Position numbers and translations under genes: made by a program. A model generated the notes under the pieces. The model saw only the letters and a program-made list of their open reading frames with translations, made no database searches and was not told the origin of the DNA. A DNA stretch of 64,000 bases from Aestuariispira insulae. Its GTDB lineage: Bacteria; Pseudomonadota; Alphaproteobacteria; UBA8366; Aestuariispiraceae. Below, piece by piece: positions 1 to 64,000 of this stretch. Positions within the stretch are counted from its first letter, which is position 1. Every line of letters begins with the position of its first letter. The DNA lies in NCBI RefSeq assembly GCF_003385955.1, contig NZ_QRDW01000011.1:1-64000 (forward strand), in the 5' to 3' direction.

Positions 1-221
1 AAACCCATAGGCATGGATTGTGTCATTGCCATTGCCGGCATTGTAACGGCCTGTAAAAAAATACTCGATCGACTTACCTACCGAACCCATGGCTCTTACC
101 CTTTTCCCGGGACCGCGTGCGGTCCAGCCTTCCGCGCCCAGATTGAGCGCGCAAAAATCCTCTGGCCGCCCCGTATCCGGGCCGGACCTCATGTTCCATT
201 CAGAATGATGTTAATGCGCGG
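1..221. other. Left end, no gene recognised
   Basis: I see no convincing coding region, RNA gene or repeat here. A short open frame on the plus strand (13-273) runs into the 3' end of the minus-strand gene that follows and has no recognisable domain, so I do not call it. The stretch lies downstream of that minus-strand gene; I see no clear terminator hairpin. Confidence 0.4.
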
Positions 222-521
222 TTATTCGGCCGCCTGCTGGTCTTCGACCGGCGGCAGAAGGCCAGCGTCCTGATATTGCTGCAGAAGGGCCTGGAGCTTC
301 TCATCCTCCAGGAAGTTCCGCATCACGGACACCGCATAAAGAAAGCCCGGTAAGGGCATGGTCACGCATTGCCGTATTTCGGGCGGTGTGGTTTCGTCTT
401 GCTCGCCGGAGGCCAGCTTTTCTAAATCCTGGCCGACAAAAAACAGCCGGACCACACCGTTGGCGCAATTCACGGCGGACAGTGTCTCGACAAATGTTTC
501 GTTGATACGGTCTGTGGACAT
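222..521 (-). CDS. Small conserved-looking hypothetical protein
   Basis: Encodes about 99 residues starting MSTDRINETF. I do not recognise a named family. The protein is acidic and has no signal peptide or membrane segment. Its middle reads like a beta-strand (GVVRLFFVGQ) and its C-terminal half is probably helical, with leucine-rich stretches. The ATG at 521 is preferred over an upstream TTG at 539 because a purine-rich GGGGAAAGAG stretch lies just before it. It stands alone, divergent from the MBL-fold gene at 1006 across an intergenic region of nearly 500 bp. Function unknown. Confidence 0.6.
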   Translation of the reverse strand: MSTDRINETFVETLSAVNCANGVVRLFFVGQDLEKLASGEQDETTPPEIRQCVTMPLPGFLYAVSVMRNFLEDEKLQALLQQYQDAGLLPPVEDQQAAE

Positions 522-1005
522 TCCAGTCTCTTTCCCCAATCATCAATCCGGCGCTGTTTGTCCTGCCCCGGATCTATTCTTGAACCCTCACCGCGTGCCC
601 ACCTCCCAACGCGGTACTCACCTGCGCCTCTATACCCAATTCCGGATTCGAAAACTGTGAAAAGTTTGTTAAATTTTTGCGGGGAACTGAAGTTTTTGTA
701 ATTATCTATGGTTGTTGATCCGGAATGTAAAAATTCCTGTCGGAAACCAGCAAAGCTGCTGTTTCAATCAGGCGGGTTTGGAGCGGTATCGGTTTATAAA
801 AACTGAAATGGTGCTGCATTGCTAACCCTAAAATGACGGGTGCCGTATCGGTTATCCTGTCTTTCCGATTTATGCGCATGTTTTGTTCCAATTGAAACAA
901 TAATAGTTTCATTTGAAATGATTGGCGGCTATAGTGAGGGGAAATCAGGAACAGGTTCCGGCCACCATCAACGGCTGGAAACCAGGATCAGGGAGTGGCA
1001 CGACC
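522..1005. other. Long divergent intergenic region
   Basis: This 484-bp gap between the hypothetical protein and the MBL-fold gene has no supportable gene. Its right half is AT-rich and carries two palindromes (885-919, listed separately). The left half (540-700) shows nothing I recognise. A 68-residue minus-strand frame at 706-912 covers the palindromes and has no plausible domain, so I regard it as chance. Confidence 0.5.
885..919. promoter_or_regulatory. Tandem GTTTC-N4-GAAAC-type operator
   Basis: Two inverted repeats of the same geometry lie head to tail: GTTCC-AATT-GAAAC at 885-898 and GTTTC-ATTT-GAAAT at 906-919. Their starts are 21 bp apart, about two helical turns. The same arm sequences and 4-bp spacing occur before the VOC operon (5657-5670) and the TRAP operon (5828-5861). 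Palindromes of this size fit a MarR-family dimer, and the only MarR gene in the window (8877) is inside this cluster. That regulator-site assignment is inference. Confidence 0.6.
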
Positions 1006-1956
1006 ATGAGCAAGACATTCGCATCCACCGGGGATCTGGGCGAAAAGCAGATCACTTTCGCAAAGCTGGGGGAAGGGGCCTATGCCTACACGGCGGAAGG
1101 CGATCCCAACACCGGGATCATCATCGGTGATGACGGCGTGATGGTGATTGATACCCAGGCGACCCCGCATATGGCGGAAAAGGTGATGGCCAGGATTCGT
1201 GAAGTGACCGACAAGCCGGTCAAATATGTGCTGCTCAGCCATTATCATGCGGTTCGGGTTTTGGGGGCGGCGGCCTATGAGCCGGAAAATATCATCGCAA
1301 GCCGGGGCACCTATGAAATGATCGAAGAGCGCGGCCAGCAGGATTGGGAATCAGAGCTGGGCCGTTTTCCGCGCCTGTTTGAAGGCCATGAAACCATCCC
1401 CGGCCTGACCTGGCCGACCATCGTGTTTGAAAATAAGCTCACCGTGGATCTGGGCAACCGCAAGGTTGAGATCATGCATGTGGGCAAGGGCCACACCCAG
1501 GGCGATACCATCGCCTGGCTGCCGGAAGAGAGGATCTTATATGCGGGCGACCTGGTGGAATATGGGGCGACACCCTATACGGGGGACGCCCATCTGACCG
1601 ACTGGCCGCAAACCCTTGATAATCTTTTGGCCCTGAAGCCTTCGAAGCTGGTGCCGGGGCGCGGCGACGCGCTGGACAGCCCGGAAAAATGTGAAGAGGC
1701 GATCGCCATGACAAGGGCCTTTATCTCGGACTTGTATCAGAATGCTCAATCCGCGGTGCGTGAAGGTCTGGACCTCAAGGGGCTGTTCGATAAATGTAAG
1801 ATCGAGATGGACCCCAAATATGGTGACTGGGTCATTTACGAGCATTGCATGCCCTTTGATGTGGCCCGGGCTTTTGACGAGGCGGGCGGGATGGTGCGGC
1901 CGAAGATCTGGACCGCCGAACGCGACCAGGAAATGTGGGGTGCATTGAACAGCTAG
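1006..1956 (+). CDS. MBL-fold metallo-hydrolase with altered metal motif
   Basis: A 316-residue metallo-beta-lactamase-fold protein. The fold is shown by the N-terminal strand pair ending GDDGVMVIDTQ, the LLSHYH turn, the GHTQGDT strand and the YAGDLVE segment. The usual HxHxDH motif is altered: residues 79-84 read H-Y-H-A-V-R, so the Asp and second-site His are missing, while H163 (GHTQGD) and D182 (AGDL) remain. This leaves one metal site at most in canonical form. The start at 1006 is chosen because a GGGAG ribosome site lies 10-15 bp upstream and the family fold begins just after; an upstream in-frame start at 922 sits beside the operators. It is convergent with the monooxygenase operon and shares its operator type, so it probably serves the same catabolic pathway. 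The substrate is unknown. Confidence 0.85.
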   Translation: MSKTFASTGDLGEKQITFAKLGEGAYAYTAEGDPNTGIIIGDDGVMVIDTQATPHMAEKVMARIREVTDKPVKYVLLSHYHAVRVLGAAAYEPENIIASRGTYEMIEERGQQDWESELGRFPRLFEGHETIPGLTWPTIVFENKLTVDLGNRKVEIMHVGKGHTQGDTIAWLPEERILYAGDLVEYGATPYTGDAHLTDWPQTLDNLLALKPSKLVPGRGDALDSPEKCEEAIAMTRAFISDLYQNAQSAVREGLDLKGLFDKCKIEMDPKYGDWVIYEHCMPFDVARAFDEAGGMVRPKIWTAERDQEMWGALNS

Positions 1957-2015
1957 CCCCTGATCGCCCGTCGTGCCAACCGGCAAAAGTTAACTGACGG
2001 ATGGATCCTAACAGG

Positions 2016-2049
2016 AAGAAGGCCGCTCATGAAAAAGAGCGGCCTTCTT
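2016..2049. terminator. Bidirectional hairpin terminator
   Basis: A 13-bp perfect stem (AAGAAGGCCGCTC, 2016-2028, with its complement at 2037-2049) encloses an A-rich 8-base loop. The A-rich side and T-rich flank allow it to work for both convergent genes, the MBL protein and the DUF2783 protein. Confidence 0.85.
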
Positions 2050-2097
2050 ATTATTGGGTGTTTCTATCATCCGAGCCGATCCAACCCGTGATTGGGA

Positions 2098-2280
2098 TTA
2101 GTCTGTCGCCAGGCGCATAGCTTCCTTCAGGATCTCCCGGTCGCCGATATGGTTTGCCAGCAGCAGGATCAGCTTGGCATTGACCCGGGCGCTTTGCTCA
2201 TCGCTTAAATCCCGGTGGAGATCGATCAGTTCCTGATAAAAATCGTCCGGGCCGATAATGTTGGGATCCGTGTTTATCAT
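2098..2280 (-). CDS. DUF2783 small protein
   Basis: A 60-residue protein matching the DUF2783 pattern: an N-terminal GPDDFYQELIDLHRDLS segment, then a helix with ARVNAKLILLLANHIGD. Proteins of this family are commonly encoded next to FAD-dependent aromatic hydroxylases, and it directly follows one here. I chose ATG 2280 because GGGGA lies 6 bases before it; the ATG at 2286 is possible and would overlap the upstream stop. It has no membrane segment or metal motif. A role as an accessory subunit of the hydroxylase is inference from co-occurrence. Confidence 0.75.
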   Translation of the reverse strand: MINTDPNIIGPDDFYQELIDLHRDLSDEQSARVNAKLILLLANHIGDREILKEAMRLATD

Positions 2281-2282
2281 AG

Positions 2283-3911
2283 TCATTCCCCTTCCTGCAG
2301 GCGGCCTGCCGCGCGATTGGTTGCCTGGCGGATTGCATCGGTGTCAAAACGGTGCCATCTAGCGGCAACATATTGATCCGGCCGTATCAGGTATGTGCTC
2401 CCCTGGCGCAGGTCATAGCGGTCGCGGACCAGACCGTTGGTATCTTCCAGATCGCGGCCGATCACCAAAACATCCACCGTAATGCCATCTACGTCGACCT
2501 CGGTGACGCCGGGCTGGTGATCATAGGTGAGGGCGACGAAACGGCCCCCCAGATGATGCAGCAGCCAACCCTCGCCCGCGCGGCTGCGTACGGGGGCGTC
2601 CAAGCAATTGCTGCCTGGGGTGAGCGGGCTGTTAAATGTGTCGCTTTCCGGAGTGTTTAGAGAGCTGTCTTTATACGGGGTCGGCAGGGAAAGCCTACCG
2701 GAATTGACCAGGGGTCTGGCAAAGCTATGGTCTTTTGCCAGATCCAGCACCGCATCCCGGAAGGCCCGGCTGACCGCGCTTTTGGGGGTGATGAAATCGG
2801 TGGACCGTGTCGAATTCATGATATTGTCGTCAGCAGCCAGCACCCGTTCATCGCTGTAACTGTCCAGAAGCCTGTCCGGGGCATGGCCCTCCAGAACCAG
2901 CTTTAATTTCCAGCCCAGATTATCCGCATCCTGCACCCCGCTGTTGGCGCCTCTGGCGCCGAAGGGGGAAACCTGATGGGCGGAATCACCGGCAAACAGA
3001 ATGCGGCCATGGCGGAATTTCTCCATTCTGCGGCAGGCAAATTGATAGACCGAGGCCCATTCCAGCTCGAAATCCGCATCGGGACCGAGCATGGCCCGCA
3101 GCCGGGGCAGGATATTCTCTTCCCGTTTTTCCGCATCCGGGTCGGCATCCCAGCCCAGTTGAAAATCAATCCGCCAGACATTGTCGGCCTGGCGATGCAG
3201 CAACACGGATTGGTTTTCATGGAAAGGCGGGTTGAACCAGAACCAGCGCTCGGCAGGAAAGTCCGCCTTCATCACCACATCGGCAATAAGGAAACGGTCC
3301 TGGAAGGCCTGGCCGGTGAAATCGAGGCCCATCATGGTGCGAATATCGGACTTGGCACCATCGCAGGCAATGACCCAATCGGCTTCCATATGATAGAGGC
3401 CGTCGGGGGTTTCCACGCCCAGTGAAAGATGATCATCACATGTTTCAAGCATGGTTACTTTTGATTTCCAGCGGATATCCAGGAGGTCCGGAAAATCTTC
3501 GGCGCGCTTCACCAGATATTCCTCCAGATAATATTGCTGGAGATTGATGAAGGCCGGTTGTTCATGGCCGGATTCCGGCAGCAGGTCGAATTGGTAAACC
3601 AGATCCTCTTCCCGGAAGACCTTGCCGACTTTCCATAGAACGCCTTTATCCACCATCGGCTTTGCGCAACCCAGCCGGTTCCAGATCTCAAGAGGGCGTT
3701 TGGCGTAACAGACCGCCCGCGAGCCGACCGAGACCGTATTATTGTCATCCAGCAAGACAACCGAAATGCCCTGGCTGGCCAGGTCGATGGCCATGGTCAG
3801 GCCCACCGGCCCGCCACCGACGATGACGGCTTTGTGCCGTTTTATAATTCCCTCTCGTTGCTCATCCGATTGGATATAGTCAAATTCGGGAAAGTCATAG
3901 GTATTGAGCAT
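2283..3911 (-). CDS. FAD-dependent aromatic monooxygenase (PheA/MhpA-like)
   Basis: A 542-residue class A flavoprotein hydroxylase expected to insert one oxygen into an aromatic ring using NAD(P)H. It shows the N-terminal FAD dinucleotide motif VIVGGGPVGL, the mid-domain DG motif (IACDGAKSDIR) and the C-terminal GD motif (LFAGDSAHQVSPFGARG). The long C-terminal extension after the GD motif is as in MhpA/PheA-type enzymes. ATG 3911 follows a GGGAGG ribosome site. It is third in an operon VOC protein - FAH hydrolase - monooxygenase - DUF2783. The substrate is not readable from sequence; a phenolic acid that becomes a 2,5-dihydroxy (gentisate- or homogentisate-type) compound would suit the downstream enzymes. 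Confidence 0.88.
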   Translation of the reverse strand: MLNTYDFPEFDYIQSDEQREGIIKRHKAVIVGGGPVGLTMAIDLASQGISVVLLDDNNTVSVGSRAVCYAKRPLEIWNRLGCAKPMVDKGVLWKVGKVFREEDLVYQFDLLPESGHEQPAFINLQQYYLEEYLVKRAEDFPDLLDIRWKSKVTMLETCDDHLSLGVETPDGLYHMEADWVIACDGAKSDIRTMMGLDFTGQAFQDRFLIADVVMKADFPAERWFWFNPPFHENQSVLLHRQADNVWRIDFQLGWDADPDAEKREENILPRLRAMLGPDADFELEWASVYQFACRRMEKFRHGRILFAGDSAHQVSPFGARGANSGVQDADNLGWKLKLVLEGHAPDRLLDSYSDERVLAADDNIMNSTRSTDFITPKSAVSRAFRDAVLDLAKDHSFARPLVNSGRLSLPTPYKDSSLNTPESDTFNSPLTPGSNCLDAPVRSRAGEGWLLHHLGGRFVALTYDHQPGVTEVDVDGITVDVLVIGRDLEDTNGLVRDRYDLRQGSTYLIRPDQYVAARWHRFDTDAIRQATNRAAGRLQEGE

Positions 3912-3981
3912 CAAATCCTCCCTGTTCAAAAGGAAAGGGCCGGGGCTTGTTTTGTTTTCTGCCCCGGCCCTGTCTGCCCGC

Positions 3982-5001
3982 TTATTCCGCGTTGATGTAT
4001 TTCACGACCTCTTGGTCGATGCGGCCAAAAATCGACTGGCCGGCTTTGTCTTTCATCTCAATCGAGATCCGGTCACCGAATTTCATGAAGGATGTTTCCG
4101 GGCTGCCATTTTGAATGGTTTCGATCATGCGAATTTCGGCAATACAGCTATAGCCAAGGCCGCCCTCTTTGACAGGGCGCCCGGGATCACCGTTTTCCTT
4201 GTTGGAAACCGTGCCGGATCCGATGATAGCCCCCGCACCCAACGGCCTGGATTTCGCGGCATGGGCCACCAGGGTGGGGAAGTTGAAGGTCATATCAACG
4301 CCCGCTTCCGGCTTGCCGAAAAGATCGCCATTCAGGGTGGAGAGCAGCGGCAGGTCCACCTTGCCGTCAATCCAGGCATCCCCCAATTCATCCGGGGTAA
4401 TGGCCACGGGGGAGAATGCGCTGGACGGCTTGGACTGGAAGAAACCAAACCCTTTGGCCAGTTCACCGGGAATAAGGCCGCGCAGGGATACGTCATTCAC
4501 CAGCATCAACAGTTTGATATGACCAGCGGCCTTTTCCGGGGTGATGGCCATGGGCACATCATCGGTAATCACCGCGATCTCGGCTTCGAAATCAATCCCC
4601 CAATCGTCGCTGGGCAGGGGGATCTGGTCGCGCGGGCCGATGAAGCTGTCGGAGCCACCCTGATACATCAGCGGATCGGTCCAGAAGCTCTCGGGCAGTT
4701 CCGCGCCGCGGGCTTTGCGCACCAGCTCCACATGATTGACATAGGCAGAGCCGTCCGCCCACTGATAAGCACGTGGCAGCGGACTTTCACAGGCCGTTTC
4801 GTCGAACGGCTCACCGGAAACGGCGCCGTTGTTCAGCTCATTATAGAGCGCCTGCAATTGCGGTTCAGCAACCGTCCAGTTATCCAGGGCCTTCTGCAAA
4901 GTGGCGGCGATATCCGCGGCGGCGACACAGCGGGTCAGATCCTTGGAGACGATGACCAGCCGGCCATCGCGGCTTCCGTCTTTTAACGTTGCGAGTTTCA
5001 C
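3982..5001 (-). CDS. Fumarylacetoacetate hydrolase-family protein
   Basis: A 339-residue FAH-superfamily enzyme. The C-terminal FAH core begins near residue 150 with FEAEIAVITDD and VNDVSLRGL, which supply acidic metal ligands, followed by the PLGAGAIIGSGTVSN turn and GDRISIEM near the end. The N-terminal region starting MKLATLKDG is typical of the roughly 330-residue bacterial subgroup annotated as fumarylacetoacetate hydrolase. The start is GTG 5001 with AAGAGGA upstream. It would hydrolyse a fumaryl-type beta-diketo acid made by the isomerase at 9366. It sits between the VOC gene (13 bp upstream) and the monooxygenase in one operon. Fumarylpyruvate instead of fumarylacetoacetate is equally possible. 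Confidence 0.85.
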   Translation of the reverse strand: MKLATLKDGSRDGRLVIVSKDLTRCVAAADIAATLQKALDNWTVAEPQLQALYNELNNGAVSGEPFDETACESPLPRAYQWADGSAYVNHVELVRKARGAELPESFWTDPLMYQGGSDSFIGPRDQIPLPSDDWGIDFEAEIAVITDDVPMAITPEKAAGHIKLLMLVNDVSLRGLIPGELAKGFGFFQSKPSSAFSPVAITPDELGDAWIDGKVDLPLLSTLNGDLFGKPEAGVDMTFNFPTLVAHAAKSRPLGAGAIIGSGTVSNKENGDPGRPVKEGGLGYSCIAEIRMIETIQNGSPETSFMKFGDRISIEMKDKAGQSIFGRIDQEVVKYINAE

Positions 5002-5014
5002 GGGCTATATCCTC

Positions 5015-5551
5015 TTAACCGGTAAATTCTTTTTCATGCAGGAAGGATGCATGGCGCGGCGGCTGTTTGGTACGCGCCCATTCATCCAGCATCTCCGGGG
5101 CCAGTTCCTTCAGCTTTGCATGGGTCTCATCTGTGCCGGTGACACAAGTCAGTTCCAGGCGGTGTCCGTTCGGGTCGAAGAAATATATCGACTTGATGAT
5201 GTCATGGTCGGTCGGGCCGATGACATCGATCCCCTGGGCCTGGATTTCGGCCTTGGCTTTCAAGAGGGCCTCTTCGTCGGCAACCCGGAAAGCGATATGC
5301 TGGACCCATGCCGGAGTGTTGGGGTCACGGCCCATGGGTGGTTTGCCGGTAATTTCAAAAAAGGCCAAGATGTTGCCGTTTCCGGCATCCAGGAACACAT
5401 GCATGTAGGGGTCGGGTTCCTTGGTGGAGGGAACCTTATCCTCGGAAATTGCCACCAGGAAATCCATGTTCAGCACCCTCTGGTACCATTCAACGGTTTC
5501 CTTGGCATCATTGCAGCGATAAGCCACATGGTGAATTTGTTCGATCTTCAT
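5015..5551 (-). CDS. VOC-fold protein, candidate ring-cleavage dioxygenase
   Basis: A 178-residue vicinal-oxygen-chelate protein with two beta-alpha-beta modules. Candidate metal ligands are the His of IHHVAY at the N-terminus, the Glu of FFEI at the end of module 1, the His of VQHIAF and the Glu of RLELT in module 2. That H/E/H/E layout suits glyoxalase or a small type I extradiol dioxygenase. It leads the operon with FAH hydrolase and FAD monooxygenase. No cupin-type homogentisate or gentisate dioxygenase lies in the cluster, so this protein is the only local candidate for ring opening; that is inference. A non-dioxygenase role such as an isomerase or lyase remains open. Confidence 0.8.
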   Translation of the reverse strand: MKIEQIHHVAYRCNDAKETVEWYQRVLNMDFLVAISEDKVPSTKEPDPYMHVFLDAGNGNILAFFEITGKPPMGRDPNTPAWVQHIAFRVADEEALLKAKAEIQAQGIDVIGPTDHDIIKSIYFFDPNGHRLELTCVTGTDETHAKLKELAPEMLDEWARTKQPPRHASFLHEKEFTG

Positions 5552-5656
5552 CGCTTTTCTGCCCTCAATATGTTCCGCCCGTTTTGCGTCGGCCGGCGTG
5601 AATTTGCAGTTTCTAACCCAAACTCGATTTTTTGCGGGTATCTGGTCTTGATAATA

Positions 5657-5670
5657 GTTGCAAATGAAAC
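5657..5670. promoter_or_regulatory. GTTTC-N4-GAAAC-type operator, VOC operon
   Basis: Reads GTTGC-AAAT-GAAAC, preceded by TA and followed by GA, about 105 bp upstream of the VOC gene start. A weaker repeat with the same 4-bp spacing begins 15 bp further on (5672-5685). Same motif class as at 885-919. Confidence 0.55.
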
Positions 5671-5827
5671 GATTGCAATATGAATCTGTTGTATATCAGT
5701 TATTTTGGCAGTTTTCTTTGTAAAAACAAGGGGAAGAGGGATGAGTGTGTGTTGGTAATATAATTACTCATCTGGTGGTGGTGTTGAACAAAAAATCCGC
5801 TTAGCCGTGGATTCTCCTTGCTTATTC

Positions 5828-5861
5828 GTTTTATACGAAATTATATTGTTTCAAACGAAAC
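5828..5861. promoter_or_regulatory. Tandem operator, TRAP operon
   Basis: Two repeats with starts exactly 20 bp apart: GTTTT-ATAC-GAAAT (5828-5841) and GTTTC-AAAC-GAAAC (5848-5861), the latter a perfect 5-bp inverted repeat. The arrangement mirrors the tandem pair at 885-919. It lies about 80 bp before dctP, so a repressor bound here could block transcription of the transporter and of the MarR gene downstream in the same operon. Confidence 0.65.
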
Positions 5862-5943
5862 TAATAAGCCGGATGGCAGCCGGCATCGCAGTGCGAGGAC
5901 ACGAAAGTCCCGGAAGTTTTTGTTGAACAGGAAGGTGAAAGCC

Positions 5944-6972
5944 ATGAAACGAATGATCTCTTTAGGGGCCGCCATTGGTGTGGCCATGGGCGCAGCGGTG
6001 CTGGGTACGGGGGCTGCCGCCGCAGAAACAATCCAGCTGAAACTCAGCCATTTCCTCCCGTCTTCCCATCCGACCCAAAAGGATTTCCTGGAACCCTGGG
6101 CGAAAGAACTGGAACAACGTACCGGCGGCAAGGTGAAGATTGAGATTTATCCGGCCGGTTCCGCCTTTGGTCATGTGGCCAAACAATATGACCAAGTGCG
6201 CGCCGGCGTGGTGGATATCGCCCACGGCCTGACCGGTTTCCCGCGCGGCCGCCTGCCGCGCACATTGATTATGGATTTGCCTTTCCTGGCTAAAAGCTCG
6301 GATGCGGCATCGCGCACGCTTTGGGAACTTTATCCCGAATATCTGGCAGAAGAATATAAAGGCCTCAAGGTGCTGGCACTCCATGCGCATAACCCGGGGC
6401 TGATTCATACGCGGGGCAAGCAGGTCAAAACCATTGATGATCTGAAAGGACTTCGTCTGCGCACCCCCAGCCAGGCGATTTCCATGATGCTGGAACAGCT
6501 GGGTGCGACCCCGGTTGGCCTGCCGCCGACACAGGTCTATGAAAATCTGCAAAAGGGTGTAATCGACGGCAACGTCTTCCCTTATGAGGCGGTCCACGGG
6601 TTCAAGTTGTTTGAAGTGCTGGATTATCATCTGGATGCCAAGGCCTATACCACCAGCTTCTATTTCGTCATGAATGAGAAGAAATACAACGCCCTGCCGG
6701 ACGAGGTGCGTGCGGTGATCGATGATATTTCCGGGGAAAGTCTCGTGGCGAAATTCGGCCCCTGGTGGAACGAATGGGACAAGCCGGGCATCGAGGATAT
6801 CAAAGCCAAAGGCAACCCGATCACCACCCTGGATGACGCGCAGCGCGCCGAATGGCGCAAGCAGCTGCAGCCGACCATTGACGGTTATTTGGATGCTGCG
6901 GAAAAAGCCGGTGTCGGCAATGCCCGCGAAATTTATGACGCGGCCGTGGACACGGTTGCCAAATACGACTGA
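5944..6972 (+). CDS. dctP: TRAP transporter substrate-binding protein
   Basis: A 342-residue periplasmic binding protein of the DctP family. The N-terminal signal peptide runs from MKRMISLGAA to AAAAE near residue 25. The mature part shows the DctP pattern: an early LSHF strand, KVKIEIYPAG, the arginine-bearing GLRLRTPSQ segment (usual carboxylate contact), and ENLQKGVIDG. ATG 5944 follows AGGAAGGTGA; longer in-frame starts would place the signal peptide internally. It heads an operon with dctQ, dctM, a MarR regulator and an isomerase. The ligand is probably the aromatic or organic acid degraded by the flanking enzymes, inferred from context and shared operators. Confidence 0.9.
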   Translation: MKRMISLGAAIGVAMGAAVLGTGAAAAETIQLKLSHFLPSSHPTQKDFLEPWAKELEQRTGGKVKIEIYPAGSAFGHVAKQYDQVRAGVVDIAHGLTGFPRGRLPRTLIMDLPFLAKSSDAASRTLWELYPEYLAEEYKGLKVLALHAHNPGLIHTRGKQVKTIDDLKGLRLRTPSQAISMMLEQLGATPVGLPPTQVYENLQKGVIDGNVFPYEAVHGFKLFEVLDYHLDAKAYTTSFYFVMNEKKYNALPDEVRAVIDDISGESLVAKFGPWWNEWDKPGIEDIKAKGNPITTLDDAQRAEWRKQLQPTIDGYLDAAEKAGVGNAREIYDAAVDTVAKYD

Positions 6973-6982
6973 TTCTGAAGAC

Positions 6983-7020
6983 GGGCCGGGCTTGCCGTTT
7001 TGAAAGCGGCAGACCGGCCC
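6983..7020 (+). terminator. Intercistronic hairpin after dctP
   Basis: GGGCCGG (6983-6989) pairs with CCGGCCC (7014-7020), with an inner TGCCG/CGGCA pairing, in the 70-bp gap between dctP and dctQ. There is no T-tract, so it is more likely an mRNA-stabilising or attenuating hairpin than a full stop. Such structures can raise binding-protein levels relative to the membrane subunits. Confidence 0.6.
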
Positions 7021-7042
7021 TAACCAGCTTGAGTGTTTTTAT

Positions 7043-7561
7043 ATGTTTGACCGGTTTCATCGCCTGCTGTTCCTGATAACACGCGCGGTTGCCTGGATCG
7101 GGATGCTGTTCCTGTTGGGGGCCATGTTCGTGACAACAGCTGATATCATCCTGCGCAAGATCAATACCGAAGGGATCTTCGGCACGATTGATCTGGTGCA
7201 ATTGATGATCGTGGCGGCAGCCTATCTATCAATCCCCCATGCCTTCATGACCAAATCCCATGTGGCGGTGACCATCCTGTCCGACCGGATGCCGGCTCGA
7301 CTGGCGGCTTTGACCGGTCTGGTCGGCATGGGGCTTTCATGTGCCTTCATGTTTTCGATCGCATGGTTCGGTTATGACCAGGCGGCCATGCAGCATGAAT
7401 ATGGTGATATCTCCCAAACCTTGGGAGTGCCGCTGATCTATTATTGGATCCCGCTTCTGTTCGGGGCGGGTCTAGCGGCGTTTGTGACCTTGGTCCTGAG
7501 TTTGGAATTTGTCGTGGGCCTCCTGACCGGCGGTGACGAGTCAGCGGCGGGGAGGGATTGA
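7043..7561 (+). CDS. dctQ: TRAP transporter small permease
   Basis: A 172-residue integral membrane protein with four hydrophobic segments (roughly residues 12-32, 48-66, 90-112 and 130-152). The family-typical DIILRKI motif follows the first segment. The gene ends 4 bp before the dctM start at 7566. It forms the membrane complex with DctM and is powered by an ion gradient. Family assignment rests on topology, position and the DctQ-like motif. Confidence 0.88.
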   Translation: MFDRFHRLLFLITRAVAWIGMLFLLGAMFVTTADIILRKINTEGIFGTIDLVQLMIVAAAYLSIPHAFMTKSHVAVTILSDRMPARLAALTGLVGMGLSCAFMFSIAWFGYDQAAMQHEYGDISQTLGVPLIYYWIPLLFGAGLAAFVTLVLSLEFVVGLLTGGDESAAGRD

Positions 7562-7565
7562 ACTT

Positions 7566-8870
7566 ATGTCTTCCTATATGATTGGCCTTGTGGCCTTTGC
7601 CTGTCTTTTTGGTCTGATCGCGATCCGGGTCCCGATCGCCATTGCCATGGGTATGGTTGGGCTGGTTGGCGGCTGGGTCCTGAACGGGCCTGACAGCATT
7701 GCCTTCATCATGGGATCGGTTCCATTTGAATCGATTTTCCCCTATTCCCTTTCCGTGATCCCGCTCTTCATTCTAATGGGGGTGTTTTCCGCCCATGCAG
7801 GGCTGTCGCGCTCGCTCTATGATGCGGTTCACGCCTTTATCGGCCATTTCCGGGGCGGTTTAGCCATGGCGACTGTTGGGGCCTGTGCGGCCTTTGGCGC
7901 GATCTGTGGATCGTCATTGGCAACAGCGGCGACCATGTGCCGGGTCGCCATGCCGGAAATGCGCCGACGCGGCTATGATGACGGCCTGGCCAGTGCCACC
8001 ATTGCGGCGGGTGGCACCCTGGGCGTCTTGATCCCACCCAGTGTGATTATGGTGATCTATGCGATCCTGACCGAACAATCGATCGGCCGGATGTTCGCGG
8101 CTGCCCTGATTCCCGGCATTCTGGCGACGGTTCTATATATGCTTGCGGTTCGGATCCGCACCGGACGCAATCCAGCCTTGGGCCCGCCCGATGAGCGTGT
8201 GGATTGGTCCGGCAGGTTGCAGACCCTGTTGAATGTCTGGCCGGTCCTGTTGTTGTTTGGTGTGGTGATCGGGGGTATTTATGCGGGCTGGTTCTCACCC
8301 ACCGAGGCGGCGGCGATCGGGGCCATTGGCGCGTTCCTTCTGGCGCTGGTCCGGCGCCAGCTCAATCTTGCGGTCTTCAAGGATTGCTTGGGGGAAACCG
8401 CCAGCACCACGGGGATGATATTCCTAATCCTGATCGGTACGGCGGTTTTCAACTATTTTGTTGAAACCACCGGCCTGCCGCAGGCGCTGGTGGCCTATGT
8501 CACGGGACTGGGCTGGAACGCCTATCTGATCCTGGTGCTATTGGTCCTGTTTTACATTATCCTGGGGTGCTTCATGGATGCGCTTTCCATGATCCTGTTG
8601 ACCCTGCCTTTCGTGTTCCCGCTTGTGACATCTCTTGGATTTGATCCGATCTGGTTTGGTGTGATTATGGTTTCCGTGGTCGAGGTCGGCCTGATTACAC
8701 CGCCGGTTGGCATGAATCTCTTTGTCATCATGGCTTCGACGCCAGGCCTGAAGTTGCAGACGGTCAGCCGCGGGGTGGTGGCTTTTCTGTTGGCCGATGT
8801 GGTGCGTCTGGCCCTGCTGATCCTGTTTCCGGCCCTCTCGCTCTGGCTGCCGGCCATCATGATGGATTGA
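7566..8870 (+). CDS. dctM: TRAP transporter large permease
   Basis: A 434-residue polytopic protein of the DctM/ion transporter superfamily. Visible hallmarks are the early MGMVGLVGGW region, GGLAMATVGACAAFGAICGSS, GTLGVLIPPSV, the FSPTEAAAIGAIGAF loop and, near the end, TPPVGMNLFV. I chose ATG 7566 because GGGAGGG lies just upstream; an earlier in-frame start at 7533 overlaps dctQ and adds a non-conserved tail. It is the translocating subunit. The marR gene follows 6 bp after its stop, so transport and regulation are co-transcribed. Confidence 0.92.
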   Translation: MSSYMIGLVAFACLFGLIAIRVPIAIAMGMVGLVGGWVLNGPDSIAFIMGSVPFESIFPYSLSVIPLFILMGVFSAHAGLSRSLYDAVHAFIGHFRGGLAMATVGACAAFGAICGSSLATAATMCRVAMPEMRRRGYDDGLASATIAAGGTLGVLIPPSVIMVIYAILTEQSIGRMFAAALIPGILATVLYMLAVRIRTGRNPALGPPDERVDWSGRLQTLLNVWPVLLLFGVVIGGIYAGWFSPTEAAAIGAIGAFLLALVRRQLNLAVFKDCLGETASTTGMIFLILIGTAVFNYFVETTGLPQALVAYVTGLGWNAYLILVLLVLFYIILGCFMDALSMILLTLPFVFPLVTSLGFDPIWFGVIMVSVVEVGLITPPVGMNLFVIMASTPGLKLQTVSRGVVAFLLADVVRLALLILFPALSLWLPAIMMD

Positions 8871-8876
8871 TCTGAT

Positions 8877-9350
8877 ATGAACGAAGAAATGCCTGAATTC
8901 GACCTTCACGCCTTTTTCCCCTATCAGGTGCGGGTTTTCTACCGCACGGTCAGCCAGTCGGTGACGGAGGTTTATGCCCGCCGCCACGGCCTGTCGGTAC
9001 AGGAGTGGCGCGTGATGGCGGTCATGGGCAATGACCAGCCCATGGCGGCGGGTGATCTGGTGGAAAAATCCAGCATGGATAAGGTCCAGATCAGCCGGGC
9101 GCTCAAACGGCTGGAGGAAACCGGCCTGCTGCACCGGCGGGAGGACCCGGCCGACCGCCGGCGCGTGATCCTGACCCTGACTGATCAGGGTAACGCCATT
9201 TTCCGGGAACTTGTGCCCTTGGTGCTGAAGCTGGAACAGGATCTGCTCGCTGGATTGGATGCAAAGGAACGGGCAAGCCTGCTTGGTCTGATGGAAAAAG
9301 TGAAGGCAAATGCCGAACGGGCCATGTCAGCGGAAAAACAAGAACCTTAA
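8877..9350 (+). CDS. MarR-family transcriptional regulator
   Basis: A 157-residue winged-helix regulator. The helix-turn-helix is near residues 55-85 (VEKSSMDKVQISRALKRLEE) and the wing carries the signature DPADRRRVILTLT. The flanking helices would form the dimer and ligand pocket. It sits between dctM and the isomerase gene. MarR proteins usually repress neighbouring catabolic operons and release DNA when an aromatic ligand binds, and tandem palindromes stand in front of this operon and its two partners. The proposal that it binds GTTTC-N4-GAAAC is inference from that distribution. Confidence 0.9.
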   Translation: MNEEMPEFDLHAFFPYQVRVFYRTVSQSVTEVYARRHGLSVQEWRVMAVMGNDQPMAAGDLVEKSSMDKVQISRALKRLEETGLLHRREDPADRRRVILTLTDQGNAIFRELVPLVLKLEQDLLAGLDAKERASLLGLMEKVKANAERAMSAEKQEP

Positions 9351-9365
9351 TCCAGGGATGGGAAT

Positions 9366-10013
9366 ATGAAACTATACACCTATTGGCGGTCTTCAGCGGC
9401 ATACCGGGTGCGTATTGCGCTGAACCTGAAAGGGATTGCCTATGAGGAAGCCTTTGTTCATCTTGTCCGCGACGGGGGTGACCATCTGAAAGCGGCCTAT
9501 GCGGCGCTCAACCCGCAAAAACTGGTGCCCAGCCTGGAGCTGGAGGATGGCACGGTGCTGACCCAGTCCCTGGCGATGATCGACTATCTGGAAGAAACCC
9601 ATCCGACACCGGCCCTGTTGCCGGATCAAGCGGTCGGGCGGGCACGTGTTCGGGGGCTTGCACAACAGATTGCCTGTGACATTCACCCGGTCAACAACCT
9701 GCGTATCCTGAAATATCTGACCGGCGAGATGGGCCTGTCTGATGCAGACAAGACCACCTGGTATCGCCATTGGGTGGAGGTCGGGTTCGAGGCCCTGGAA
9801 AACAGCCTCGCTAACAGCACGGAAACCGGCCGCTTCTGCCACGGAGACCAACCGGGGCTGGCGGATTGCTGCCTGGTGCCCCAGGTTTATAATGCGCGCA
9901 GGTTTGACGTGGATATGGCCCGATATCCGGTGCTGGCCGGGATAGATGCCGCCTGTCTGGAATTGGAGGCGTTCCGACAGGCAAGTCCGGAAGAGCAGGG
10001 GGATGCGGCCTGA
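9366..10013 (+). CDS. maiA: Maleylacetoacetate isomerase (zeta-class GST)
   Basis: A 215-residue glutathione S-transferase of the zeta class. The N-terminal thioredoxin-like domain begins with the zeta signature S-S-A-A-Y-R-V-R at residues 9-16, whose serine activates glutathione. Further hallmarks are NPQKLVPSLELEDG, TQSLAMIDYLEE and the helical domain motif DIHPVNNLRILKYL. It would isomerise a cis maleyl-keto acid to its fumaryl form for the FAH hydrolase at 3982. Last gene of the TRAP operon. Maleylpyruvate isomerase, as in gentisate degradation, is the main alternative. Confidence 0.88.
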   Translation: MKLYTYWRSSAAYRVRIALNLKGIAYEEAFVHLVRDGGDHLKAAYAALNPQKLVPSLELEDGTVLTQSLAMIDYLEETHPTPALLPDQAVGRARVRGLAQQIACDIHPVNNLRILKYLTGEMGLSDADKTTWYRHWVEVGFEALENSLANSTETGRFCHGDQPGLADCCLVPQVYNARRFDVDMARYPVLAGIDAACLELEAFRQASPEEQGDAA

Positions 10014-10027
10014 ATCCGAGGCCGGGC

Positions 10028-10804
10028 TCAGCGGAACTCGGCGGGGATGCAGTTGCCGCGGTCGCGGGAGCCATAGCGTGCAAAAATGTCCGCCATCGTG
10101 CCATTCTGCCGCAATCGGTTGATGCTGGTTGTTATTTTGCTGGCCTGTTCCAGTGCGGGTGAATTCATGGCGATGGATAAATGGGTTTCGAGAATGTCGA
10201 TCCGGATCGGCTCGGCCACATGGTCACGCCAGTTTTTGGGAAGGTCCACGGGGGATTCAAAAAAATAGAAGGCGTCATAGACTGCGGAATTGATGACAAA
10301 ACCGTCGAGGCGCTGCCGGACCAGCATTTTGAGCATGGCCTGGTTGGACGGCACCGATACTTCCTGATAGGCTATTTTATCGCGGAAACGTTTCTGGAAA
10401 TATCCGCCGCTGATGGTGCCGATCCGCCGGTTTGACAGATCCTCCATGGATTTGATGTCGCTGTTCCTGGCCGGGATCACATTGGCGGTCAGACATCCCA
10501 CATTGCCGATAAAGACGACATTCGGAACCATCAGCGGATCCTTGTAGGAGATCAGCATATCAACCTGGCCGTTGGAAGCATCCCGCAGGGCGCGAGGCAC
10601 CGGCATCAGGCGGGCATCGATTTTTATGCCGCTGTCATTTGCGATGGCCTCGGTCATATCGAAAAACATGCCCTTAGGCGTGCCACTCTGGTCGCGATAG
10701 CCAAAGGGGAAAAAATCGATCACAGCCAATGTGGGAGCGTTATCCGCCTTGGCGTGGAGGGTGGAAAGCAGCAGGCAAAGGGCGAAACCCGCCAAGACGT
10801 GCAT
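10028..10804 (-). CDS. Orphan periplasmic solute-binding protein (family 3-like)
   Basis: A 258-residue secreted protein. The signal peptide ends near residue 19-20 (LHAKA/D). The remainder resembles bacterial extracellular solute-binding family 3: an FFPFGYRDQSGTPKGMFFDM segment, the MPVPRALR contact region and the domain-crossing strand with IGTISGGYFQ. AAGGAG lies 10 bases before ATG 10804. No ABC permease or ATPase is nearby, and the gene is monocistronic, so it may work with a remote transporter or as a sensor. It converges on maiA with 14 bp between stops. Confidence 0.72.
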   Translation of the reverse strand: MHVLAGFALCLLLSTLHAKADNAPTLAVIDFFPFGYRDQSGTPKGMFFDMTEAIANDSGIKIDARLMPVPRALRDASNGQVDMLISYKDPLMVPNVVFIGNVGCLTANVIPARNSDIKSMEDLSNRRIGTISGGYFQKRFRDKIAYQEVSVPSNQAMLKMLVRQRLDGFVINSAVYDAFYFFESPVDLPKNWRDHVAEPIRIDILETHLSIAMNSPALEQASKITTSINRLRQNGTMADIFARYGSRDRGNCIPAEFR

Positions 10805-10977
10805 GGATCAAATACTCCTTCCTTAGGACGTGCATCCTACGCCTGATCGGGCCTTAGTGCCATAGGTCAGCCGCGGGCCAAAGATTTGCCTGCGGTATTG
10901 TGGTCTGCTGACAGAAGGCTGTCAGCAGACACCGGATAAGCTGTTTGCATCATCAAAAATTTAGGGAAGACAGTGTC

Positions 10978-11355
10978 ATGAGCTTTAAACCGGAACATTT
11001 TATTGTTTGGGGGGAACTGCCGGTAACCAATCTGGAAAAATCGATTGATTTTTATCAGGCGGTATTCAAAACCGAATTGCGGATCGATGATACCGGGCCG
11101 CAGAAAATTGCCATGTTCGTGGCTGCGGATGGTGATGGAGGGGTGGCAGGCCATCTCTATGAAGGCAAGCCGCCGGCAAGCGGCACCGGCCCGACCCTTC
11201 ATTTTATTGTCCCCGATCAGCTGGAAGATGCGATGGCGCGTGTGACGGAAGCCGGCGGCAAGGTGGTTTCCGATCCGATCGGCATCCCGCCGGGCCGTTT
11301 TGCCTATGCGGAGGACCTGGATGGCAACTCTATCGGGCTGTTTGTTTTCAATTGA
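10978..11355 (+). CDS. Small VOC-family protein
   Basis: A 125-residue vicinal-oxygen-chelate protein with two half-modules: LEKSIDFYQAVFKTEL in the first and PDQLEDAMARVTEAGG in the second, ending with FAYAEDLDGNSIGLFVFN. The first-strand metal His of glyoxalases is replaced by FIVWGELPV, as is common in the PhnB/YdeO-like group, so a metal-dependent enzyme is uncertain. AGGGAAGA precedes ATG 10978. It stands between two leftward genes and shows no operon partner. Function unknown. Confidence 0.75.
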   Translation: MSFKPEHFIVWGELPVTNLEKSIDFYQAVFKTELRIDDTGPQKIAMFVAADGDGGVAGHLYEGKPPASGTGPTLHFIVPDQLEDAMARVTEAGGKVVSDPIGIPPGRFAYAEDLDGNSIGLFVFN

Positions 11356-11361
11356 CCCAGT

Positions 11362-12258
11362 TTATCGGCCGGGCGGGGTGGTCAGCGCTTCCAGAAGATC
11401 CGCGCAGACCGCTCTGTCCCGGAAGGTTTCCGATGTGATGAAATGATATCCCCGGTCACTGGTGAGGGGCGCGAACGGCAGGGATGCCAGGGTGCCCGTT
11501 TCCAGGAAATCGGTAACCACCCCTTTCCAGGCGAGCGTGATCCCATGCCCCATGAGGGCGAGATTCAGCGCGATCCCATGGTTGGTGACGGTCATGGCCG
11601 GTTGAATAGCAGGCTGGGATGGGGCGTGTTTTTCCCGCCAATCCTCCCAGGTCAACCATCGGTTTTCCGGATCCTCCAGTGCTATCAACGGGGCTTCGGA
11701 CAGGAGGGATTCTACACTTTTGCCGGCCCACATCTCGGCCTGGGCGGGGGCGGCCACCGCGATCACTTCCTCGTCCAGCAGTTTGCTGGTCACAAATCCC
11801 GGCCATTGATCTGACCGGCCGAACAGGATGGCGCAATCACATTCATTGAGATCGATATCCGCATCCAGATCCGCACTGACGAGGCGGACATCCAGTGATT
11901 TTTTGATGCGTCGGTAGGTTTCGATGCGCGGCAGTGCCCAAAAAGCGCCAATGCCCGGATAGCTGGCCAAAGTGATGGCCCGTGTTTGTGAATGGCGGCG
12001 CATGACCTGACTGGCGCGGGCAATTTCGCCAAGGCCGGTGCGGATCGCGTCATAATAATCATGGGCCAAACGGGTCGGCAGGATGCGGGCTCCCTTTTTC
12101 TCAAAAAGCTTTACCCCGAGGTCCCGTTCCAGCAGGCGAATTTGATGGCTGATGGCCGGCTGTCCCACATTCAGGCTGCCCGCTGCCTGGGTGAAGCTGC
12201 GCAGCCGGTAACAGGCTTCAAAGGCACGGATGGCTTTCAGGGGTGGCAGGTCTTTCAT
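11362..12258 (-). CDS. LysR-family regulator (GcvA-like), next to dmdA
   Basis: A 298-residue LysR-type regulator. The N-terminal helix-turn-helix spans about residues 8-60 (LKAIRAFEACYR, FTQAAGSLNVGQPAISHQIRLLE), followed by the inducer-binding domain with LASYPGIGAFWALPRI. The proline-leading MKDLPPL start and the SHQI recognition helix resemble the GcvA subgroup. It is divergent from dmdA with a 120-bp shared gap that holds inverted repeats, so it is the likely regulator of DMSP demethylation here, by position. Confidence 0.88.
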   Translation of the reverse strand: MKDLPPLKAIRAFEACYRLRSFTQAAGSLNVGQPAISHQIRLLERDLGVKLFEKKGARILPTRLAHDYYDAIRTGLGEIARASQVMRRHSQTRAITLASYPGIGAFWALPRIETYRRIKKSLDVRLVSADLDADIDLNECDCAILFGRSDQWPGFVTSKLLDEEVIAVAAPAQAEMWAGKSVESLLSEAPLIALEDPENRWLTWEDWREKHAPSQPAIQPAMTVTNHGIALNLALMGHGITLAWKGVVTDFLETGTLASLPFAPLTSDRGYHFITSETFRDRAVCADLLEALTTPPGR

Positions 12259-12329
12259 GCTTCATCATCGAAAAAATTGATAATGGGATGAGAATTACAG
12301 ATATTCCTCTTTCCCGCAATCATCGGATA

Positions 12330-12344
12330 GTCTGCATGTCAGAC
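12330..12344. promoter_or_regulatory. Inverted repeat between lysR and dmdA
   Basis: GTCTG-CATGT-CAGAC is a perfect 5-bp inverted repeat 35 bp before dmdA. A second, longer-spaced repeat of the LysR T-N11-A type (ATCA and TGAT about 10 bp apart) lies near 12265-12283. Either could be the LysR site; no experiment distinguishes them here. Confidence 0.35.
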
Positions 12345-12378
12345 GATATTTTACCGATCAAGAGGGAAAGGGACCATC

Positions 12379-13503
12379 ATGTCCGCACCGATTCTGGCGA
12401 TTTCCCGCCGCACCCGCCGCACACCCTACACCGACCGGATCGAAGCGCTCGGTGTGAAAGCCTATACCGTCTATAACCATATGCTGTTGCCGACGGCGTT
12501 CATTTCCCCGGAAGAGGATTATTGGCATCTGCGCCAGCATGTGCAGCTATGGGATGTTGCCTGCGAGCGTCAGGTGGAGATCAATGGGCCGGATGCGGCC
12601 CGCCTGGTCCAGTTGATGACACCCCGCAACCTGAGCAAGGTCGTGGTCGGCCAGTGTGCCTATGCCCCCCTGGTGGATGAAAAGGGCGGCATGATCAATG
12701 ATCCAATTATCCTGAAACTGGCGGAAGACCGCTATTGGCTTTCCATTGCCGATTCAGACGTCCTGCTCTGGGCCCGAGGGCTGGCGGTTGGCATGGGACT
12801 GGATGTGGCCATCTGTGAACCCGATGTGTCGCCCTTGGCGGTGCAGGGGCCGAAGGCCGATGATCTGATGGCGGATGTCTTTGGCGAGGATGTGCGCGAC
12901 ATTCGTTTCTTCCGTTTCAAATGGCTGGAATTCAGGGGTCATCCGCTGCTGATCGCGCGCTCCGGCTGGAGCAAACAGGGCGGGTTTGAGATCTATCTGG
13001 ATCGGTCTGATATGGGCGAGGATCTTTGGGACACGATCTGGGAGGCGGGCGCACAGTATGAAATCCGGCCGGGATGCCCCAACCTGATCGAGCGAATCGA
13101 AGGCGCGCTGTTGTCCTATGGCAATGATTTTACCAATGACCACAATCCGCTGGAATGCGGGCTTGGCCAATATTGCGATCTGGATAGCGAGATTGACTAT
13201 CTGGGAAAACAAGCCCTGTTGGCTGCGCGGGACAAGGGAATTACCCGCCAGTTTCGTGGGGTTTCCTTTGAGGGCGAGCATTGCCCGTCCTGGCGGCAGG
13301 CCTGGCCGGTTCTGAAAGGCGGGCAAAAAGTGGGCGAGGTGATGTCCGTTTGCCGGTCTCCCGCATTGGACAGAAATATCGCGATTGCTATGATGGATAA
13401 ATCCGCTTGGGAGGGCGGAACGGAAATTGAGGTGGAAACGCCGGAAGGGCGACGCCGAGGCATGGTTTGCGATCTGCCGTTCAAGGTGCCGCCGATGGAA
13501 TAA
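12379..13503 (+). CDS. dmdA: Dimethylsulfoniopropionate demethylase
   Basis: A 374-residue GcvT-fold enzyme transferring a methyl group from DMSP to tetrahydrofolate, giving 3-methylmercaptopropionate. It shows the DmdA-type opening SRRTRRTPYTDRIEALGVKA, YTVYNHMLLPT, the WDVACERQVE segment, the DEKGGMINDPI strand, SPLAVQGPKADDLM and ARSGWSKQGGFEIYL. DmdA is distinguished from glycine cleavage T protein by the YNHMLLPT and SKQGGFE regions. It is followed 24 bp later by an acyl-CoA ligase and divergent from a LysR gene. Other aminomethyltransferase-like activities cannot be fully excluded by reading alone. Confidence 0.88.
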   Translation: MSAPILAISRRTRRTPYTDRIEALGVKAYTVYNHMLLPTAFISPEEDYWHLRQHVQLWDVACERQVEINGPDAARLVQLMTPRNLSKVVVGQCAYAPLVDEKGGMINDPIILKLAEDRYWLSIADSDVLLWARGLAVGMGLDVAICEPDVSPLAVQGPKADDLMADVFGEDVRDIRFFRFKWLEFRGHPLLIARSGWSKQGGFEIYLDRSDMGEDLWDTIWEAGAQYEIRPGCPNLIERIEGALLSYGNDFTNDHNPLECGLGQYCDLDSEIDYLGKQALLAARDKGITRQFRGVSFEGEHCPSWRQAWPVLKGGQKVGEVMSVCRSPALDRNIAIAMMDKSAWEGGTEIEVETPEGRRRGMVCDLPFKVPPME

Positions 13504-13527
13504 AAAAAAGTACGAAGGGAGCCGTGA

Positions 13528-15162
13528 ATGAATGATGAAATGCCGGTCTGGGATTACGCCCCGACCCCAGCGAACCATGTGCCGCTCTCGCCGCTTTCTT
13601 TTCTGAAACGCACCAAGGATGTCTACCCCGACCGCACCGCACTGATCTATGGCACGCGCCGATACAGCTGGGCGGAATGTTATCAACGCTGTGTAAGATT
13701 GTCGGGTGCGCTGAAAAAGCATGGGGTTGGCAAGGGGGATGTGGTCTCTCTCTTTGCCGCCAATACGCCGGAATTGTTCGAAGCCCATTTTGGGGTGCCG
13801 ATGGCTGGCGCAGTGCTCAATACTATCAATATCCGCCTGGATGCAGATACGGTTGCCTATATTCTGCGCCATGCGGAAAGCAAACTGTTGATTACGGATG
13901 CGGGATTTGCCGCCACGGTTCGTGAGGCGCTGGAAATATTGGGACGGGATGACCTCACCGTCATTGATATCGTTGACGGGCAATTTGGGCCGGAAGAATC
14001 GGAATTGCTGGGGTTGATGGAATATGAGGCCTTTCTGGACACCGCGGACGAAGCCAGCCACTGGGTCTTGCCGGATGATGAATGGCAAACCCTGGCATTG
14101 AACTATACCTCCGGTACCAGCGGCCGGCCGAAAGGGGTCCTATATCATCACCGCGGCAGTTATCTGATGACCATGGGCACGGTTCTGGGCTGGGGCCTAT
14201 CCGGCCATCCGGTCTATCTTTATACGGTGCCGATGTTTCACTGTAACGGATGGGGGCATGCCTGGACCATGGCGGCCCTGGCCGGAACGGTGGTTTGTTG
14301 CCGTGCGGTGACGGCGGACGCGATCTTTGAAGCGATCGAGACCCATGGGGTCACTCATCTGGGGGGCGCGCCGATAGTTTTATCCATGCTGGTCAATGCC
14401 CCGGATCACGAAAAACGCCCGGTCCGCCATCCGGTCAAGGTGATGACCGCTGGTGCACCGCCCCCGGCGGCAATCCTGGAAAAGATCGGTGCACTGGGCA
14501 TGGAGGTGATGCAGGTCTATGGCCTGACCGAGACCTATGGTCATGTGGTGCAATGTGCCTGGCAGCAGGAATGGAATGATCTCCCCGCAACTGAACAGGC
14601 GGAGATCAAGGCGCGCCAGGGTGTTGGTTTCCCGATGAATGAAGAGGTTCGGGTGGTGAACCGGGATAATGGTTTGGAAGTGCCCCGTGATGGTGAGACC
14701 ATGGGCGAGATCCTGATCCGTGGCAATACGGTGATGAAGGGGTATCTTAAGAATCCGCAGGCCACCGACGAAGCCTTTGTTGGCGGCTGGTTTCATTCCG
14801 GTGATCTGGCGGTGGTGCATCCTGATGGGTATCTGGAAATCCGCGACCGGCTGAAGGATATTATCATCTCCGGGGGCGAGAATATTTCATCCGTTGAGCT
14901 GGAAGGGGTTCTTTATCACCATCCCGCGGTCGCCTTTGCCGCAGTGGTGGCGAGGCCGGATGAAAAATGGGGCGAGAGCCCCTGTGCCTTCCTGGAGTTG
15001 AAAGAGGGTGAAACCGTGTCGGAAGCCGATATCATCGCCCATTGTCGGGAGCATCTGGCCGGGTTCAAAATCCCCAAATCCGTGGTGTTTTGTGAATTGC
15101 CGAAAACCGCGACGGGCAAGATTCAGAAATTCATGCTGCGTGACAAAGCCAGATCACTATGA
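13528..15162 (+). CDS. dmdB: 3-methylmercaptopropionyl-CoA ligase-type acyl-CoA synthetase
   Basis: A 544-residue adenylate-forming ligase. The AMP-binding loop YTSGTSGRPKG is near residue 191, YGLTETYGH near 331, the hinge GDLAVVHPDGYLEIRDRLKD near 430, SGGENIS, and the catalytic lysine motif ATGKIQK near the C-terminus. The family includes DmdB, the second DMSP demethylation enzyme, and many medium-chain ligases; its position right after dmdA supports DmdB. No dmdC or dmdD gene lies in the window. ATG 13528 follows AAGGGAG. Confidence 0.82.
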   Translation: MNDEMPVWDYAPTPANHVPLSPLSFLKRTKDVYPDRTALIYGTRRYSWAECYQRCVRLSGALKKHGVGKGDVVSLFAANTPELFEAHFGVPMAGAVLNTINIRLDADTVAYILRHAESKLLITDAGFAATVREALEILGRDDLTVIDIVDGQFGPEESELLGLMEYEAFLDTADEASHWVLPDDEWQTLALNYTSGTSGRPKGVLYHHRGSYLMTMGTVLGWGLSGHPVYLYTVPMFHCNGWGHAWTMAALAGTVVCCRAVTADAIFEAIETHGVTHLGGAPIVLSMLVNAPDHEKRPVRHPVKVMTAGAPPPAAILEKIGALGMEVMQVYGLTETYGHVVQCAWQQEWNDLPATEQAEIKARQGVGFPMNEEVRVVNRDNGLEVPRDGETMGEILIRGNTVMKGYLKNPQATDEAFVGGWFHSGDLAVVHPDGYLEIRDRLKDIIISGGENISSVELEGVLYHHPAVAFAAVVARPDEKWGESPCAFLELKEGETVSEADIIAHCREHLAGFKIPKSVVFCELPKTATGKIQKFMLRDKARSL

Positions 15163-15169
15163 GGGGTGC

Positions 15170-15871
15170 CTACCAGGGAACCCGTTGCCCTTTGTGATCG
15201 AAAAAGCCGCCACTCTCCTCCGGGGAAAGACCATCAATGACAGCCAGCAATCGTTTGGCGGCTTCGTCCGGGCTTAAGGTGGCATGGCGGCCGCGATAAG
15301 GTTGGCTCAATGGCGTATCCACGGTGCCGGGCTGCAAGGCCACGACCAAAGAACCGGTCTTCTTCATTGATAGCTCGATGGCAGCGGTGTGGATGATCTG
15401 ATTAAGGGCCGCCTTGGAGGCGCGATACCCGATCCAGCCGCCGCTTGCATTGTCGGTGATGGAACCGACACGGGCGGACAGGCTGGCAAAGATCGATTTG
15501 CGACCGCGCGGTAAAAGAGGGGAAAAATGTTTCAATAGCAGGGCCGGGCCGATGCTGTTGACCAGAAAGGCTTCTGCCATCCGTACCGGATCGATCTGGC
15601 GGATGGTCTTTTCCGGGCGCGCGCCCTTGATGGTCAGGACACCGGTCGCATCGATCATAAGATCAATCTCCCCCTGCCGGGACTGGATGAAGGCGGCTGC
15701 CTCGGCCAGGGTATCTTCATCGGAAAAATCGATTGCCGGACTGCCGGTGCGGCTTAGGGCAAAACACTGTGCGCAGTTTTCCATTTGCTCAATCTGGCGG
15801 GTAAGTGCGCGACCGATGCCGCCCGTCGCACCAAAAACAATGACCGTGAAGCCTGGACGAAGACTTTCCAT
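15170..15871 (-). CDS. Short-chain dehydrogenase/reductase (CsgA-like)
   Basis: A 233-residue Rossmann oxidoreductase. It shows the NAD(P) motif GATGGIGRA near residue 15, the LMIDATGVL strand, and the active-site pair Y-x3-K in IGYRASKAALNQ. ATG 15871 follows GGAG by six bases, so I trimmed a longer open frame that begins at 16006. It converges with dmdB, seven bases apart at the stops. The local context does not suggest a substrate; a distant DMSP link is possible but unsupported. Confidence 0.8.
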   Translation of the reverse strand: MESLRPGFTVIVFGATGGIGRALTRQIEQMENCAQCFALSRTGSPAIDFSDEDTLAEAAAFIQSRQGEIDLMIDATGVLTIKGARPEKTIRQIDPVRMAEAFLVNSIGPALLLKHFSPLLPRGRKSIFASLSARVGSITDNASGGWIGYRASKAALNQIIHTAAIELSMKKTGSLVVALQPGTVDTPLSQPYRGRHATLSPDEAAKRLLAVIDGLSPEESGGFFDHKGQRVPW

Positions 15872-16019
15872 GGAATGCTCCGGGGATGTGATAATCCTGT
15901 TCACCTTACGGATGGAAGGAAAAGCCGGATCAGCTGTAATCTCGTAACAAATTGTTAACCGTACAGTCATTAATTCCGCATGCTGGCTAACTAACGTGCC
16001 GCACACTGTTTTTAGAGTG

Positions 16020-16033
16020 TCTTGAATTCAAGA
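16020..16033. promoter_or_regulatory. Perfect palindrome upstream of 16054
   Basis: TCTTGAATTCAAGA is a 14-bp perfect palindrome 20 bp before the phytase-like gene start and next to a GGGGAAG ribosome site. At this position it could be an operator or an mRNA 5' hairpin. No second copy was noticed in the window. Confidence 0.3.
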
Positions 16034-16053
16034 ATTATTAGGGGAAGTTCAAC

Positions 16054-18273
16054 ATGCGCGTTAACCGCCATCAATTGATGGGTGTGCTGGCTGGTCTGAT
16101 GACTGCCGCAGGCACCGTCCAAGCTGCGGATGAGGGGAGTTATTTCCAGCGGATCAACACCTATCCGGTATATGAAACCCTGGATGCCGGTGTGGACAAG
16201 AAAACCGAAACCGTTGCGGAAATCATCTATGCCAGCAAAGACGGCAGGACCCTGGTTTTCACTGACAGCCCTGGTGAGGCCGTAGTCTTTGTTGACGCTG
16301 CTGATCCGGCAAATCTGAAGTCGCTTGGCCGCACGGCCCTTGGCGGAGAGCCGACCTCCGTCGCGGTTGCCGCCAAATATGCGCTTTCCGGCACAAATAC
16401 GTCCAAAAGCTACGTTGAGCCGTCGGGCCATCTGACCGTGATTGACCTGGCAACCCGCAAGGTTGCGGCCACCTGTGATGTGCAGGGGCAGCCGGATTCC
16501 GTGGCCATCAGCCCGGACGGGAAATTTGTTGCCATTGCCATTGAAAACGAGCGTGACGAAGACCTGAATGACGGCGTGATCCCGCAGATGCCGGCGGGCC
16601 ATGTGGCGATTTTCGATCTCGACAAGGACGGCAAGCCGACCAACTGTGATAATGCCCGTATCGTTGGCATGACTGGCATGGCGGAAGTGGCCCCGGAAGA
16701 TCCGGAGCCGGAATTCGTTTCCATCAATGAAGATAATATCGCGGTTGTGACCCTGCAGGAAAACAACCATATCGCTTTAATCGACCTGGCCAAGGGCGAA
16801 GTGATCAACCATTTCTCTGCCGGTACCGGCAGTGCCCAGGCCATTCCGGTCAAGAAAGCCCGGATGAGTGATGCCAGCGGCGCGATCAAGGATGTGCGCC
16901 GTGAGCCGGACGCCGTTGCCTGGATCGATAATGAGCGTTTTGTGACCGCGGATGAAGGCGATTACGAAGGTGGCTCGCGCAGTTTCACCATCTTCAACAA
17001 AGACGGTGATGTTGTTTATACAAGCGGTGCCGATATGGAGCATCTTGCGATGTCTCATGGCCATTATCCGGCCAAGCGGGCGCATAAGAAAGGCTCTGAG
17101 CCGGAAGGTGTCGCGGTTGGAACCTTCAATGGTGAACGCCTGATCTTTGTGAACAGCGAGCGCGCCAACTTTGTGGCCGTTTACAAAGACACCGGCGTCA
17201 AGCCTGAGTTCAAACAATTCCTGCCGACCCACGTGAAGCCGGAAGGCCTGCTGGCCATGGGCGATCAGGGCCTGTTTGTTGTGGCCAACGAAGAAGACAG
17301 TGTAAAAGACGGTGTCCGTGCGGCGCTCAGCCTCTATCGTTTTGGCGCTGATAAAGCGGAATATCCCACCATTGTTTCCGCCAAGGACGGCCAAACAGGC
17401 GCGCCGATCGGATGGGGGGCCCTGTCCGGTCTCGCAGCGGACCCGAATGATCACAAAACCGTCTATGCGGTTTCTGACAGCTTTTATGATGAAGCCCGGA
17501 TCTTCAAGATCGATGTTTCCAAGAGCCCGGCCAGGATCGTGTCCCATATGGATCTGACCGGTGGTGCTGAAAAGAAATATGACCTGGAAGGCATTGCGAT
17601 CGCCAAGGATGGCGGTTTCTGGCTCTCTTCCGAAGGCCATCCGAAAAAAGAGATGAAACATCTGCTGCTCAAGGTTTCCGCAAACGGCAAGATGGAACAG
17701 GAAATCTCCATTCCCGACGATCTTCTGGCCCAGGCAAAGCGTTTCAGCCTGGAAGGGGTCACATCCTATGAAGACGCGGGTGAGACCAAGGTTGTGATCG
17801 CCGTTCAGCGCGAATGGAAGGACGATCCGAAAGGCATGACCAAACTGGCGGTCTTCACGCCCTCCAAAAATGAATGGGGTTATGTTCATTATCCGCTGGA
17901 TGCGCCGAAAAGCCCGGCTGGCGGCTGGGTTGGCCTCTCGGAAATCACCCATGTGAAAGATGGCACTTTCGCCGTGATCGAGCGTGATAACAAAGGCGGT
18001 CCGGATGCTGCCATCAAGCAGGTGACCCTGGTGTCCCTGAAGGATGTTAAACCGGCCCCGCTTGGCGGCAGCCTGCCCGTTCTGGAAAAGCGGGTGGTCC
18101 TGAACCTGCTGCCGGCCATGGCGGCCAATAACGGCTGGACCCCGGATAAGGTGGAAGGCCTGGCCATTACCGCCAACGGTCGTATCCTGGCTGTGACTGA
18201 TAATGACGGTGTGGATGATGCGACCGGCGAGACCCAGCTTCTGGATCTCGGCCCGGCCAGTCAGCTGCAATAA
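16054..18273 (+). CDS. Secreted phytase-like esterase beta-propeller protein
   Basis: A 739-residue exported protein. The signal peptide runs to about residue 25 (AGTVQA/AD). The N-terminal half is a repeat-rich propeller with FVDAADPANLKSLGR and VAISPDGKFVAIAIENE blades. The C-terminal third matches the esterase-like phytase domain: LSGLAADPNDHKTVYAVSDS, KYDLEGIAIAKDGGFWLSSEG, and a final WTPDKVEGLAIT and VTDNDGVDD pair rich in acidic calcium-type ligands. Many such proteins are uncharacterised; phosphate-ester hydrolysis is a family-level expectation only. Monocistronic, closed by a strong terminator. Confidence 0.82.
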   Translation: MRVNRHQLMGVLAGLMTAAGTVQAADEGSYFQRINTYPVYETLDAGVDKKTETVAEIIYASKDGRTLVFTDSPGEAVVFVDAADPANLKSLGRTALGGEPTSVAVAAKYALSGTNTSKSYVEPSGHLTVIDLATRKVAATCDVQGQPDSVAISPDGKFVAIAIENERDEDLNDGVIPQMPAGHVAIFDLDKDGKPTNCDNARIVGMTGMAEVAPEDPEPEFVSINEDNIAVVTLQENNHIALIDLAKGEVINHFSAGTGSAQAIPVKKARMSDASGAIKDVRREPDAVAWIDNERFVTADEGDYEGGSRSFTIFNKDGDVVYTSGADMEHLAMSHGHYPAKRAHKKGSEPEGVAVGTFNGERLIFVNSERANFVAVYKDTGVKPEFKQFLPTHVKPEGLLAMGDQGLFVVANEEDSVKDGVRAALSLYRFGADKAEYPTIVSAKDGQTGAPIGWGALSGLAADPNDHKTVYAVSDSFYDEARIFKIDVSKSPARIVSHMDLTGGAEKKYDLEGIAIAKDGGFWLSSEGHPKKEMKHLLLKVSANGKMEQEISIPDDLLAQAKRFSLEGVTSYEDAGETKVVIAVQREWKDDPKGMTKLAVFTPSKNEWGYVHYPLDAPKSPAGGWVGLSEITHVKDGTFAVIERDNKGGPDAAIKQVTLVSLKDVKPAPLGGSLPVLEKRVVLNLLPAMAANNGWTPDKVEGLAITANGRILAVTDNDGVDDATGETQLLDLGPASQLQ

Positions 18274-18311
18274 CGGCTATTCATAATCTGCTTTCCGGCA
18301 GAGAAATGAGG

Positions 18312-18345
18312 GAAATGCCCGGCTTTCGCCGGGCATTTCTTTTGT
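18312..18345 (+). terminator. Rho-independent terminator
   Basis: A 12-bp perfect stem, GAAATGCCCGGC (18312-18323), a TTTC loop and the complementary arm at 18328-18339, then TTTTG. It ends the phytase-like gene. Confidence 0.92.
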
Positions 18346-18558
18346 TGAGTTAGTTAGATGCAATTTAGATAAAATTATAATTAAATTGCGTCGGATTCCC
18401 TTACATTAAAACAATATGATGCTATCTAATAAAAGTGCAAGCCATTGAAGACATGAAGAAACCTCCAAATGGCACATATCCTGCGATATCGGGGGAGAGG
18501 CTGTATCCCGCAGAAACATTAGGATACGCTTCATTTTCATGAATGGGGGAGTAAGCAC

Positions 18559-19182
18559 ATGAGTTTGTCCAACCTTTGTAAAACAGTTATCATGGCCGGT
18601 GCGCTGGTTGTATTTGCCGCCGGCGCACAGGCGGCGATTGTCGGTGTGTCCGGTGACGGTATGATGATCGCACCGCCGGCCAGTGTCGAAGACGATCATG
18701 CCGCCAACCAACATCAGACTCTCCAGCTCGGCTTTGACGAGCGTCAGTCAGTCACCCTGGGTGCGGATCTGGCGGTTGATGGCGGTATCATAAGTGCCGG
18801 CACAACGGTCAGCAGCCATATGATTTTGTTCAATACTGATGGTACTGATCGTGCGTCGGCATTGGCTGAATGGACCTTTGACGGTGTAATCCTTGGGGTC
18901 ATGTCCGATGCAGGTGGCACGTTGGAAGCGGCCAGTAACGCCATCCTGGGCCTTGGATCCGTAATTTATCCGGGGGCGTTCCCGGCACGCGGTTTTGAAG
19001 GTCGGGATTATTATTCCGTTGTGGGCGCTAGTCTTGAGGTCCTGATGGAAGTGACCGAACCGGGCGACTGGATCCGTGTGGTGACCGCCTCTCGGGATGT
19101 CCCTGCACCTGAAAGCATGTTGTTGTTTGGTCTGGGCCTGTTGGGGCTTGGCCTTTACGGCCGTCGGCGCCGTTCCGCTTAA
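18559..19182 (+). CDS. PEP-CTERM sorting-domain protein
   Basis: A 207-residue secreted protein with no enzymatic motif. The signal peptide ends near residue 26 (GAQA/A). The C-terminus is a sorting signal: VPAPES, a hydrophobic LLFGLGLLGLGLY helix, then the basic RRRRSA tail, as in PEP-CTERM proteins processed by exosortase. The middle is strand-rich and acidic. Such proteins are usually exopolysaccharide-associated surface proteins. No exosortase gene is in the window. It is monocistronic between two terminators, preceded by a 285-bp AT-rich gap in which I see no other feature. Confidence 0.85.
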   Translation: MSLSNLCKTVIMAGALVVFAAGAQAAIVGVSGDGMMIAPPASVEDDHAANQHQTLQLGFDERQSVTLGADLAVDGGIISAGTTVSSHMILFNTDGTDRASALAEWTFDGVILGVMSDAGGTLEAASNAILGLGSVIYPGAFPARGFEGRDYYSVVGASLEVLMEVTEPGDWIRVVTASRDVPAPESMLLFGLGLLGLGLYGRRRRSA

Positions 19183-19210
19183 GGGCGTTTCCACAGTCGA
19201 AGATTATGAA

Positions 19211-19239
19211 GGGGCGGCCTGATGGCCGCTCCTTTTTTT
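19211..19239. terminator. Terminator after PEP-CTERM gene
   Basis: A 9-bp stem (GGGGCGGCC, 19211-19219, with GGCCGCTCC, 19224-19232, one G-T wobble), a TGAT loop and seven T residues. It lies between convergent genes. Confidence 0.9.
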
Positions 19240-19246
19240 GGCGGAC

Positions 19247-20029
19247 CTAGTTCGTTGTGATGGGGGCTTGTACCTGGGCACCCAGCTCGACAAACTTGCT
19301 AAAATCAAATCCTGTATGGTTCCGGTAAATCGCATCGACGGTCCCATCCTCATGCATGCTGCCCAAGGCATTGTCGATCCGGTCCCGCTCGCTTTTCAAA
19401 GAGGTGTTGAAGGAAGGGTATAGTGCCTGGACATTATGCACGGGCAAAAGCGGTTTCACGGCAAAGCCTTTGTTTGAAATGATATTTTGCATAACGACAG
19501 CATCGGCATAAACCAGATCCAATCGATCAAGAACCAACATTTCCGCTGCATTTTCTTCCGTACGCAGCCATTCGATCACACGGAAACCCGCATTCAAGAT
19601 CTCCGTGCTATATTGAAAGCCCTGGATCAGCCCCAACCGTTTGTTGGTCAGTTTGCCGATATATTCAAAACGCCCGTAATCATCACCCTCCCGCATCCAG
19701 AAGGCTTGGATGTAGAGTGCACTGGGGTGCTGGCCATGGATGTATCCTGGCCGGTCGATCGCATCCATGGCAAAGGCCATCTCCGCCCGCTGGACCAGCG
19801 CCAGGCAGCGTTTCCAGGGCAGGCTGGTCAGGCTCAGATCAAAACCCGCTCGGTAAGCGGCCTCTTTGATCAGATCCACCGTGATGCCATGGGGTTCATT
19901 ATCGCGCATGCCGGTGTAGGGTTCCCAGATTACAAAACATCCCTTCAGCGGTTCCGATTGCGCGGGTGTTGTCCAAAGGCCGGATAGAAATGCGGCCATT
20001 ATCCCAAATCGCCAAATCCTGAATATCAT
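19247..20029 (-). CDS. Orphan periplasmic solute-binding protein
   Basis: A 260-residue exported protein. The signal segment ends near residue 25 (TPAQS/E). It resembles family 3 solute-binding proteins: ITVDLIKEAAYRAGFDLSLTSLPWKRCLALV in outline, then LTNKRLGLIQGFQYS and a late DNALGSMHEDGTVDAIY helix. GGGAGG lies eight bases before ATG 20029. Like the protein at 10028, it has no transporter partner nearby. The group is common in proteobacteria as stand-alone genes; the ligand is unknown. Confidence 0.72.
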   Translation of the reverse strand: MIFRIWRFGIMAAFLSGLWTTPAQSEPLKGCFVIWEPYTGMRDNEPHGITVDLIKEAAYRAGFDLSLTSLPWKRCLALVQRAEMAFAMDAIDRPGYIHGQHPSALYIQAFWMREGDDYGRFEYIGKLTNKRLGLIQGFQYSTEILNAGFRVIEWLRTEENAAEMLVLDRLDLVYADAVVMQNIISNKGFAVKPLLPVHNVQALYPSFNTSLKSERDRIDNALGSMHEDGTVDAIYRNHTGFDFSKFVELGAQVQAPITTN

Positions 20030-20105
20030 GGATAGTGCCTCCCAAGCTCATTTCCATGTCTCGGGCAGTCTATCATAATTAGCTTGTTACTTGGTTAACG
20101 GTGGC

Positions 20106-20555
20106 TCAGACAGTATCCGGCTGACCATGATCGGTATCATGGCACAGGCTGTGATCGCTCAACACCTCCACCACCCGGCAGCTTTTGATTTTACCACCCT
20201 TGCATTGTTTGATCATGCTTTCCAATTCCCCTTTCAAGGATTGCAGGCGGGCAATCCTATGCTCGACTTCGGCCAGCTGCTCCTTGGCGATCACATCGGC
20301 TTCGTCACAGGAATGGTCGGGATCATCTGATAGGCTGAGCAGTTTACGGATCGCGTCCAGATGAAAGCCCAATTCCCGGGAATGGCGAATGAAGGCCAGG
20401 CGGTTGCGGTCATCCTGGCTGTAGACCCGCTGGTTGCCGGCGGTGCGCATGGCGGGCGGCAGCAAGCCGATTTGTTCATAATAGCGGATTGTCTGCACTT
20501 TGCAGCCGGTTTCCCTGGCCATGCGGCCGATCGAATATTCATGCGCCATGTGCAT
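20106..20555 (-). CDS. MerR-family heavy-metal regulator (CadR/PbrR-like)
   Basis: A 149-residue MerR-type activator. The helix-turn-helix is at the N-terminus (YSIGRMARETGCKVQTIRYYEQIGLL), followed by the wing with YSQDDRNRLAFIRHSRELGF and a dimer helix. Three cysteines fit the metal site: DHSC before the long helix, and QC and SC in the CKGGKIKSC loop; the tail HSLCHDTDH is His-rich as in CadR. ATG 20555 follows AGAGG; ATG 20549 is an alternative. Divergent from the metal ATPase it presumably controls. Confidence 0.88.
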   Translation of the reverse strand: MHMAHEYSIGRMARETGCKVQTIRYYEQIGLLPPAMRTAGNQRVYSQDDRNRLAFIRHSRELGFHLDAIRKLLSLSDDPDHSCDEADVIAKEQLAEVEHRIARLQSLKGELESMIKQCKGGKIKSCRVVEVLSDHSLCHDTDHGQPDTV

Positions 20556-20563
20556 TTTTCCTC

Positions 20564-20594
20564 TTGAAGCTCTAGTCGCTGTAGCTCCTATCTT
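20564..20594 (+). promoter_or_regulatory. MerR-type promoter with 19-bp spacer
   Basis: A -35 TTGAAG (20564-20569) and -10 TATCTT (20589-20594) are separated by 19 bp, the over-long spacing typical of MerR-activated promoters. The spacer holds a dyad, AGCTCTAG...CTGTAGCT, of the kind bound by CadR, ZntR and PbrR. It faces the metal ATPase gene at 20630. Confidence 0.8.
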
Positions 20595-20629
20595 GATCTG
20601 AGTTGATAAAGTTTCAAGGAGTTTTCGCT

Positions 20630-22774
20630 GTGGAAATCGCAGGAAACAAAGCACTGGGGGAAACGGACAAGCGCACCATCTGCTGGTCGGTCGGCGGCAT
20701 GGATTGTGGTAGTTGCGTGAAAAAGATTGAGGGGGCGTTGTCGATCCTGCCGGGGGTGGCGGAGATCCAAGTTTCAATGATGGCGGAAAGCCTAACAGTT
20801 CACTTCGTCAGTGATCAAACCGATCCGGATGCGGTGGAAAAGGCCGTGCGCAAGCTGGGTTTCACCCCCAGTCGCATGGATAAGGAGCTGCCCGAAAAGA
20901 CAGAGGAGGCAGCCTGGTATCAATCCAATAAGGGGAGGCTGGTGGTCATCAGCGGTGCCCTGTTGCTGGCCGCATGGGGCGTCAGCGCTTCAATGGCGGC
21001 GCCATACGGCCAATGGGCTTTTGCCGGCGCCTGCCTGCTGGGTTTGGTGCCGATTGCGAAAAAAGCCTTTGCGGCCTTGCGCGCCGGCATGCCCTTCACC
21101 ATTGAGATGCTGATGACGATTGCAGCCTGCGGCGCGCTGGTGATCGGTGAGGCGGCGGAAGCGGCTTTGGTGGTCTTTTTGTTTGCTATTGGTGAACTGC
21201 TGGAAGGAGTGGCGGCGAACAGGGCGCGGGCGGGCATTCGTGCGCTGGGTGATCTGGTGCCGAAAACAGCTATGCTTCTCATCGACGGGAAACTGTCGGA
21301 AGTACCGGCTAGTTCCCTGGCCATTGGCCAGTCAATCCTGGTCCGGCCCGGTGACCGGATTGCTGCGGACGGTATGGTGGCATACGGCATTTCCGCTGTG
21401 GATGAAAGCCCGGTCACGGGCGAATCCGTTCCGGTCACAAAAGTTGCGGGGGATCAAGTCTTTGCCGGTTCGATCAATGTGGAGGCTGCGCTGACGGTAA
21501 CGGTGGCCAAGGCCGCGGCAGACAATACCATTGCCCGGATCATCCGCATGGTAGAGGAAGCCGAGGCGGCCCAGGCACCGACAGAGCGTTTCATCGACCG
21601 GTTCAGCCGTTATTACATGCCGATCATTGTCGGGATGGCAATCCTGGTAGCCCTGGTGCCGCCGCTTGGATTTGGCGGAGCATGGGAAACCTGGACCTAT
21701 CGGGCGCTGGCCCTGCTGCTAATCGGCTGTCCCTGTGCGCTGGTGATTTCGGTGCCGGCCTCCATCGCATCGGCCCTGTCGGCGGGTACAAAACGTGGAT
21801 TGCTGATGAAAGGCGGCTCGGTCATCGAGGCGGCGGCGGAAACACGGCTTGTGGCGTTTGATAAGACCGGCACCCTGACAGCGGGTGAACCGCGCGTCAC
21901 TGATATTCTGCCAAAGGCCGCTAACGTGACCGAGTGCCTGGCTCTGGCTGCCGCGGTGGAGTCAGGATCCAGCCATCCGCTGGCCAGGGCAATTCTTGAC
22001 CGGGCGGCAGAGGGGGGCGTTTCCCCGCTCTCCGCCAATGATATCCGGGTCATTCCCGGGCGCGGCCTGGAAGCTTTGGTGGAAGGGATAAAGGTTTTTG
22101 TCGGCTCTCCCCGCCAGATGGCGGAGGACGGCTTGCTGGCCAGCACGGTAGAAACTGAGATTATGGCCTTGGAAGAACAGGGGAAAACGGTTGCTGTGAT
22201 TACCCGCGACGGCCAGCTATGCGGTCTGGTCGCCCTTCGGGATGAGCCGCGGGACGACGCGGCTGAAACGATATCCGATCTGAAAAGCATGGGGATCCAA
22301 TCGGTGATGCTGACCGGGGATAATGCGCGGACCGCGGCGGCCATTGCAGGCGGGCTTGGCCTGGAATACCGAGCTGAACTTCTGCCCGATGACAAGGTTG
22401 CGGCTATCCGCGAATTTTCTATGGACCGACCGGTCATGATGGTCGGTGACGGGATCAATGATGCGCCTGCCCTGGCCCTGGCCAATGTCGGGGTGGCCAT
22501 GGGCGGTGGCACGGATGTGGCGCTGGAGACGGCGGATGCTGCTCTGCTGAGCAACCGGGTTTCCGATGTGGTCGCCAAGATCCGACTGTCCCGGGCGGCC
22601 ATGGGCAATATCCGCCAGAATATTGTGCTGGCCCTGGGCCTCAAGGCGATCTTCCTGGTGACCAGTGTGCTGGGTGTCACCGGCTTGTGGCTGGCGATCA
22701 TGGCCGATACGGGCGCGACGGTTCTGGTGACCTTGAATGCGTTGCGCCTGCTGGGTTACAGGCCGGAACGGTAG
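20630..22774 (+). CDS. zntA: P1B-type Zn/Cd/Pb-exporting ATPase
   Basis: A 714-residue metal-transporting P-type ATPase. Near residue 24 an HMA domain carries GMDCGSC. Downstream come the TGES phosphatase motif, the membrane CPC metal site (IGCPCALVIS), the phosphorylation site DKTGTLT, the SSHPLA motif and GDGIND. The last helices read LWLAIMADTGATVLVTLNALRL, with the aspartate typical of Zn/Cd/Pb (P1B-2) pumps and unlike copper pumps. GTG 20630 is chosen because AAGGAG lies eight bases before it. Expression should rise with Zn, Cd or Pb through the divergent MerR regulator. Its last 19 bp overlap the convergent GbdR gene. Confidence 0.92.
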   Translation: MEIAGNKALGETDKRTICWSVGGMDCGSCVKKIEGALSILPGVAEIQVSMMAESLTVHFVSDQTDPDAVEKAVRKLGFTPSRMDKELPEKTEEAAWYQSNKGRLVVISGALLLAAWGVSASMAAPYGQWAFAGACLLGLVPIAKKAFAALRAGMPFTIEMLMTIAACGALVIGEAAEAALVVFLFAIGELLEGVAANRARAGIRALGDLVPKTAMLLIDGKLSEVPASSLAIGQSILVRPGDRIAADGMVAYGISAVDESPVTGESVPVTKVAGDQVFAGSINVEAALTVTVAKAAADNTIARIIRMVEEAEAAQAPTERFIDRFSRYYMPIIVGMAILVALVPPLGFGGAWETWTYRALALLLIGCPCALVISVPASIASALSAGTKRGLLMKGGSVIEAAAETRLVAFDKTGTLTAGEPRVTDILPKAANVTECLALAAAVESGSSHPLARAILDRAAEGGVSPLSANDIRVIPGRGLEALVEGIKVFVGSPRQMAEDGLLASTVETEIMALEEQGKTVAVITRDGQLCGLVALRDEPRDDAAETISDLKSMGIQSVMLTGDNARTAAAIAGGLGLEYRAELLPDDKVAAIREFSMDRPVMMVGDGINDAPALALANVGVAMGGGTDVALETADAALLSNRVSDVVAKIRLSRAAMGNIRQNIVLALGLKAIFLVTSVLGVTGLWLAIMADTGATVLVTLNALRLLGYRPER

Positions 22775-23721
22775 GCGGAGGGGCTGGTGCCATATTCGTC
22801 CCGGAAAGCACTGGCAAAATGGGCGGAACTTGCAAAACCTGTGGCAAGCGCCACATCGGTGATCGTCAACGGGGTCAGCGTTAGCAGGCCCCGTGCCTTT
22901 TCCAGTCGCAGGCTTCGATAGAATCCCATGGTGCGACATCCCAGCTTTTCCTGGAATAACCGATTCAGCTGGCGCGGGCCGGTGCCGGAAAAAAGGGTGA
23001 GCTGATCCAGCGAGAGCGGGTCGGCAATATGATTTTCCATGGCTTCGATTGACTGGATCAGGGCCGGACTGGTGATGTGATAGCGCTCTGCGATGCCCGC
23101 TCGCTGAGGCCCACCGGATGGGCGGATGTCGGTATGCATATACCAGTCGCTGACCTGGCGGGCGAAATCAGGACCGTGATGTTCTGTGATCAGGGCATGC
23201 ATCATGTCCAATGGCGCGATCCCGCCTGCCACCGTGATACGGTCCCGATCCATGACATAGAGGCTGCGTTCCACAATAAGCTCTGGATGAGATTCTTTTA
23301 GCATGGCGGCATGTTCCCAATGAACGGTCATGCGTCTGCCCTGCATCAATCCGGCATTGGCCAGAATCACCGGACCGCCGGAAACCCCGCCTAAACGCAC
23401 CCCGCGCCGGTCGAGCCTGCGCAGCCAGGCAAAGATATGCCGATCCTGGAATTGATTGGGGTCACCACCTGCAAAGACTAACAGGAGGTGATAATCCTCT
23501 TGCCGGCCTGCCGGTTCGGTTGCGGGAATCAAGGCTCCACTGGAAGTTTCTGATTGCTCGCCAGCGGCGGGAATCTGCCGGATATCGTATAATTCCGCAC
23601 CCGCTAGCAAATTGGCGGCACGAAGGGGTTCAACCACGGCGGAATAAGACATCAGCGCAAAGCCGTCGACCAGCAGCAGTCCGAACCGGAATGGGGCCGT
23701 ATTTGTTGAAGTGATGTCCAT
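22756..23721 (-). CDS. GbdR-like AraC-family regulator
   Basis: A 321-residue regulator with an N-terminal DJ-1/PfpI-like (glutamine amidotransferase-like) domain, residues about 10-185, and a C-terminal AraC helix-turn-helix pair near 215-315 (SLDQLTLFSGTGPRQLNRLFQEKLG and ITDVALATGFASSAHFASAFRD). GbdR, which senses glycine betaine and dimethylglycine, has this architecture. It is divergent from soxBDAG, supporting control of methylglycine catabolism. ATG 23721 fits the domain start; no strong ribosome site precedes it. Other GlxA-type regulators share the layout, so the ligand is inferred. Confidence 0.85.
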   Translation of the reverse strand: MDITSTNTAPFRFGLLLVDGFALMSYSAVVEPLRAANLLAGAELYDIRQIPAAGEQSETSSGALIPATEPAGRQEDYHLLLVFAGGDPNQFQDRHIFAWLRRLDRRGVRLGGVSGGPVILANAGLMQGRRMTVHWEHAAMLKESHPELIVERSLYVMDRDRITVAGGIAPLDMMHALITEHHGPDFARQVSDWYMHTDIRPSGGPQRAGIAERYHITSPALIQSIEAMENHIADPLSLDQLTLFSGTGPRQLNRLFQEKLGCRTMGFYRSLRLEKARGLLTLTPLTITDVALATGFASSAHFASAFRDEYGTSPSAYRSGL

Positions 23722-23797
23722 AATGGAAAAGTTATAGGCTGTTTTAAGAAAGTCAATTGGGCTGCGCGGGGAGATGATGCCGGGCAGGAGGACAGCC

Positions 23798-25048
23798 ATG
23801 CATTTTTCCGGTTTCAAGATCATCAAAGAGGCGCTTACCGGTCATAAGGGCTGGAAGCCGACCTGGCGCACGCCGGACCCCAAGACTGAATACGACATTG
23901 TCATTGTCGGCGGCGGGGGGCATGGCCTGGCAACGGCCCATTACCTGGCCAAGGTTCATGGCATCACCAATGTGGCGGTGTTGGAAAAAGGCTGGCTGGG
24001 GTCCGGCAATATCGGGCGCAACACCACGATTGTCCGATCCAACTATTTGCTGCCGGGGAATGAGCCATTCTATGAATGGTCAATGAAATTATGGGAGGGC
24101 CTGGAACAGGACCTTAATTACAATGCCATGATGTCCCAGCGCGGGATCCTGAACCTGTGTCATTCCGATGCCCAGCGCGATGCCTTTGCCCGGCGCGGCA
24201 ATGCCATGATCATGGCGGGGGCCGATGCGGTTCTGCTGGATGAGACGGGGGTGCGCGATATGTGTCCCTATCTTGATTTTGACAATGCGCGTTTTCCCAT
24301 CAGGGGCGGCCTGCTGCAGCCGCGCGCCGGCACCGCCCGCCATGATGCGGTTGCCTGGGGCTATGCCCGCGGGGCCGACAGCCGGGGCGTGGATATCATC
24401 CAGATTTGTGAGGTCACAGGCTTCCAGATCGAAAAAGGTGTCTGTAAAGGCGTTGAAACCAGCCGGGGCCGGATTGGCGCGAAGAAGGTGGCGGTCTGCG
24501 TCGCCGGGTCTTCCAGCCGGGTGATGGAACAGGCCGGCATGCGCCTGCCAATCGAATCCCACGTTTTGCAGGCCTTTGTCTCAGAAGGGCTTAAACCTGT
24601 GCTGCCCGGTGTGATTACCTTTGGCGCAGGACATTTTTACATCAGCCAGTCGGACAAAGGCGGCCTGGTCTTTGGCGGTGATATCGATGGGTATAACACC
24701 TATGCCCAGCGCGGTAATCTGCCCGTGGTGGAAGATGTCTGCGAAGGCGGCATGGCGATCATGCCGATGATCGGGCGGGCCAGAATGTTGCGCATGTGGG
24801 GCGGCGTGATGGATATGTCCATGGACGGTTCCCCATTCATCGACAAGACCCCTATCGAGGGCCTCTATTTCAATGGCGGATGGTGTTATGGCGGCTTCAA
24901 GGCGACCCCGGCCAGTGGCTGGTGTTATGCCCATTTGCTGGCAACGGATCAGCCCCATCCGGTGGCAACGGAATACCGGCTGGACCGGTTCCGGCGCGGG
25001 CGCATGATCGATGAACGCGGCGCTGGCGCCCAGCCCAACCTGCATTAA
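23798..25048 (+). CDS. soxB: Sarcosine oxidase beta subunit
   Basis: A 416-residue flavoprotein, the catalytic subunit of heterotetrameric sarcosine oxidase. It begins MHFSGFKII, has the FAD motif DIVIVGGGGHGLATAHYLA, the family segment GNIGRNTTIVRSNYL, and GTARHDAV, whose His lies where FMN is covalently attached. The C-terminal NGGWCYGGFKATPASG region carries the substrate pocket. AGGAGG precedes ATG 23798. First gene of soxBDAG, so sarcosine or a related N-methyl amino acid would be demethylated to glycine with the C1 unit passed to tetrahydrofolate. Confidence 0.92.
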   Translation: MHFSGFKIIKEALTGHKGWKPTWRTPDPKTEYDIVIVGGGGHGLATAHYLAKVHGITNVAVLEKGWLGSGNIGRNTTIVRSNYLLPGNEPFYEWSMKLWEGLEQDLNYNAMMSQRGILNLCHSDAQRDAFARRGNAMIMAGADAVLLDETGVRDMCPYLDFDNARFPIRGGLLQPRAGTARHDAVAWGYARGADSRGVDIIQICEVTGFQIEKGVCKGVETSRGRIGAKKVAVCVAGSSSRVMEQAGMRLPIESHVLQAFVSEGLKPVLPGVITFGAGHFYISQSDKGGLVFGGDIDGYNTYAQRGNLPVVEDVCEGGMAIMPMIGRARMLRMWGGVMDMSMDGSPFIDKTPIEGLYFNGGWCYGGFKATPASGWCYAHLLATDQPHPVATEYRLDRFRRGRMIDERGAGAQPNLH

Positions 25049-25063
25049 GGGGAGAAAAGGCAA

Positions 25064-25351
25064 ATGATCATTCATCATCCATTGTTGGGCCCCCGGGATG
25101 CGGCTGAATTTTATGTGCTGGGTGACGCGGCCCTGATCGACCGCCCGGACGGGCAGGCGGAGGATGCGGCAGAGCGGTTCTATGGCTATCTCTATCTCAG
25201 GGACAATCCGGCGGGTGAACATCGCGAGCTCTGGTATCATGAACAGGGCGACCGTTCCTGGCTGGTGGTGACCCGCGATACGCTGACCCATGAAATTAAG
25301 AAAGTGGAGCTGGCGCGCGATGTGGCGCTGCAAAAAGGGCGTGGCCAATGA
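25064..25351 (+). CDS. soxD: Sarcosine oxidase delta subunit, zinc cysteines missing
   Basis: A 95-residue SoxD-like protein, small subunit of the tetramer. The framework is preserved: GPRDAAEF near residue 9, YLYLRDNPAGEHRELWYHEQ, and VTRDTLTHEI. In characterised SoxD proteins a zinc ion is held by a CPxCG pair, a His and a later Cys. Here the first pair reads H-P-L-L-G and the later Cys is Asp (QGDRSW); only the His of WYHEQ remains. This copy therefore probably binds no zinc. It overlaps soxA by 4 bp. Confidence 0.88.
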   Translation: MIIHHPLLGPRDAAEFYVLGDAALIDRPDGQAEDAAERFYGYLYLRDNPAGEHRELWYHEQGDRSWLVVTRDTLTHEIKKVELARDVALQKGRGQ

Positions 25352-28296
25352 CCCAGGTTTTCAGGATTGAGGGCGGGCTGATCAACCGCGCCAAACCGCT
25401 TAGTTTCCAGTTTAATGGCCGGGCGATGCAGGGCTATGAAGGCGACACACTGGCCTCCGCTCTGCTGGCCAACGGCCAGCGACTGGTTGGTCGCTCCTTC
25501 AAATATCACCGGCCGCGCGGGATCTTCACTGCTGGATCAGAAGAACCCAATGCCCTGGTGCAATTGCGCGAGGGCGCATTCCAGGAACCCAATACACGGG
25601 CAACGGTGGCGGAATTGTTCGACGGGCTGACCGCCCGGTCGCAAAACCACCGTGGTTCCCTGGAATTTGACCTGATGGCGGTCAACGATCTTCTATCTCC
25701 TTTCCTGACAGCGGGTTTTTATTACAAGACTTTCATGTGGCCCAAGGCTTTCTGGGAGACGCTTTATGAGCCGGTGATCCGCGCGGCGGCTGGCCTGGGG
25801 CGGCTCTCGATGGAAGAAGACCCGGACAAATATGACAAGGGCTTCCTGCATTGTGACCTGCTGGTGATTGGTGCAGGCCCGGCGGGGTTGAGCGCGGCCC
25901 TGCTCGCCGGCCGATCCGGCGCGCGGGTGATCCTGGCGGATGAGGATTTCCGCATGGGCGGGCGGCTGAATGCGGAAACGCTGGCGATCGGGGATCAGAC
26001 CGGGGCCGATTGGGCGGCATCAACGGTGGCGGAACTGGCGGCCATGGCCAATGTTAGCCTGATGCCGCGCACCACTGTCTATGGCGCTTATGATCATGGC
26101 ATCTATGGTGCGTTGGAGCGGAGAACCGACCATCTCGCCCACAGCAATGGTAAGCCCCGCCAGGTCCTGTGGCGGATCTATTCCAAGCGAACGGTGCTGT
26201 GCGCCGGGGCGACCGAGCGGCCCATCGCCTTTGGCAATAATGACCGGCCTGGCGTGATGCTGGCAGGGGCGGTCCGTGCCTATGTGAACCGCTATGGTGC
26301 GGCGCCGGGCAAACGGGTTGCGGTTTTCACCAATAATGATGATGGCTGGCGCACGGCGCATGACCTGGCGGCAAAAGGGATCGCGGTGGCCGCGGTCATT
26401 GATGTGCGGGAAAAAGCCGGTGTCACAGCGCCCAACGGCGTGGAAAGTTTCTTGGGCTGCCGGGTGGTTGATATAAAAGGCCGCAAAGGGATTAAATCTG
26501 TGATCCTTTCAAACGGCCAGGCAATCCTGACGGATTGTCTGGCGGTATCAGGCGGATGGAATCCCAATGTGCATCTCACCTGTCATCAGCGTGGCAAGCC
26601 CGTATGGCGCGAGGAATTGAATGCCTTTGTGCCGGGGAGGGACCTGCCGGTGGGCATGGTTGTCGCGGGGGCGGCGAAGGGCGAGATGACCCTGGGCGCG
26701 GCCCTGAAGGATGGCGCGGACCAGGCGGCAGAGGTTTTAACAGCACTCGGGCGTTCCGTCCCCGCCGGGGATAGGCCGACGGCAGAAGATGAACCTAGCA
26801 CCGGCACGGCTTTTTGGTATGTGAAAGAGAGCAGTAAACGCGCCTGGCTGGATTTGCAAAATGATGTGACGGTCAAGGATGTGAAACTCTCCCAACAGGA
26901 GGGGTTCCGGTCAGTTGAGCATCTTAAACGTTATACCACGCTGGGCATGGCGACCGACCAGGGCAAGACCGCGAATATCCCGGCCCTGGCGGTGATGGCG
27001 GATTGCACCGGAAAAACCATTCCGGAAACCGGGACCACCATTTTCCGACCGCCCTATACACCGGTGCCTATCGGTGCGCTCGGTGGCCGGGCCAGGGGGC
27101 GGAATTTCCGCCCGACCCGCCTGACCACCAGTCACCAATGGGCGCAGGATCAAGGTGCGGTTTTTGTCGAGGTTGGGCCGTGGCTGCGGGCGCAATGGTA
27201 TCCTAAAGAGGGGGAAACCCATTGGCGCGACAGCGTGGATAGGGAAGTCAAAGGCACCAGAAGGTCGGTCGGGATCTGCGATGTGACCACCTTGGGCAAG
27301 ATCGATGTCCAGGGCCGGGATGCGGCGGAATTTCTTAACCGGGTCTATGCCAACGGCTTTGCCAAACTGGCGGTGGGCCGGGTGCGCTATGGCCTGATGC
27401 TGCGCGAGGATGGCATGGTCATGGATGATGGCACCACGGCCAGGCTGGGGGAATGTCACTATGTCATGACCACCACGACCGCCAATGCGGTCAACGTCTT
27501 CCGTCATTTGGAATTCTGCCGTCAGTGCCTGTGGCCGGGCATGGATGTCCATATCATTTCTGCAACCGAGCAATTTGCCCAATATGCGGTGGCGGGACCC
27601 AATGCCAGGAATGTGCTGCAAAAGATCGTTGATCCGGAATTTGACCTCTCCAACGAGGGGTTTCCCTTCATGGCCTGTGGCGAGGTCACGGTCTGCGGCG
27701 GCACACAGGCCCGACTGTTCCGGATCTCCTTTTCCGGTGAGCTGGCGTATGAAGTCGCGGTTCCGGCCCGTTATGGTGATGCCATGATCCGTGCCCTGAT
27801 GCAGGCGGGGGCAGAATATGATGCCGTGCCGTATGGCACGGAGGCGCTTTCGGTCATGCGGATCGAAAAGGGCCATCCTGTGGGCAATGAGCTGACCGGC
27901 CAGACCACGGCGCGCGATCTGGGGATGGCGCGCATGGTTTCCAAGAAAAAAGACTGCATTGGCAATGTATTGTCCGAACGGGACGGCCTGAATGACGAAG
28001 ACGGACTGGCCCTGGTTGGGTTCAAGCCGGTGGATCGTTCAAGAAGCCTGAAGGCAGGTGCACATTTCGTCGCAAAGGGTAAGCCGGTGACCACAGAAAA
28101 TGATGAAGGCTGGATGAGCTCTGTCGCCTATTCGCCGGAACTGGGCCATGCCATCGGCCTCGGGTTCATCAGGCGCGGGGCAGAGCGCCATGGTGAGATT
28201 GTGGTGGCAGCGGATCTGCTGCGCGGGGAACTGACCGAGGTCGAGATTACCTCGGCCCATTTCATTGATCCGGAAGGGGAGCGGTTGCGTGGCTGA
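25348..28296 (+). CDS. soxA: Sarcosine oxidase alpha subunit
   Basis: A 982-residue subunit. The N-terminal ferredoxin-like fold includes YEGDTLASALLANG. A nucleotide-binding domain starts near residue 170 with LLVIGAGPAGLSAALLAGRSG and binds NAD. The C-terminal third, from about residue 600, is a GcvT-type folate domain, with DVTTLGKIDVQGRDA, YGLMLREDGMVMDDG and RISFSGELAYEV. It collects formaldehyde-level carbon on tetrahydrofolate. Length matches the family. It overlaps soxD and soxG by a few bases, indicating translational coupling. Confidence 0.93.
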   Translation: MTQVFRIEGGLINRAKPLSFQFNGRAMQGYEGDTLASALLANGQRLVGRSFKYHRPRGIFTAGSEEPNALVQLREGAFQEPNTRATVAELFDGLTARSQNHRGSLEFDLMAVNDLLSPFLTAGFYYKTFMWPKAFWETLYEPVIRAAAGLGRLSMEEDPDKYDKGFLHCDLLVIGAGPAGLSAALLAGRSGARVILADEDFRMGGRLNAETLAIGDQTGADWAASTVAELAAMANVSLMPRTTVYGAYDHGIYGALERRTDHLAHSNGKPRQVLWRIYSKRTVLCAGATERPIAFGNNDRPGVMLAGAVRAYVNRYGAAPGKRVAVFTNNDDGWRTAHDLAAKGIAVAAVIDVREKAGVTAPNGVESFLGCRVVDIKGRKGIKSVILSNGQAILTDCLAVSGGWNPNVHLTCHQRGKPVWREELNAFVPGRDLPVGMVVAGAAKGEMTLGAALKDGADQAAEVLTALGRSVPAGDRPTAEDEPSTGTAFWYVKESSKRAWLDLQNDVTVKDVKLSQQEGFRSVEHLKRYTTLGMATDQGKTANIPALAVMADCTGKTIPETGTTIFRPPYTPVPIGALGGRARGRNFRPTRLTTSHQWAQDQGAVFVEVGPWLRAQWYPKEGETHWRDSVDREVKGTRRSVGICDVTTLGKIDVQGRDAAEFLNRVYANGFAKLAVGRVRYGLMLREDGMVMDDGTTARLGECHYVMTTTTANAVNVFRHLEFCRQCLWPGMDVHIISATEQFAQYAVAGPNARNVLQKIVDPEFDLSNEGFPFMACGEVTVCGGTQARLFRISFSGELAYEVAVPARYGDAMIRALMQAGAEYDAVPYGTEALSVMRIEKGHPVGNELTGQTTARDLGMARMVSKKKDCIGNVLSERDGLNDEDGLALVGFKPVDRSRSLKAGAHFVAKGKPVTTENDEGWMSSVAYSPELGHAIGLGFIRRGAERHGEIVVAADLLRGELTEVEITSAHFIDPEGERLRG

Positions 28297-28858
28297 TATT
28301 ATTTTGAAGGCAAAGAGCCCGCTGGATGGTTTTTCCCGGGATTGGCCCGGAATCACCCTGCGCGAAGTGACCGGGCGCGCTCTGGTTTCTGTTTCCATCC
28401 CACATGGCGGTGAGGCGGCCTTGGGGCAAAAACTGTCCCAGGTTTATGGCACTATCATCCCTGCGGTCGGGGAAAGCACCGCCAGTCCGGTGGATAATGC
28501 CCACCTGTTGGGATTGGCCAGGGATCAGTTTTTCATATTGTTCGACGAAGGCGGGCAGGCGCCCTTGGCGGCGGTATCGGCGAAACTGGCGGAGGTGGCC
28601 TATCTGACGGATCAATCCGACAGTTGGGCGATGTTGCACATCTCCGGGCCCAACAGCCGGGCGGCGCTGGCGCGTATCTGCCTGCTGGATCTGCATCCGG
28701 ACCATTTCCAGACCGGGCAGGTAGCCAGAACGGTAATGGAGCATCTGGGCGTAATCATCCTGCGGGACGGGGCGGATTCCTTCCTGTTGCTTTCGGCCCG
28801 GTCCTCGGCGCAGAGTTTTTTGCATGCTGTGACGGTTTCAGCAGAGAATGTCACCTGA
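28289..28858 (+). CDS. soxG: Sarcosine oxidase gamma subunit
   Basis: A 189-residue SoxG-like protein, related to a fragment of the GcvT fold and needed for complex integrity. Recognisable parts are the early LREVTGRALVSVSIPHGG, the mid DQFFILFDEGG and the late ISGPNSRAALARICLLDLHPD and RDGADSFLLLSARSSAQSF. GTG 28289 overlaps the soxA stop and follows AGGGGAG; an in-frame start at 28265 adds unconserved residues. Divergence of this subunit is usual. It converges with zevB, three bases apart. Confidence 0.85.
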   Translation: MADIILKAKSPLDGFSRDWPGITLREVTGRALVSVSIPHGGEAALGQKLSQVYGTIIPAVGESTASPVDNAHLLGLARDQFFILFDEGGQAPLAAVSAKLAEVAYLTDQSDSWAMLHISGPNSRAALARICLLDLHPDHFQTGQVARTVMEHLGVIILRDGADSFLLLSARSSAQSFLHAVTVSAENVT

Positions 28859-28861
28859 CGT

Positions 28862-29830
28862 TTAAAGGCCCAGAGGGTGGGCCGTTTGCCAGGAATTGGC
28901 CAGCAGGGATCCGCCCAATGCGACCAGCAGTAAACCGCCGGACAGGGCGACGGCCATGCCGCCGACCATGAACAGGCGGCCACTGCCCTGCGCCACCAGG
29001 CGACCGGCCAGGTTCCTTGCATTCACCGCCACCAGGGCCAGAACCGCCACGGCGATGGCGGTGCCCAGCGACATGGCGGCAACCGCCGCGACACCGGCGG
29101 CCGATAGTTTCAGCGCCTTGGCAAAGACCAGCACCAATACTGCGCCGCTGCAGGGGCGAAGCCCAATGGACAGAATCACGCCAAGCGCGGTTTTCCAATT
29201 GCCCTCCAACTGGTCGGCGGTGGGGGCATGGGCATGACCGCAGCTTGAACAGGTAGTATCATGCCCCTGATGATGGTCATGATGGTGGTGGTCATGATGA
29301 TGATTATGGCTGTGTGACGCTGAAGCGGTCCGCAGACCAATTACCGCCTTGGCCGCCCGCCAGACCAGCATGATGCCGATCAGGGCGACCAGGGCATAAC
29401 TCATCCGTTCCGACCAGGTGACCGCTTCCGAGGTTTCCCTCGGCAGCCAGCCTGCCAGATAAATCAGGCCGTATACCAGGACCAGTGCCACCAGTCCCTG
29501 GCAGAAGGCGGCCAGCGTGGCCAGCAGAATTCCGCGTCCGACCTTTTCCTTTTGTGTGACCAGATAGGTGGTCAACACCACCTTGCCGTGACCGGGGCCG
29601 GCGGCATGGAACACCCCATAGAGGAAACTGGCCAGGATCAGGGCCCAGGCCGCTGAAAAGCCGCCATCATTCTTCAAGGTCTTCAAACCTTCGGTCAGAT
29701 CCGCATGAAAGGCCTTTTGCTGGGCAATCACCCATTGCAGGAACTCTCCCCAGATGGAGACATCATTACCGGCACCCGCGGCGGCCATGGCTAGACCGGA
29801 CAAGAGCAGGAGGGGGATCACGAACCGCAT
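28862..29830 (-). CDS. zevB: NicO-family metal permease, ZevB-like
   Basis: A 322-residue membrane protein of the NicO (nickel/cobalt transporter) superfamily. About six to seven helices are visible, with family motifs FHAAGPGHGKVVL near residue 75 and GLRPCSGAVLVLVFAKAL near 228. A His-rich cytoplasmic or periplasmic loop, HSHNHHHDHHHH, precedes the second motif. It overlaps the DUF1007 gene upstream by 13 bp. In Haemophilus influenzae the DUF1007/NicO pair ZevA-ZevB imports zinc, and the Zur box ahead of the pair argues for zinc here instead of nickel or cobalt. Confidence 0.82.
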   Translation of the reverse strand: MRFVIPLLLLSGLAMAAAGAGNDVSIWGEFLQWVIAQQKAFHADLTEGLKTLKNDGGFSAAWALILASFLYGVFHAAGPGHGKVVLTTYLVTQKEKVGRGILLATLAAFCQGLVALVLVYGLIYLAGWLPRETSEAVTWSERMSYALVALIGIMLVWRAAKAVIGLRTASASHSHNHHHDHHHHDHHQGHDTTCSSCGHAHAPTADQLEGNWKTALGVILSIGLRPCSGAVLVLVFAKALKLSAAGVAAVAAMSLGTAIAVAVLALVAVNARNLAGRLVAQGSGRLFMVGGMAVALSGGLLLVALGGSLLANSWQTAHPLGL

Positions 29831-30465
29831 GAAACCGTCACCTGTTCCGCGAAGCTGAGACCAAGGTCATTACCGCCGCTCTCGGTCTTGTCGAGCGATG
29901 CGGCATAGGAGGCAACCGACGGGTCCGGGTTCGGCTTGGTCAGGGTGAAATCACATCCCGTCGGCGCGCCATCCATGATCACGGCGTCATTCCCATCCAC
30001 ATGCAGCATCTCCACATAATAGCTGGGGTCAAAAATCGCGTAGGTGAAAGGGCTCTCCGATAGGGGGAGTGGCGTTTCAAACGGCAGGGTAAAGCTCATT
30101 TCCAGCCGGTCCTGACGCATGCTGCTGACGATATTGTCAGGCAGACCATAGGCGGGTTGTGCATCATTCTGGCGGGCCAGGGTGAAATAATCATAGTCGC
30201 GCAGGTTGCTCAGATTTGATTTCGCCAACAGGTCCAAGGCGTCCTGATCGGGTTTGCCGTCACCATCCTTATCCTGGCCGTCGGTTGCATACGCGCTGTA
30301 AAATTCGTCAAACAGCCAATGCTGGCGCAAGGCCGTGATCCGGCCTTCCTGATCGAACAGCACTTCGACCCGGATATCGACAAATGCGTGGGGATGTGCC
30401 AACGCGCCGGAGAGCGGAATTAGTGTCGGTAACAGGACAATCAAATACTTGAAAAACGGACGCAT
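29818..30465 (-). CDS. zevA: DUF1007 periplasmic protein, ZevA-like
   Basis: A 215-residue exported protein of the DUF1007 family. The signal peptide ends at LSGALA, and the mature protein begins with the family-defining HPHAFVDIRVEVLFDQ, whose histidines are probable metal ligands. It also contains LRQHWLFDEFYS and FAIFDPSYY-like TYAIFDPSYYVEM. It is first in a two-gene operon with the NicO-type permease and has a Zur box 22-38 bp upstream. It likely delivers zinc to the permease; that follows ZevA of Haemophilus and is inferred. Confidence 0.82.
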   Translation of the reverse strand: MRPFFKYLIVLLPTLIPLSGALAHPHAFVDIRVEVLFDQEGRITALRQHWLFDEFYSAYATDGQDKDGDGKPDQDALDLLAKSNLSNLRDYDYFTLARQNDAQPAYGLPDNIVSSMRQDRLEMSFTLPFETPLPLSESPFTYAIFDPSYYVEMLHVDGNDAVIMDGAPTGCDFTLTKPNPDPSVASYAASLDKTESGGNDLGLSFAEQVTVSCGS

Positions 30466-30486
30466 GAGGGACTTTCACTGATAATT

Positions 30487-30507
30487 TGACGTTACTATGT
30501 AACATGC
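30487..30507 (-). promoter_or_regulatory. Zur box upstream of zevAB
   Basis: GTTAC-TAT-GTAAC (30491-30503) is a perfect 5-bp inverted repeat, with flanking TGAC and ATG, 26 bp from the zevA start. It matches the two boxes in front of znuA/znuC (61478-61503), which are adjacent to the zur gene. Zinc-loaded Zur should repress zevAB. Confidence 0.8.
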
Positions 30508-30725
30508 CGTCCAAGTGACGCAAAGTCCTCAATTGTGACATTTCTTGGATATGCCAGCTGCCGAGTTAACGCCTATGATTGATTTGCCGTTATTTTCCTT
30601 CCCATGTCAGTATTGGCACATTTTGAGGCGCTAACGGAAAACCTGCTTGCCATCGTTTCAGGCTCACTAAGAGACATCGAGCCGCGCTTGTCGCGGGTTG
30701 AACAGAAACGGAAAGGCGGGCGAAA

Positions 30726-32264
30726 ATGGCACGCGAAAGACGGCGGCGGTCCAGAAATGGACAGTCTGACCGGACAGACAATCACATTCCCCAATTGCCC
30801 TGGCGGATGATCAGAAATCCGAACAAGCCTTATGAGCTTTTTGATGAGGATCAGATCGACGCCATCCACAAGACATCCATGCGCATCCTGTCGGAGCTTG
30901 GCCTTCGGGTGATGGGCGATAATGTACTGGACCTCTTCGAACAGGCCGGTGCCAAGGTTGACCGGTCTGAAAAGACGGTCAGGATTGATGAGGATCTGGT
31001 CAACGATGCGCTTGCCACCGTGCCTTCATCCTTCACATTGACCCCGCGCAATGGGGATAAAAAAATATCATTGGGTGGCGATCATATGGTGTTCGGCCTG
31101 GTGGCGGGGCCGCCCAATGTCCATGATCGGGTCAATGGCCGCCGGTCGGGCAATTACCAGGATTATGTCAATTTCACCAAGCTGGCCCACCATTTCAATG
31201 CGATCCATATGATCGGCAACCAGGTCTGTGCGCCGATTGAAATGCCGGCCAACTCCCGCCATCTGGATACCTATAATGCCAACATCACCTATTCTGACCT
31301 GGCCTTCCATGTGACGGCCATCGGGCGCGGCCGGGCGCTGGATGGGATCAATATGATGGCGATCAGCCGGGGCATCTCGGTTGAGGATATGAAGACTGAC
31401 CCGGGTGTAATCACGATCATTTCCGTCAATTCACCCAGATTGCTGGATGACGCCATGGCCGATGGTCTGATTACCATGGCCGAACATGGCCAGCCCTGTT
31501 CCATCACGCCTTTCACCCTGATGGGGGCGATGACGCCGGTGACCCTGCCGGCAGCACTGGCGCAGCAGAATGCCGAGGCATTGTTCGGCGTGGTGCTGAC
31601 CCAGCTGGTCAATCCGGGCGCGCCGGTCATGTATGGTTCTTTCACCTCCAATGTGGATATGAGGTCCGGCGCGCCGGCCTTTGGCACGCCGGAAAATACC
31701 AAGGCCAATATTGTCGGCGGCCAGTTGGCCCGCCGCTATGGCATTCCTTACCGCACGTCGAACGCCAATGCGTCCAACTGTGTGGATCTGCAGGCGGCCT
31801 ATGAAACCGGGAATGCCACCTGGGGTGCGGTCTTAGGCGGGGCCAACATCATCTATCATGCAGCGGGCTGGCTGGAAGGCGGCCTGACCGCCAGTTACGA
31901 AAAACTGGTGCTGGATGTGGAAATCTTGCAGCAGATGATGGAATTCATGACGCCTGTCAAATTCGATGAGGATGAATTGGCATTCGAAGCCATGAAACAG
32001 GTCCCGTCCGGCGGTCATTTTTTTGGCATCGATCATACCATGCAGCGCTATGAAAACGCCTTTTACCGGCCCATGCTGTCCGACTGGACCAATTATGAAA
32101 ACTGGGAGCTGGCGGGCGCCAAGGACGCGCTCACCCGGGCGACTGAAATCTGGCAGAAAGCCTTGGTGGAATATGAACAGCCCGCCCTGGACCCGGCGAT
32201 CCGGGAAGAACTGGACGCCTATATGGCCAAACGCCGGGAAGAGATCGGTGACGGGGAACCCTAA
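30726..32264 (+). CDS. MttB-superfamily methyltransferase (non-pyrrolysine)
   Basis: A 512-residue member of the trimethylamine methyltransferase family. The basic start MARERRRRSRNG and NPNKPYELFDEDQIDAIH are typical, followed by the TIM-barrel region containing TPFTLMGAMTPVTLPAALAQQNAEAL, VMYGSFTSNVDM and AGWLEGGLTASYEKLVLD. The frame contains no in-frame amber codon, so it is a pyrrolysine-free homologue, like glycine betaine methyltransferase MtgB or proline betaine demethylases. A quaternary amine is the likely substrate. No corrinoid protein lies in the window. A gene for a dimethylglycine-dehydrogenase-like enzyme follows 51 bp later, suggesting sequential demethylation. Confidence 0.85.
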   Translation: MARERRRRSRNGQSDRTDNHIPQLPWRMIRNPNKPYELFDEDQIDAIHKTSMRILSELGLRVMGDNVLDLFEQAGAKVDRSEKTVRIDEDLVNDALATVPSSFTLTPRNGDKKISLGGDHMVFGLVAGPPNVHDRVNGRRSGNYQDYVNFTKLAHHFNAIHMIGNQVCAPIEMPANSRHLDTYNANITYSDLAFHVTAIGRGRALDGINMMAISRGISVEDMKTDPGVITIISVNSPRLLDDAMADGLITMAEHGQPCSITPFTLMGAMTPVTLPAALAQQNAEALFGVVLTQLVNPGAPVMYGSFTSNVDMRSGAPAFGTPENTKANIVGGQLARRYGIPYRTSNANASNCVDLQAAYETGNATWGAVLGGANIIYHAAGWLEGGLTASYEKLVLDVEILQQMMEFMTPVKFDEDELAFEAMKQVPSGGHFFGIDHTMQRYENAFYRPMLSDWTNYENWELAGAKDALTRATEIWQKALVEYEQPALDPAIREELDAYMAKRREEIGDGEP

Positions 32265-32315
32265 GAGACAAAAATCAGGTCAAACAATCGCGTATCGTTT
32301 AAGGGATCAATTGCG

Positions 32316-34751
32316 ATGGAAATGAATAATACGGCCCAGGCCGTTGTGATTGGTGGCGGGCTTGTCGGCTGCTCCATCCTGTATCATCTGGCCAAGCTGG
32401 GCTGGACCGATGTGATGCTGCTGGAACGGTCTGAATTGACCTCCGGCTCCACCTGGCATGCGGCGGCGGGGGTGCATGGGCTGCATGACAATAACAATAT
32501 TTCCAAGCTGCAATATTACACTATGAAGCTCTATGCAGAGCTGGAGCAGGAAACCGGACAATCCTGCGGCATCCACAAAAACGGCTATATTTATCTGGCA
32601 CAGACGGAGGATCGCGAACATCAATTGCGTATCCAGGCGGCCAAGGCGAAATATTTCGGTGTCGATTTCTACGAACTGTCCCTGGATGAGGTGCGCAAGA
32701 TGCATCCGTTGGTCAATCTGGAAGGGATCCGCTGTGCCTTTCATGAACCGGACGCCGGACATGTAGACCCCAGCGGCGTCACCTATGCCTATGCGCAGGG
32801 CGCGCGGCAGAGGGGTGCTGCGATCCACCGGTTTACCCCGGTGATTGAAACCAACCAGCGAGCCGATGGCACATGGGATGTGGTCACCCCCAACGGGACA
32901 GTCCATACCCAGGTGGTGATCAATGTGGCGGGCCTTTGGGGGCGCGAAGTGGCCAAGCTGGCCGGTTTCGAGTTGCCGCTGATGACCATGGAACATCAGT
33001 ATTTTGTGACGGAAAACATCCCCGAGATCGAGGGGCTGGATTACGAATTGCCGGCGGTCGCGGACCGGGACGGCGAATATTACCTGCGCCAGGAAGGCAA
33101 AGGTCTGCTGGTCGGGGCCTATGAAAAAGACGGGCGTTTCTGGGCGGAAGAGGGCACACCCTTGGATTTCGGCCATGAATTGCTGCCTGATGACCTGGAC
33201 CGTATCACCGAGAATGTGATGCGAGCCTGTGAGCGCATCCCTGCACTTGGTGAGGCCGGGATCAAGCGGGTCATTAACGGGCCGATGATCTGGACCCCGG
33301 ATTCCGCAGCCCTCTTTGGACCGGTACCGGAGCTGAAAAACTATTATTGCTGCAACGGCATTATCCCCGGTTTCTCGCAATCGGGCGGCCTGGGCATGAT
33401 GCTGGCGCAATGGGTTGTCGAGGGCGAGCCGGAATTGGATATGTTCCCCTGGGATCTGGCGCGCTATGGCAAATGGGCGGACAAAAAATTCACTAAGGAG
33501 CGGGCGCTGGATTGTTATTCCCATCGCTTCAAGATTCATTTTCCCTATGAAGAACGCGCGGCGGGCCGCGCGGTGCGCACAAGGCCGCTTTATGAAATTC
33601 AGAAGGACATGGGCGCTGTCTTTGGCCTGAACTATGGCTGGGAGCATCCGCTTTGGTTCGCCGGTGAGAGTGTCGAGCCGAAGGAGGATTACGGCTATAC
33701 CCGTCAGAACTGGCATGGGCCGGTGGGCGAAGAATGCGAGGCGCTGCGGGCCGGGGCCGGTCTGATCGACATTTCCAACTTCGCGAAATATGAGATCAAG
33801 GGTGCTGGTGCCGCCGATTGGCTGAACCGGATTGTGGCCAACCGGGTTCCTGGCGTTGACGGCCGTTCCTGCCTGACGCCGCTTTTGTCCGTGCGTGGCG
33901 GCATTGCCGGTGATTTCACCATCACCAAACTGGCCGATGATCATTTCATGATGTTCGGATCGGGTATGGCGGAACGCTATCACCAGCGTTTCTTCCAGAT
34001 GGTGGAAAAGCCGGAGAGTGTCACATTCGAGAGCCTAACCGAAAGCCATTGCGGCTTTAACCTGGCAGGCCCCAACGCTCGGGAAATCCTGTCCCGATTG
34101 ACCGAGGGGGAGGATCTATCCAATGAAGGGCTGCGTTTCATGCGCTCCAGGCCAATGAAGGTGGCTGGCTGTGACGCGCTGGTGCTGCGGGTCTCCTTCA
34201 CCGGAGATCTTGGCTATGAAATCTATATGAAGGAAGAAGATCAGGTCGCGGTCTATCAGGCGATCCTGGAAGCGGGACAGGATCTTGGCATTCGGCCGGT
34301 CGGTGGCCGGGCGCTTCTGAGCCTGCGTGTTGAAAAGGGATATGGATCCTGGGGTCGGGAATATTCCCCAGAATATTGGCCGCAGGAAGTGGGGCTGGAC
34401 GGACTGATCAAGTTGGATAAGGAAGAAAATTTCCTGGGCAAGCAAGCCTATCTGGCGCTGAAAGACAAAGCGCCGCGGGAGAAACTTGTCTCACTTTCGG
34501 TTGAAACACCGTTCAACGCCGATGCAGTTGGTGGTGAACCGATCTTTGCTCTGGATGGCACCCCCGTGGGGCGGGTCAGCTCCGGTGCTTTTGGTCACAC
34601 GGTGGGGACGTCCCTGGCGCTGGGCTTTGTGAAGACGGCTCATCTTAAACCGGGTGCGGAATTCGATATTGCGATCCTGGGGAAACCGCACCGGGCCAAA
34701 TTGTTGGAAACACCGTTGTTTGATCCGAAAGGGGAGCGGCTTCGTAGTTAA
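32316..34751 (+). CDS. Dimethylglycine dehydrogenase-like FAD/GcvT protein
   Basis: An 811-residue two-part enzyme. The N-terminal oxidoreductase half has the FAD motif AVVIGGGLVGCSILYHLAKLG and, near residue 48, TSGSTWHAAAG, whose His is the covalent FAD attachment site in dimethylglycine dehydrogenase. The C-terminal half, from about 450, is a folate-binding GcvT domain with AGLIDISNFAKYEIKG, FTGDLGYEIYM and a final FDPKGERLRS. It would oxidise an N-methyl group and load the carbon on tetrahydrofolate. The neighbouring MttB-type enzyme and soxBDAG support a methylamine or betaine route; dimethylglycine itself is inferred. It is closed by a terminator. Confidence 0.87.
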   Translation: MEMNNTAQAVVIGGGLVGCSILYHLAKLGWTDVMLLERSELTSGSTWHAAAGVHGLHDNNNISKLQYYTMKLYAELEQETGQSCGIHKNGYIYLAQTEDREHQLRIQAAKAKYFGVDFYELSLDEVRKMHPLVNLEGIRCAFHEPDAGHVDPSGVTYAYAQGARQRGAAIHRFTPVIETNQRADGTWDVVTPNGTVHTQVVINVAGLWGREVAKLAGFELPLMTMEHQYFVTENIPEIEGLDYELPAVADRDGEYYLRQEGKGLLVGAYEKDGRFWAEEGTPLDFGHELLPDDLDRITENVMRACERIPALGEAGIKRVINGPMIWTPDSAALFGPVPELKNYYCCNGIIPGFSQSGGLGMMLAQWVVEGEPELDMFPWDLARYGKWADKKFTKERALDCYSHRFKIHFPYEERAAGRAVRTRPLYEIQKDMGAVFGLNYGWEHPLWFAGESVEPKEDYGYTRQNWHGPVGEECEALRAGAGLIDISNFAKYEIKGAGAADWLNRIVANRVPGVDGRSCLTPLLSVRGGIAGDFTITKLADDHFMMFGSGMAERYHQRFFQMVEKPESVTFESLTESHCGFNLAGPNAREILSRLTEGEDLSNEGLRFMRSRPMKVAGCDALVLRVSFTGDLGYEIYMKEEDQVAVYQAILEAGQDLGIRPVGGRALLSLRVEKGYGSWGREYSPEYWPQEVGLDGLIKLDKEENFLGKQAYLALKDKAPREKLVSLSVETPFNADAVGGEPIFALDGTPVGRVSSGAFGHTVGTSLALGFVKTAHLKPGAEFDIAILGKPHRAKLLETPLFDPKGERLRS

Positions 34752-34761
34752 GTTCGTTCAA

Positions 34762-34779
34762 TTTTGACATCTGTCAAAA
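34762..34779. repeat. Perfect 8-bp inverted repeat
   Basis: TTTTGACATCTGTCAAAA has two perfect 8-bp arms around TC, between the stop at 34751 and the terminator at 34786. In RNA it would form a second hairpin directly before the terminator; in DNA it resembles a small operator. Its position after a stop favours an RNA role or chance. Confidence 0.4.
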
Positions 34780-34785
34780 CCTATT

Positions 34786-34817
34786 GGGGCGCTGATCAGC
34801 GCCCCTTTCTTTTTTTG
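34786..34817 (+). terminator. Rho-independent terminator
   Basis: GGGGCGCTGATCAGCGCCCC (34786-34805) is a perfect palindrome followed by TTTCTTTTTTT. It ends the methyltransferase/dehydrogenase operon. Confidence 0.92.
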
Positions 34818-34933
34818 GCTGCCGAGCCTGGTTAGCCAGCCTAAACAACTATCGAAAATCAATCGTTTCCCTGATTGGGGTGCCGTGCGTTAGGTTGTGG
34901 CCAGCAACTTTGAACAAACCGGGGATCTGCGGA

Positions 34934-36187
34934 ATGATTGGTGAGACACATGGCCTGATGGGGGCGGTGCGGGATCGTTTTCATCATGTGGATGAATGCC
35001 CTTATCAGGGCGAGCGGGTGTTTTTTGAAAATGCCGGCGGGGCGCTGACCCTGAAATCGGTGGTGGATGTTTCGGCAAAACTGGCCGCCGTGCCGGATAA
35101 TCAGGGGCGCGACAACCCGGCCTCCAAAGAATTGATGCGCCTGATCGATCAGGGCAGGTCGGATATCCACACCTTTTTTGGCGCAGGCTCGGGCCGGGTC
35201 TTTGTTGGGGAAAGTGGCACCGAGCTGCTGTTCCGCCTGATTTCGGTTGCCTGTTTGGGCGCGGAGAAACCGGGCCGGGTGGTTGGCAGCACGCTTGAAC
35301 ATCCGGCCACCAGCAGTGCCTGCACCCGCTGGGCATCGGTTGCGGGCCATGATTATGTGCAGGTGCCGCACAATAATGAAACGGGAACCGTAACGGCGGC
35401 TGATTATCTCGCGGCCCTGACGCCGGATACAAAAGTTGCCACTATCATTCATACCTCGCCCGTGACCGGCATGGGGGTTGATGTGGGGGGAATTGCCCGT
35501 GAGATCCGCAAAATCTCGCCCGACTGCTTCATCATCGTGGATGGTATCCAGCATGCCGCCCATGGGGGGCTGGATATCGATCGTTATGACATCGATGGTT
35601 ATGTGATCTCGCCCTATAAGGTCTTTTCCCGCCATGGTTATGGCATCGCCTGGGTTTCTGATCGTTTTTCCAAATTGCCGCATGATGTCTTGGTGGGCGC
35701 ACCGGAAGGGCAGTGGGAATTGGGCACCAGGGATACAGCCTCTTATGCCACTTTTTCCCAGGTGGTGGATTATTTCGATTGGCTGGGCGGGCATTTCATC
35801 GAAAGCCAGGACCGTCGGGACCGGATCAAAGCGGCAGGACATGCCATTCATGATCAGGAACAGCACCTGACTGATGCCATGCTGCATGGCACGGGCAACC
35901 TGCGCGGGCTTGCGGAAATGGACCATGTAAATGTCTTGTTCGGTATTGATAATCCGGCGCGAGAAGGGTTGGTCGCCCTCACCGTTGAGGGCTTGGGCGC
36001 CGTGGAGGTGGTTGCGGCCTTGAATGAGCGCGGGATCCGCACCCATGCAAGGAAAGCCGACCATTATTCCGGCAATGTGCTGAAGCCAATCGGTCTGGAC
36101 GACTGTGTCCGGGTATCGCTCTGCCATTATAATTCAGAACAGGAGGTGGCCTCCTTCCTGGCGGCCATGGCTGAAATCGGCCGATGA
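34934..36187 (+). CDS. PLP-dependent class V aminotransferase
   Basis: A 417-residue fold-type I PLP enzyme of the aminotransferase V / cysteine desulfurase group. It shows FFENAGGALTL near the start, LEHPATSSACTRWA, the cofactor aspartate region IIVDGIQHAAHG and the Schiff-base lysine in ISPYKVFSRHGYG. There is no mobile catalytic cysteine loop of the NifS/SufS type, so a sulfur donor role is doubtful; isopenicillin-epimerase-like or amino-group enzymes are closer. ATG 34934 fits the family start. It follows a terminator and ends in a shared convergent terminator, so it is monocistronic. Substrate unknown; an amino acid tied to methylamine catabolism is only a guess. Confidence 0.8.
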   Translation: MIGETHGLMGAVRDRFHHVDECPYQGERVFFENAGGALTLKSVVDVSAKLAAVPDNQGRDNPASKELMRLIDQGRSDIHTFFGAGSGRVFVGESGTELLFRLISVACLGAEKPGRVVGSTLEHPATSSACTRWASVAGHDYVQVPHNNETGTVTAADYLAALTPDTKVATIIHTSPVTGMGVDVGGIAREIRKISPDCFIIVDGIQHAAHGGLDIDRYDIDGYVISPYKVFSRHGYGIAWVSDRFSKLPHDVLVGAPEGQWELGTRDTASYATFSQVVDYFDWLGGHFIESQDRRDRIKAAGHAIHDQEQHLTDAMLHGTGNLRGLAEMDHVNVLFGIDNPAREGLVALTVEGLGAVEVVAALNERGIRTHARKADHYSGNVLKPIGLDDCVRVSLCHYNSEQEVASFLAAMAEIGR

Positions 36188-36192
36188 GATAA

Positions 36193-36226
36193 GAAAGGGG
36201 GAGAGAGCAAATACTCTCCCCCTTTC
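36193..36226. terminator. Bidirectional terminator
   Basis: A 13-bp perfect stem (GAAAGGGGGAGAG, 36193-36205, and its complement, 36214-36226) with an 8-base loop lies between the convergent aminotransferase and chrR. Confidence 0.88.
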
Positions 36227-36251
36227 CTGCCTGCCCACGACTGGTTGCCCG

Positions 36252-36917
36252 TTAAAGCCCGATGATCGGCTGCAGAAGCCTTGGCAACAGGCCCTTGAAT
36301 TTCAGATTACCGTCAACGGCGATCAGGCAGATGCAATCTTCATCCGAGTCCGCGATCGGCTGGTGCGAAACCTCGCTGTCCAGGGTGGCGATGTCGCCGC
36401 GTTTGAACCGTCCCATTTCATCGGTATAAGACCCGTGCAGGATCAGGGTCAATTCCGATCCATTATGCGTATGTTGCGGAATGGTCGTGCCGGGCGCGAT
36501 TTTGAGCAGTTTCAATGTCTGGTCAGAACCACCCTCCGGCGTCAGGTCGAACTGTTTGACACCCGGGACCATGGATTGCCAGGGCAGGCTTTTCAGGTCG
36601 CTGTGGGGCAATAGTTGCGCCAACGGCCCCGGTACATCGGAAAGCTCCCTGCCGGATGGTCTGGATTTCGGTGCCTTGGCAATGGGGCCGGCTTCTGCGA
36701 TCTGCGCAAAAATGCAATCCAGGCTGTCCTCATTGACGGCAACGGGCTGCTCGTGTTCCATCAACTGGCCGGCAATTGCTTCATGCTGTGCCATGCGTTC
36801 CCGGCAGACCGGGCACAGGGTCAGATGGCTGGCAAGCACCACCTCAAAGGCGTGGCTTGTGTGGCCTGCGGCATAGGAAAAAAGAACTTCCTCAGAAATG
36901 TGATGTCTTGGTTCCAT
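36252..36917 (-). CDS. chrR: Zinc anti-sigma factor ChrR
   Basis: A 221-residue anti-sigma factor of the ChrR class. The N-terminal zinc anti-sigma domain has H6, H31, C35 and C38 (SHLTLCPVC), the same numbers as the zinc ligands of Rhodobacter sphaeroides ChrR. A C-terminal cupin follows from about residue 125, with GTTIPQHTHNGSELTLILHGSY and a later VSHQPIADSDED, supplying a second metal site. ATG 36917 overlaps the rpoE stop as TGATG, with GGAGG upstream. It holds RpoE inactive until singlet oxygen or organic hydroperoxides trigger its release. Confidence 0.93.
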   Translation of the reverse strand: MEPRHHISEEVLFSYAAGHTSHAFEVVLASHLTLCPVCRERMAQHEAIAGQLMEHEQPVAVNEDSLDCIFAQIAEAGPIAKAPKSRPSGRELSDVPGPLAQLLPHSDLKSLPWQSMVPGVKQFDLTPEGGSDQTLKLLKIAPGTTIPQHTHNGSELTLILHGSYTDEMGRFKRGDIATLDSEVSHQPIADSDEDCICLIAVDGNLKFKGLLPRLLQPIIGL

Positions 36918-37516
36918 CACGCATCCTCCAATGCCGCTTTGATCCGGGCAATAGCCAGTCTGATCCTGGATTTCACGGTTCCGATTGGAATATCCAGTTG
37001 GTTGGCAATCTCGGAATGCGACATATCACTATAATAACAAAGTTTAATCACTTGCAGCTGCTCATGGGACAGGTCCCGCATGGCGGCTGAAATTCTCTCG
37101 CGGTCCTCGGATCTGGCAACCACCGCCTCTCCATCCTCCAGCGGGTCCGGGACCAGGGCCGGGTCCGTCAGGTCCACATCCGCCCGAGCCTGTTTGCGCA
37201 GCCGGTCAATGCGCCGGTTCCTTGCGATCGTGAAGATCCAGGTGCTGGCCCGTGCCTTTGCAGGGTCGAACTGATGGGCCTTTTGCCAAATCGTCACCAT
37301 GGTTTCCTGCATCAATTCCTCCGCCTGGGCCAGGGATGCCCCCTGTTTAAGAAGGAAGGCTTTGATGCGGGGAGCGAAATGTTGAAACAGACGCGCGAAG
37401 GCGTCGCGATCTTGGGATTGGGCGACCGACTGCATGTCGGCGGCGAAATCCGGATCCGCTGCTGGATGTCCAGGCATGCGCGCTTTTTCTGTCACTACAA
37501 TGTTTCCGTGCAGCAT
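36917..37516 (-). CDS. rpoE: ECF11 sigma factor RpoE
   Basis: A 199-residue extracytoplasmic-function sigma factor. Region 2 carries FARLFQHFAPRIKAFLLKQG, EELMQETMVTIWQKA and the DNA-melting segment RASTWIFTIARNRRID; region 4 carries LSHEQLQVIKLCYYSDMSHSEIANQLDIPIGTVKSRIR. Its pairing with chrR places it in the ECF11 group. Downstream of the predicted promoter -10 (37543-37548) the first ATG is 37516, with GGGG about nine bases before it, so I use that start. It presumably activates its own operon and the divergent operon at 37648. Confidence 0.92.
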   Translation of the reverse strand: MLHGNIVVTEKARMPGHPAADPDFAADMQSVAQSQDRDAFARLFQHFAPRIKAFLLKQGASLAQAEELMQETMVTIWQKAHQFDPAKARASTWIFTIARNRRIDRLRKQARADVDLTDPALVPDPLEDGEAVVARSEDRERISAAMRDLSHEQLQVIKLCYYSDMSHSEIANQLDIPIGTVKSRIRLAIARIKAALEDA

Positions 37517-37542
37517 TGAATGTCCCCATTCTAATCTAGAAG

Positions 37543-37572
37543 GGATTACGCTCAACCCGTGAAATTGGATCA
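37543..37572 (-). promoter_or_regulatory. ECF11-type promoter of rpoE-chrR
   Basis: Read on the minus strand, TGATCC (37567-37572) is followed after exactly 18 bp by TAATCC (37543-37548). The RpoE consensus in Rhodobacter sphaeroides is TGATCC, 18 bp, then a TA-starting -10. This gives an autoregulatory promoter. Confidence 0.78.
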
Positions 37573-37586
37573 ATGAAGAATCATGT

Positions 37587-37616
37587 TAATCCAAAATTTG
37601 TTCCTTGGCGTAGAGG
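37587..37616 (+). promoter_or_regulatory. Probable ECF11-type promoter of the divergent operon
   Basis: TAATCC (37587-37592), 18 bp, then TAGAGG (37611-37616). One base differs from the RpoE -35 TGATCC, and the spacing is exact. It lies 32 bp before the ATG at 37648. The match is weaker than that of the rpoE promoter. Confidence 0.6.
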
Positions 37617-37647
37617 GATCAGACACTTAACAAAGCTTGGAGGTTCT

Positions 37648-38988
37648 ATGTCCCAGACGCGTCGAAAGGTTGCAGTCATCGGTTCCGGCATTGCCGGACT
37701 GTCGGCGGCCTGGCACTTGTCCAGGCATTGCGATGTCACTCTGGTTGAAAAGGATGATCGTCTGGGCGGGCACAGTAACACCGTTGATACGATCGACGGT
37801 CCAGTGGATACGGGATTCATTGTTTATAACGAGAAATGCTATCCCAATCTGGTCCAGCTTTTTCGGCATCTGGATGTGAAAACCTGTGAAACGGAGATGT
37901 CTTTCGGGGTGTCGGTCAATGAAGGCGCTTTGGAATATGCCGGCCGGGATTTGGCGGGTATGTTTGCGCAGAAGTCCAATTTCGTGAAACCGGCCTATTG
38001 GAAGATGATCAGCGATATCCTGCGGTTTTACCGCAACGCAGGCATGGCCTTGGCGCAGTCCCGGGAAGGTGAGGAAACCCTGGGTGACTATCTCAGCCGA
38101 AACGGTTATGGGCAGATGTTCATTCAAGATCATATCATCCCCATGGGAGCGGCGATCTGGTCGACCCCGGCAAATCAGATGCTGAAATATCCCCTGCGCA
38201 GCTTCCTGGTTTTTTGTGAAAATCATGGATTGCTGCAACTGGAGAACCGGCCGCAATGGCGGACCGTGGTCGGCGGCAGCCGGAATTATGTCAATCGCCT
38301 GATGGAGGCGTTCAGTGGTCGTGTCCTGACGGACCGGCCAGTGAAAACGGTGGAACGCCTGGCGGATGGCGTCCATGTGGAAAGCCATAGCGGCTGGCAG
38401 CAGCGGTTCGATGATGTGGTTTTGGCCTGTCATGCTGATCAGGCCCTGGCCATGATGAAAGACGCCGGGCATCAGGAACGTGATCTGCTCGGACGCTTCA
38501 AGTATCAGCGTAACCGGGCCATCCTGCATACGGATGAAAGTCTGATGCCCAAACGGCGTTCGGCCTGGTGCAGCTGGAATTATCTGGCTGAGGGTGAAAC
38601 ATCGGACCGCGAACTCTGCGTCAGCTATTGGATGAATAATTTGCAGCCCATTGCAGGCAAGCGGGACTATTTCGTGACCCTTAACCCGATCCGGGAACCG
38701 CGCGCTGGCAGCATTGTGCGCAGTTTCCTTTATGACCATCCAATTTATGATTTGGACTCTGAAAAAGCCCAGCATCAGCTGTGGCATTTGCAGGGCAATG
38801 GCGGCCTGTGGTTCTGCGGCAGTTATTTTGGCTATGGTTTTCATGAAGATGGTATTCAATCCGGCCTTGCCGTTGCGGAGGCAATTTCCGGCATTGCCAG
38901 GCCCTGGTCTGTCCCGGCGGGGTCGGACCGGGTCAACCTGCCGGAAAGCTGGCTGGAGGCATGGCCGCATAAAGAGGAAGCGGCATGA
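37648..38988 (+). CDS. FAD-dependent amine-oxidase-like protein (COG2907)
   Basis: A 446-residue flavoprotein. It has the N-terminal FAD motif KVAVIGSGIAGLSAAWHLSR, a glycine-rich DRLGGHSNTVD turn and GFIVYNEKCYPNLVQLF, and ends with LWFCGSYFGYGFHEDGIQSGL. The family resembles phytoene desaturase and amine oxidase folds. TTGGAGG precedes ATG 37648. It heads the operon divergent from rpoE, next to DUF1365 and a cyclopropane-synthase-like gene. In Rhodobacter sphaeroides the RpoE regulon includes a similar group (RSP1087-1091), linked to membrane lipid oxidation and furan fatty acids as I recall. Role by analogy. Confidence 0.85.
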   Translation: MSQTRRKVAVIGSGIAGLSAAWHLSRHCDVTLVEKDDRLGGHSNTVDTIDGPVDTGFIVYNEKCYPNLVQLFRHLDVKTCETEMSFGVSVNEGALEYAGRDLAGMFAQKSNFVKPAYWKMISDILRFYRNAGMALAQSREGEETLGDYLSRNGYGQMFIQDHIIPMGAAIWSTPANQMLKYPLRSFLVFCENHGLLQLENRPQWRTVVGGSRNYVNRLMEAFSGRVLTDRPVKTVERLADGVHVESHSGWQQRFDDVVLACHADQALAMMKDAGHQERDLLGRFKYQRNRAILHTDESLMPKRRSAWCSWNYLAEGETSDRELCVSYWMNNLQPIAGKRDYFVTLNPIREPRAGSIVRSFLYDHPIYDLDSEKAQHQLWHLQGNGGLWFCGSYFGYGFHEDGIQSGLAVAEAISGIARPWSVPAGSDRVNLPESWLEAWPHKEEAA

Positions 38989-39776
38989 CGTTGGCTCTCA
39001 ACAGCGCGCTCTATCATGGTACGGTGATCCATCACCGCCTGGCACCAAAGCGCCATCGGCTGAAATATAGTGTTTTCAGCTGGCTGATCGATCTTGATGA
39101 ATTGCCGGATCTGGACCGCTATCTACGGTTATTTTCCTGGAACGGAGCCAATCTTTTTTCCTTTCATGACCGTGATCACGGCGCGCGCTCCGGGGAGGCT
39201 TTGAAGGATTATGCGCAAAGGCTCTGCGCAGAGGCTGGCAGTGAAGACATGATCGAAAAGGTGTTCCTTCTCTGTTACCCGCGCCTTTGGGGCTACAGTT
39301 TCAACCCGCTTTCGGTCTATTTCTGTTACCGTGCGGATGGGGAAATGGCCGCCTGCATTTATGAAGTGCGCAATACGTTTGGTGAAAGCCACAGCTATGT
39401 CATGCCGGCAATCCGGCCCGGTGTGATTCGTCACAGCTGTAACAAGACCTTTTATGTTTCACCCTTCCTGCCCATGGAGGCGCGCTACCAGTTTCATATC
39501 CGCCCACCGGGGGAAACCGTGACGCTTGGGATCTGCCACGAGGCAGAGGATGGCGCGAAACTAACCGCGGTCTTTGCGGGCACTCGCCAGCCGTTGGGCG
39601 ACCGCCATCTGCTCACCGCACTGGCAGGCAATCCCATGATGACCGTGAAGGTGATGGCAGGCATCCATTGGGAGGCGTTGAAAATGTGGCGCAAGGGCTT
39701 TGCCTTTCATGCCCGCCCGGCCCCGCCGGAAACGCCCTACACCGTTATTTCTACTCGCGATATTGCCGGAAAATAA
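38985..39776 (+). CDS. DUF1365 protein
   Basis: A 263-residue soluble DUF1365 protein with the family start LYHGTVIHHRLAPKRHRLKYSVF, and FLLCYPRLWGYSFNPLSVYFCY and VMPAIRPGVIRHSCNKTFYVSPFLPMEARY in outline. It overlaps the flavoprotein stop as ATGA and is followed two bases later by the cyclopropane-synthase-like gene. A Rhodobacter homologue in the RpoE regulon (RSP1090) has been implicated in singlet-oxygen signalling. The catalytic role is unknown. Confidence 0.88.
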   Translation: MTLALNSALYHGTVIHHRLAPKRHRLKYSVFSWLIDLDELPDLDRYLRLFSWNGANLFSFHDRDHGARSGEALKDYAQRLCAEAGSEDMIEKVFLLCYPRLWGYSFNPLSVYFCYRADGEMAACIYEVRNTFGESHSYVMPAIRPGVIRHSCNKTFYVSPFLPMEARYQFHIRPPGETVTLGICHEAEDGAKLTAVFAGTRQPLGDRHLLTALAGNPMMTVKVMAGIHWEALKMWRKGFAFHARPAPPETPYTVISTRDIAGK

Positions 39777-39778
39777 GC

Positions 39779-41023
39779 ATGACCCAGATAGAAGAAATCT
39801 CCCCGATCGGACAAAATAGTCCCGCCCGCAAACGGTTTTTCCCAAGTCTTCAGGGGATTGCGGAACGTCAGGCCCGCAAGGCACTGGCGGAATTGAAACA
39901 AGGACAGCTTGATGTTGTTTTCCCCAATGGCGATGCGCGGGCCTTTGGGATGGAAGAAAGCCTGCGCGCCGATATCACCATCCATGACAGCCGGTTGTTC
40001 CGGCGCGCCCTGACTGGCCGTGAAACCGGACTGGCGGAAAGCTATATGGATGGCGATTGGGACAGTGGGGACCTCACCGCGTTGCTGCGGGTGTTGTTGC
40101 GCAATGAACCGCATTTTGTCTCCGCGCTGCCGGGCGGGGTATTGTCCCGGGTCGCCGGACGGGTGCGCCATCTGGTCAACCGAAACAGTCTGAGCGGTAG
40201 CCGGAAAAACATTGCCTATCATTATGATCTGGGGAACGCGTTTTATGGCCTTTGGTTGGATAAGACCATGACCTATTCTGCCGCGCTCTATGAAGGGCTG
40301 TCGCTAACCCTGGCGGAGGCTCAGAACCGGAAATATGACCGGATCGCCGAGTGGGCGGAGATTGGTGCAGGGGACAGAATTCTGGAAGTCGGCTGTGGCT
40401 GGGGTGGTTTTGCCGAACGCGCCTGCCTGGGAAAAGATGCGCATATACAGGGCCTTACCCTGTCCAAGGAGCAATGGGTCTTTGCTCGGGAGCGGGCCAT
40501 AGAGGGTGGTTTTACAGATCGCTCTCAATTCCTGCTGCAAGATTATCGGGACAGCCAGGGCAAGTTTGATGCGGTTGTTTCCATCGAGATGTTTGAGGCG
40601 GTTGGCGAGGCCTATTGGAATCAGTATTTCACCATGCTGAAGGACCGGTTGAAACCTGGTGCGCCGGCGGTGCTGCAGGTAATCACCATTGATGAAGACC
40701 GTTTTAAACGCTATCGGCGCGGTGCGGATTTTATCCAACGCTATATTTTCCCAGGCGGCTTCCTGCCCACGATATCAAAGATGCGCGAATTGGGGCTGCG
40801 CCATGGTCTTGAAATGGAAGACAATTTGATGTTCGGGATGGACTATGCCCGTACGCTGTTGCTTTGGCGGAAGGATTTTGAGGAAAACTGGCCAGCCCTG
40901 GAAAAGATGGGGTTTGACGAAAGGTTCCGGCGCATGTGGCGTTTTTATCTCTGTTATTGCGAAGCCGGGTTCCTGGAAAATTCGATCGATGTCGGCCTCT
41001 TCAAATTTCGTCAAGCTGATTGA
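39779..41023 (+). CDS. cfa: Cyclopropane-fatty-acid synthase-like methyltransferase
   Basis: A 414-residue SAM-dependent enzyme of the Cfa/UfaM-like group. The AYHYDLGNAFYGLWLDKTMTYS segment near residue 145, the SAM motif ILEVGCGWGGFAE near 203, GLTLSKEQWVFAR, VSIEMFEAVGEAYW and YIFPGGFLPT are all family features. It starts at 39779; a longer frame from 39668 overlaps DUF1365. In the RpoE regulon of Rhodobacter a homologue (RSP1091) is needed for furan fatty acid formation, so a lipid-modifying, singlet-oxygen-protective role is the favoured inference over ordinary cyclopropanation. Confidence 0.87.
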   Translation: MTQIEEISPIGQNSPARKRFFPSLQGIAERQARKALAELKQGQLDVVFPNGDARAFGMEESLRADITIHDSRLFRRALTGRETGLAESYMDGDWDSGDLTALLRVLLRNEPHFVSALPGGVLSRVAGRVRHLVNRNSLSGSRKNIAYHYDLGNAFYGLWLDKTMTYSAALYEGLSLTLAEAQNRKYDRIAEWAEIGAGDRILEVGCGWGGFAERACLGKDAHIQGLTLSKEQWVFARERAIEGGFTDRSQFLLQDYRDSQGKFDAVVSIEMFEAVGEAYWNQYFTMLKDRLKPGAPAVLQVITIDEDRFKRYRRGADFIQRYIFPGGFLPTISKMRELGLRHGLEMEDNLMFGMDYARTLLLWRKDFEENWPALEKMGFDERFRRMWRFYLCYCEAGFLENSIDVGLFKFRQAD

Positions 41024-42323
41024 CCGGGCTCAGTTGGCGCTGTACGGCGCCCCGGCATTTGCGCTCGCAATCCCGCTGATCCCGGCCCAGGTTCTGCTGC
41101 CGGAATTTTATGCGGCCAATACCGCGGTGGCACTCTCTGCGGTGGGGCTGGCCCTTTTGCTGGCGCGGGGGCTGGACTTTCTGACCGACCCCCTGATTGG
41201 GGCCCTGGTGGACCGGAGCCTGATGGCCGGGCGCGGTCTGCGCCGGATGATCGGCGGTGGGGCAATGCTCTGCGGCGGCAGCCTTTATCAGCTTTTCACC
41301 CCTGAACCGGGTGCGACGGCGCTTTATCTCTTTATCTGGTCTGCTTTGCTATTTTGCGGATGGTCATTCATCCAGATCCCTTACACGGTTTATGCGGCAA
41401 GATTGTCTGCCGTGCCCAAGGACCGGTTGCGTTTGAATGGTGCCCGGGAGGCGGCGGGTATCCTGGGGATCATGGCGGCTTCGATATTTGTTGCCATATG
41501 GGCAGTGGATGATCCGGCCCGGCAATTGCGGGATCTGGCGCTGCTGACCATGATTGCAGGAGGTGGGGCTCTTCTTTTTTTCTTATGGTTTATGCCGGTA
41601 TTGCGGGCGGCACCGGACGACTTTCCCATAAAGCGGGATGGTTGGTTTTCGATGCTGGGTTTTGCACCGGCCCGGCGTCTGGTCAGCGCATGGTTTTTGA
41701 ACGGGATTGCCAACGGGTTGCCGGCGGTCTGTTTCCCCCTCTATCTGGCACTGATCCTGGAAGGAAGCAGTACGGAAAAAGGGATTGCCTTAATGCTGTA
41801 TTTCCTCTCCGCGGTTTTGGCGGTGCCGGTTTGGGTGCGATTGTCTTCATCCGTGGCCACGCACCGCGTCTGGTGTTGGGCGATGATCCTGGCCTGTATG
41901 GCATTTGCCTTGGTGCCGTTTCTGGGGCCTGGCGATATGGTGTTTTTCTCGCTTGTCTGCCTGGTGACGGGTATTGCCTTTGGCGCGGACCTGGCGTTGC
42001 CGCCTGCTATCCAGGCGGATGTTTCCGACTGGGACCGGGATCAGAATGGCCGGGACCGGGCCGGCAGTCTGTTTGCGCTCTGGGGCATGACCACCAAGCT
42101 TGCGCTCGGACTTGCGGCGGGCATTGCATTGCCGGTTCTGCAATGGGCCGGTGTTTCCGCCGGGGCGGAAAGCGCGACCGAGGCCGGGAAAACCGCTTTG
42201 ATCCTGATCTATTCAGGCATGCCTGTCGTAATCAAGATAAGTGCCATTTGCCTGGTCTGGTCCTTTCCCAATGCATATCGGCCAATGATGCATCCTACGG
42301 GTTTTTCAGGAGAACGAGAATGA
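40989..42323 (+). CDS. MFS transporter, sugar:cation symporter-like
   Basis: A 444-residue membrane protein with about 11-12 hydrophobic helices. It opens SASSNFVKLIDRAQLALYGAPAFALAIP, and has GLALLLARGLDFLTDPLIGALVDRS, a typical symporter motif region, plus a late DQNGRDRAGSLFALWGM loop. It belongs to the GPH / MelB-like branch seen in the RpoE regulon operon (RSP1089 in Rhodobacter). ATG 40989 overlaps the end of the methyltransferase gene by 35 bp. A lipid precursor or other solute might be moved; not determined. Confidence 0.82.
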   Translation: MSASSNFVKLIDRAQLALYGAPAFALAIPLIPAQVLLPEFYAANTAVALSAVGLALLLARGLDFLTDPLIGALVDRSLMAGRGLRRMIGGGAMLCGGSLYQLFTPEPGATALYLFIWSALLFCGWSFIQIPYTVYAARLSAVPKDRLRLNGAREAAGILGIMAASIFVAIWAVDDPARQLRDLALLTMIAGGGALLFFLWFMPVLRAAPDDFPIKRDGWFSMLGFAPARRLVSAWFLNGIANGLPAVCFPLYLALILEGSSTEKGIALMLYFLSAVLAVPVWVRLSSSVATHRVWCWAMILACMAFALVPFLGPGDMVFFSLVCLVTGIAFGADLALPPAIQADVSDWDRDQNGRDRAGSLFALWGMTTKLALGLAAGIALPVLQWAGVSAGAESATEAGKTALILIYSGMPVVIKISAICLVWSFPNAYRPMMHPTGFSGERE

Positions 42324-42856
42324 AACGGGTTTTGATGGCTTTTTTTGCAATATTGGCCATTCAGGGATGCAGTGGAATGCAGCCGGAGGATTTCGCCGGT
42401 CAGGAACCGGAACTTGATCTTTTTGAGTATTTTGACGGTCAAACGCAGGCGTGGGGCTGGTTCGAAGATCGCTTTGGAACGGTCCGGCGTCAATTTCATG
42501 TGTCCATTTCCGGCACAATTGATGACGGTGTGCTGACACTTGATGAAGATTTCACCTACCGCGACGGGGAACGGTCAAAGCGGGTTTGGCGCATCCGGAA
42601 GGATGGAAAAAGCGGTTATGCGGGCGAGGCTGATGACGTGATTGGCCGGGCCACGGGTCGTGTGTCGGGCAATGCGCTCAATTGGCGATATACCTTGGCG
42701 CTGCCCATCGGTGACAATGTCTGGCATGTCCAGTTTGATGACTGGATGTTCCTGCAGGAAAACGGGATCTTACTCAACCGGGCCGTGGTCCGAAAATGGG
42801 GGCTGGAGCTGGGCCGGGTTTCAATTTTTTTCTCTAAAGGGAAAGACGTTTCCTGA
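42320..42856 (+). CDS. DUF3833 lipoprotein
   Basis: A 178-residue DUF3833 protein. The signal ends in a lipobox, LAIQGC, so Cys near residue 17 is probably lipid-modified. The mature part carries FAGQEPELDLFEYFDGQTQAWGWFEDRFG, the DUF3833 opening, and WHVQFDDWMFLQENGILLNRAVVRKWG near the end. ATG 42320 overlaps the MFS stop, with AGGAGA upstream. Last gene of the RpoE-divergent operon. Its 3' end overlaps the convergent NTF2-like gene by 23 bp. Function unknown. Confidence 0.87.
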   Translation: MKRVLMAFFAILAIQGCSGMQPEDFAGQEPELDLFEYFDGQTQAWGWFEDRFGTVRRQFHVSISGTIDDGVLTLDEDFTYRDGERSKRVWRIRKDGKSGYAGEADDVIGRATGRVSGNALNWRYTLALPIGDNVWHVQFDDWMFLQENGILLNRAVVRKWGLELGRVSIFFSKGKDVS

Positions 42857-43262
42857 TCCAGGCCATGGGCAGGCGCAGCAACGGCAGCCGACCATAAAAG
42901 TAAACGCCGGAATCCCAGTAATCCACATGCGCACTGATCCGGCCGGAAGGGTCCAGGCTGATCTCGCTGAAGCCTTCGAAATCCATCTTGCCGATCACGG
43001 GCGCTAACCCTGAGAAACGCCATTTAACAACCCGGTTCTCCTCTGTCGGGCTTTCCCAGATCGACAGGATTTCAAACCTGGGCGAACGCACATCCTTGCG
43101 GGTTTGTTCAAGCAGGCGGATCAGTTTTTCGGATCCCCGGAAGTCATTGAACGGGTCTTGAAACCGATAGTCATTGCTGACCAGGCTGTGGGCCTGGCTC
43201 AGGTCTGTACTGTCAATCTGCCGGAACAGGTCGAGATAGGCATTAAGGCTGTTCATTGTCAT
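42834..43262 (-). CDS. NTF2/SnoaL-like small protein
   Basis: A 142-residue cone-fold protein of the nuclear transport factor 2 type. Expected features are LVSNDYRFQDPFNDFRG, a WRFSGLAPVIGKMDFEGFSEI sheet and HVDYWDSG near the end. Such proteins are commonly paired with short-chain dehydrogenases, as here: it overlaps the SDR gene upstream by 20 bp. The start at 43262 has an internal ATG alternative at 43256. It is part of the gene set convergent with the RpoE-type operon; the function is unassigned. Confidence 0.78.
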   Translation of the reverse strand: MTMNSLNAYLDLFRQIDSTDLSQAHSLVSNDYRFQDPFNDFRGSEKLIRLLEQTRKDVRSPRFEILSIWESPTEENRVVKWRFSGLAPVIGKMDFEGFSEISLDPSGRISAHVDYWDSGVYFYGRLPLLRLPMAWIRKRLSL

Positions 43263-44025
43263 GATGCTCGGGGGTTCCGGTCAGTCGGCGTGTGAGGGGG
43301 AAAAAGAGACCATAAGGCAGGATTGCCAAGGCTTTCAATATCCAAACAAATTTTGCGGGAAAGGCAATTTCGAACCGTTTGCTGTTCAGGCCATGTCGGA
43401 TGGTTTGTGCCGCCTGGTCGGCGGTTATCAGGAAAGGCATGGGAAAATCATTTTTGGCGGTCATGGGGGTTTCGACGAAACCCGGATTGATGATCTGGAT
43501 CTGAACCCCCCGGTCCCGGCATTCTCCATGCAGGCTTTCGGCATAGCTGATCAAGGCCGCTTTCGTTGCGCCGTAGATCCCAGCGTTGGGCAAGCCGCGA
43601 TAACCGGCAACAGAGCCGACAATGGCAATCCGGCCCCGTCCGCGTTCCAGCATGGCGGGCAGGATGCTGCCCACCCCGTTGACCACCCCCGTCAGATTGG
43701 TGGCGATTTGCTTTGCCGCGTCTTCGGGATTGATTTCACTGGTGGGGCCGGGCTGATAGATGGCGGCATTGAAGATGACAAGGTCGGGCAGGCCATGGTT
43801 TTCCATGATCCGGTCATAAGCCGCCCTGAGGCTTTCCACATCGGAAACATCGGCTGGTTGGCCATGAAAATGCGGATGGCCGGCGACCGCGGCCTCGAGC
43901 CGTTCAGAAGGGCGCGCGGTGAGACAGACCTGACTGCCTTCATCGGCCAGCAAACGGGCAAGGGTCTGACCGATCCCGCTGCTGGCGCCGGTGATCCAGA
44001 CGGTCGGGAAGGCGGGGCCCGTCAT
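43243..44025 (-). CDS. Short-chain dehydrogenase/reductase
   Basis: A 260-residue classical SDR. The nucleotide motif is TGASSGIG near residue 14, followed by the NAAI(Y) strand, S of IVGSVAGYRGLPNAG and the active-site Y-x3-K in IYGATKAALISY. A C-terminal hydrophobic stretch (FVWILKALAILPYGLFF) suggests membrane association. ATG 44025 overlaps the DUF6134 stop as ATGA. A similar SDR (RSP1087) belongs to the Rhodobacter RpoE regulon, consistent with a lipid-linked reaction. Confidence 0.85.
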   Translation of the reverse strand: MTGPAFPTVWITGASSGIGQTLARLLADEGSQVCLTARPSERLEAAVAGHPHFHGQPADVSDVESLRAAYDRIMENHGLPDLVIFNAAIYQPGPTSEINPEDAAKQIATNLTGVVNGVGSILPAMLERGRGRIAIVGSVAGYRGLPNAGIYGATKAALISYAESLHGECRDRGVQIQIINPGFVETPMTAKNDFPMPFLITADQAAQTIRHGLNSKRFEIAFPAKFVWILKALAILPYGLFFPLTRRLTGTPEHHDNEQP

Positions 44026-44705
44026 GAAAGATGCCCCAGGCATTGGCGGCATCGATATTGGATGGTTGATCCGTCACTGGCCTGGAATTGCAGGGCGACC
44101 CAGCGGCCCTGGCGGTCGTACCAGACTTGGGTATCCAGCTCACCGCTATAAACATATCGGGTTGCCTTGATCTTACGGCCTTCCGCTTCAATCCATTCCT
44201 GCCCGGCGTTGGTGATGGTCACTTTGTTCAGATTGCCGGTGAGGGTGTTGAGCACCTGGTTTTGCTCTGTCACCGCCGCATTCCAATGATTGGTGGTGAA
44301 GATCGGGCCTGGAATATTGTTGGTGCCGTCAGGGCTTTTGATTTGAAGGGTCTTACCCCGCCGCATGGCATTGATTTCCCGGCGATCGTCATTTTCCTCT
44401 ATGCGGGCTGACAGCCGGACCAGGGTGCTGCCATCCCAGGTTTCTTCAGACTGATAGGAAAAATCATACACAGGGAACATCATGAATTTCACTTCCAGGG
44501 ACATATCTGCCTGGATTTTCAGGAAGCCGTCCTCCCGGCCAAACCGCATCACCTGTTTACCCACCGGCAATCCGTCCCGGAAAATATCATATTGGGCACG
44601 GGGACCATAAAGGCTCAGGGGATCGGTTTCGGCCTGGACAGCAGCCGACGAAAAGGCGGCAATGCCAGTGATACAGAAGACGAGCAGTTTGGCCGTGGCT
44701 CTCAT
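44022..44705 (-). CDS. DUF6134 periplasmic protein
   Basis: A 227-residue exported protein. The signal peptide ends near residue 25 (AAVQA/E). The mature strand-rich body has LYGPRAQYDIFRDGLPVG, a basic loop and a late ATRYVYSGELDTQVWYDRQGRWVALQF, the pattern of the DUF6134 family. It is first in a leftward operon with the SDR and NTF2-like genes (ATGA overlap). Divergent from the CYTH gene at 44819. A lipid-binding or membrane-facing task is possible; function unknown. Confidence 0.75.
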   Translation of the reverse strand: MRATAKLLVFCITGIAAFSSAAVQAETDPLSLYGPRAQYDIFRDGLPVGKQVMRFGREDGFLKIQADMSLEVKFMMFPVYDFSYQSEETWDGSTLVRLSARIEENDDRREINAMRRGKTLQIKSPDGTNNIPGPIFTTNHWNAAVTEQNQVLNTLTGNLNKVTITNAGQEWIEAEGRKIKATRYVYSGELDTQVWYDRQGRWVALQFQASDGSTIQYRCRQCLGHLS

Positions 44706-44818
44706 GATTTTTTCCCAGAAAATGAAAGGTCATTTATGCTACGGATTTTCTGCCATTTCGGATTACCATTTTGACGGTTCCCCCTTTCATTTTCGCCCTA
44801 TTCGACTATGATTTCGCC

Positions 44819-45322
44819 ATGATTGAAATCGAACGAAAATTCCTGGTCCGTCATACCAATTGGGGCCAGCCGGAATCCAGCAGGAGAATTGAGCAGGGCT
44901 ATCTGTTCATTGCTGAAGGACGGAGCATGCGGGTGCGCCGTACGGGGGAAGCCTACGAAATGACCTTGAAGGTTCAGGGCGAAGGCCTCATGCGCCACGA
45001 GATCAACACTGATATCGATGCGGCCCAGGGTCAAAAGATCCTGGACGAGCTTTGCGTTGAGCCGCCGATCCAGAAAACCCGGCATGTGATTGCCTTTGCC
45101 GGCAAGACCTGGGAAGTGGATGTCTTTGATGGGGCCAATGACGGCCTGATCATGGCTGAGATCGAGCTTTCTTCCGAAGATGAACAGTTCGACTTGCCTG
45201 ATTGGATCGGTCCCGAAGTCACCGATGATGACAGGTTTTTCAATTCCGCCCTGTCCAGCCACCCTTTCCAGGATTGGGGCGTCAGCTATGATGATCTGAT
45301 TGCCAGTAAGGAAGCGGCCTGA
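44819..45322 (+). CDS. CYTH-domain (triphosphate tunnel) protein
   Basis: A 167-residue CYTH protein. The signature E-x-E-x-K opens it (MIEIERKFLV), followed by the tunnel strands RRIEQGYLFI, SMRVRRTGEAYEMTLKVQ and RHEINTD, and TWEVDVFDGANDGLIMAEIELSSEDE with acidic metal ligands. These line a tunnel that binds triphosphate compounds (inorganic triphosphate, thiamine triphosphate or related). ATG 44819 is chosen because the family begins there. It lies next to a leftward CHAD gene, a usual genomic companion. A triphosphatase activity is expected; its natural substrate is open. Confidence 0.88.
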   Translation: MIEIERKFLVRHTNWGQPESSRRIEQGYLFIAEGRSMRVRRTGEAYEMTLKVQGEGLMRHEINTDIDAAQGQKILDELCVEPPIQKTRHVIAFAGKTWEVDVFDGANDGLIMAEIELSSEDEQFDLPDWIGPEVTDDDRFFNSALSSHPFQDWGVSYDDLIASKEAA

Positions 45323-45358
45323 CCGCTCGCCTGTTACGGTATGAATGTAAATAAGAAG

Positions 45359-45383
45359 CCCCGGCGATGAGCCGGGGTTTTTT
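45359..45383. terminator. Terminator after the CYTH gene
   Basis: CCCCGGC (45359-45365), a GATGA loop, GCCGGGG (45371-45377) and six T residues. It separates the CYTH gene from the convergent ParA gene. Confidence 0.92.
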
Positions 45384-45404
45384 CATTTGAAGGCAGTTGC
45401 CAGA

Positions 45405-46142
45405 TCAGTCCAGTTCCTTGTTGATTTCACGCCATAGTTCCCGGTAGGAAAGCGCCGGTGCTGTCCGGGGGGCAAAATCACCGACCGGGGCCCGCTCGAT
45501 TCCCATTTTCTCGACCGCGCTGGCATAGGGAATATTGGCCTCGATATGGCCTTTTCCCTTGGCGGCAAACTCTTCTATGATGTCCTTGTGCATTTTCTTG
45601 CGCCGATCGACCATGGAGAAGAAGGTGCGCAGCTTAAGCCCTTTGATTTTTTCCTCTTTCAGGAAAAGCCTGATCTGATCCAAGGTCCTGATGGACAAAG
45701 TGGTGGGCAGCATCGGCACGATCAGCATATCGCTGGCGCGGAAGATTTGCTGGGACAGTTCGGAAATGCTGGGCGGGCAATCGAATACGATCAGGTCATA
45801 TTCTTTTTTCAAAGGCGTGATCAGTTTTTTCAGCCGGGAGTCTTTCTCATCGGCAAAGCGCAAATCCAGGTCACGATAGGAAAAATCGGCCGGCAGAAGG
45901 TCAAGGTTGGTGTAATCCGTGCCTTTGATCAGATCATCCAGGTCGGACTTGCCCTTGACGATTTTCTTGCCGCCGCCTTTGACTTTGGGTTTGACGCGAA
46001 AATAGAAACTGGTCGCGCCCTGGGGATCCAGATCCCAGATCAGGGTGCGCAACCCGGACTGGGCCGCCTGGTAGGACAGGTTGACGGCTGTGGCGGTTTT
46101 GCCGACCCCGCCCTTCATATTATAAATGCTGATGACTTTCAT
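45405..46142 (-). CDS. ParA-family ATPase without ParB
   Basis: A 245-residue deviant-Walker ATPase. The P-loop KGGVGKTATAVNL is at residues 10-22 with the signature lysine, Walker A' WDLDPQGATSF follows, and FDCPPSISELSQQIF is the Walker B area. An unusual Lys-rich insert (VKPKVKGGGKKIVKGK) sits near residue 52. No ParB or centromere-like repeat lies in the window. It follows the CHAD gene by six bases and so is probably co-transcribed. A positioning role for CHAD-bound polyphosphate granules is a hypothesis. Confidence 0.9.
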   Translation of the reverse strand: MKVISIYNMKGGVGKTATAVNLSYQAAQSGLRTLIWDLDPQGATSFYFRVKPKVKGGGKKIVKGKSDLDDLIKGTDYTNLDLLPADFSYRDLDLRFADEKDSRLKKLITPLKKEYDLIVFDCPPSISELSQQIFRASDMLIVPMLPTTLSIRTLDQIRLFLKEEKIKGLKLRTFFSMVDRRKKMHKDIIEEFAAKGKGHIEANIPYASAVEKMGIERAPVGDFAPRTAPALSYRELWREINKELD

Positions 46143-46148
46143 GCGGCC

Positions 46149-47717
46149 TTACCCCCGGCTTTTGAACAGTTTCTTGAAAGAATCCTTCACCTCGTCGGTG
46201 CTGAACGCGTCAAAACGCACATGAAACGCCCGTCTTGCCCCGCCTTGTTTCTGCAGGATGGAATCGGCAACCATGCCCATGGCCATCTGGGTTTCCACAG
46301 GTGCCTTTTTCGCTTCGGCCATGTCGCGGCCCAATTGTAAAATGGCGTTGGACTGAACCTCGGTATCCTGAAATTCCCCCAGGACATTCTGGAAACTTTT
46401 TAAGGCCTTGATCAGCTTGCCGATCTCACCGGCGGGATAAAGACTTTGGAAAAACTCCAGCAGATAGCGCAGTTTCTTGCAGGTGATGCGCAGGTCATGC
46501 AGCATTTCAGCGGGCGAATCCTCATCAATGGCGCCGCCTTCCTTCATCACTTTGCGATAGGCTTTCCAGATCCGGCTATCGGCCAACTCCTTGACCGGTA
46601 ACTCGGCATCCTCGCCGCGCGAACTTTTCTGGTGTCCTTCAGTCAGATAATGACGCCAGTCATTGAGGATCTTGCGATAGCGCGCACTGCCGATCAGTCT
46701 TTGCACCTGAGCATGGGCTTTGCCCTGCTTGGAGACAAGGTAATCCTTGAATGGGGTCAGATAGTCCCGGTAGCTTTCGGAGATGCTGCCCTGGATTTTC
46801 GGGAAATCAAGCAGGTAGACATCAAGGTCGCGCATGTCGTTGGTTTGTTGGCCGATCCATTTGAAATCATCCTTGGCCTTGGCAATCACCTTGGGCGGCA
46901 GCACGCCTTTGTCCAGTTGGCTGAGCGCGGATCTTGTGCGGCGTATGGCGACACGGAAATCATGGAGGAATTCCGCGTCGATATTGGCGGCCGTTCCTTC
47001 TTCATTGCGCTCGATGGTGTCCAGCAAGGTGAGATGAACCAGATGGGATGCCTGCTGGGCGGTCATATGAGGTTCAAGATGCAGTTTCAATTTTGAACTG
47101 TAGTCACCCGGGGTGACTTTGATCAGATCAAGCCCTTTCAGGAATGGGGCACGGTCTTCGGTTTTACGCTGGTAGCTGTCATCCAACAAGGCCATGGCCT
47201 TCTCAGCGGCTTTGGCATAACCGCGGATCGGCTCCAGAACCAAACGGACGCCTAAGGCTTTCCGGGCGCGGGAACCGGGTTTGGCGGCCTCGATAGATTC
47301 CAGGTTCAACCGGAAGAGGGCTTTGCCCTCTTTGTCGCGCACTGCCATCGCTGTGCGCAGGGCATGCAGGTCCAGCCTGGCCATCAGGCGACGGACATCG
47401 ATCAACTCTTCCACCATGTCCCTGATCCGCCCAGAGCCGAAATCATCGGCGAAACCGGTTTTCAGGCGACCGGGCATGGAGGCGAGGATTTCATCAGCGT
47501 TCAAAGATTCAACCTGGATATCGGATTGGTCCTCATGCTGGCTGACACAAAGGGCTTTGCCAGCGTCGAAGAGCCGCCAGTCAAAGGTGTCATAGTAGCT
47601 GAGCTTGAACGAACGCTCCGAGGCGGTCTCGACCTTGCCAACGCCTGCAAGAAGTTTGGCAATATCCAGTGCTGTGTCGGTATCGGCCAACTGGTAAGAT
47701 ACGGTTTCCCTGCTCAC
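46149..47717 (-). CDS. CHAD-domain protein with CYTH-like N-terminus
   Basis: A 522-residue protein. The CHAD domain occupies about residues 220-515, with two His/Arg-bearing helices, LHDFRVAIRRTRSAL and MLHDLRITCKKLRYLLEF, that bind polyphosphate in characterised members. The N-terminal 200 residues look like a degenerate CYTH fold (SERSFKLSYYDTFDWRLFDAGKAL). I prefer GTG 47717 behind GGGAG, 11 bases away; a TTG at 47741 gives an 8-residue extension. It forms an operon with the ParA gene, divergent from the phosphate-chemistry operon at 48146. Confidence 0.85.
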   Translation of the reverse strand: MSRETVSYQLADTDTALDIAKLLAGVGKVETASERSFKLSYYDTFDWRLFDAGKALCVSQHEDQSDIQVESLNADEILASMPGRLKTGFADDFGSGRIRDMVEELIDVRRLMARLDLHALRTAMAVRDKEGKALFRLNLESIEAAKPGSRARKALGVRLVLEPIRGYAKAAEKAMALLDDSYQRKTEDRAPFLKGLDLIKVTPGDYSSKLKLHLEPHMTAQQASHLVHLTLLDTIERNEEGTAANIDAEFLHDFRVAIRRTRSALSQLDKGVLPPKVIAKAKDDFKWIGQQTNDMRDLDVYLLDFPKIQGSISESYRDYLTPFKDYLVSKQGKAHAQVQRLIGSARYRKILNDWRHYLTEGHQKSSRGEDAELPVKELADSRIWKAYRKVMKEGGAIDEDSPAEMLHDLRITCKKLRYLLEFFQSLYPAGEIGKLIKALKSFQNVLGEFQDTEVQSNAILQLGRDMAEAKKAPVETQMAMGMVADSILQKQGGARRAFHVRFDAFSTDEVKDSFKKLFKSRG

Positions 47718-48145
47718 GATTTTAAAAACTCCCGTCGGCAAGGTGAAGCGGGAGTAGCTGGCCGAACGGCGGCCAGGGCATATGAAAATCGATCAATCGG
47801 TTACTCCCACGCCAGAACTGATTGTCGAGAGGGTGCTGCAAATATGTTTGGAAATCAAGGGCGATAGGGGAATAACTTGTCTCGATACAACCGGCCCCTG
47901 GCTCAATAAAAAACACCCGCGCTCTTAAGGCTATAGATAGTCTGTGAAGTTTGTGTGGCGGAAATATAGTTGTAAATGAAACTATTTCAAGCCTCCTTTG
48001 GGGGGAGGGTATATGCATCCCTTAAAAAGCCGCACTGACAACGCAGGGTCGTTTTATTGAGGGCGGCGTTTTTGTTGAGGGGGAACATCATGTTAGTCTT
48101 GCTGGGGCCTTTTCTTTTAACTTCATCCCGACTTGGGAGGCAGGT
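47718..48145. other. Divergent regulatory region
   Basis: A 428-bp gap between the CHAD-ParA operon and the Nudix-led operon. It holds the palindrome at 47969-47982. I see no gene or RNA in the rest; its AT-rich right part probably contains the promoter for the Nudix operon. Confidence 0.55.
47969..47982. promoter_or_regulatory. Palindrome like the aromatic-cluster operators
   Basis: TA-GTTGT-AAAT-GAAAC-TA, same spacing and flanks as at 5657-5670. It is 38 kb away and in the middle of the divergent promoter region of the phosphate-chemistry island. The outer TA...TA and GAAACTA half-site are complete. Confidence 0.5.
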
Positions 48146-48613
48146 TTGAAAAATCTAGTGCCGGGTGTTCGAAATGCGGTGCGTGCCGTCATTCTGGAGG
48201 GCGGCCGGTTGCTGGTTCAACATAAATTCTATGCCGATGGTCGGGAACGGTTTGTGCTGCCAGGCGGTGCGCCTGAGGGTGGAGAGACCCTGGAACAGGG
48301 GCTAAAACGGGAATGCCGCGAGGAGATTGGCGCGGATATCACTGTTCTCCGGCTGTTGCATGTGGCGGACTTCCTGAAGCCGAGGGAAACCGACCCGGTC
48401 ACCTACCGCCAGCAGGTGGAGTTTCTTTTTTTATGTCAGCTGCCGGAAGGCTATGTTGCCGGCAACGGCCCCCATCCGGACAAGCATCAGCAGGCGGTTT
48501 TGTGGCTACCGGTGGCCGAACTCTGTCATAAAAACTTCTTTCCCGGGGGCTTGAGCCGCCTATTGTCAAAGCCTATACAGGCTGAGCCCGTCTATCTGGG
48601 CCTGATTGAATGA
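48146..48613 (+). CDS. Nudix hydrolase
   Basis: A 155-residue Nudix protein. The full box is present around residues 37-59: GGAPEGGETLEQGLKREC, then REEIG, with the REUxEE core. The N-terminal VRAVILEGGRLLVQHKF strand and FLLCQLP pattern fit the fold. The start is TTG 48146 with GGGAGG five bases upstream; GTG 48158-region alternatives would trim it. It leads an operon of eight genes. It would cut a nucleoside diphosphate-linked or diphospho compound; no substrate is deducible. Confidence 0.85.
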   Translation: MKNLVPGVRNAVRAVILEGGRLLVQHKFYADGRERFVLPGGAPEGGETLEQGLKRECREEIGADITVLRLLHVADFLKPRETDPVTYRQQVEFLFLCQLPEGYVAGNGPHPDKHQQAVLWLPVAELCHKNFFPGGLSRLLSKPIQAEPVYLGLIE

Positions 48614-48629
48614 AAAGTGTAAGGACCGC

Positions 48630-50255
48630 ATGCAGTTACCCATCGCCGTCCGCGACAACCTCTTTTTCCTGCTCAGTGAAACCGCCTCCCAGGTGGCCAA
48701 TCTGCAGGTCTTGCTGGAAACCCTGTCGGACTCTGTCGGCCAGCGCATCCTGGACCGGACCGGTTACAGCTATAATCTGAACATGCGCATCCATGACGGC
48801 TGCGCCAGGACCCTGCGCCGGTCGAAAAAGGACGATGTGGATATCTATTCCCTGCGCGCGGCGGAGAGCATTGCCTCCAGTCTGGAACAGATCACCGCGC
48901 TGACCCATGATTGTGTGCGATTGGTTCTGAAGCTGGATCAGGCCGACAAACTGAAAAAGCGCCCCCATGCCGCCCAATTGGAAGAGGTGATGAAGGGGAT
49001 TGGCCTGATTGAAAAGGCGGTTGAGAAATATGATACCCGCCTGGCGCTGAAAATCGGCAATATTGAGCGCAAGTTGGATCGGGCCTATGACAAACTCTAT
49101 CAGGAACATCTGAAGGAACTGCGCAAAACCAAACATGCCGAAGAGGTGGTGACATCGCTTTTTGTTGGTCAGCGGATTGCAGAAATGGGTGACGTTCTGT
49201 TGCTGATCAGCGAGGCAATCATCTCCGCCAGACTGGGCCAGCCGATGCATATGGAACGCTTTCGGTCGTTGGAAACGGCGCTATCGGATCTGGGGCTGAA
49301 AAAGGCGCGGGTTGAACCTCTGGCGGCGACCAAATCAGGAAGCGGCATCTCCGGGATCTCGGATCCCGATGCTGATGACAAGGATTACGTGGCGATCTTC
49401 AAGGACGGCAAGAAAGACAAGATGCTGGAAGAGCGCGACAGCGTTGAGAGTTGGCACGAGATCTTTCCTGGCCTGGCGCCGCAGATTTTTTCCTACAAGA
49501 AACAGGGTAAGCATGCGTCCCTCCTGATCGAGCATCTGCCGGGCCGCACTTTCGAACAGATCGTGCTGCAAAATGAAGATGATCTGCTGGGAAAAGCGCT
49601 TAAGCATTTGACCAAGACCCTGAACGCGGTCTGGGTGGAAACCAAATCGAAAAAGATTTATCCGGCATGCCATATCGGCCAGCTGCGTAAACGCCTGGAC
49701 AGTGTGATTGATTTGCATCCGGATTTTCGGCCGGGACCGGTTAATATCAACGGCTGTTCGATCAAATCCATGGACCAGTTACTGGATCAGGCAGAAAAGC
49801 TGGAAGAGAAGTATCCGCCGCCCTTTTCCGTTTACATCCACGGAGATTTCAACCTGGACAATATCATTTTCGATCCCCAGGAGAAATCGATCCGCTTCAT
49901 TGATCTGCATCGGTCGCGTTATATGGATTATGTGCAGGATGTGGCCGTGTTCATGGTGTCGAATTACCGACTGCAGGCGCTGGACAAGCCCACCCGGGAG
50001 CGCATCCGCCTGGTTGCGTCGCAAATTTACGCCTTTGCTGCGGATTTCGCGGATAAGAATAAAGACAGGAATTTTGAGATTCGCCTGGCGCTGGGCCTGG
50101 CGCGGTCATTCATCACATCGACGAGGTTCATTCTGGACCAGACCCTGGCCAGCAACATGTTCTGGCGCGGCCAGTATCTGCTGAAACGGGTCGGTGAGAT
50201 CAAGCCCAAGACCGCCCGTGCCTTCCGCCTGCCTGTTGAGGAGCTGTTTAAATGA
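48630..50255 (+). CDS. PhoU-like domain fused to an APH-type kinase
   Basis: A 541-residue fusion. The N-terminal half is helical and PhoU-like, with two repeats: RAAESIASSLEQITAL, and FVGQRIAEMGDVLLLISEAI, which matches the PhoU ERIGD-type helix. The C-terminal half, from about residue 250, is an aminoglycoside-phosphotransferase/choline-kinase-like domain: YIHGDFNLDNIIF near residue 403 (HGDxxxxN catalytic loop) and FIDLHRSRYMD near 420 (metal-binding DxH). ATG 48630 follows AAGGA. A kinase coupled to a phosphate-sensing module fits the operon. The substrate is unknown, and aminoglycoside resistance is unlikely. Confidence 0.8.
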   Translation: MQLPIAVRDNLFFLLSETASQVANLQVLLETLSDSVGQRILDRTGYSYNLNMRIHDGCARTLRRSKKDDVDIYSLRAAESIASSLEQITALTHDCVRLVLKLDQADKLKKRPHAAQLEEVMKGIGLIEKAVEKYDTRLALKIGNIERKLDRAYDKLYQEHLKELRKTKHAEEVVTSLFVGQRIAEMGDVLLLISEAIISARLGQPMHMERFRSLETALSDLGLKKARVEPLAATKSGSGISGISDPDADDKDYVAIFKDGKKDKMLEERDSVESWHEIFPGLAPQIFSYKKQGKHASLLIEHLPGRTFEQIVLQNEDDLLGKALKHLTKTLNAVWVETKSKKIYPACHIGQLRKRLDSVIDLHPDFRPGPVNINGCSIKSMDQLLDQAEKLEEKYPPPFSVYIHGDFNLDNIIFDPQEKSIRFIDLHRSRYMDYVQDVAVFMVSNYRLQALDKPTRERIRLVASQIYAFAADFADKNKDRNFEIRLALGLARSFITSTRFILDQTLASNMFWRGQYLLKRVGEIKPKTARAFRLPVEELFK

Positions 50256-51145
50256 GCAATCTTAAAATCGCCGTGATCGGCATTCCCGGGAAATGGTCCA
50301 CTGAAGTGCTGGGCGACGCGCTGGAACAGCGGACCGGTTATCGGTTGGTTTTGGATATGGCCGAGGTGACGGCGGATCTGGCCGATGGAAGACTGCATGC
50401 GCGTGGGGTGGATCTCACCATGCTGGACGGTATCATCGTCAAAAAAATCAGTCAGGAATATAACCCCAACACCCTGGATCGGATCGAGTTACTGCGCCTG
50501 GCGGAAAATAAAGGCGTGCGTATCTTCTCACACGCCGAAACGATTGTACGCATGATCGACCGGCTATCTTGCACCATGACGCTTCATAATGGCGGCATCC
50601 CCATGCCCGGCACCATCGCAACCGAAGATATCGAAGCCGGTGTGGATGCAGTTGAACGATTTGGCGGCGCGGTATTCAAACCGCTGTTTTCCACTAAAGC
50701 GCGCGGCATGTGCGTGATCGGCGCGGACCAGCCGGAACCGGCGATCCGGGCGGCGGTGGGGGCGTTTAAATCGGAAAACCCGATGATGTATATTCAGCAA
50801 CGCCTGGACCTGCCCGGGCGCGACTATGGCATGGTTTTTCTGGGGGGCGACTATCTGGGGACCTATGCCCGTGTGTCCCAGGGCGACAGCTGGAACACCA
50901 CCATTCAGGATGGCGGAAAATATGCGCCCCATGACCCGCCTCAATCTACCATTGATCTGGCCTCAAAAGCCGAACGGCTGTTTGGTATGGATTTCACCAC
51001 GGTGGATGTGGCGGATACAGATGAAGGGCCGATTGTCTTTGAGGTTTCCGCATTTGGCGGTTTTAAGGGCGCCAAGGAAGGCATTGGCATCGACGCGGCA
51101 GGCCTTTATGCGGATTATGCGATTAACAAAGTGAGCAAGGGATGA
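50252..51145 (+). CDS. RimK-like ATP-grasp ligase (GAK system)
   Basis: A 297-residue ATP-grasp enzyme. Recognisable parts are KIAVIGIPGKWSTEVL at the start, the substrate-domain NPNTLDRIELLRLAENKGVRIFS, the ATP-grasp lysine strands GAVFKPLFSTKARG and a late IVFEVSAFGGFKG metal site. It starts at 50252, overlapping the PhoU/kinase stop. RimK relatives add amino acids or glutamate to peptides. From memory it matches the NCBI family called GAK system ATP-grasp enzyme; here the GAK partners lie at 51142 and 55274. The acceptor is unknown. Confidence 0.78.
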   Translation: MSNLKIAVIGIPGKWSTEVLGDALEQRTGYRLVLDMAEVTADLADGRLHARGVDLTMLDGIIVKKISQEYNPNTLDRIELLRLAENKGVRIFSHAETIVRMIDRLSCTMTLHNGGIPMPGTIATEDIEAGVDAVERFGGAVFKPLFSTKARGMCVIGADQPEPAIRAAVGAFKSENPMMYIQQRLDLPGRDYGMVFLGGDYLGTYARVSQGDSWNTTIQDGGKYAPHDPPQSTIDLASKAERLFGMDFTTVDVADTDEGPIVFEVSAFGGFKGAKEGIGIDAAGLYADYAINKVSKG

Positions 51146-52218
51146 AGGTAATCGAAGCAGCCGAACGCTTGATCAATGGGCGAGAGCTGATTGAAGGCTC
51201 GGTGACCCTGGATCTGGACGGTTTCACCGTTGCGGTCTATTCCAACGATGAACGGATGTTGGAACGGCTGGGAATTTATTTCTCTTCAGTGCTCGGTGCC
51301 GGGGAGCCGGACGTGGAAATCCTGGTGTTGGAAGGGGCAGTGCCGGAGCTGGAGCTGGCATTTGCCGACTGGAGCCGGGAACCGGGAAAGACGGGGCGCA
51401 AGGACGCGATCGCGGATCTGGAGGATGGCCGAATACTGCGCAAGGTGCGCACCGGCATGACCTTCCTGCAAAGCCGGTCCCATCTGATTGCGGCGGGTGC
51501 TTGTCTTGCCAATGACAATCAGGTGATCAATTTCATCCTGAACCAGCAGATGAGCCATATTCAAAACCATGGCGGCCTGATCTGCCATGCATCAGGGCTG
51601 GTCCGCCAGGGGCGCGGTCTTGGCATTGCCGGTTTTTCCGGTGGCGGCAAATCGACCTTGATGTTGAAAATGATGGAACAGGATGATGTTGATTTCCTGA
51701 CCAACGACCGGCTTTTCCTGACCCCGGAAGCCGGTGCGGTGACGGCTCACGGCATTGCCAAGATGCCGCGCGTCAATCCGGGCACATTGCTGAATTCCGA
51801 CCGCCTGCGCACGCTTCTTGGGGAAGAGCGATGCCGTGAGCTGGATAGTTTGCCGGTATCCGCGCTTTGGGACCTGGAAGAAAAATATGATGTGGATATT
51901 GAGGATTTCTATGGTGAGGGCCGGATTGCGGCCAGAGCGCCGTTTGGGGCCTTCCTGATCTTGAATTGGAAGCGGGATGGGATGGAGGATTGTGAAATTG
52001 CGCCGGTGGAACTAGATGAGCGTCCCGACCTGCTGCCGGCTGTGATGAAATCACCGGGGCCGTTCCATCAGGATACAGAGGGACGGTTTCTGGAAGATGG
52101 CGCGGTATTGGACCCTGCACCCTATTTGGCCTGCCTTACGAATCGGCCTATCTTTGAGGCCACAGGCAAAGTCGATTTTGATGCGGCTGTCCGGTTCATC
52201 CAGGCAATGAAACTGTAA
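51142..52218 (+). CDS. HprK-related kinase (GAK system)
   Basis: A 358-residue kinase resembling HPr kinase/phosphatase. A P-loop reading GFSGGGKST lies near residues 164-172, followed by DVDFLTNDRLFL, the metal-site region. The C-terminus is predicted helical and contains no HPr-specific motif. The large N-terminal part (SHIQNHGGLICHA) is typical of the HprK-related kinase B class as I recall. It overlaps the ATP-grasp gene by 4 bp. The protein or small molecule it phosphorylates is not known; the amphi-Trp protein at 55274 is a candidate. Confidence 0.78.
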   Translation: MKVIEAAERLINGRELIEGSVTLDLDGFTVAVYSNDERMLERLGIYFSSVLGAGEPDVEILVLEGAVPELELAFADWSREPGKTGRKDAIADLEDGRILRKVRTGMTFLQSRSHLIAAGACLANDNQVINFILNQQMSHIQNHGGLICHASGLVRQGRGLGIAGFSGGGKSTLMLKMMEQDDVDFLTNDRLFLTPEAGAVTAHGIAKMPRVNPGTLLNSDRLRTLLGEERCRELDSLPVSALWDLEEKYDVDIEDFYGEGRIAARAPFGAFLILNWKRDGMEDCEIAPVELDERPDLLPAVMKSPGPFHQDTEGRFLEDGAVLDPAPYLACLTNRPIFEATGKVDFDAAVRFIQAMKL

Positions 52219-52243
52219 CCGACCGGAATAAGAGAACAGATAA

Positions 52244-53209
52244 ATGCTCCGGGAAATATTAATTTACAGGCAGGGAAAAGCCCGTGACGGTGGCCGTCGG
52301 GGGGCCAGGGGCCGCAAATTGACCGATGAGGGCAAGCGCGATGCCCAACGCATGGGTGTCTGGCTGGACCGGAACGGGCTGGTGCCTGACCAGATCTATT
52401 CCTCCAATTCCTTTCGGGCCCGCAGTACCGCCAACAATTGCTGCAAGGCGGCCAACCTGGGCGTTGCCGAGGTGATCTTAGATGCGGACCTTTACCGGGC
52501 GGGTCGCAAGAATCTGATTGGCTTTCTCCGGAACCTGCCGGAGCAAACAAAACGGGTGATGATTGTCGGCCATAACCCGGGGTTGGAGAAACTGGTGAAT
52601 TATCTGGGCCGGACATCCGACAAGGACAGTGCGGTGGAAATGGATGCGGGCAGCCTGGCCCATCTGCGTTTTACCGGAGGTTGGCAAAACCTGGATAAGG
52701 GCTGTGCGCAAATGATCCATCTGGTTCATCCACGCCAACTGCCGGAGAAATTCCCCTACCCAACCCCTGATGGTCCGGAACAGCGGCTCCGGCCGGCCTA
52801 TTATTACAGCCAGTCGGCAGTGGTGCCTTTTCGCAAGCGCAAGGGCAAACTGGAAATTTTGTTGGTGACTTCGGGCGGTGGCAAAAAATGGATCATCCCC
52901 AAAGGCATTCATGATCCGGGCATAACCGCACAGGATTCCGCGGCCAAGGAAGCCTTTGAAGAGGCAGGGGTTCTTGGGACGGTATTGGATTGTAAGCTTG
53001 GCCAATACGCATATTCCAAATGGGGAGCGACCTGCGAGGTTGTGGTCTTCCCGATGGAAGTGACGCGCGAACTGCCATCCAGCCAATGGGACGAAAGCCA
53101 TCGGGACCGCCGTTGGCTGCCCGTCAAAAAGGCGGCAAAGCTGATCAGCAATGATGATATCAAGCTGATCGTGAAATCCCTGCCGGATTGCCTGGGGGAT
53201 TGCGGTTGA
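52244..53209 (+). CDS. SixA-like pseudophosphatase fused to a Nudix domain
   Basis: A 321-residue fusion. The N-terminal 160 residues form a SixA/histidine-phosphatase fold, but the acceptor motif reads YRQGKA with Gln at residue 10 where the catalytic His of RHG should be. The second His (H110, IVGHNPG) and the arginine segment SFRARSTA remain. The C-terminal Nudix domain (about 185-321) has KWIIPKGIHDPG and AAKEAFEEAG, as in diphosphoinositol-polyphosphate-type hydrolases; the box lacks the first Glu. The N-domain may bind but not transfer phosphate. An intact phosphatase follows with a 1-bp overlap. Confidence 0.8.
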   Translation: MLREILIYRQGKARDGGRRGARGRKLTDEGKRDAQRMGVWLDRNGLVPDQIYSSNSFRARSTANNCCKAANLGVAEVILDADLYRAGRKNLIGFLRNLPEQTKRVMIVGHNPGLEKLVNYLGRTSDKDSAVEMDAGSLAHLRFTGGWQNLDKGCAQMIHLVHPRQLPEKFPYPTPDGPEQRLRPAYYYSQSAVVPFRKRKGKLEILLVTSGGGKKWIIPKGIHDPGITAQDSAAKEAFEEAGVLGTVLDCKLGQYAYSKWGATCEVVVFPMEVTRELPSSQWDESHRDRRWLPVKKAAKLISNDDIKLIVKSLPDCLGDCG

Positions 53210-53904
53210 TGAACGGGCGGATCGCGGTGCTTTTGCGTCACGGGGATTATCATCAAAAGCCGGGTGTTCCAAGCGCGCACCAACCCTTTCCGCTGACGGG
53301 GAAAGGGTGCCGCCAGGCAGCGGAAGCGGCCGGGTTGTTGATGGATATGGCGCGCGATAAGGGTTGGGCGGTCAACCCGGTAATTCACTGTTCAAATTTG
53401 CTGCGAGCCTGGCAAACGGCGGAAATCATCGGGGAAAACACGGATCTGTTCGAACGTCAGATCGGGCATGATGATCTGGCGGAACGCGGGGTCGGCAGCG
53501 CGGCCAATCTTACCGTGGCCGAGATTGAAAAAAGTCTGGCCGATGATCCGCGCTTTGATGCGCCGCCAAAAGACTGGAAAAGCAACAGTCACTATTGCCT
53601 GCCGTTGCAAGGTGCGGAATCGCTGATCCAGGCGGGCGCGCGCGTGGCAACCCGTATCGGTGAGATACTTCGGGCCGTAGAAGGGGGGACACAGCCGGTG
53701 ATGACCGTGTTTGTCGGGCATGGGGCTGCTTTCCGGCATGCTGCCTATCATTTGGGAGTGCTGGCTTTTGAGGATATTGCGCGTCTAAGCATGTATCATG
53801 CAAAGCCGGTTGCCCTGGCGGATGGGGGCGATGCCCCCTGGCATCATATTGCCGGGGAATGGAAAATCCGCGCGGAAGCGGTAGAAAACCGGAATCTCGA
53901 TTGA
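53209..53904 (+). CDS. Histidine phosphatase family protein
   Basis: A 231-residue phosphatase with the complete RHG motif, LLRHGDY, near residue 9, and FVGHGAAFRHAAYHLG near the C-terminal end for the second catalytic His. It also has SNLLRAWQTAEI, supplying the phosphate-binding Arg. It starts at ATG 53209, overlapping the previous stop as TGATG. Unlike its neighbour at 52244 it should be active. It may remove phosphate from phosphohistidine or small molecules; the substrate is not shown. Confidence 0.83.
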   Translation: MNGRIAVLLRHGDYHQKPGVPSAHQPFPLTGKGCRQAAEAAGLLMDMARDKGWAVNPVIHCSNLLRAWQTAEIIGENTDLFERQIGHDDLAERGVGSAANLTVAEIEKSLADDPRFDAPPKDWKSNSHYCLPLQGAESLIQAGARVATRIGEILRAVEGGTQPVMTVFVGHGAAFRHAAYHLGVLAFEDIARLSMYHAKPVALADGGDAPWHHIAGEWKIRAEAVENRNLD

Positions 53905-53906
53905 CC

Positions 53907-55277
53907 ATGGCCCGATTGAAAACCGAACCCCATGTGCCACGCTATCGTGGAAAAAGCTGGATTAAGCCCAAACTGCCGCGGGATGTGCGTGACTGGACCC
54001 ATGGCGGGGAAAAATCCATAGCACTTGATGGTGACAGTCCGGAAATCCTGGCGGCTGTGTTGGATGAGTTCCATAAGCGCCGGGCTTGGAAATGGCCGAA
54101 GCGGCGCCATTACTTCTTTTCCGACCTGCATGGAGACCCGGATGCTTTTGCTGCTTCGCTGGTGGCCTCTGGCGGTGTTCATAAGACAGGGCCCGGGCCG
54201 ACCGACTTCGTGTTGACACCCAAAGGCAAAAAGGGCGCCTTTGTCATTGGCGGGGACTGCTTTGATAAAGGCCCGAGTAGTCTTGGTCTGTTGCGCACGA
54301 TCCACCATCTGATGAAACAGGGTGCGCGTGTGCGTGTGCTGGCGGGCAACCATGATGTCCGGGTGTTTCTCGGCATGGGCGTGGTCGGCCAGGAAAAAGA
54401 TCCCCATAATGAGCATTTCTTTATCCGGACCGGCCAGAAGATCATCCCGCTGCTCAAGGAGGTTTGGGAGGAATATCTGGCGGACGGCAAGGGCCTGAAG
54501 GGTATTCCGGGGCGCAAGGAATGCCGCCGGCGGCTTTTCCCCGATGACCAATGGCCGGAAGCCTTTCCCAAGATCGCCGAGGGGAAGGTGCGCAAGGCCC
54601 AGATCCATAGGGAAATCGTCCGTATTTCCAAGAAAATGCAAAAGTTTGAAAAAGCCTGTGAGGAGCAGGAGTTGTCGCTGCGCCAGGTCTATGCGGCGGT
54701 GGAAAAATGGAAACAGTTGTTTTTGGACGCAGATGGTGAATTTCACTGGTTCTTCAAACGCATGCGCTTGGCTTACAAAGTCGGCTCGCTGTTGTTTGTC
54801 CATGCAGGGGTGGATAATGAGATCGCACGCGATCTGGGCCGCGGCGGCGTGCGTGAAATGAACCGTGCCTTTAAGACGGCATTGAAGGAAAAGCCATTTG
54901 ATTTCTATTACGGCTCGCTCTGCAATACCGTCAGGACCAAATATCGCCAGGTAGATATGCCCTTTTCCACCAAGGGCGCGCGCCATGTGCGCAAGGCCGG
55001 GATTACCGCTATCATTCACGGCCATCGCAATCTGCATCACGGCCAGCGCATATCCAGCCGCAAGAGCCTGATCAGTTTTGAATGTGATGCGACCTTGGAC
55101 CGGCATTCCAGGAAGAAGGAAAATGTCCGGGGGCATGGAGCAGCGGTGACCATCATTGAACCCAAGGGCTGTATCCTTGGGATCTCCAGCGATTATCCCT
55201 ATGTGAAGAAATTCGACCCCAGGGAAACCCTGGATCATCTGAAAAGCATCCAGCCGAAACAGAGGCGACGCGTATGA
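53907..55277 (+). CDS. Metallophosphoesterase
   Basis: A 456-residue calcineurin-type phosphoesterase. The metal motifs are complete: D73-L-H75 (FSDLHGD), D117 and D120 (GGDCFDKGP), N148-H149-D150 (AGNHD), and later FVHAGVD and IHGH. A long Lys/Glu-rich coiled insert lies around residues 225-270. It resembles serine/threonine-protein-phosphatase-like enzymes but is longer. ATG 53907 is two bases after the histidine phosphatase stop. A protein phosphatase reversing the HprK-like kinase is a reasonable hypothesis. Confidence 0.83.
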   Translation: MARLKTEPHVPRYRGKSWIKPKLPRDVRDWTHGGEKSIALDGDSPEILAAVLDEFHKRRAWKWPKRRHYFFSDLHGDPDAFAASLVASGGVHKTGPGPTDFVLTPKGKKGAFVIGGDCFDKGPSSLGLLRTIHHLMKQGARVRVLAGNHDVRVFLGMGVVGQEKDPHNEHFFIRTGQKIIPLLKEVWEEYLADGKGLKGIPGRKECRRRLFPDDQWPEAFPKIAEGKVRKAQIHREIVRISKKMQKFEKACEEQELSLRQVYAAVEKWKQLFLDADGEFHWFFKRMRLAYKVGSLLFVHAGVDNEIARDLGRGGVREMNRAFKTALKEKPFDFYYGSLCNTVRTKYRQVDMPFSTKGARHVRKAGITAIIHGHRNLHHGQRISSRKSLISFECDATLDRHSRKKENVRGHGAAVTIIEPKGCILGISSDYPYVKKFDPRETLDHLKSIQPKQRRRV

Positions 55278-55543
55278 AACAAAATGGACGATTCCGACAT
55301 GAATCCCTTCAGGACCGCAGCAGCATCCAGGATTTGCTGAATGCCCTGAATGAGGGGATGGCCAGAGGCAAGCTGGTTTTAGAAAACGAGGATGGCAAAC
55401 TGGAATTGAACCCTGCGGACCTGGTGAATTTGCGCATTTCCGCCACGGCCGATGAGGATCGGAACCGTCTGGATATCCGGATTTCATGGCAGGGCGAGCG
55501 GGAAGTGCCCAAGGGCAAGAAAATTCCGCTTAAATCGGACTGA
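55274..55543 (+). CDS. Amphi-Trp domain protein
   Basis: An 89-residue protein fitting the amphi-Trp domain: an N-terminal FRHESLQDRSSIQDLLNALNEG helix, the GKLVLENEDGKLELNPADLV strand and an alternating RNRLDIRISWQGE strand with the defining Trp. It has no catalytic motif and ends in a Lys-rich tail. It overlaps the metallophosphatase stop by 4 bp and is the last gene of the operon. In the GAK system (Grasp, Amphi-Trp, Kinase) it is the small partner and may be the carrier or substrate that is modified. Confidence 0.78.
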   Translation: MKQNGRFRHESLQDRSSIQDLLNALNEGMARGKLVLENEDGKLELNPADLVNLRISATADEDRNRLDIRISWQGEREVPKGKKIPLKSD

Positions 55544-55566
55544 GCCTGTTCTTAGATTTCAAAAAA

Positions 55567-55584
55567 GTTTCATTTGTATGAAAT
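55567..55584. promoter_or_regulatory. Palindrome before the lipoprotein operon
   Basis: GTTTCATTTGTATGAAAT has a TTTCAT-TTGT-ATGAAA inverted repeat, with a left half (AAGTTTCATTT) like the operators at 906-919. Its right half is shifted by 4 bp compared with the other sites. It lies 61 bp before the lipoprotein start at 55645. Confidence 0.4.
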
Positions 55585-55644
55585 GGATCTGCCCCTAGAG
55601 TGAGACTCATAGGGTATGCAGCTATTTGAAGTGTGGGGGAAGAC

Positions 55645-57246
55645 ATGTTGCGCAAGAGAATTTTGACCGGCATGGCTGCCGGTCTGCTGGGGTTGTTGCT
55701 GTCCGGCTGTAACGATGGCGGGACCAGCCGGACGGTTACCCTGATTTCAGGATCCGAGAATAAATCCCTGTTTCCAATCGTGCAGGATTTTGCGGATCAG
55801 CAGGGCATCGACCTTGAAATCAAGGGGCGCGGTTCGGTTGATATCATGCTCGATATCCGAAAAGGAACCCGGGCCGAGGCGGATATCGTCTGGCCGGCGG
55901 CATCTTTGTGGCTGGAGCTAGGCGATCTGGCGCGGGTCGTGAAACATGAAAAATCGATCATGCGCTCTCCCGTTGTTTTCTGGGTTAAGAAAAATAAAGC
56001 GGAAACACTTGGCTGGACGGGCAGGGATGTCACCATGGCTGATATCGTATCGGCGGCGGAAGGCGGCCTGACCTTCGGCATGACGTCTGCCACCCAGTCC
56101 AATTCCGGGGCGATGGCCTATTTTGCGATGTTGTCGGCGGCGGCCGGCCGTCCCAATGTGCTGACAGAGGCGCATGTGAATGACCCGGCGGTGAAATCCC
56201 GTGTAGCTGAATTGCTCAAGGGGGTCGATCGCACTTCCGGTTCCTCCGGCTGGCTTGGTGATCTGTATCTGGAACATCCGGGTGCCATGGATGCGATGTT
56301 CAATTATGAAGCGGTCGGCATTGAGGTGAACCAAGCCCTTGAACGCGCCGGCGGTGAACCGCTTTGTGCGATTTATCCGGCCGATGGTCTGGCGATAGCG
56401 GATTCCCCGCTTGCCTATGTGGATAAAGGCGACAGTGATGATGATCAGGCGATCGAGGCATTTTTTCTGAAGCTTCAGGAACATCTTCTGTCCGATAAGG
56501 TTCAGGCTAAACTGGCGGCATCCGGCCGCCGGGTCGGGCCGCTGGGGCTTTCTTCTTCCACTCTCAGCGACACAGTGTTCCGTAAAGATTGGTGCATTGA
56601 TACCGGGCGGGCCATTACCGCCCTGACCATTCCCGAGCAATCCGTGATTGAGGCCGCATTGCGGGTGTATCAAGGGGAAACCCGCCGTCCTTCCGAAATT
56701 GTTTTCCTGCTGGATTATTCCGGTTCCATGACCGGTGACGGCAACCACCAATTGGTGGAGGCCCTTTCCAATCTGCTGTTGGAAGTGAAATCCAAGACAT
56801 TTTTCCTGGAGACCACGGCGGATGACATATTTTATGCGGTACCCTTTAATGACAGCCCGTTGGCCATCTGGAAAGCGACGGGGAATTCCGCGACATCCCT
56901 TGAACAGATGTTCCGGCAGATCGAGGAATATAAGCCCAATGGCGGCACGGATATTTATGCAGCGTCCGCACGCGGCCTGACAATCTTGAATGAATCCGGT
57001 CACGGCGACACCCATAGCCAAATGATTCTGTTGCTGACCGACGGCCAATCCCAAGGGGCGCCGTCCATGGTGCTGGAGCGGCTGTCGCCGGATCCGGCGG
57101 CAAACAAGCCGATCTTCTCCATCCTGTTCGGGCAGGCCTCTGAAACCCAGGTAGAGCAATTGGCCAAAGCCAGTGCCGCCCGAGTGTTTGACGGGCGTAA
57201 GGGGCTGGTGGATGCGTTCCGCAATGCCCGGGGATATGCAAACTGA
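55645..57246 (+). CDS. Lipoprotein with solute-binding and vWA domains
   Basis: A 533-residue lipoprotein. The signal has an LLSGC lipobox with Cys near residue 22. An extracellular solute-binding domain (about residues 30-330) starts VTLISGSENKSLFPIV. A C-terminal von Willebrand factor A domain starts near 355 with the MIDAS FLLDYSGSM and a second LLLTDGQSQG motif. Solute-binding and vWA in one protein are unusual, and no permease is nearby, so sensing or complex assembly is more likely than transport. GGGGGA precedes ATG 55645. Confidence 0.82.
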   Translation: MLRKRILTGMAAGLLGLLLSGCNDGGTSRTVTLISGSENKSLFPIVQDFADQQGIDLEIKGRGSVDIMLDIRKGTRAEADIVWPAASLWLELGDLARVVKHEKSIMRSPVVFWVKKNKAETLGWTGRDVTMADIVSAAEGGLTFGMTSATQSNSGAMAYFAMLSAAAGRPNVLTEAHVNDPAVKSRVAELLKGVDRTSGSSGWLGDLYLEHPGAMDAMFNYEAVGIEVNQALERAGGEPLCAIYPADGLAIADSPLAYVDKGDSDDDQAIEAFFLKLQEHLLSDKVQAKLAASGRRVGPLGLSSSTLSDTVFRKDWCIDTGRAITALTIPEQSVIEAALRVYQGETRRPSEIVFLLDYSGSMTGDGNHQLVEALSNLLLEVKSKTFFLETTADDIFYAVPFNDSPLAIWKATGNSATSLEQMFRQIEEYKPNGGTDIYAASARGLTILNESGHGDTHSQMILLLTDGQSQGAPSMVLERLSPDPAANKPIFSILFGQASETQVEQLAKASAARVFDGRKGLVDAFRNARGYAN

Positions 57247-57911
57247 TGACAGATGGTCTGAAAGACACGGTCCGTGTTGCTCTGGCTGTCACCATGGCGG
57301 CAGTTGTCGGAGTGGTCTTGTATTTTGCCACACAACTGCATGAGTGGGTTGTGATTGCTGCGGCGTTGGCGGCTTTTGTCGTTATGATTCTGGTTGTGCC
57401 GAAACAACGGGAAGATCATGAAGTTATGATCGCCCCTGGGGTCAGTCTGGCGGATCAGAAAAAGGTGACCGGTGAAGGGGGGCATATCCTGGGCAGGGTG
57501 CGTGATGCGCATGATGCCATACCGGTCGCGGATGAAGCGCATCTGCGCGTGGCCGGGATCATGGATGTGCTGGTATCCATCTACCGGCATTTCAATGAAG
57601 ACCCTGCCGAGATCCTTACAACAGCCCGGTTCCGCGAACAGCATGTGAATAAGGCGGTGGAACTGGTCGAGGTTTATTCCAGGCTGGTGACCGACCCCTT
57701 ATTGGATGAGAGCGGGCGCGCCTATATCGATCGCTGCCGGGAACGGTTTGCGGGGATTGAGGCCGCCTTCGCTGCGCAGTATAACGCCATGCTGCGCCAT
57801 GATGTATCGGCCCTGGAACAGGCCGGCCGCAATCTGGAAACGTCGCTGCGGTTAGAGCATGGATTGGAAAAAGTCGCGGCCAAGGCGCTGCGCAAGGAGG
57901 CTGTATCATGA
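57246..57911 (+). CDS. XpaC-like membrane protein
   Basis: A 221-residue protein with two N-terminal membrane helices (residues about 10-28 and 34-50), and a helical cytoplasmic part with VADEAHLRVAGIMDVLVSIYRHF and a late DRCRERFAGIEAAF. This is the outline of the XpaC (5-bromo-4-chloroindolyl phosphate hydrolysis) family. In Bacillus subtilis xpaC is next to yaaN, a TelA relative; a TelA gene follows here two genes later. It overlaps the lipoprotein gene as TGATG. The activity is unknown. Confidence 0.72.
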   Translation: MTDGLKDTVRVALAVTMAAVVGVVLYFATQLHEWVVIAAALAAFVVMILVVPKQREDHEVMIAPGVSLADQKKVTGEGGHILGRVRDAHDAIPVADEAHLRVAGIMDVLVSIYRHFNEDPAEILTTARFREQHVNKAVELVEVYSRLVTDPLLDESGRAYIDRCRERFAGIEAAFAAQYNAMLRHDVSALEQAGRNLETSLRLEHGLEKVAAKALRKEAVS

Positions 57912-59002
57912 AGAATATTGTTATCGGCGTGGTTGCTCTGCTGGTCATTGTTGGCGGCGTGATTGCGGTGGATCGAATGGGGGGCGATATTCTCAAGCGG
58001 GCCGACCGTCCGGATGATGTCACCATCACGGCGCTGGTCGGTGGGGAAAAAATCGAATTTCTCCGCAATGAAGGGATCCTGAAGATCCTCGATCAGCGGT
58101 ATGGCATCACTCTGGATGCGCGGAAGGCCGGTTCCATTGCCATGGTGACGGACAAGCCCGCGGGGGATATCGACGCGCTCTGGCCATCCAACGAAGTGGC
58201 GGCGGAAATATACAATAACCGGCATGGCAAGCCTGTGGCGGACGAGCTGATCTTCAACTCTCCGATCGTGATGTATACCTGGAAGCCGATTGCTGAAGCG
58301 TTGATCCAGCAGGGCATTGTCGAGAAACAGGACAATGTCTTTTACGTGGTGGATACCCAGGCCATGATCCAATTGGTTCTGGCAAAAAAAGACTGGAAGG
58401 AAATTGGCGTGAAGGCCCTATGGGGTAAGGTTGCCGTTCAATCCACCAATCCTGCCAAGTCCAATTCCGGCAATATGTTTTCCGGCCTTATTGCCAATAT
58501 GCTGTCGGGCGGGCGTGTGGCCGGTCTGCAGGATGTGGCAACACATGGACCCACGATCCAATCGTTCTTCAAGTCTCTCGGCCATATGGAGCATTCTTCG
58601 GGGGATATTTTCCGGAAATACCTGGATACCGGGATTGGTGCCAAACCGATCATCGTTGGTTATGAAAACCAGCTCGTGGAGTTTTTCATCGCCAATGAGC
58701 GCTATCGGGATCTGATCCGGAAGGAGGTCATCACCCTCTATCCGCAACCGACCATTTGGGCTTCACATCCGGTGATTGCGCTGAATACCAAGGGTAAGAG
58801 GCTGATTGAAGCGCTGTCAGACGAAGAGATCCAGGAAATTGCCTGGCGCGAACATGGTTTCCGCTCGGGTTTGAAGGACCGCCTGACCGATACCAGTGCC
58901 GTTGAAATTGAAGGCCTACCGAAAACCATCACCAGCGTGATGCCGATGCCTGGCGCCGAAGCCATGGAAAAAATAATCAAGCTGATCGATCCGGATGCCT
59001 GA
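57908..59002 (+). CDS. Membrane-anchored solute-binding protein
   Basis: A 364-residue protein with an N-terminal anchor (IVIGVVALLVIVGGVIAV) and no cleavage site or lipobox. Its outer part resembles extracellular solute-binding proteins: DVTITALVGGEKIEFL, DALWPSNEVAAEIYN and TNPAKSNSGNMFSGLIANML, the latter similar to a motif in the lipoprotein at 55645 (TSATQSNSGAMAYF). So two related binding proteins lie in one operon, without ABC partners. ATGA overlap with the XpaC-like gene. The ligand is unknown. Confidence 0.75.
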   Translation: MKNIVIGVVALLVIVGGVIAVDRMGGDILKRADRPDDVTITALVGGEKIEFLRNEGILKILDQRYGITLDARKAGSIAMVTDKPAGDIDALWPSNEVAAEIYNNRHGKPVADELIFNSPIVMYTWKPIAEALIQQGIVEKQDNVFYVVDTQAMIQLVLAKKDWKEIGVKALWGKVAVQSTNPAKSNSGNMFSGLIANMLSGGRVAGLQDVATHGPTIQSFFKSLGHMEHSSGDIFRKYLDTGIGAKPIIVGYENQLVEFFIANERYRDLIRKEVITLYPQPTIWASHPVIALNTKGKRLIEALSDEEIQEIAWREHGFRSGLKDRLTDTSAVEIEGLPKTITSVMPMPGAEAMEKIIKLIDPDA

Positions 59003-59034
59003 GGGTGTGCGGCTCAATATGAAGGGGAAGAGGG

Positions 59035-60177
59035 ATGAGTGAGACTGCAATAAAAGGCGCAACCGATCTTGTGCCGGTGATGATGCCGGCGGAAGCGGTG
59101 ATTTTTGAAGAAACGGAATTTTCAGAGGACGGTTGGAAACGGGTCCGGGACCTGGCCGAGATGGTAGACGCAACAGACTCAAACCTGTTGCTGACCTATG
59201 GGGCAAAACCGCAGCGCGAGGTTTCCGCTGTTTTTGACAGTCTGCTTCGAACGGTCCGCACAGAGGATGCAGGGGTTGGCGGTGATCTGGTGATTGCCCT
59301 GTCGCGCGGCATGGAAGAAGCCAAAATTAGGGAAATGCGAGCCGAGTTGGATCATGGCGGTTCGAGCTTTGCCTATTTCCTGAACCAGATCCCGCTGATC
59401 GGGCCGTGGATTGCCCGTCAGATATCCGCCTTTCTCTATTTCAAACATCGCAAGGATTTCATCATCAAGCATTTTGATGAAATGGAACGGCAGATTGCGG
59501 TCAAGAAGGATGAGTTGCTGGCGGCCAATACCCAACTGGATATGAATTACGAGGCGACGGAAAAGAACCTCCAGGATCTGAAGGTCTATATTGCCGCCGG
59601 TGAACAGGCCGGATTGCGCCTGGTGGCGGAATCGAAAATCCGCTTGGAACAGGCTCAGGCATCGAAGGATCCGGTGGTGGTCAATCAGTATCGGGACTTT
59701 CGCGGCAACGTGGAGTCTTTCCTGACCAGGATTGTTCGCCTGCATACGGCCTATGCCAATGCGGCCCAGAATTTGCCGCAGATCCGCCAGATCCAGGAAA
59801 CCACCAAGATCGCCCTGGCGGACATTGTCGATACCCTGCTGGTGGATATCCCGCAGATGAAACAGGCAATCTTACAGTTGACCGCGCTGAGAACCATCAA
59901 GGATGCCAGGGTTGGCGCGGAAAAGCGTCGCGAGATCAGTCGTGAATTGCGGGAAATCACGGCCAATGCCGCCAACGACAGTTATCTGGAAGCCAAGGCC
60001 AGCCAGGGCCAGTTTGAAACCGAACTGGTGCTGCTGGAAACCATGGCGGCCAAATTGAAAGAAACCGAACAACAGGCCCGCCAGATCGAAAGCCAGAATG
60101 CTGCGGCACGTGAGGACGCCCATAAGCGTTTGCAGACCGTGACGCAGGAATTGGCTGAAATCCAAACTACGGTCTGA
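59035..60177 (+). CDS. TelA-family protein
   Basis: A 380-residue helical protein of the TelA (toxic anion resistance, tellurite) family. Typical are SSFAYFLNQIPLIGPWIARQISAFLYFKHRKDF in outline, a long coiled region from about 140, and QNLPQIRQIQETTKIALADIVDTLLVDIPQMK. Homologues are linked to tellurite and cell-envelope stress tolerance, but the mechanism is unclear. Last gene of the vWA-lipoprotein operon, 32 bp after the previous stop. Confidence 0.87.
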   Translation: MSETAIKGATDLVPVMMPAEAVIFEETEFSEDGWKRVRDLAEMVDATDSNLLLTYGAKPQREVSAVFDSLLRTVRTEDAGVGGDLVIALSRGMEEAKIREMRAELDHGGSSFAYFLNQIPLIGPWIARQISAFLYFKHRKDFIIKHFDEMERQIAVKKDELLAANTQLDMNYEATEKNLQDLKVYIAAGEQAGLRLVAESKIRLEQAQASKDPVVVNQYRDFRGNVESFLTRIVRLHTAYANAAQNLPQIRQIQETTKIALADIVDTLLVDIPQMKQAILQLTALRTIKDARVGAEKRREISRELREITANAANDSYLEAKASQGQFETELVLLETMAAKLKETEQQARQIESQNAAAREDAHKRLQTVTQELAEIQTTV

Positions 60178-60200
60178 ACCGGTCCGTCGAGAGTGGTATG

Positions 60201-60234
60201 ATAAGGGGCGGTTCATTTCTGAACCGCCCCTTAT
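60201..60234. terminator. Hairpin between telA and znuA
   Basis: A 14-bp perfect stem (ATAAGGGGCGGTTC, 60201-60214, and complement, 60221-60234) around a 6-base loop, without a long T-tract. It lies between convergent genes. Confidence 0.8.
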
Positions 60235-60305
60235 CTGGTCTGGAGCAATCGGTCTTTACTGGCAACATCCTTAGATATCGCCTCGTCAAATCATCTGGCC
60301 TTGTA

Positions 60306-61451
60306 TTAGCTTGACGGCGATAGGCATGCCTTCATCGAGGCGGCCATCTTTTCAATCAACTGCAGATACATATCGGCACCAGGTTGGATTGAGGCTCCCA
60401 AGGGATCAAGCGCACCGGTTTTTGCGTTCGTGCCTTCCAGAATCACCGAGACCAGTTTCGGATCGAATTGTGGTTCTGAAAACACACAGCCGGCTTTCAG
60501 AGATTTCACCTGTTTTTGGATCTCACGGATGCGTTCGGCGCCAGGGCGTACATCGGGATTAACCGTGATGGAGCCGGTGGCGTTCAGGCCAAAGCGTTTT
60601 TCAAAATATTGATAGGCGTCGTGGAACACCACAAACTCCTGGGTACGGACCGGCTCAAGCATGTGGGTTGCATCATGGATCAGTTGGTCCAGTTTTTCGC
60701 TCATCTGCTTGGCATTGGCTTCATAACGGGCGGCATTTCCCGGATCTGTGGCGACCAGGACTTCTTCTATCTCGTGAAGGAAGGCCTTGGCATTCACAGG
60801 ATCCAGCCAGAGATGTGCATCGAATTCACCATGACCGTGATCGTCATGCTCATGTTCTTCATGTTTCTCATGGGCATGTTCGTCATGCTCATGTTCTTCA
60901 TGTTTCTCATGGGCATGATCGTTATGCTCATGCTCTTCATGTTTCTCATGGGCATGCTCTTCATGCTCTTCATGTTTCTCATGGGCGTGTTCGTCATGGC
61001 CATGTTCTTCATGTTTCTCATGGGCATGTTTGTCATGCTCATGTTCTTCATGTTGCTCATGAGCATGGTCATCATGGTTATGGGCTTCAAACGCACCGCC
61101 CTCGCGGAAAGGCAGCTTGATCAGGCCGTGGCTCTCGATCAGTGCAACCGATTTTGCATTTCCGGCAATGCTGTTGATCGGCTTCTCCAGAAAGGCTTCC
61201 AATTGCGGGCCGACCCAGAAAATAATTTCTGCCTCTTGCAGGCTGGCCGCCTGGGACGGTTTCAGGCTGTAAGTATGGGGGGAGGAAGCACCTTCGATAA
61301 TCAGTTCCGGCTCTCCTACCCCATCCATCACCGCCGCGACCAGGGAATGGACCGGTTTGATGGAGGTGATCACTTTCGGTTCCGCATAAGCGGTTGTTGC
61401 GGTCAAAGCCAAACTGGTTGCCGTGATCAGCAAGCTGCGGAACGGGTTCAT
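60306..61451 (-). CDS. znuA: Zinc ABC transporter binding protein with long His repeat
   Basis: A 381-residue cluster A-I binding protein. The signal peptide ends at TTAYA/E. Metal ligands include the His of SSPHTYSLKPS and the HLWLDP motif, plus FVVFHDAYQYF. Between them, from about residue 122 to 210, lies an unusually long His-Glu-Asp loop built from 13-residue repeats (HAHEKHEE core), typical in kind but not in length for zinc-specific ZnuA. It is divergent from znuCB-zur across two Zur boxes, so zinc uptake is well supported. Confidence 0.93.
   Translation of the reverse strand: MNPFRSLLITATSLALTATTAYAEPKVITSIKPVHSLVAAVMDGVGEPELIIEGASSPHTYSLKPSQAASLQEAEIIFWVGPQLEAFLEKPINSIAGNAKSVALIESHGLIKLPFREGGAFEAHNHDDHAHEQHEEHEHDKHAHEKHEEHGHDEHAHEKHEEHEEHAHEKHEEHEHNDHAHEKHEEHEHDEHAHEKHEEHEHDDHGHGEFDAHLWLDPVNAKAFLHEIEEVLVATDPGNAARYEANAKQMSEKLDQLIHDATHMLEPVRTQEFVVFHDAYQYFEKRFGLNATGSITVNPDVRPGAERIREIQKQVKSLKAGCVFSEPQFDPKLVSVILEGTNAKTGALDPLGASIQPGADMYLQLIEKMAASMKACLSPSS
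60841..61068. repeat. 39-bp tandem repeat inside znuA
   Basis: Six units: five of 39 bp (60841, 60880, 60919, 60991 and 61030 starts) and one of 33 bp (60958-60990), and a partial copy after 61068. Each 39-bp unit encodes 13 residues of the His loop, and the 33-bp unit loses two residues in frame. Units differ by only a few bases, so the array can change length by slippage or recombination without breaking the frame. Confidence 0.9.
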
Positions 61452-61477
61452 AATTTTATCTCCAAGCGGGATGTGAT

Positions 61478-61503
61478 GTTATTATGTAACGTTATTGCGT
61501 AAC
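61478..61503. promoter_or_regulatory. Tandem Zur boxes, znuA/znuCB
   Basis: GTTAT-TAT-GTAAC (61478-61490) and GTTAT-TGC-GTAAC (61491-61503) are directly adjacent, 13 bp apart, in the divergent promoter region. A third degenerate copy may follow near 61511-61523. They share the pattern of the site at 30491-30503. Zinc-bound Zur should shut off both directions. Confidence 0.85.
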
Positions 61504-61563
61504 GGTATAACGTATGTCATAACCGCAGGCAATAATGGAAATGCATTTTCTGGAGTATCCGGG

Positions 61564-62439
61564 TTGAAGGAGTTAACCCCCCTGGTATCCCTGTCTTCGG
61601 CGGGGATCGAGCGTGCGGGCAGGTGGCTTGTGCGCAATGTCGATCTGACGGTGCGGCCGGGAGAAATCGTCACGTTGATCGGTCCGAACGGATCGGGCAA
61701 ATCCACCACGGCGAAAATGGCGTTGGGGGTTTTGCGCCCGGATGAAGGCGCTGTAGAGCGCAAATCAAAGCTGCGGGTCGGTTATGTGCCACAAAAAGTG
61801 GCGGTCGATTGGACCTTGCCGCTGACCGTTGAACGGTTCATGCATCTGACCGGGCGTATTCCAGTGGCAGAATTGGATAACGCGTTGGCTCGGACCAATA
61901 TCAGCCATCTGCGCCAAGCCGAGGTCCGGGTCTTGTCCGGTGGCGAGTTTCAGCGCGCCATGCTGGCCAGGGCGATTGCCCGCAAACCGGATCTTCTGGT
62001 GCTGGACGAGCCGGTGCAGGGAGTCGATTATTCCGGCGAGATTGCACTTTATGAGCTGATTGGCAGCATCCGGCAGGAGCTGGGTTGCGGAATCCTAATG
62101 ATTTCCCATGATTTGCATGTGGTGATGGCGGCAACGGATCAGGTGGTGTGCTTGAATGGGCATGTTTGCTGTCAGGGCGCGCCGACCACGGTGGCGGCCA
62201 GTCCGGAATATCAGCGATTGTTCGGGACCCACAGCGCCTCGGCCATCGCAGTATACGAACATCATCACGATCACACCCACCTGCCCGACGGACGGGTGCG
62301 CCACGCAGATGGCAGCATCACTGAACATTGCCATCATGAAGATGGTCATCATGATCATGACAGCGATCATCAAAAGGATCCGGAGGTGATGGCGGGGGAA
62401 GAGAAAACAGAGAAGGGGCAGGCCGGTCATGCTGGATGA
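61564..62439 (+). CDS. znuC: Zinc ABC transporter ATPase
   Basis: A 291-residue ABC ATPase. Walker A GPNGSGKSTT, the signature VLSGGEFQR, Walker B DLLVLDEP and the switch LMISHDLHV are all present. The C-terminus has a His-rich tail (YEHHHDHTH and EDGHHDHDSDH), a possible zinc sensor or buffer. I choose TTG 61564, with GGAG eight bases upstream, because an in-frame TTG at 61495 would start inside the Zur boxes. It overlaps znuB by 11 bp. Confidence 0.9.
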   Translation: MKELTPLVSLSSAGIERAGRWLVRNVDLTVRPGEIVTLIGPNGSGKSTTAKMALGVLRPDEGAVERKSKLRVGYVPQKVAVDWTLPLTVERFMHLTGRIPVAELDNALARTNISHLRQAEVRVLSGGEFQRAMLARAIARKPDLLVLDEPVQGVDYSGEIALYELIGSIRQELGCGILMISHDLHVVMAATDQVVCLNGHVCCQGAPTTVAASPEYQRLFGTHSASAIAVYEHHHDHTHLPDGRVRHADGSITEHCHHEDGHHDHDSDHQKDPEVMAGEEKTEKGQAGHAG

Positions 62440-63247
62440 TTTCTTTGTCCGTGCGCTGGTTGCCGGCGTAGGGGTGGCTGTGGTTGCCGGGCCGCTCGGC
62501 TGTTTCATTGTCTGGCGGCGGCTTGCCTATTTCGGAGATACGCTTTCCCATGCGGCGTTGCTGGGGGTGGCGATGGCGTTCCTGCTGGAAATGAATATCA
62601 CTTTGGCGGTCTTTATTGTCTCGGCTGTTGTTTCCGTGACGTTGCTGCTGTTACAGCGCCGGGCGACCTTATCCTCAGATTCGCTTTTGGGGCTTTTGGC
62701 CCATTCCTCCCTGGCGTTAGGGTTGGTGGTTCTGGCCTTCATGACCTGGGTCCGAATTGATCTGATGGGATTCCTGTTTGGTGACATTCTGGCTGTATCG
62801 AAGCCAGATATTGCGGTCATATATGGTGGTGGCGCCTTGATTCTCCTTGTGCTGGCGCTGATCTGGAACCGGCTGTTTGCCGCGACCGTCAATCGGGAGC
62901 TTGCCGAGGCGGAAGGAATGAACCCGGACGGGGCGAATTTGGTCTTCATGCTGTTGATGGCGACTGTAATTGCCATAGCCATGAAGATCGTCGGCGTTTT
63001 GCTGATAACCGCGATGCTGATCATTCCGGCAGCAACCGCAAGACGTTTTGCGCAAGGGCCGGAACAGATGGCCGTTCTGGCTGCGGTGATCGGGGCTTTG
63101 TCGGTGACTGGCGGGCTTTATGGTTCATTGCAATGGGATACGCCATCGGGGCCGACGATTGTGGTGGCGGCCCTGGCCCTGTTTCTGCTAAGCCTGAGCG
63201 GGGCGGCGGCAAGGATCGCCCGTTTCACAACCAAGCAGGGGGAATGA
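62429..63247 (+). CDS. znuB: Zinc ABC transporter permease
   Basis: A 272-residue integral membrane protein of the ZnuB/ABC-3 family. About seven to eight helices are visible, with VVAGPLGCFIVWRRLAYFGDTLSHAALLGVA near the start and AEAEGMNPDGANLVFMLLMATVIAIAMKIVGVLL later, matching the usual ABC-3 segments. ATG 62429 lies inside the end of znuC. It is followed 6 bp later by zur. Confidence 0.92.
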   Translation: MLDDFFVRALVAGVGVAVVAGPLGCFIVWRRLAYFGDTLSHAALLGVAMAFLLEMNITLAVFIVSAVVSVTLLLLQRRATLSSDSLLGLLAHSSLALGLVVLAFMTWVRIDLMGFLFGDILAVSKPDIAVIYGGGALILLVLALIWNRLFAATVNRELAEAEGMNPDGANLVFMLLMATVIAIAMKIVGVLLITAMLIIPAATARRFAQGPEQMAVLAAVIGALSVTGGLYGSLQWDTPSGPTIVVAALALFLLSLSGAAARIARFTTKQGE

Positions 63248-63253
63248 CTTCTC

Positions 63254-63661
63254 ATGGCCGACCATAATCATGAGCTCCCCGAAATGACCAAAAACCAGGC
63301 TTTGGTTTATGGCGCGTTGAACAGTGCGCAGGCGCCATTGAGCGCCTATACCATTCTGGATCAACTGCGTGAAGAAGGTTTTCGGGCGCCGCTGCAGGTC
63401 TATCGTGCTTTGGATAAGCTGGTGGAGTTCGGCGTGGTTCATAAGCTGGAGAGCCTGAACGCCTTTGTTGCCTGTGCCCATCCAGACTGCTACAGCCATG
63501 AGACGGTCGCTTTCACGATCTGCGAGAAATGCGGTCAGGTGGCGGAAGTTAATGATGACAAACTAGGCGGGCGCCTCGAAAAGATCGCCGCAGCCGGTGA
63601 CTTCGCTTTGAGGCGGTCTATTATTGAGCTGCGCGGCATCTGTGCCGTTTGTCGAGGCTGA
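63254..63661 (+). CDS. zur: Zinc uptake regulator, Fur family
   Basis: A 135-residue Fur-family repressor. The helix-turn-helix region reads LSAYTILDQLREEGFRAPLQVYRALDKLVEFGVVHKLE. Metal sites include the CEKCG pair with the C-terminal CAVC pair (structural zinc), and HPDCYSHE. Its position after znuCB and the three Zur boxes in the window support Zur and not Fur or Mur. In Zur the regulator usually controls the operon it belongs to, so it is autoregulated here. Confidence 0.9.
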   Translation: MADHNHELPEMTKNQALVYGALNSAQAPLSAYTILDQLREEGFRAPLQVYRALDKLVEFGVVHKLESLNAFVACAHPDCYSHETVAFTICEKCGQVAEVNDDKLGGRLEKIAAAGDFALRRSIIELRGICAVCRG

Positions 63662-63676
63662 CGGCTGGATGTTTCT

Positions 63677-64000
63677 CTAGGAGGCAAGGCGGGCAAGGGC
63701 GTTGGCCAGTAGCCTGGCACCCGCTTCAATATCCCTCCAATTCGTATCTTCGAGCGGGGAATGGCTGACGCCGTTGATGCTTGGGACAAAGATCATGCCT
63801 GATGGTGCGAGATTGGCCATGAATTGACAATCATGCCCAGCCCCGCTGGGCATGGTTAATGAGCCCAGCGACAAATGATCGGCCTCATCCGCGAGCAACC
63901 GCTGGATATCCGGGTTGCACGGGACCGGGCTCAGCCAGCTTACCTGACGGATATCTAGCTGCAAATCGTGATGGCGTGCTATGTCAGACAATCTGCCGGC
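63677..64000 (-). CDS. M20-family amidase/carbamoylase, 3' part only
   Basis: The C-terminal part of a leftward gene cut by the window end; the frame remains open past 64000. The last 107 residues read like hydantoinase/carbamoylase or allantoate amidohydrolase: MPSGAGHDCQFMA near the metal site, MIFVPSINGVSHSPLEDT, and a closing GARLLANALARL helix. The His of GAGHD is a conserved zinc ligand. The N-terminal catalytic part lies outside, so the exact substrate (N-carbamoyl amino acid or allantoate) cannot be told. Confidence 0.8.
   Translation of the reverse strand, partial: AGRLSDIARHHDLQLDIRQVSWLSPVPCNPDIQRLLADEADHLSLGSLTMPSGAGHDCQFMANLAPSGMIFVPSINGVSHSPLEDTNWRDIEAGARLLANALARLAS

Follow-up and report, generated by a model that had tools for sequence, protein, structure and literature searches.

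What does a run of eight tightly packed genes for kinases, phosphatases, a ligase and a small amphi-Trp protein do for the bacterium that carries it, and how far is the run shared? The question was raised by an earlier note, made from the letters alone, on the first 64,000 nucleotides of an Aestuariispira insulae contig (NZ_QRDW01000011.1), hereafter the window. The eight open reading frames proposed there, all on the + strand between 48146 and 55543, were verified together with their coordinates and with junctions that overlap by 1-4 bp: on our reading of the sequence, 4-bp overlaps of the ATGA type lie at 50252-50255, 51142-51145 and 55274-55277, with a 1-bp overlap at 53209, provided that the histidine phosphatase begins at the ATG there. 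Alignment to relatives points to ATG 48630 as the probable start of the PhoU-kinase gene, in place of TTG 48606, and perhaps to ATG 53907 in place of 53859 as that of the metallophosphatase gene. The proposed family assignments were likewise upheld by NCBIfam and Pfam searches, with the SixA-like half of one fusion below its cut-off (TIGR00249, 56.3 bits against 74.5).

Table. The operon and its neighbours in the window
Feature	Coordinates	Strand	Evidence and status
Stand-alone Nudix hydrolase	48146..48613	+	PF00293 1.2e-16; optional gene
PhoU domain + APH-type kinase fusion	48606..50255	+	PF01895 2.2e-05, PF01636 1.2e-10; core
GAK ATP-grasp enzyme, RimK/MptN-like	50252..51145	+	TIGR04356 435.8 bits, cut-off 300; core
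HprK-related kinase B (HprK-B)	51142..52218	+	TIGR04355 322.1 bits, cut-off 200; core
SixA-like + Ap4A-hydrolase/DIPP-like Nudix fusion	52244..53209	+	TIGR00249 below cut-off, PF00293; optional
Histidine phosphatase	53188..53904	+	PF00300 5.5e-20; core; probable start ATG 53209
Metallophosphoesterase, weakly ApaH-like	53859..55277	+	PF00149 9e-07; core
Amphi-Trp protein, 89 aa	55274..55543	+	TIGR04354 66.3 bits, cut-off 31; core
CHAD-domain protein (polyphosphate-binding type), divergent	46149..47741	-	PF05235 2.4e-56; neighbour, not core
ParA-like ATPase paired with CHAD gene	45405..46142	-	BLAST homologue, ParA name read from sequence; not core
CYTH-domain protein	44816..45322	+	PF01928 5.3e-12, homologue in 2/96 loci; neighbour, not core

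The ATP-grasp enzyme, HprK-B and the amphi-Trp protein each score above the curated cut-offs of the GAK families in NCBIfam (TIGR04354-TIGR04357), which places the operon in the GAK system, as the earlier note had proposed from NCBI family names. That note knew of no published function, and our literature searches likewise turned up a database name with no function described; "XXXCH protein" is presumably another member name of the same system. The genes are kept together across genomes rather than scattered, and identical gene order recurs in dozens of them, far beyond what chance would give; the eight genes are thus a real and widely shared bacterial operon. They are not, however, eight fixed genes. 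We collected 96 GAK loci (3 plasmid matches, 13 matches from a genome search and the best 80, by ATP-grasp similarity, of at least 493), 63 of which are relatives with enough flanking DNA for their gene content to be compared. The PhoU-kinase, ATP-grasp, HprK-B and amphi-Trp genes are present in 63/63 of these, the metallophosphatase in 62/63 and the histidine phosphatase in 61/63, so that GAK is a six-gene core, to which the operon in the window adds two optional genes. The SixA-Nudix fusion occurs at 39/63 loci (in line within the operon at 36 of the 39), the stand-alone Nudix gene at 35/63 and a CofD-like gene at 29/63. At least two pairs of loci look like duplicate records (L052/L081 and L050/L118); when ATP-grasp proteins more than 90% identical are removed, 54 of the 63 loci are left and the core counts become 52-54. 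By contrast, the NCBI names that we met cover ATP-grasp, amphi-Trp, HprK-B and CofD-like (TIGR04357) proteins; the core defined here adds the PhoU-kinase and both phosphatases and makes the CofD-like gene optional.

Median gaps between core genes are -8 to +2 nt, as measured with an ORF caller that takes the first possible start and so favours overlaps. The core genes are inherited together, the distances within each family correlating with those of the ATP-grasp enzyme (r 0.66-0.85, with none of 999 permutations as high). Such a correlation is also expected from plain vertical descent.

A tie to phosphate, also proposed earlier, is borne out by the PhoU fold, by neighbours of Na/Pi-cotransporter type and by enrichment of PhoB-box-like sites in relatives. 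In an AF2 model of the PhoU-kinase (pLDDT 88.3), residues 5-212 are predicted to adopt the PhoU fold, matching Pseudomonas aeruginosa PhoU (4q25) with Z 24.6 and 2.0 A over 203 residues, and the kinase part of the model is closest to small-molecule kinases (Z 21.5 to methylthioribose kinase). A profile built from 52 sequences (the window's and 51 of 78 listed) was run against 239 genomes: the 12 with a full-length fusion all carry the GAK ATP-grasp enzyme, and the remaining 21 matching genomes have plain PhoU alone. The GAK protein thus shares a fold of about 200 residues with the PhoU signalling protein and differs from it in being fused to an APH-type kinase and in its ExxxD metal motifs, which are not conserved when aligned to five plain PhoU proteins: the Asp of the first is replaced, and the second is partly kept (Glu in 42/90, Asp in 52/90). 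A cluster of Na/Pi-cotransporter type lies near 9/96 loci, and the one member checked combines PF02690 with PhoU; for each neighbour cluster, a single representative was compared with Pfam. In a wider scan, 202 of 282 near-neighbour genes were covered, short ones and near-duplicates having been set aside by hand. Na/Pi and CHAD neighbours accompany a minority of GAK loci. A VWA/TelA cluster downstream of the operon in the window was considered as a partner and is taken as unrelated, having homologues at 0/96 relatives.

To look for regulation by PhoB, we scanned promoters from -250 to +30 on both strands for repeats matching at least 10 of 14 bases of the published consensus (PMC4415409). Such repeats occur in 30/70 deduplicated GAK promoters against 104/453 promoters of neighbouring genes (Mann-Whitney 5.2e-5) and 34/140 AT-matched control promoters (p 5.5e-4), and none of 200 shuffled 7-mer decoys gave an excess this large. 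On the + strand between -140 and -20, a choice made after a first look at the data, the counts are 15/74 GAK promoters against 21/453 controls, and 13/70 against 6/140 AT-matched promoters. When the 70 GAK promoters were searched de novo by EM, the top motif of three runs was.TGTCAtAata.tgT.ac or a close variant of it; the log-likelihoods were 112-116.5, and eight control sets given equal effort reached 77-97. An earlier run had used 120 seeds for GAK and 50 for controls. The result holds when repeated without the chosen strand and range and without the extra seeds. PhoB-box-like sites are therefore enriched upstream of the GAK operons of relatives, a finding that is new here. Half-set cross-validation of the motif was unstable (one of four splits recovered it, and 7/35 test promoters exceeded the 95% control level), and among the strictest matches, of at least 12 of 14 bases, the excess is not significant (4/85 GAK promoters against 6/453 controls, p 0.057). 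A mononucleotide-shuffle test was dropped in favour of neighbour promoters as controls. Candidate boxes lie in the GAK promoters of Thalassospira lucentensis and Marinobacter xestospongiae. A strong PhoB box is missing from most GAK promoters, and the promoter of the operon in the window has no clear Pho box, its best site matching 9 of 14 bases and its PWM score being exceeded by 25% of controls.

We tentatively favour the reading that GAK is a horizontally mobile phosphate-homeostasis module, in which a PhoU-gated kinase works with enzymes that write and erase marks. We infer each biochemical step, which way the signal runs and what the amphi-Trp protein does, as follows. In many carriers PhoB would probably turn GAK on under phosphate limitation; the PhoU domain would sense the state of phosphate transport and gate the APH-type kinase to which it is fused; marks (phosphate, amino acid) would be placed on a small molecule or on the amphi-Trp protein by that kinase together with HprK-B and the RimK-like ligase; and the histidine phosphatase and ApaH-like phosphatase, joined by the Nudix enzymes where these are present, would remove the marks or their phosphoanhydrides. 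The amphi-Trp protein would be substrate or reader. The redefined core, the dedicated PhoU-kinase fusion and the PhoB-box-like sites upstream lead to a testable claim, that bacterial phosphate control has in GAK a branch that has gone unrecognised. Were this true, the Pho response would gain a further layer, either post-translational or based on a small messenger. With its six genes conserved as a unit in Alphaproteobacteria, Gammaproteobacteria and at least one genus of planctomycetes (one genome collection has at least 493 stretches that encode it), the system is a good experimental target.

A somewhat unlikely alternative, close to the idea of the earlier note, is that the amphi-Trp protein is itself the substrate of a covalent switch, with HprK-B phosphorylating Ser11, the ATP-grasp enzyme adding an amino acid and the phosphatases reversing both. 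HprK-like kinases are known to act on peptides, namely lasso precursors, which by analogy may point the same way. HprK-B has H149, a Walker A motif (GGGKST, 167-172) and D189, invariant in 15/15 sequences and presumably equivalent to the active-site residues of HPr kinase/phosphorylase; it matches the HprK_rel families of NCBIfam and no Pfam family at E 0.01, and solved structures were rejected as relatives, giving only Walker-A matches to ABC transporters. The amphi-Trp gene is in 63/63 loci, and the GAK proteins share an N-terminal motif, F7-R-H-E-S-L-Q-D, whose H9 and S11 are each found in 66 of 68 sequences (the window's and 67 of 71), compared with none of nine stand-alone amphi-Trp proteins for S11 and one, scoring below the family cut-off, for H9. 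Against a substrate role, two loci (L048 and L049) have Ala at position 11 and yet retain an intact HprK-B P-loop, a GAK-type contig (L188, G178) keeps HprK-B with no amphi-Trp homologue within 10.7 kb, and stand-alone amphi-Trp proteins occur in eight sampled genomes without GAK. Phosphorylation of a C-terminal Ser, in the style of lasso-peptide kinases, was rejected, the C-termini being variable and ending in Ser in 12/68. The GAK-specific motif fits the modified-carrier role that the earlier note suggested for the amphi-Trp protein; that role is possible but weak, and a small-molecule target is equally possible. Read by eye, the neighbourhoods of the stand-alone genes showed nothing recurrent except among near relatives. 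The AF2 model of the amphi-Trp protein (pLDDT 83.8) has one helix and four strands and no Foldseek match at E 0.001; its best structural match has a VIA Z of 3.1, at 6.1 A over 53 residues, which does not establish a new fold.

It is unlikely, in our view, that GAK instead builds a small phosphorylated cofactor or metabolite, using a CofD-like transferase, an MptN-like glutamate ligase, the kinases and a CobC-like phosphatase, with the amphi-Trp protein as binder. The model is the synthesis of the side chains of coenzyme F420 or methanopterin. Consistent with this, the ATP-grasp enzyme has a RimK domain (PF08443), its second-best NCBIfam match is the alpha-L-glutamate ligase MptN (133.8 bits, below cut-off) and CofF matches weakly; the histidine phosphatase matches alpha-ribazole phosphatase (39.7 bits, below cut-off); the kinase fold is nearest to small-molecule kinases, as described above; and CofD-like genes recur, the copy at L046 matching PF01933 at 2.7e-37. 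However, the CofD-like gene is absent from 34/63 loci, and a search at E 1e-20 gave none for the genome to which the window belongs. The neighbour families met most often include no obvious ring-building enzyme, and the first batch showed a single recurrent redox neighbour, an HI0933-like flavoprotein (3/102). The E-x-N of RimK-type ligases, which we take to be metal ligands, is moreover E-x-S in the GAK enzyme (E264-V-S266, invariant in 16/16 and aligned to E-V-N of RimK), and its glycine-rich loop reads STKARGM.

A bolder version of the phosphate-homeostasis reading, which we consider quite unlikely, would make GAK a bacterial phosphate-messenger circuit, a functional counterpart of eukaryotic inositol-pyrophosphate signalling: the PhoU-gated kinase, the second kinase and the ATP-grasp enzyme would produce, when phosphate is limiting, a small messenger that is either rich in phosphate or amino-acylated, the histidine, ApaH-like and Nudix phosphatases would destroy it, and the amphi-Trp protein would read it. 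Eukaryotic PPIP5K combines an ATP-grasp kinase with a histidine phosphatase and works alongside the Nudix enzyme DIPP, a mix of folds as in GAK. Among PDB entries, the Nudix half of the SixA fusion is related to Ap4A hydrolase (3i7u) and to the diphosphoinositol polyphosphate phosphohydrolases (DIPP1-3, Ddp1); unlike its eukaryotic counterparts, the GAK ATP-grasp enzyme is of ligase type, and the first Glu of the Nudix box is replaced by Leu, Met or Ile in 56/62 aligned copies of the fusion. The SixA half of the window's copy has RQG in place of RHG; Gln10 thus replaces the active-site His (His in 52/62 aligned copies, Gln in 7/62), so that this half is probably inactive as a phosphatase. The metallophosphatase profile matches ApaH at 7.6e-04, and D89, H91, D133, N164, H165 and H389 are invariant in 14/14.

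The handling of polyphosphate granules is a very unlikely function; CHAD and ParA proteins would position the granules, and the enzymes of GAK would shorten or alter the polyphosphate or the proteins bound to it. The CHAD and ParA genes adjoin GAK as a pair in the window and, variously arranged, at 9/96 loci; one report (PMC6537752) describes binding of polyphosphate by CHAD and its degradation by Nudix enzymes of the Ddp1 type, and the Nudix half of the SixA fusion resembles the latter. Phylogenetic linkage of CHAD to GAK was nevertheless rejected, CHAD being no commoner in GAK genomes (8/16) than in others (34/64), and neither PPK nor PPX is in the lists of the 25 most frequent families drawn up for two batches, which together hold 202 nearest neighbours.

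Lastly, an anti-phage or conflict system on mobile DNA would accord with plasmid copies in Paracoccaceae and a patchy distribution (among 39 genomes of the family and order, only the window's own scores above cut-off), but we consider it highly improbable, given that PADLOC yields just two weak matches, to the Nudix and ParA proteins, that no defence family is among the most frequent neighbours listed, and that no relative was found among viral contigs, which also led us to reject a viral origin. The plasmid relatives in Paracoccaceae already bear GAK names in RefSeq.

The eight genes of the operon (see table) include an ATP-grasp enzyme, an HprK-related kinase B (HprK-B) and an amphi-Trp protein that all score above the NCBIfam cut-offs, confirming the assignment to the GAK families made in the earlier note. 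The packing is as tight as described there, with ATGA-type 4-bp overlaps at three junctions and a 1-bp overlap at a further one, provided that ATG 53209 is the start of the histidine phosphatase gene. No terminator-like site was detected at 55400-55800, and the G+C content of the operon is not distinct from that of its flanks.

Features of the GAK operon and of the DNA on either side of it
Feature	Position	Strand	Assignment	Basis
Operon	48146-55543	+	eight open reading frames
Gene 1		+	Nudix	NCBIfam/Pfam
Gene 2		+	PhoU + APH kinase	NCBIfam/Pfam
Gene 3		+	GAK ATP-grasp	TIGR04356, 435.8 bits (cut-off 300)
Gene 4		+	HprK-related kinase B	TIGR04355, 322.1 bits (cut-off 200)
Gene 5		+	SixA-like + Nudix	NCBIfam/Pfam
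Gene 6		+	histidine phosphatase	NCBIfam/Pfam
Gene 7		+	metallophosphoesterase	NCBIfam/Pfam
Gene 8		+	amphi-Trp	TIGR04354, 66.3 bits (cut-off 31)
Adjoining genes	44816-47741		CYTH, ParA, CHAD
Downstream cluster	55633-60177		solute-binding + VWA fusion; PF10112 protein; Pfam-unmatched solute-binding-like protein; TelA

Gene content was counted at the 63 of 96 GAK loci whose ATP-grasp gene is flanked by at least 3.5 kb upstream and at least 7 kb downstream. The PhoU-kinase (gene 2 of the operon), HprK-B and amphi-Trp are present at all 63, the metallophosphatase at 62 and the histidine phosphatase at 61; because of this near-universal presence, the GAK system is counted as six genes, ATP-grasp included. 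The eight-gene unit proposed earlier therefore stands for these six and not for the SixA-Nudix fusion (39/63, in line within the operon at 36) or the separate Nudix gene (35/63), neither of which is fixed; a CofD-like gene occurs at 29/63. When ATP-grasp proteins more than 90% identical were removed, 54 loci remained, with core counts of 52-54. Co-conservation is also seen in the three Paracoccaceae plasmid records inspected, which carry the PhoU-kinase, ATP-grasp, HprK-B, histidine phosphatase, metallophosphatase and amphi-Trp genes in identical order; RefSeq names three of these core members, the PhoU-kinase and the two phosphatases, only in general terms on the plasmids. The median gap is -8 nt from PhoU-kinase to ATP-grasp, -4 from ATP-grasp to HprK-B, +2 from histidine phosphatase to metallophosphatase and -4 from metallophosphatase to amphi-Trp, with a bias towards overlaps since the ORF caller uses the first possible start. 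Protein distances in all families follow those of ATP-grasp (r 0.66-0.85), as would be expected of a unit and, equally, of vertical descent. Three loci (L067, L072 and L103) have amphi-Trp and no histidine phosphatase or metallophosphatase homologue that we could find, which hints that the two phosphatases are a separable pair.

Within the family and order (39 genomes, its own included), the A. insulae genome is the only one with an ATP-grasp protein above the cut-off. In the phylum sample of 398 genomes, ATP-grasp was detected in 14 (own included; E 1e-60) and HprK-B in 16 (1e-20); G178 and G222, which account for the difference, have HprK-B at a contig edge, such that the ATP-grasp gene would fall off the contig; in both, SixA-Nudix, histidine phosphatase and metallophosphatase genes follow. 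Amphi-Trp was found in 21 of the 398, namely 13 of the 16 with HprK-B and 8 without GAK; in two of the three genomes lacking it, G071 and G194, the GAK contig stops within the operon. On the G178 contig the four genes from HprK-B to metallophosphatase are consecutive, with no amphi-Trp homologue in 10.7 kb. CofD-like proteins exceed the cut-off in 5/398 genomes, four of them with GAK, and none was found in the A. insulae genome at 1e-20. More widely, relatives are encoded by at least 493 stretches in the genome collection, and five Paracoccaceae plasmid records have ATP-grasp at 56-59% identity. The best 80 of the at least 493 come largely from alpha- and gammaproteobacterial genera of marine or halophilic habitat, plus the planctomycete Rhodopirellula. 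Within these 80, ATP-grasp identity to the window is 65-69% for Rhodopirellula and 61-65% for Roseibium, a closeness that fits a putative transfer between phyla. One GAK contig, from a metagenome-assembled genome labelled as a Halobacteria archaeon, has a ParA-CHAD-CofD arrangement matching gammaproteobacterial loci and is probably mis-binned.

The strongest new evidence for the proposed phosphate link is upstream DNA containing candidate PhoB boxes (CTGTCAT-N4-CTGTCAT; the 18-nt form and CTGTCAT unit are those given in PMC4415409). We scanned both strands between -250 and +30 relative to the first gene, scoring matches out of 14, with promoters of neighbouring genes as controls. Scores of at least 10 occur in 37/85 GAK and 104/453 neighbour promoters (p 1.2e-4), of at least 11 in 12/85 and 27/453 (p 0.011), and of at least 12 in 4/85 and 6/453 (p 0.057). 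After deduplication, 30/70 GAK promoters score at least 10 (Mann-Whitney 5.2e-5); for these 70, the comparison with 140 AT-matched controls gave p 5.5e-4, and 0/200 shuffled 7-mers reached an equal GAK-control difference. On the + strand between -140 and -20, a range picked after the first promoter comparison, sites are found in 15/74 GAK promoters versus 21/453 controls, and in 13/70 versus 6/140 AT-matched controls. Three runs of de novo expectation-maximization (EM) on the 70 promoters gave.TGTCAtAata.tgT.ac or a close match to it (score 112-116.5, versus 77-97 for eight control sets at equal effort). Half-set cross-validation regained the motif in only 1/4 splits, and the totals of 34/70 and 26/70 promoters above control levels were counted on the training data. 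Candidate sites were seen in Thalassospira, Zhongshania, Marinobacter, Roseibium and others; the window operon's own promoter has no convincing PhoB box.

We tentatively favour a phosphate-state module in which the PhoU domain would gate the fused kinase, and the enzyme set would write and erase marks, with amphi-Trp or a small molecule as the target. In the predicted PhoU-kinase model (pLDDT 88.3), residues 5-212 fold like PhoU (Z 24.6, 2.0 Å over 203 residues to 4q25) and the kinase part is of APH type (Z 21.5 to methylthioribose kinase, 4.4 Å over 299); the ExxxD metal motifs of PhoU are not conserved. HGDFN-D-N (412-419) and Asp433 are invariant in 52/52 aligned sequences. Of 239 genomes (own included), 12 match a whole-protein profile over its full length, and every one of these has the GAK ATP-grasp; a further 21 match through plain PhoU only. 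ATP-grasp resembles RimK/MptN, but has an invariant E-V-S in place of the E-x-N metal motif. HprK-B retains Walker A, H149 and D189. The SixA half of the window's fusion lacks the catalytic His (His in 52/62 copies, Gln in 7/62); the Nudix half, nearest to Ap4A hydrolase and diphosphoinositol polyphosphate phosphohydrolases, retains E236, E239 and E240 in 61-62/62, with the first Glu of the Nudix box replaced by Leu, Met or Ile in 56/62. The metallophosphatase profile matches ApaH weakly.

That amphi-Trp is itself a protein carrier, as the earlier note had suggested, is a less likely reading. The protein is modelled as a single helix with four strands (pLDDT 83.8), and GAK copies have H9 and S11 in 66/68 each, versus 1/9 and 0/9 in stand-alone copies, the one with H9 scoring below the family cut-off. 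Residue 11 is Ala at two loci (L048 and L049) despite an intact HprK-B, which counts against S11 as an essential phosphosite. The nine stand-alone genes lie in diverse surroundings without GAK and have a differing N-terminal motif. A cofactor reading of GAK is, in our judgement, about as likely as the carrier reading. In a library with few subscription papers we found no published description of the system by protein or system names or TIGR accessions, and combinations of other component names gave, among the matches listed, no publication that we recognised as describing it.

A CHAD and ParA pair, variously arranged, is near 9/96 GAK loci and also beside the window operon; its recurrence suggests a possible ParA-assisted polyphosphate-granule system. 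Across genomes CHAD is not associated with GAK (8/16 with GAK versus 34/64 without). Homologues of the downstream cluster adjoin 0/96 GAK loci, and at E 1e-20 TelA was detected in none of the family's 13 other genomes. Also recurrent are a Na/Pi cotransporter-type cluster, near 9/96 loci and with a PhoU domain in the one member checked, and a CNNM/CorC cluster, near 11/96.
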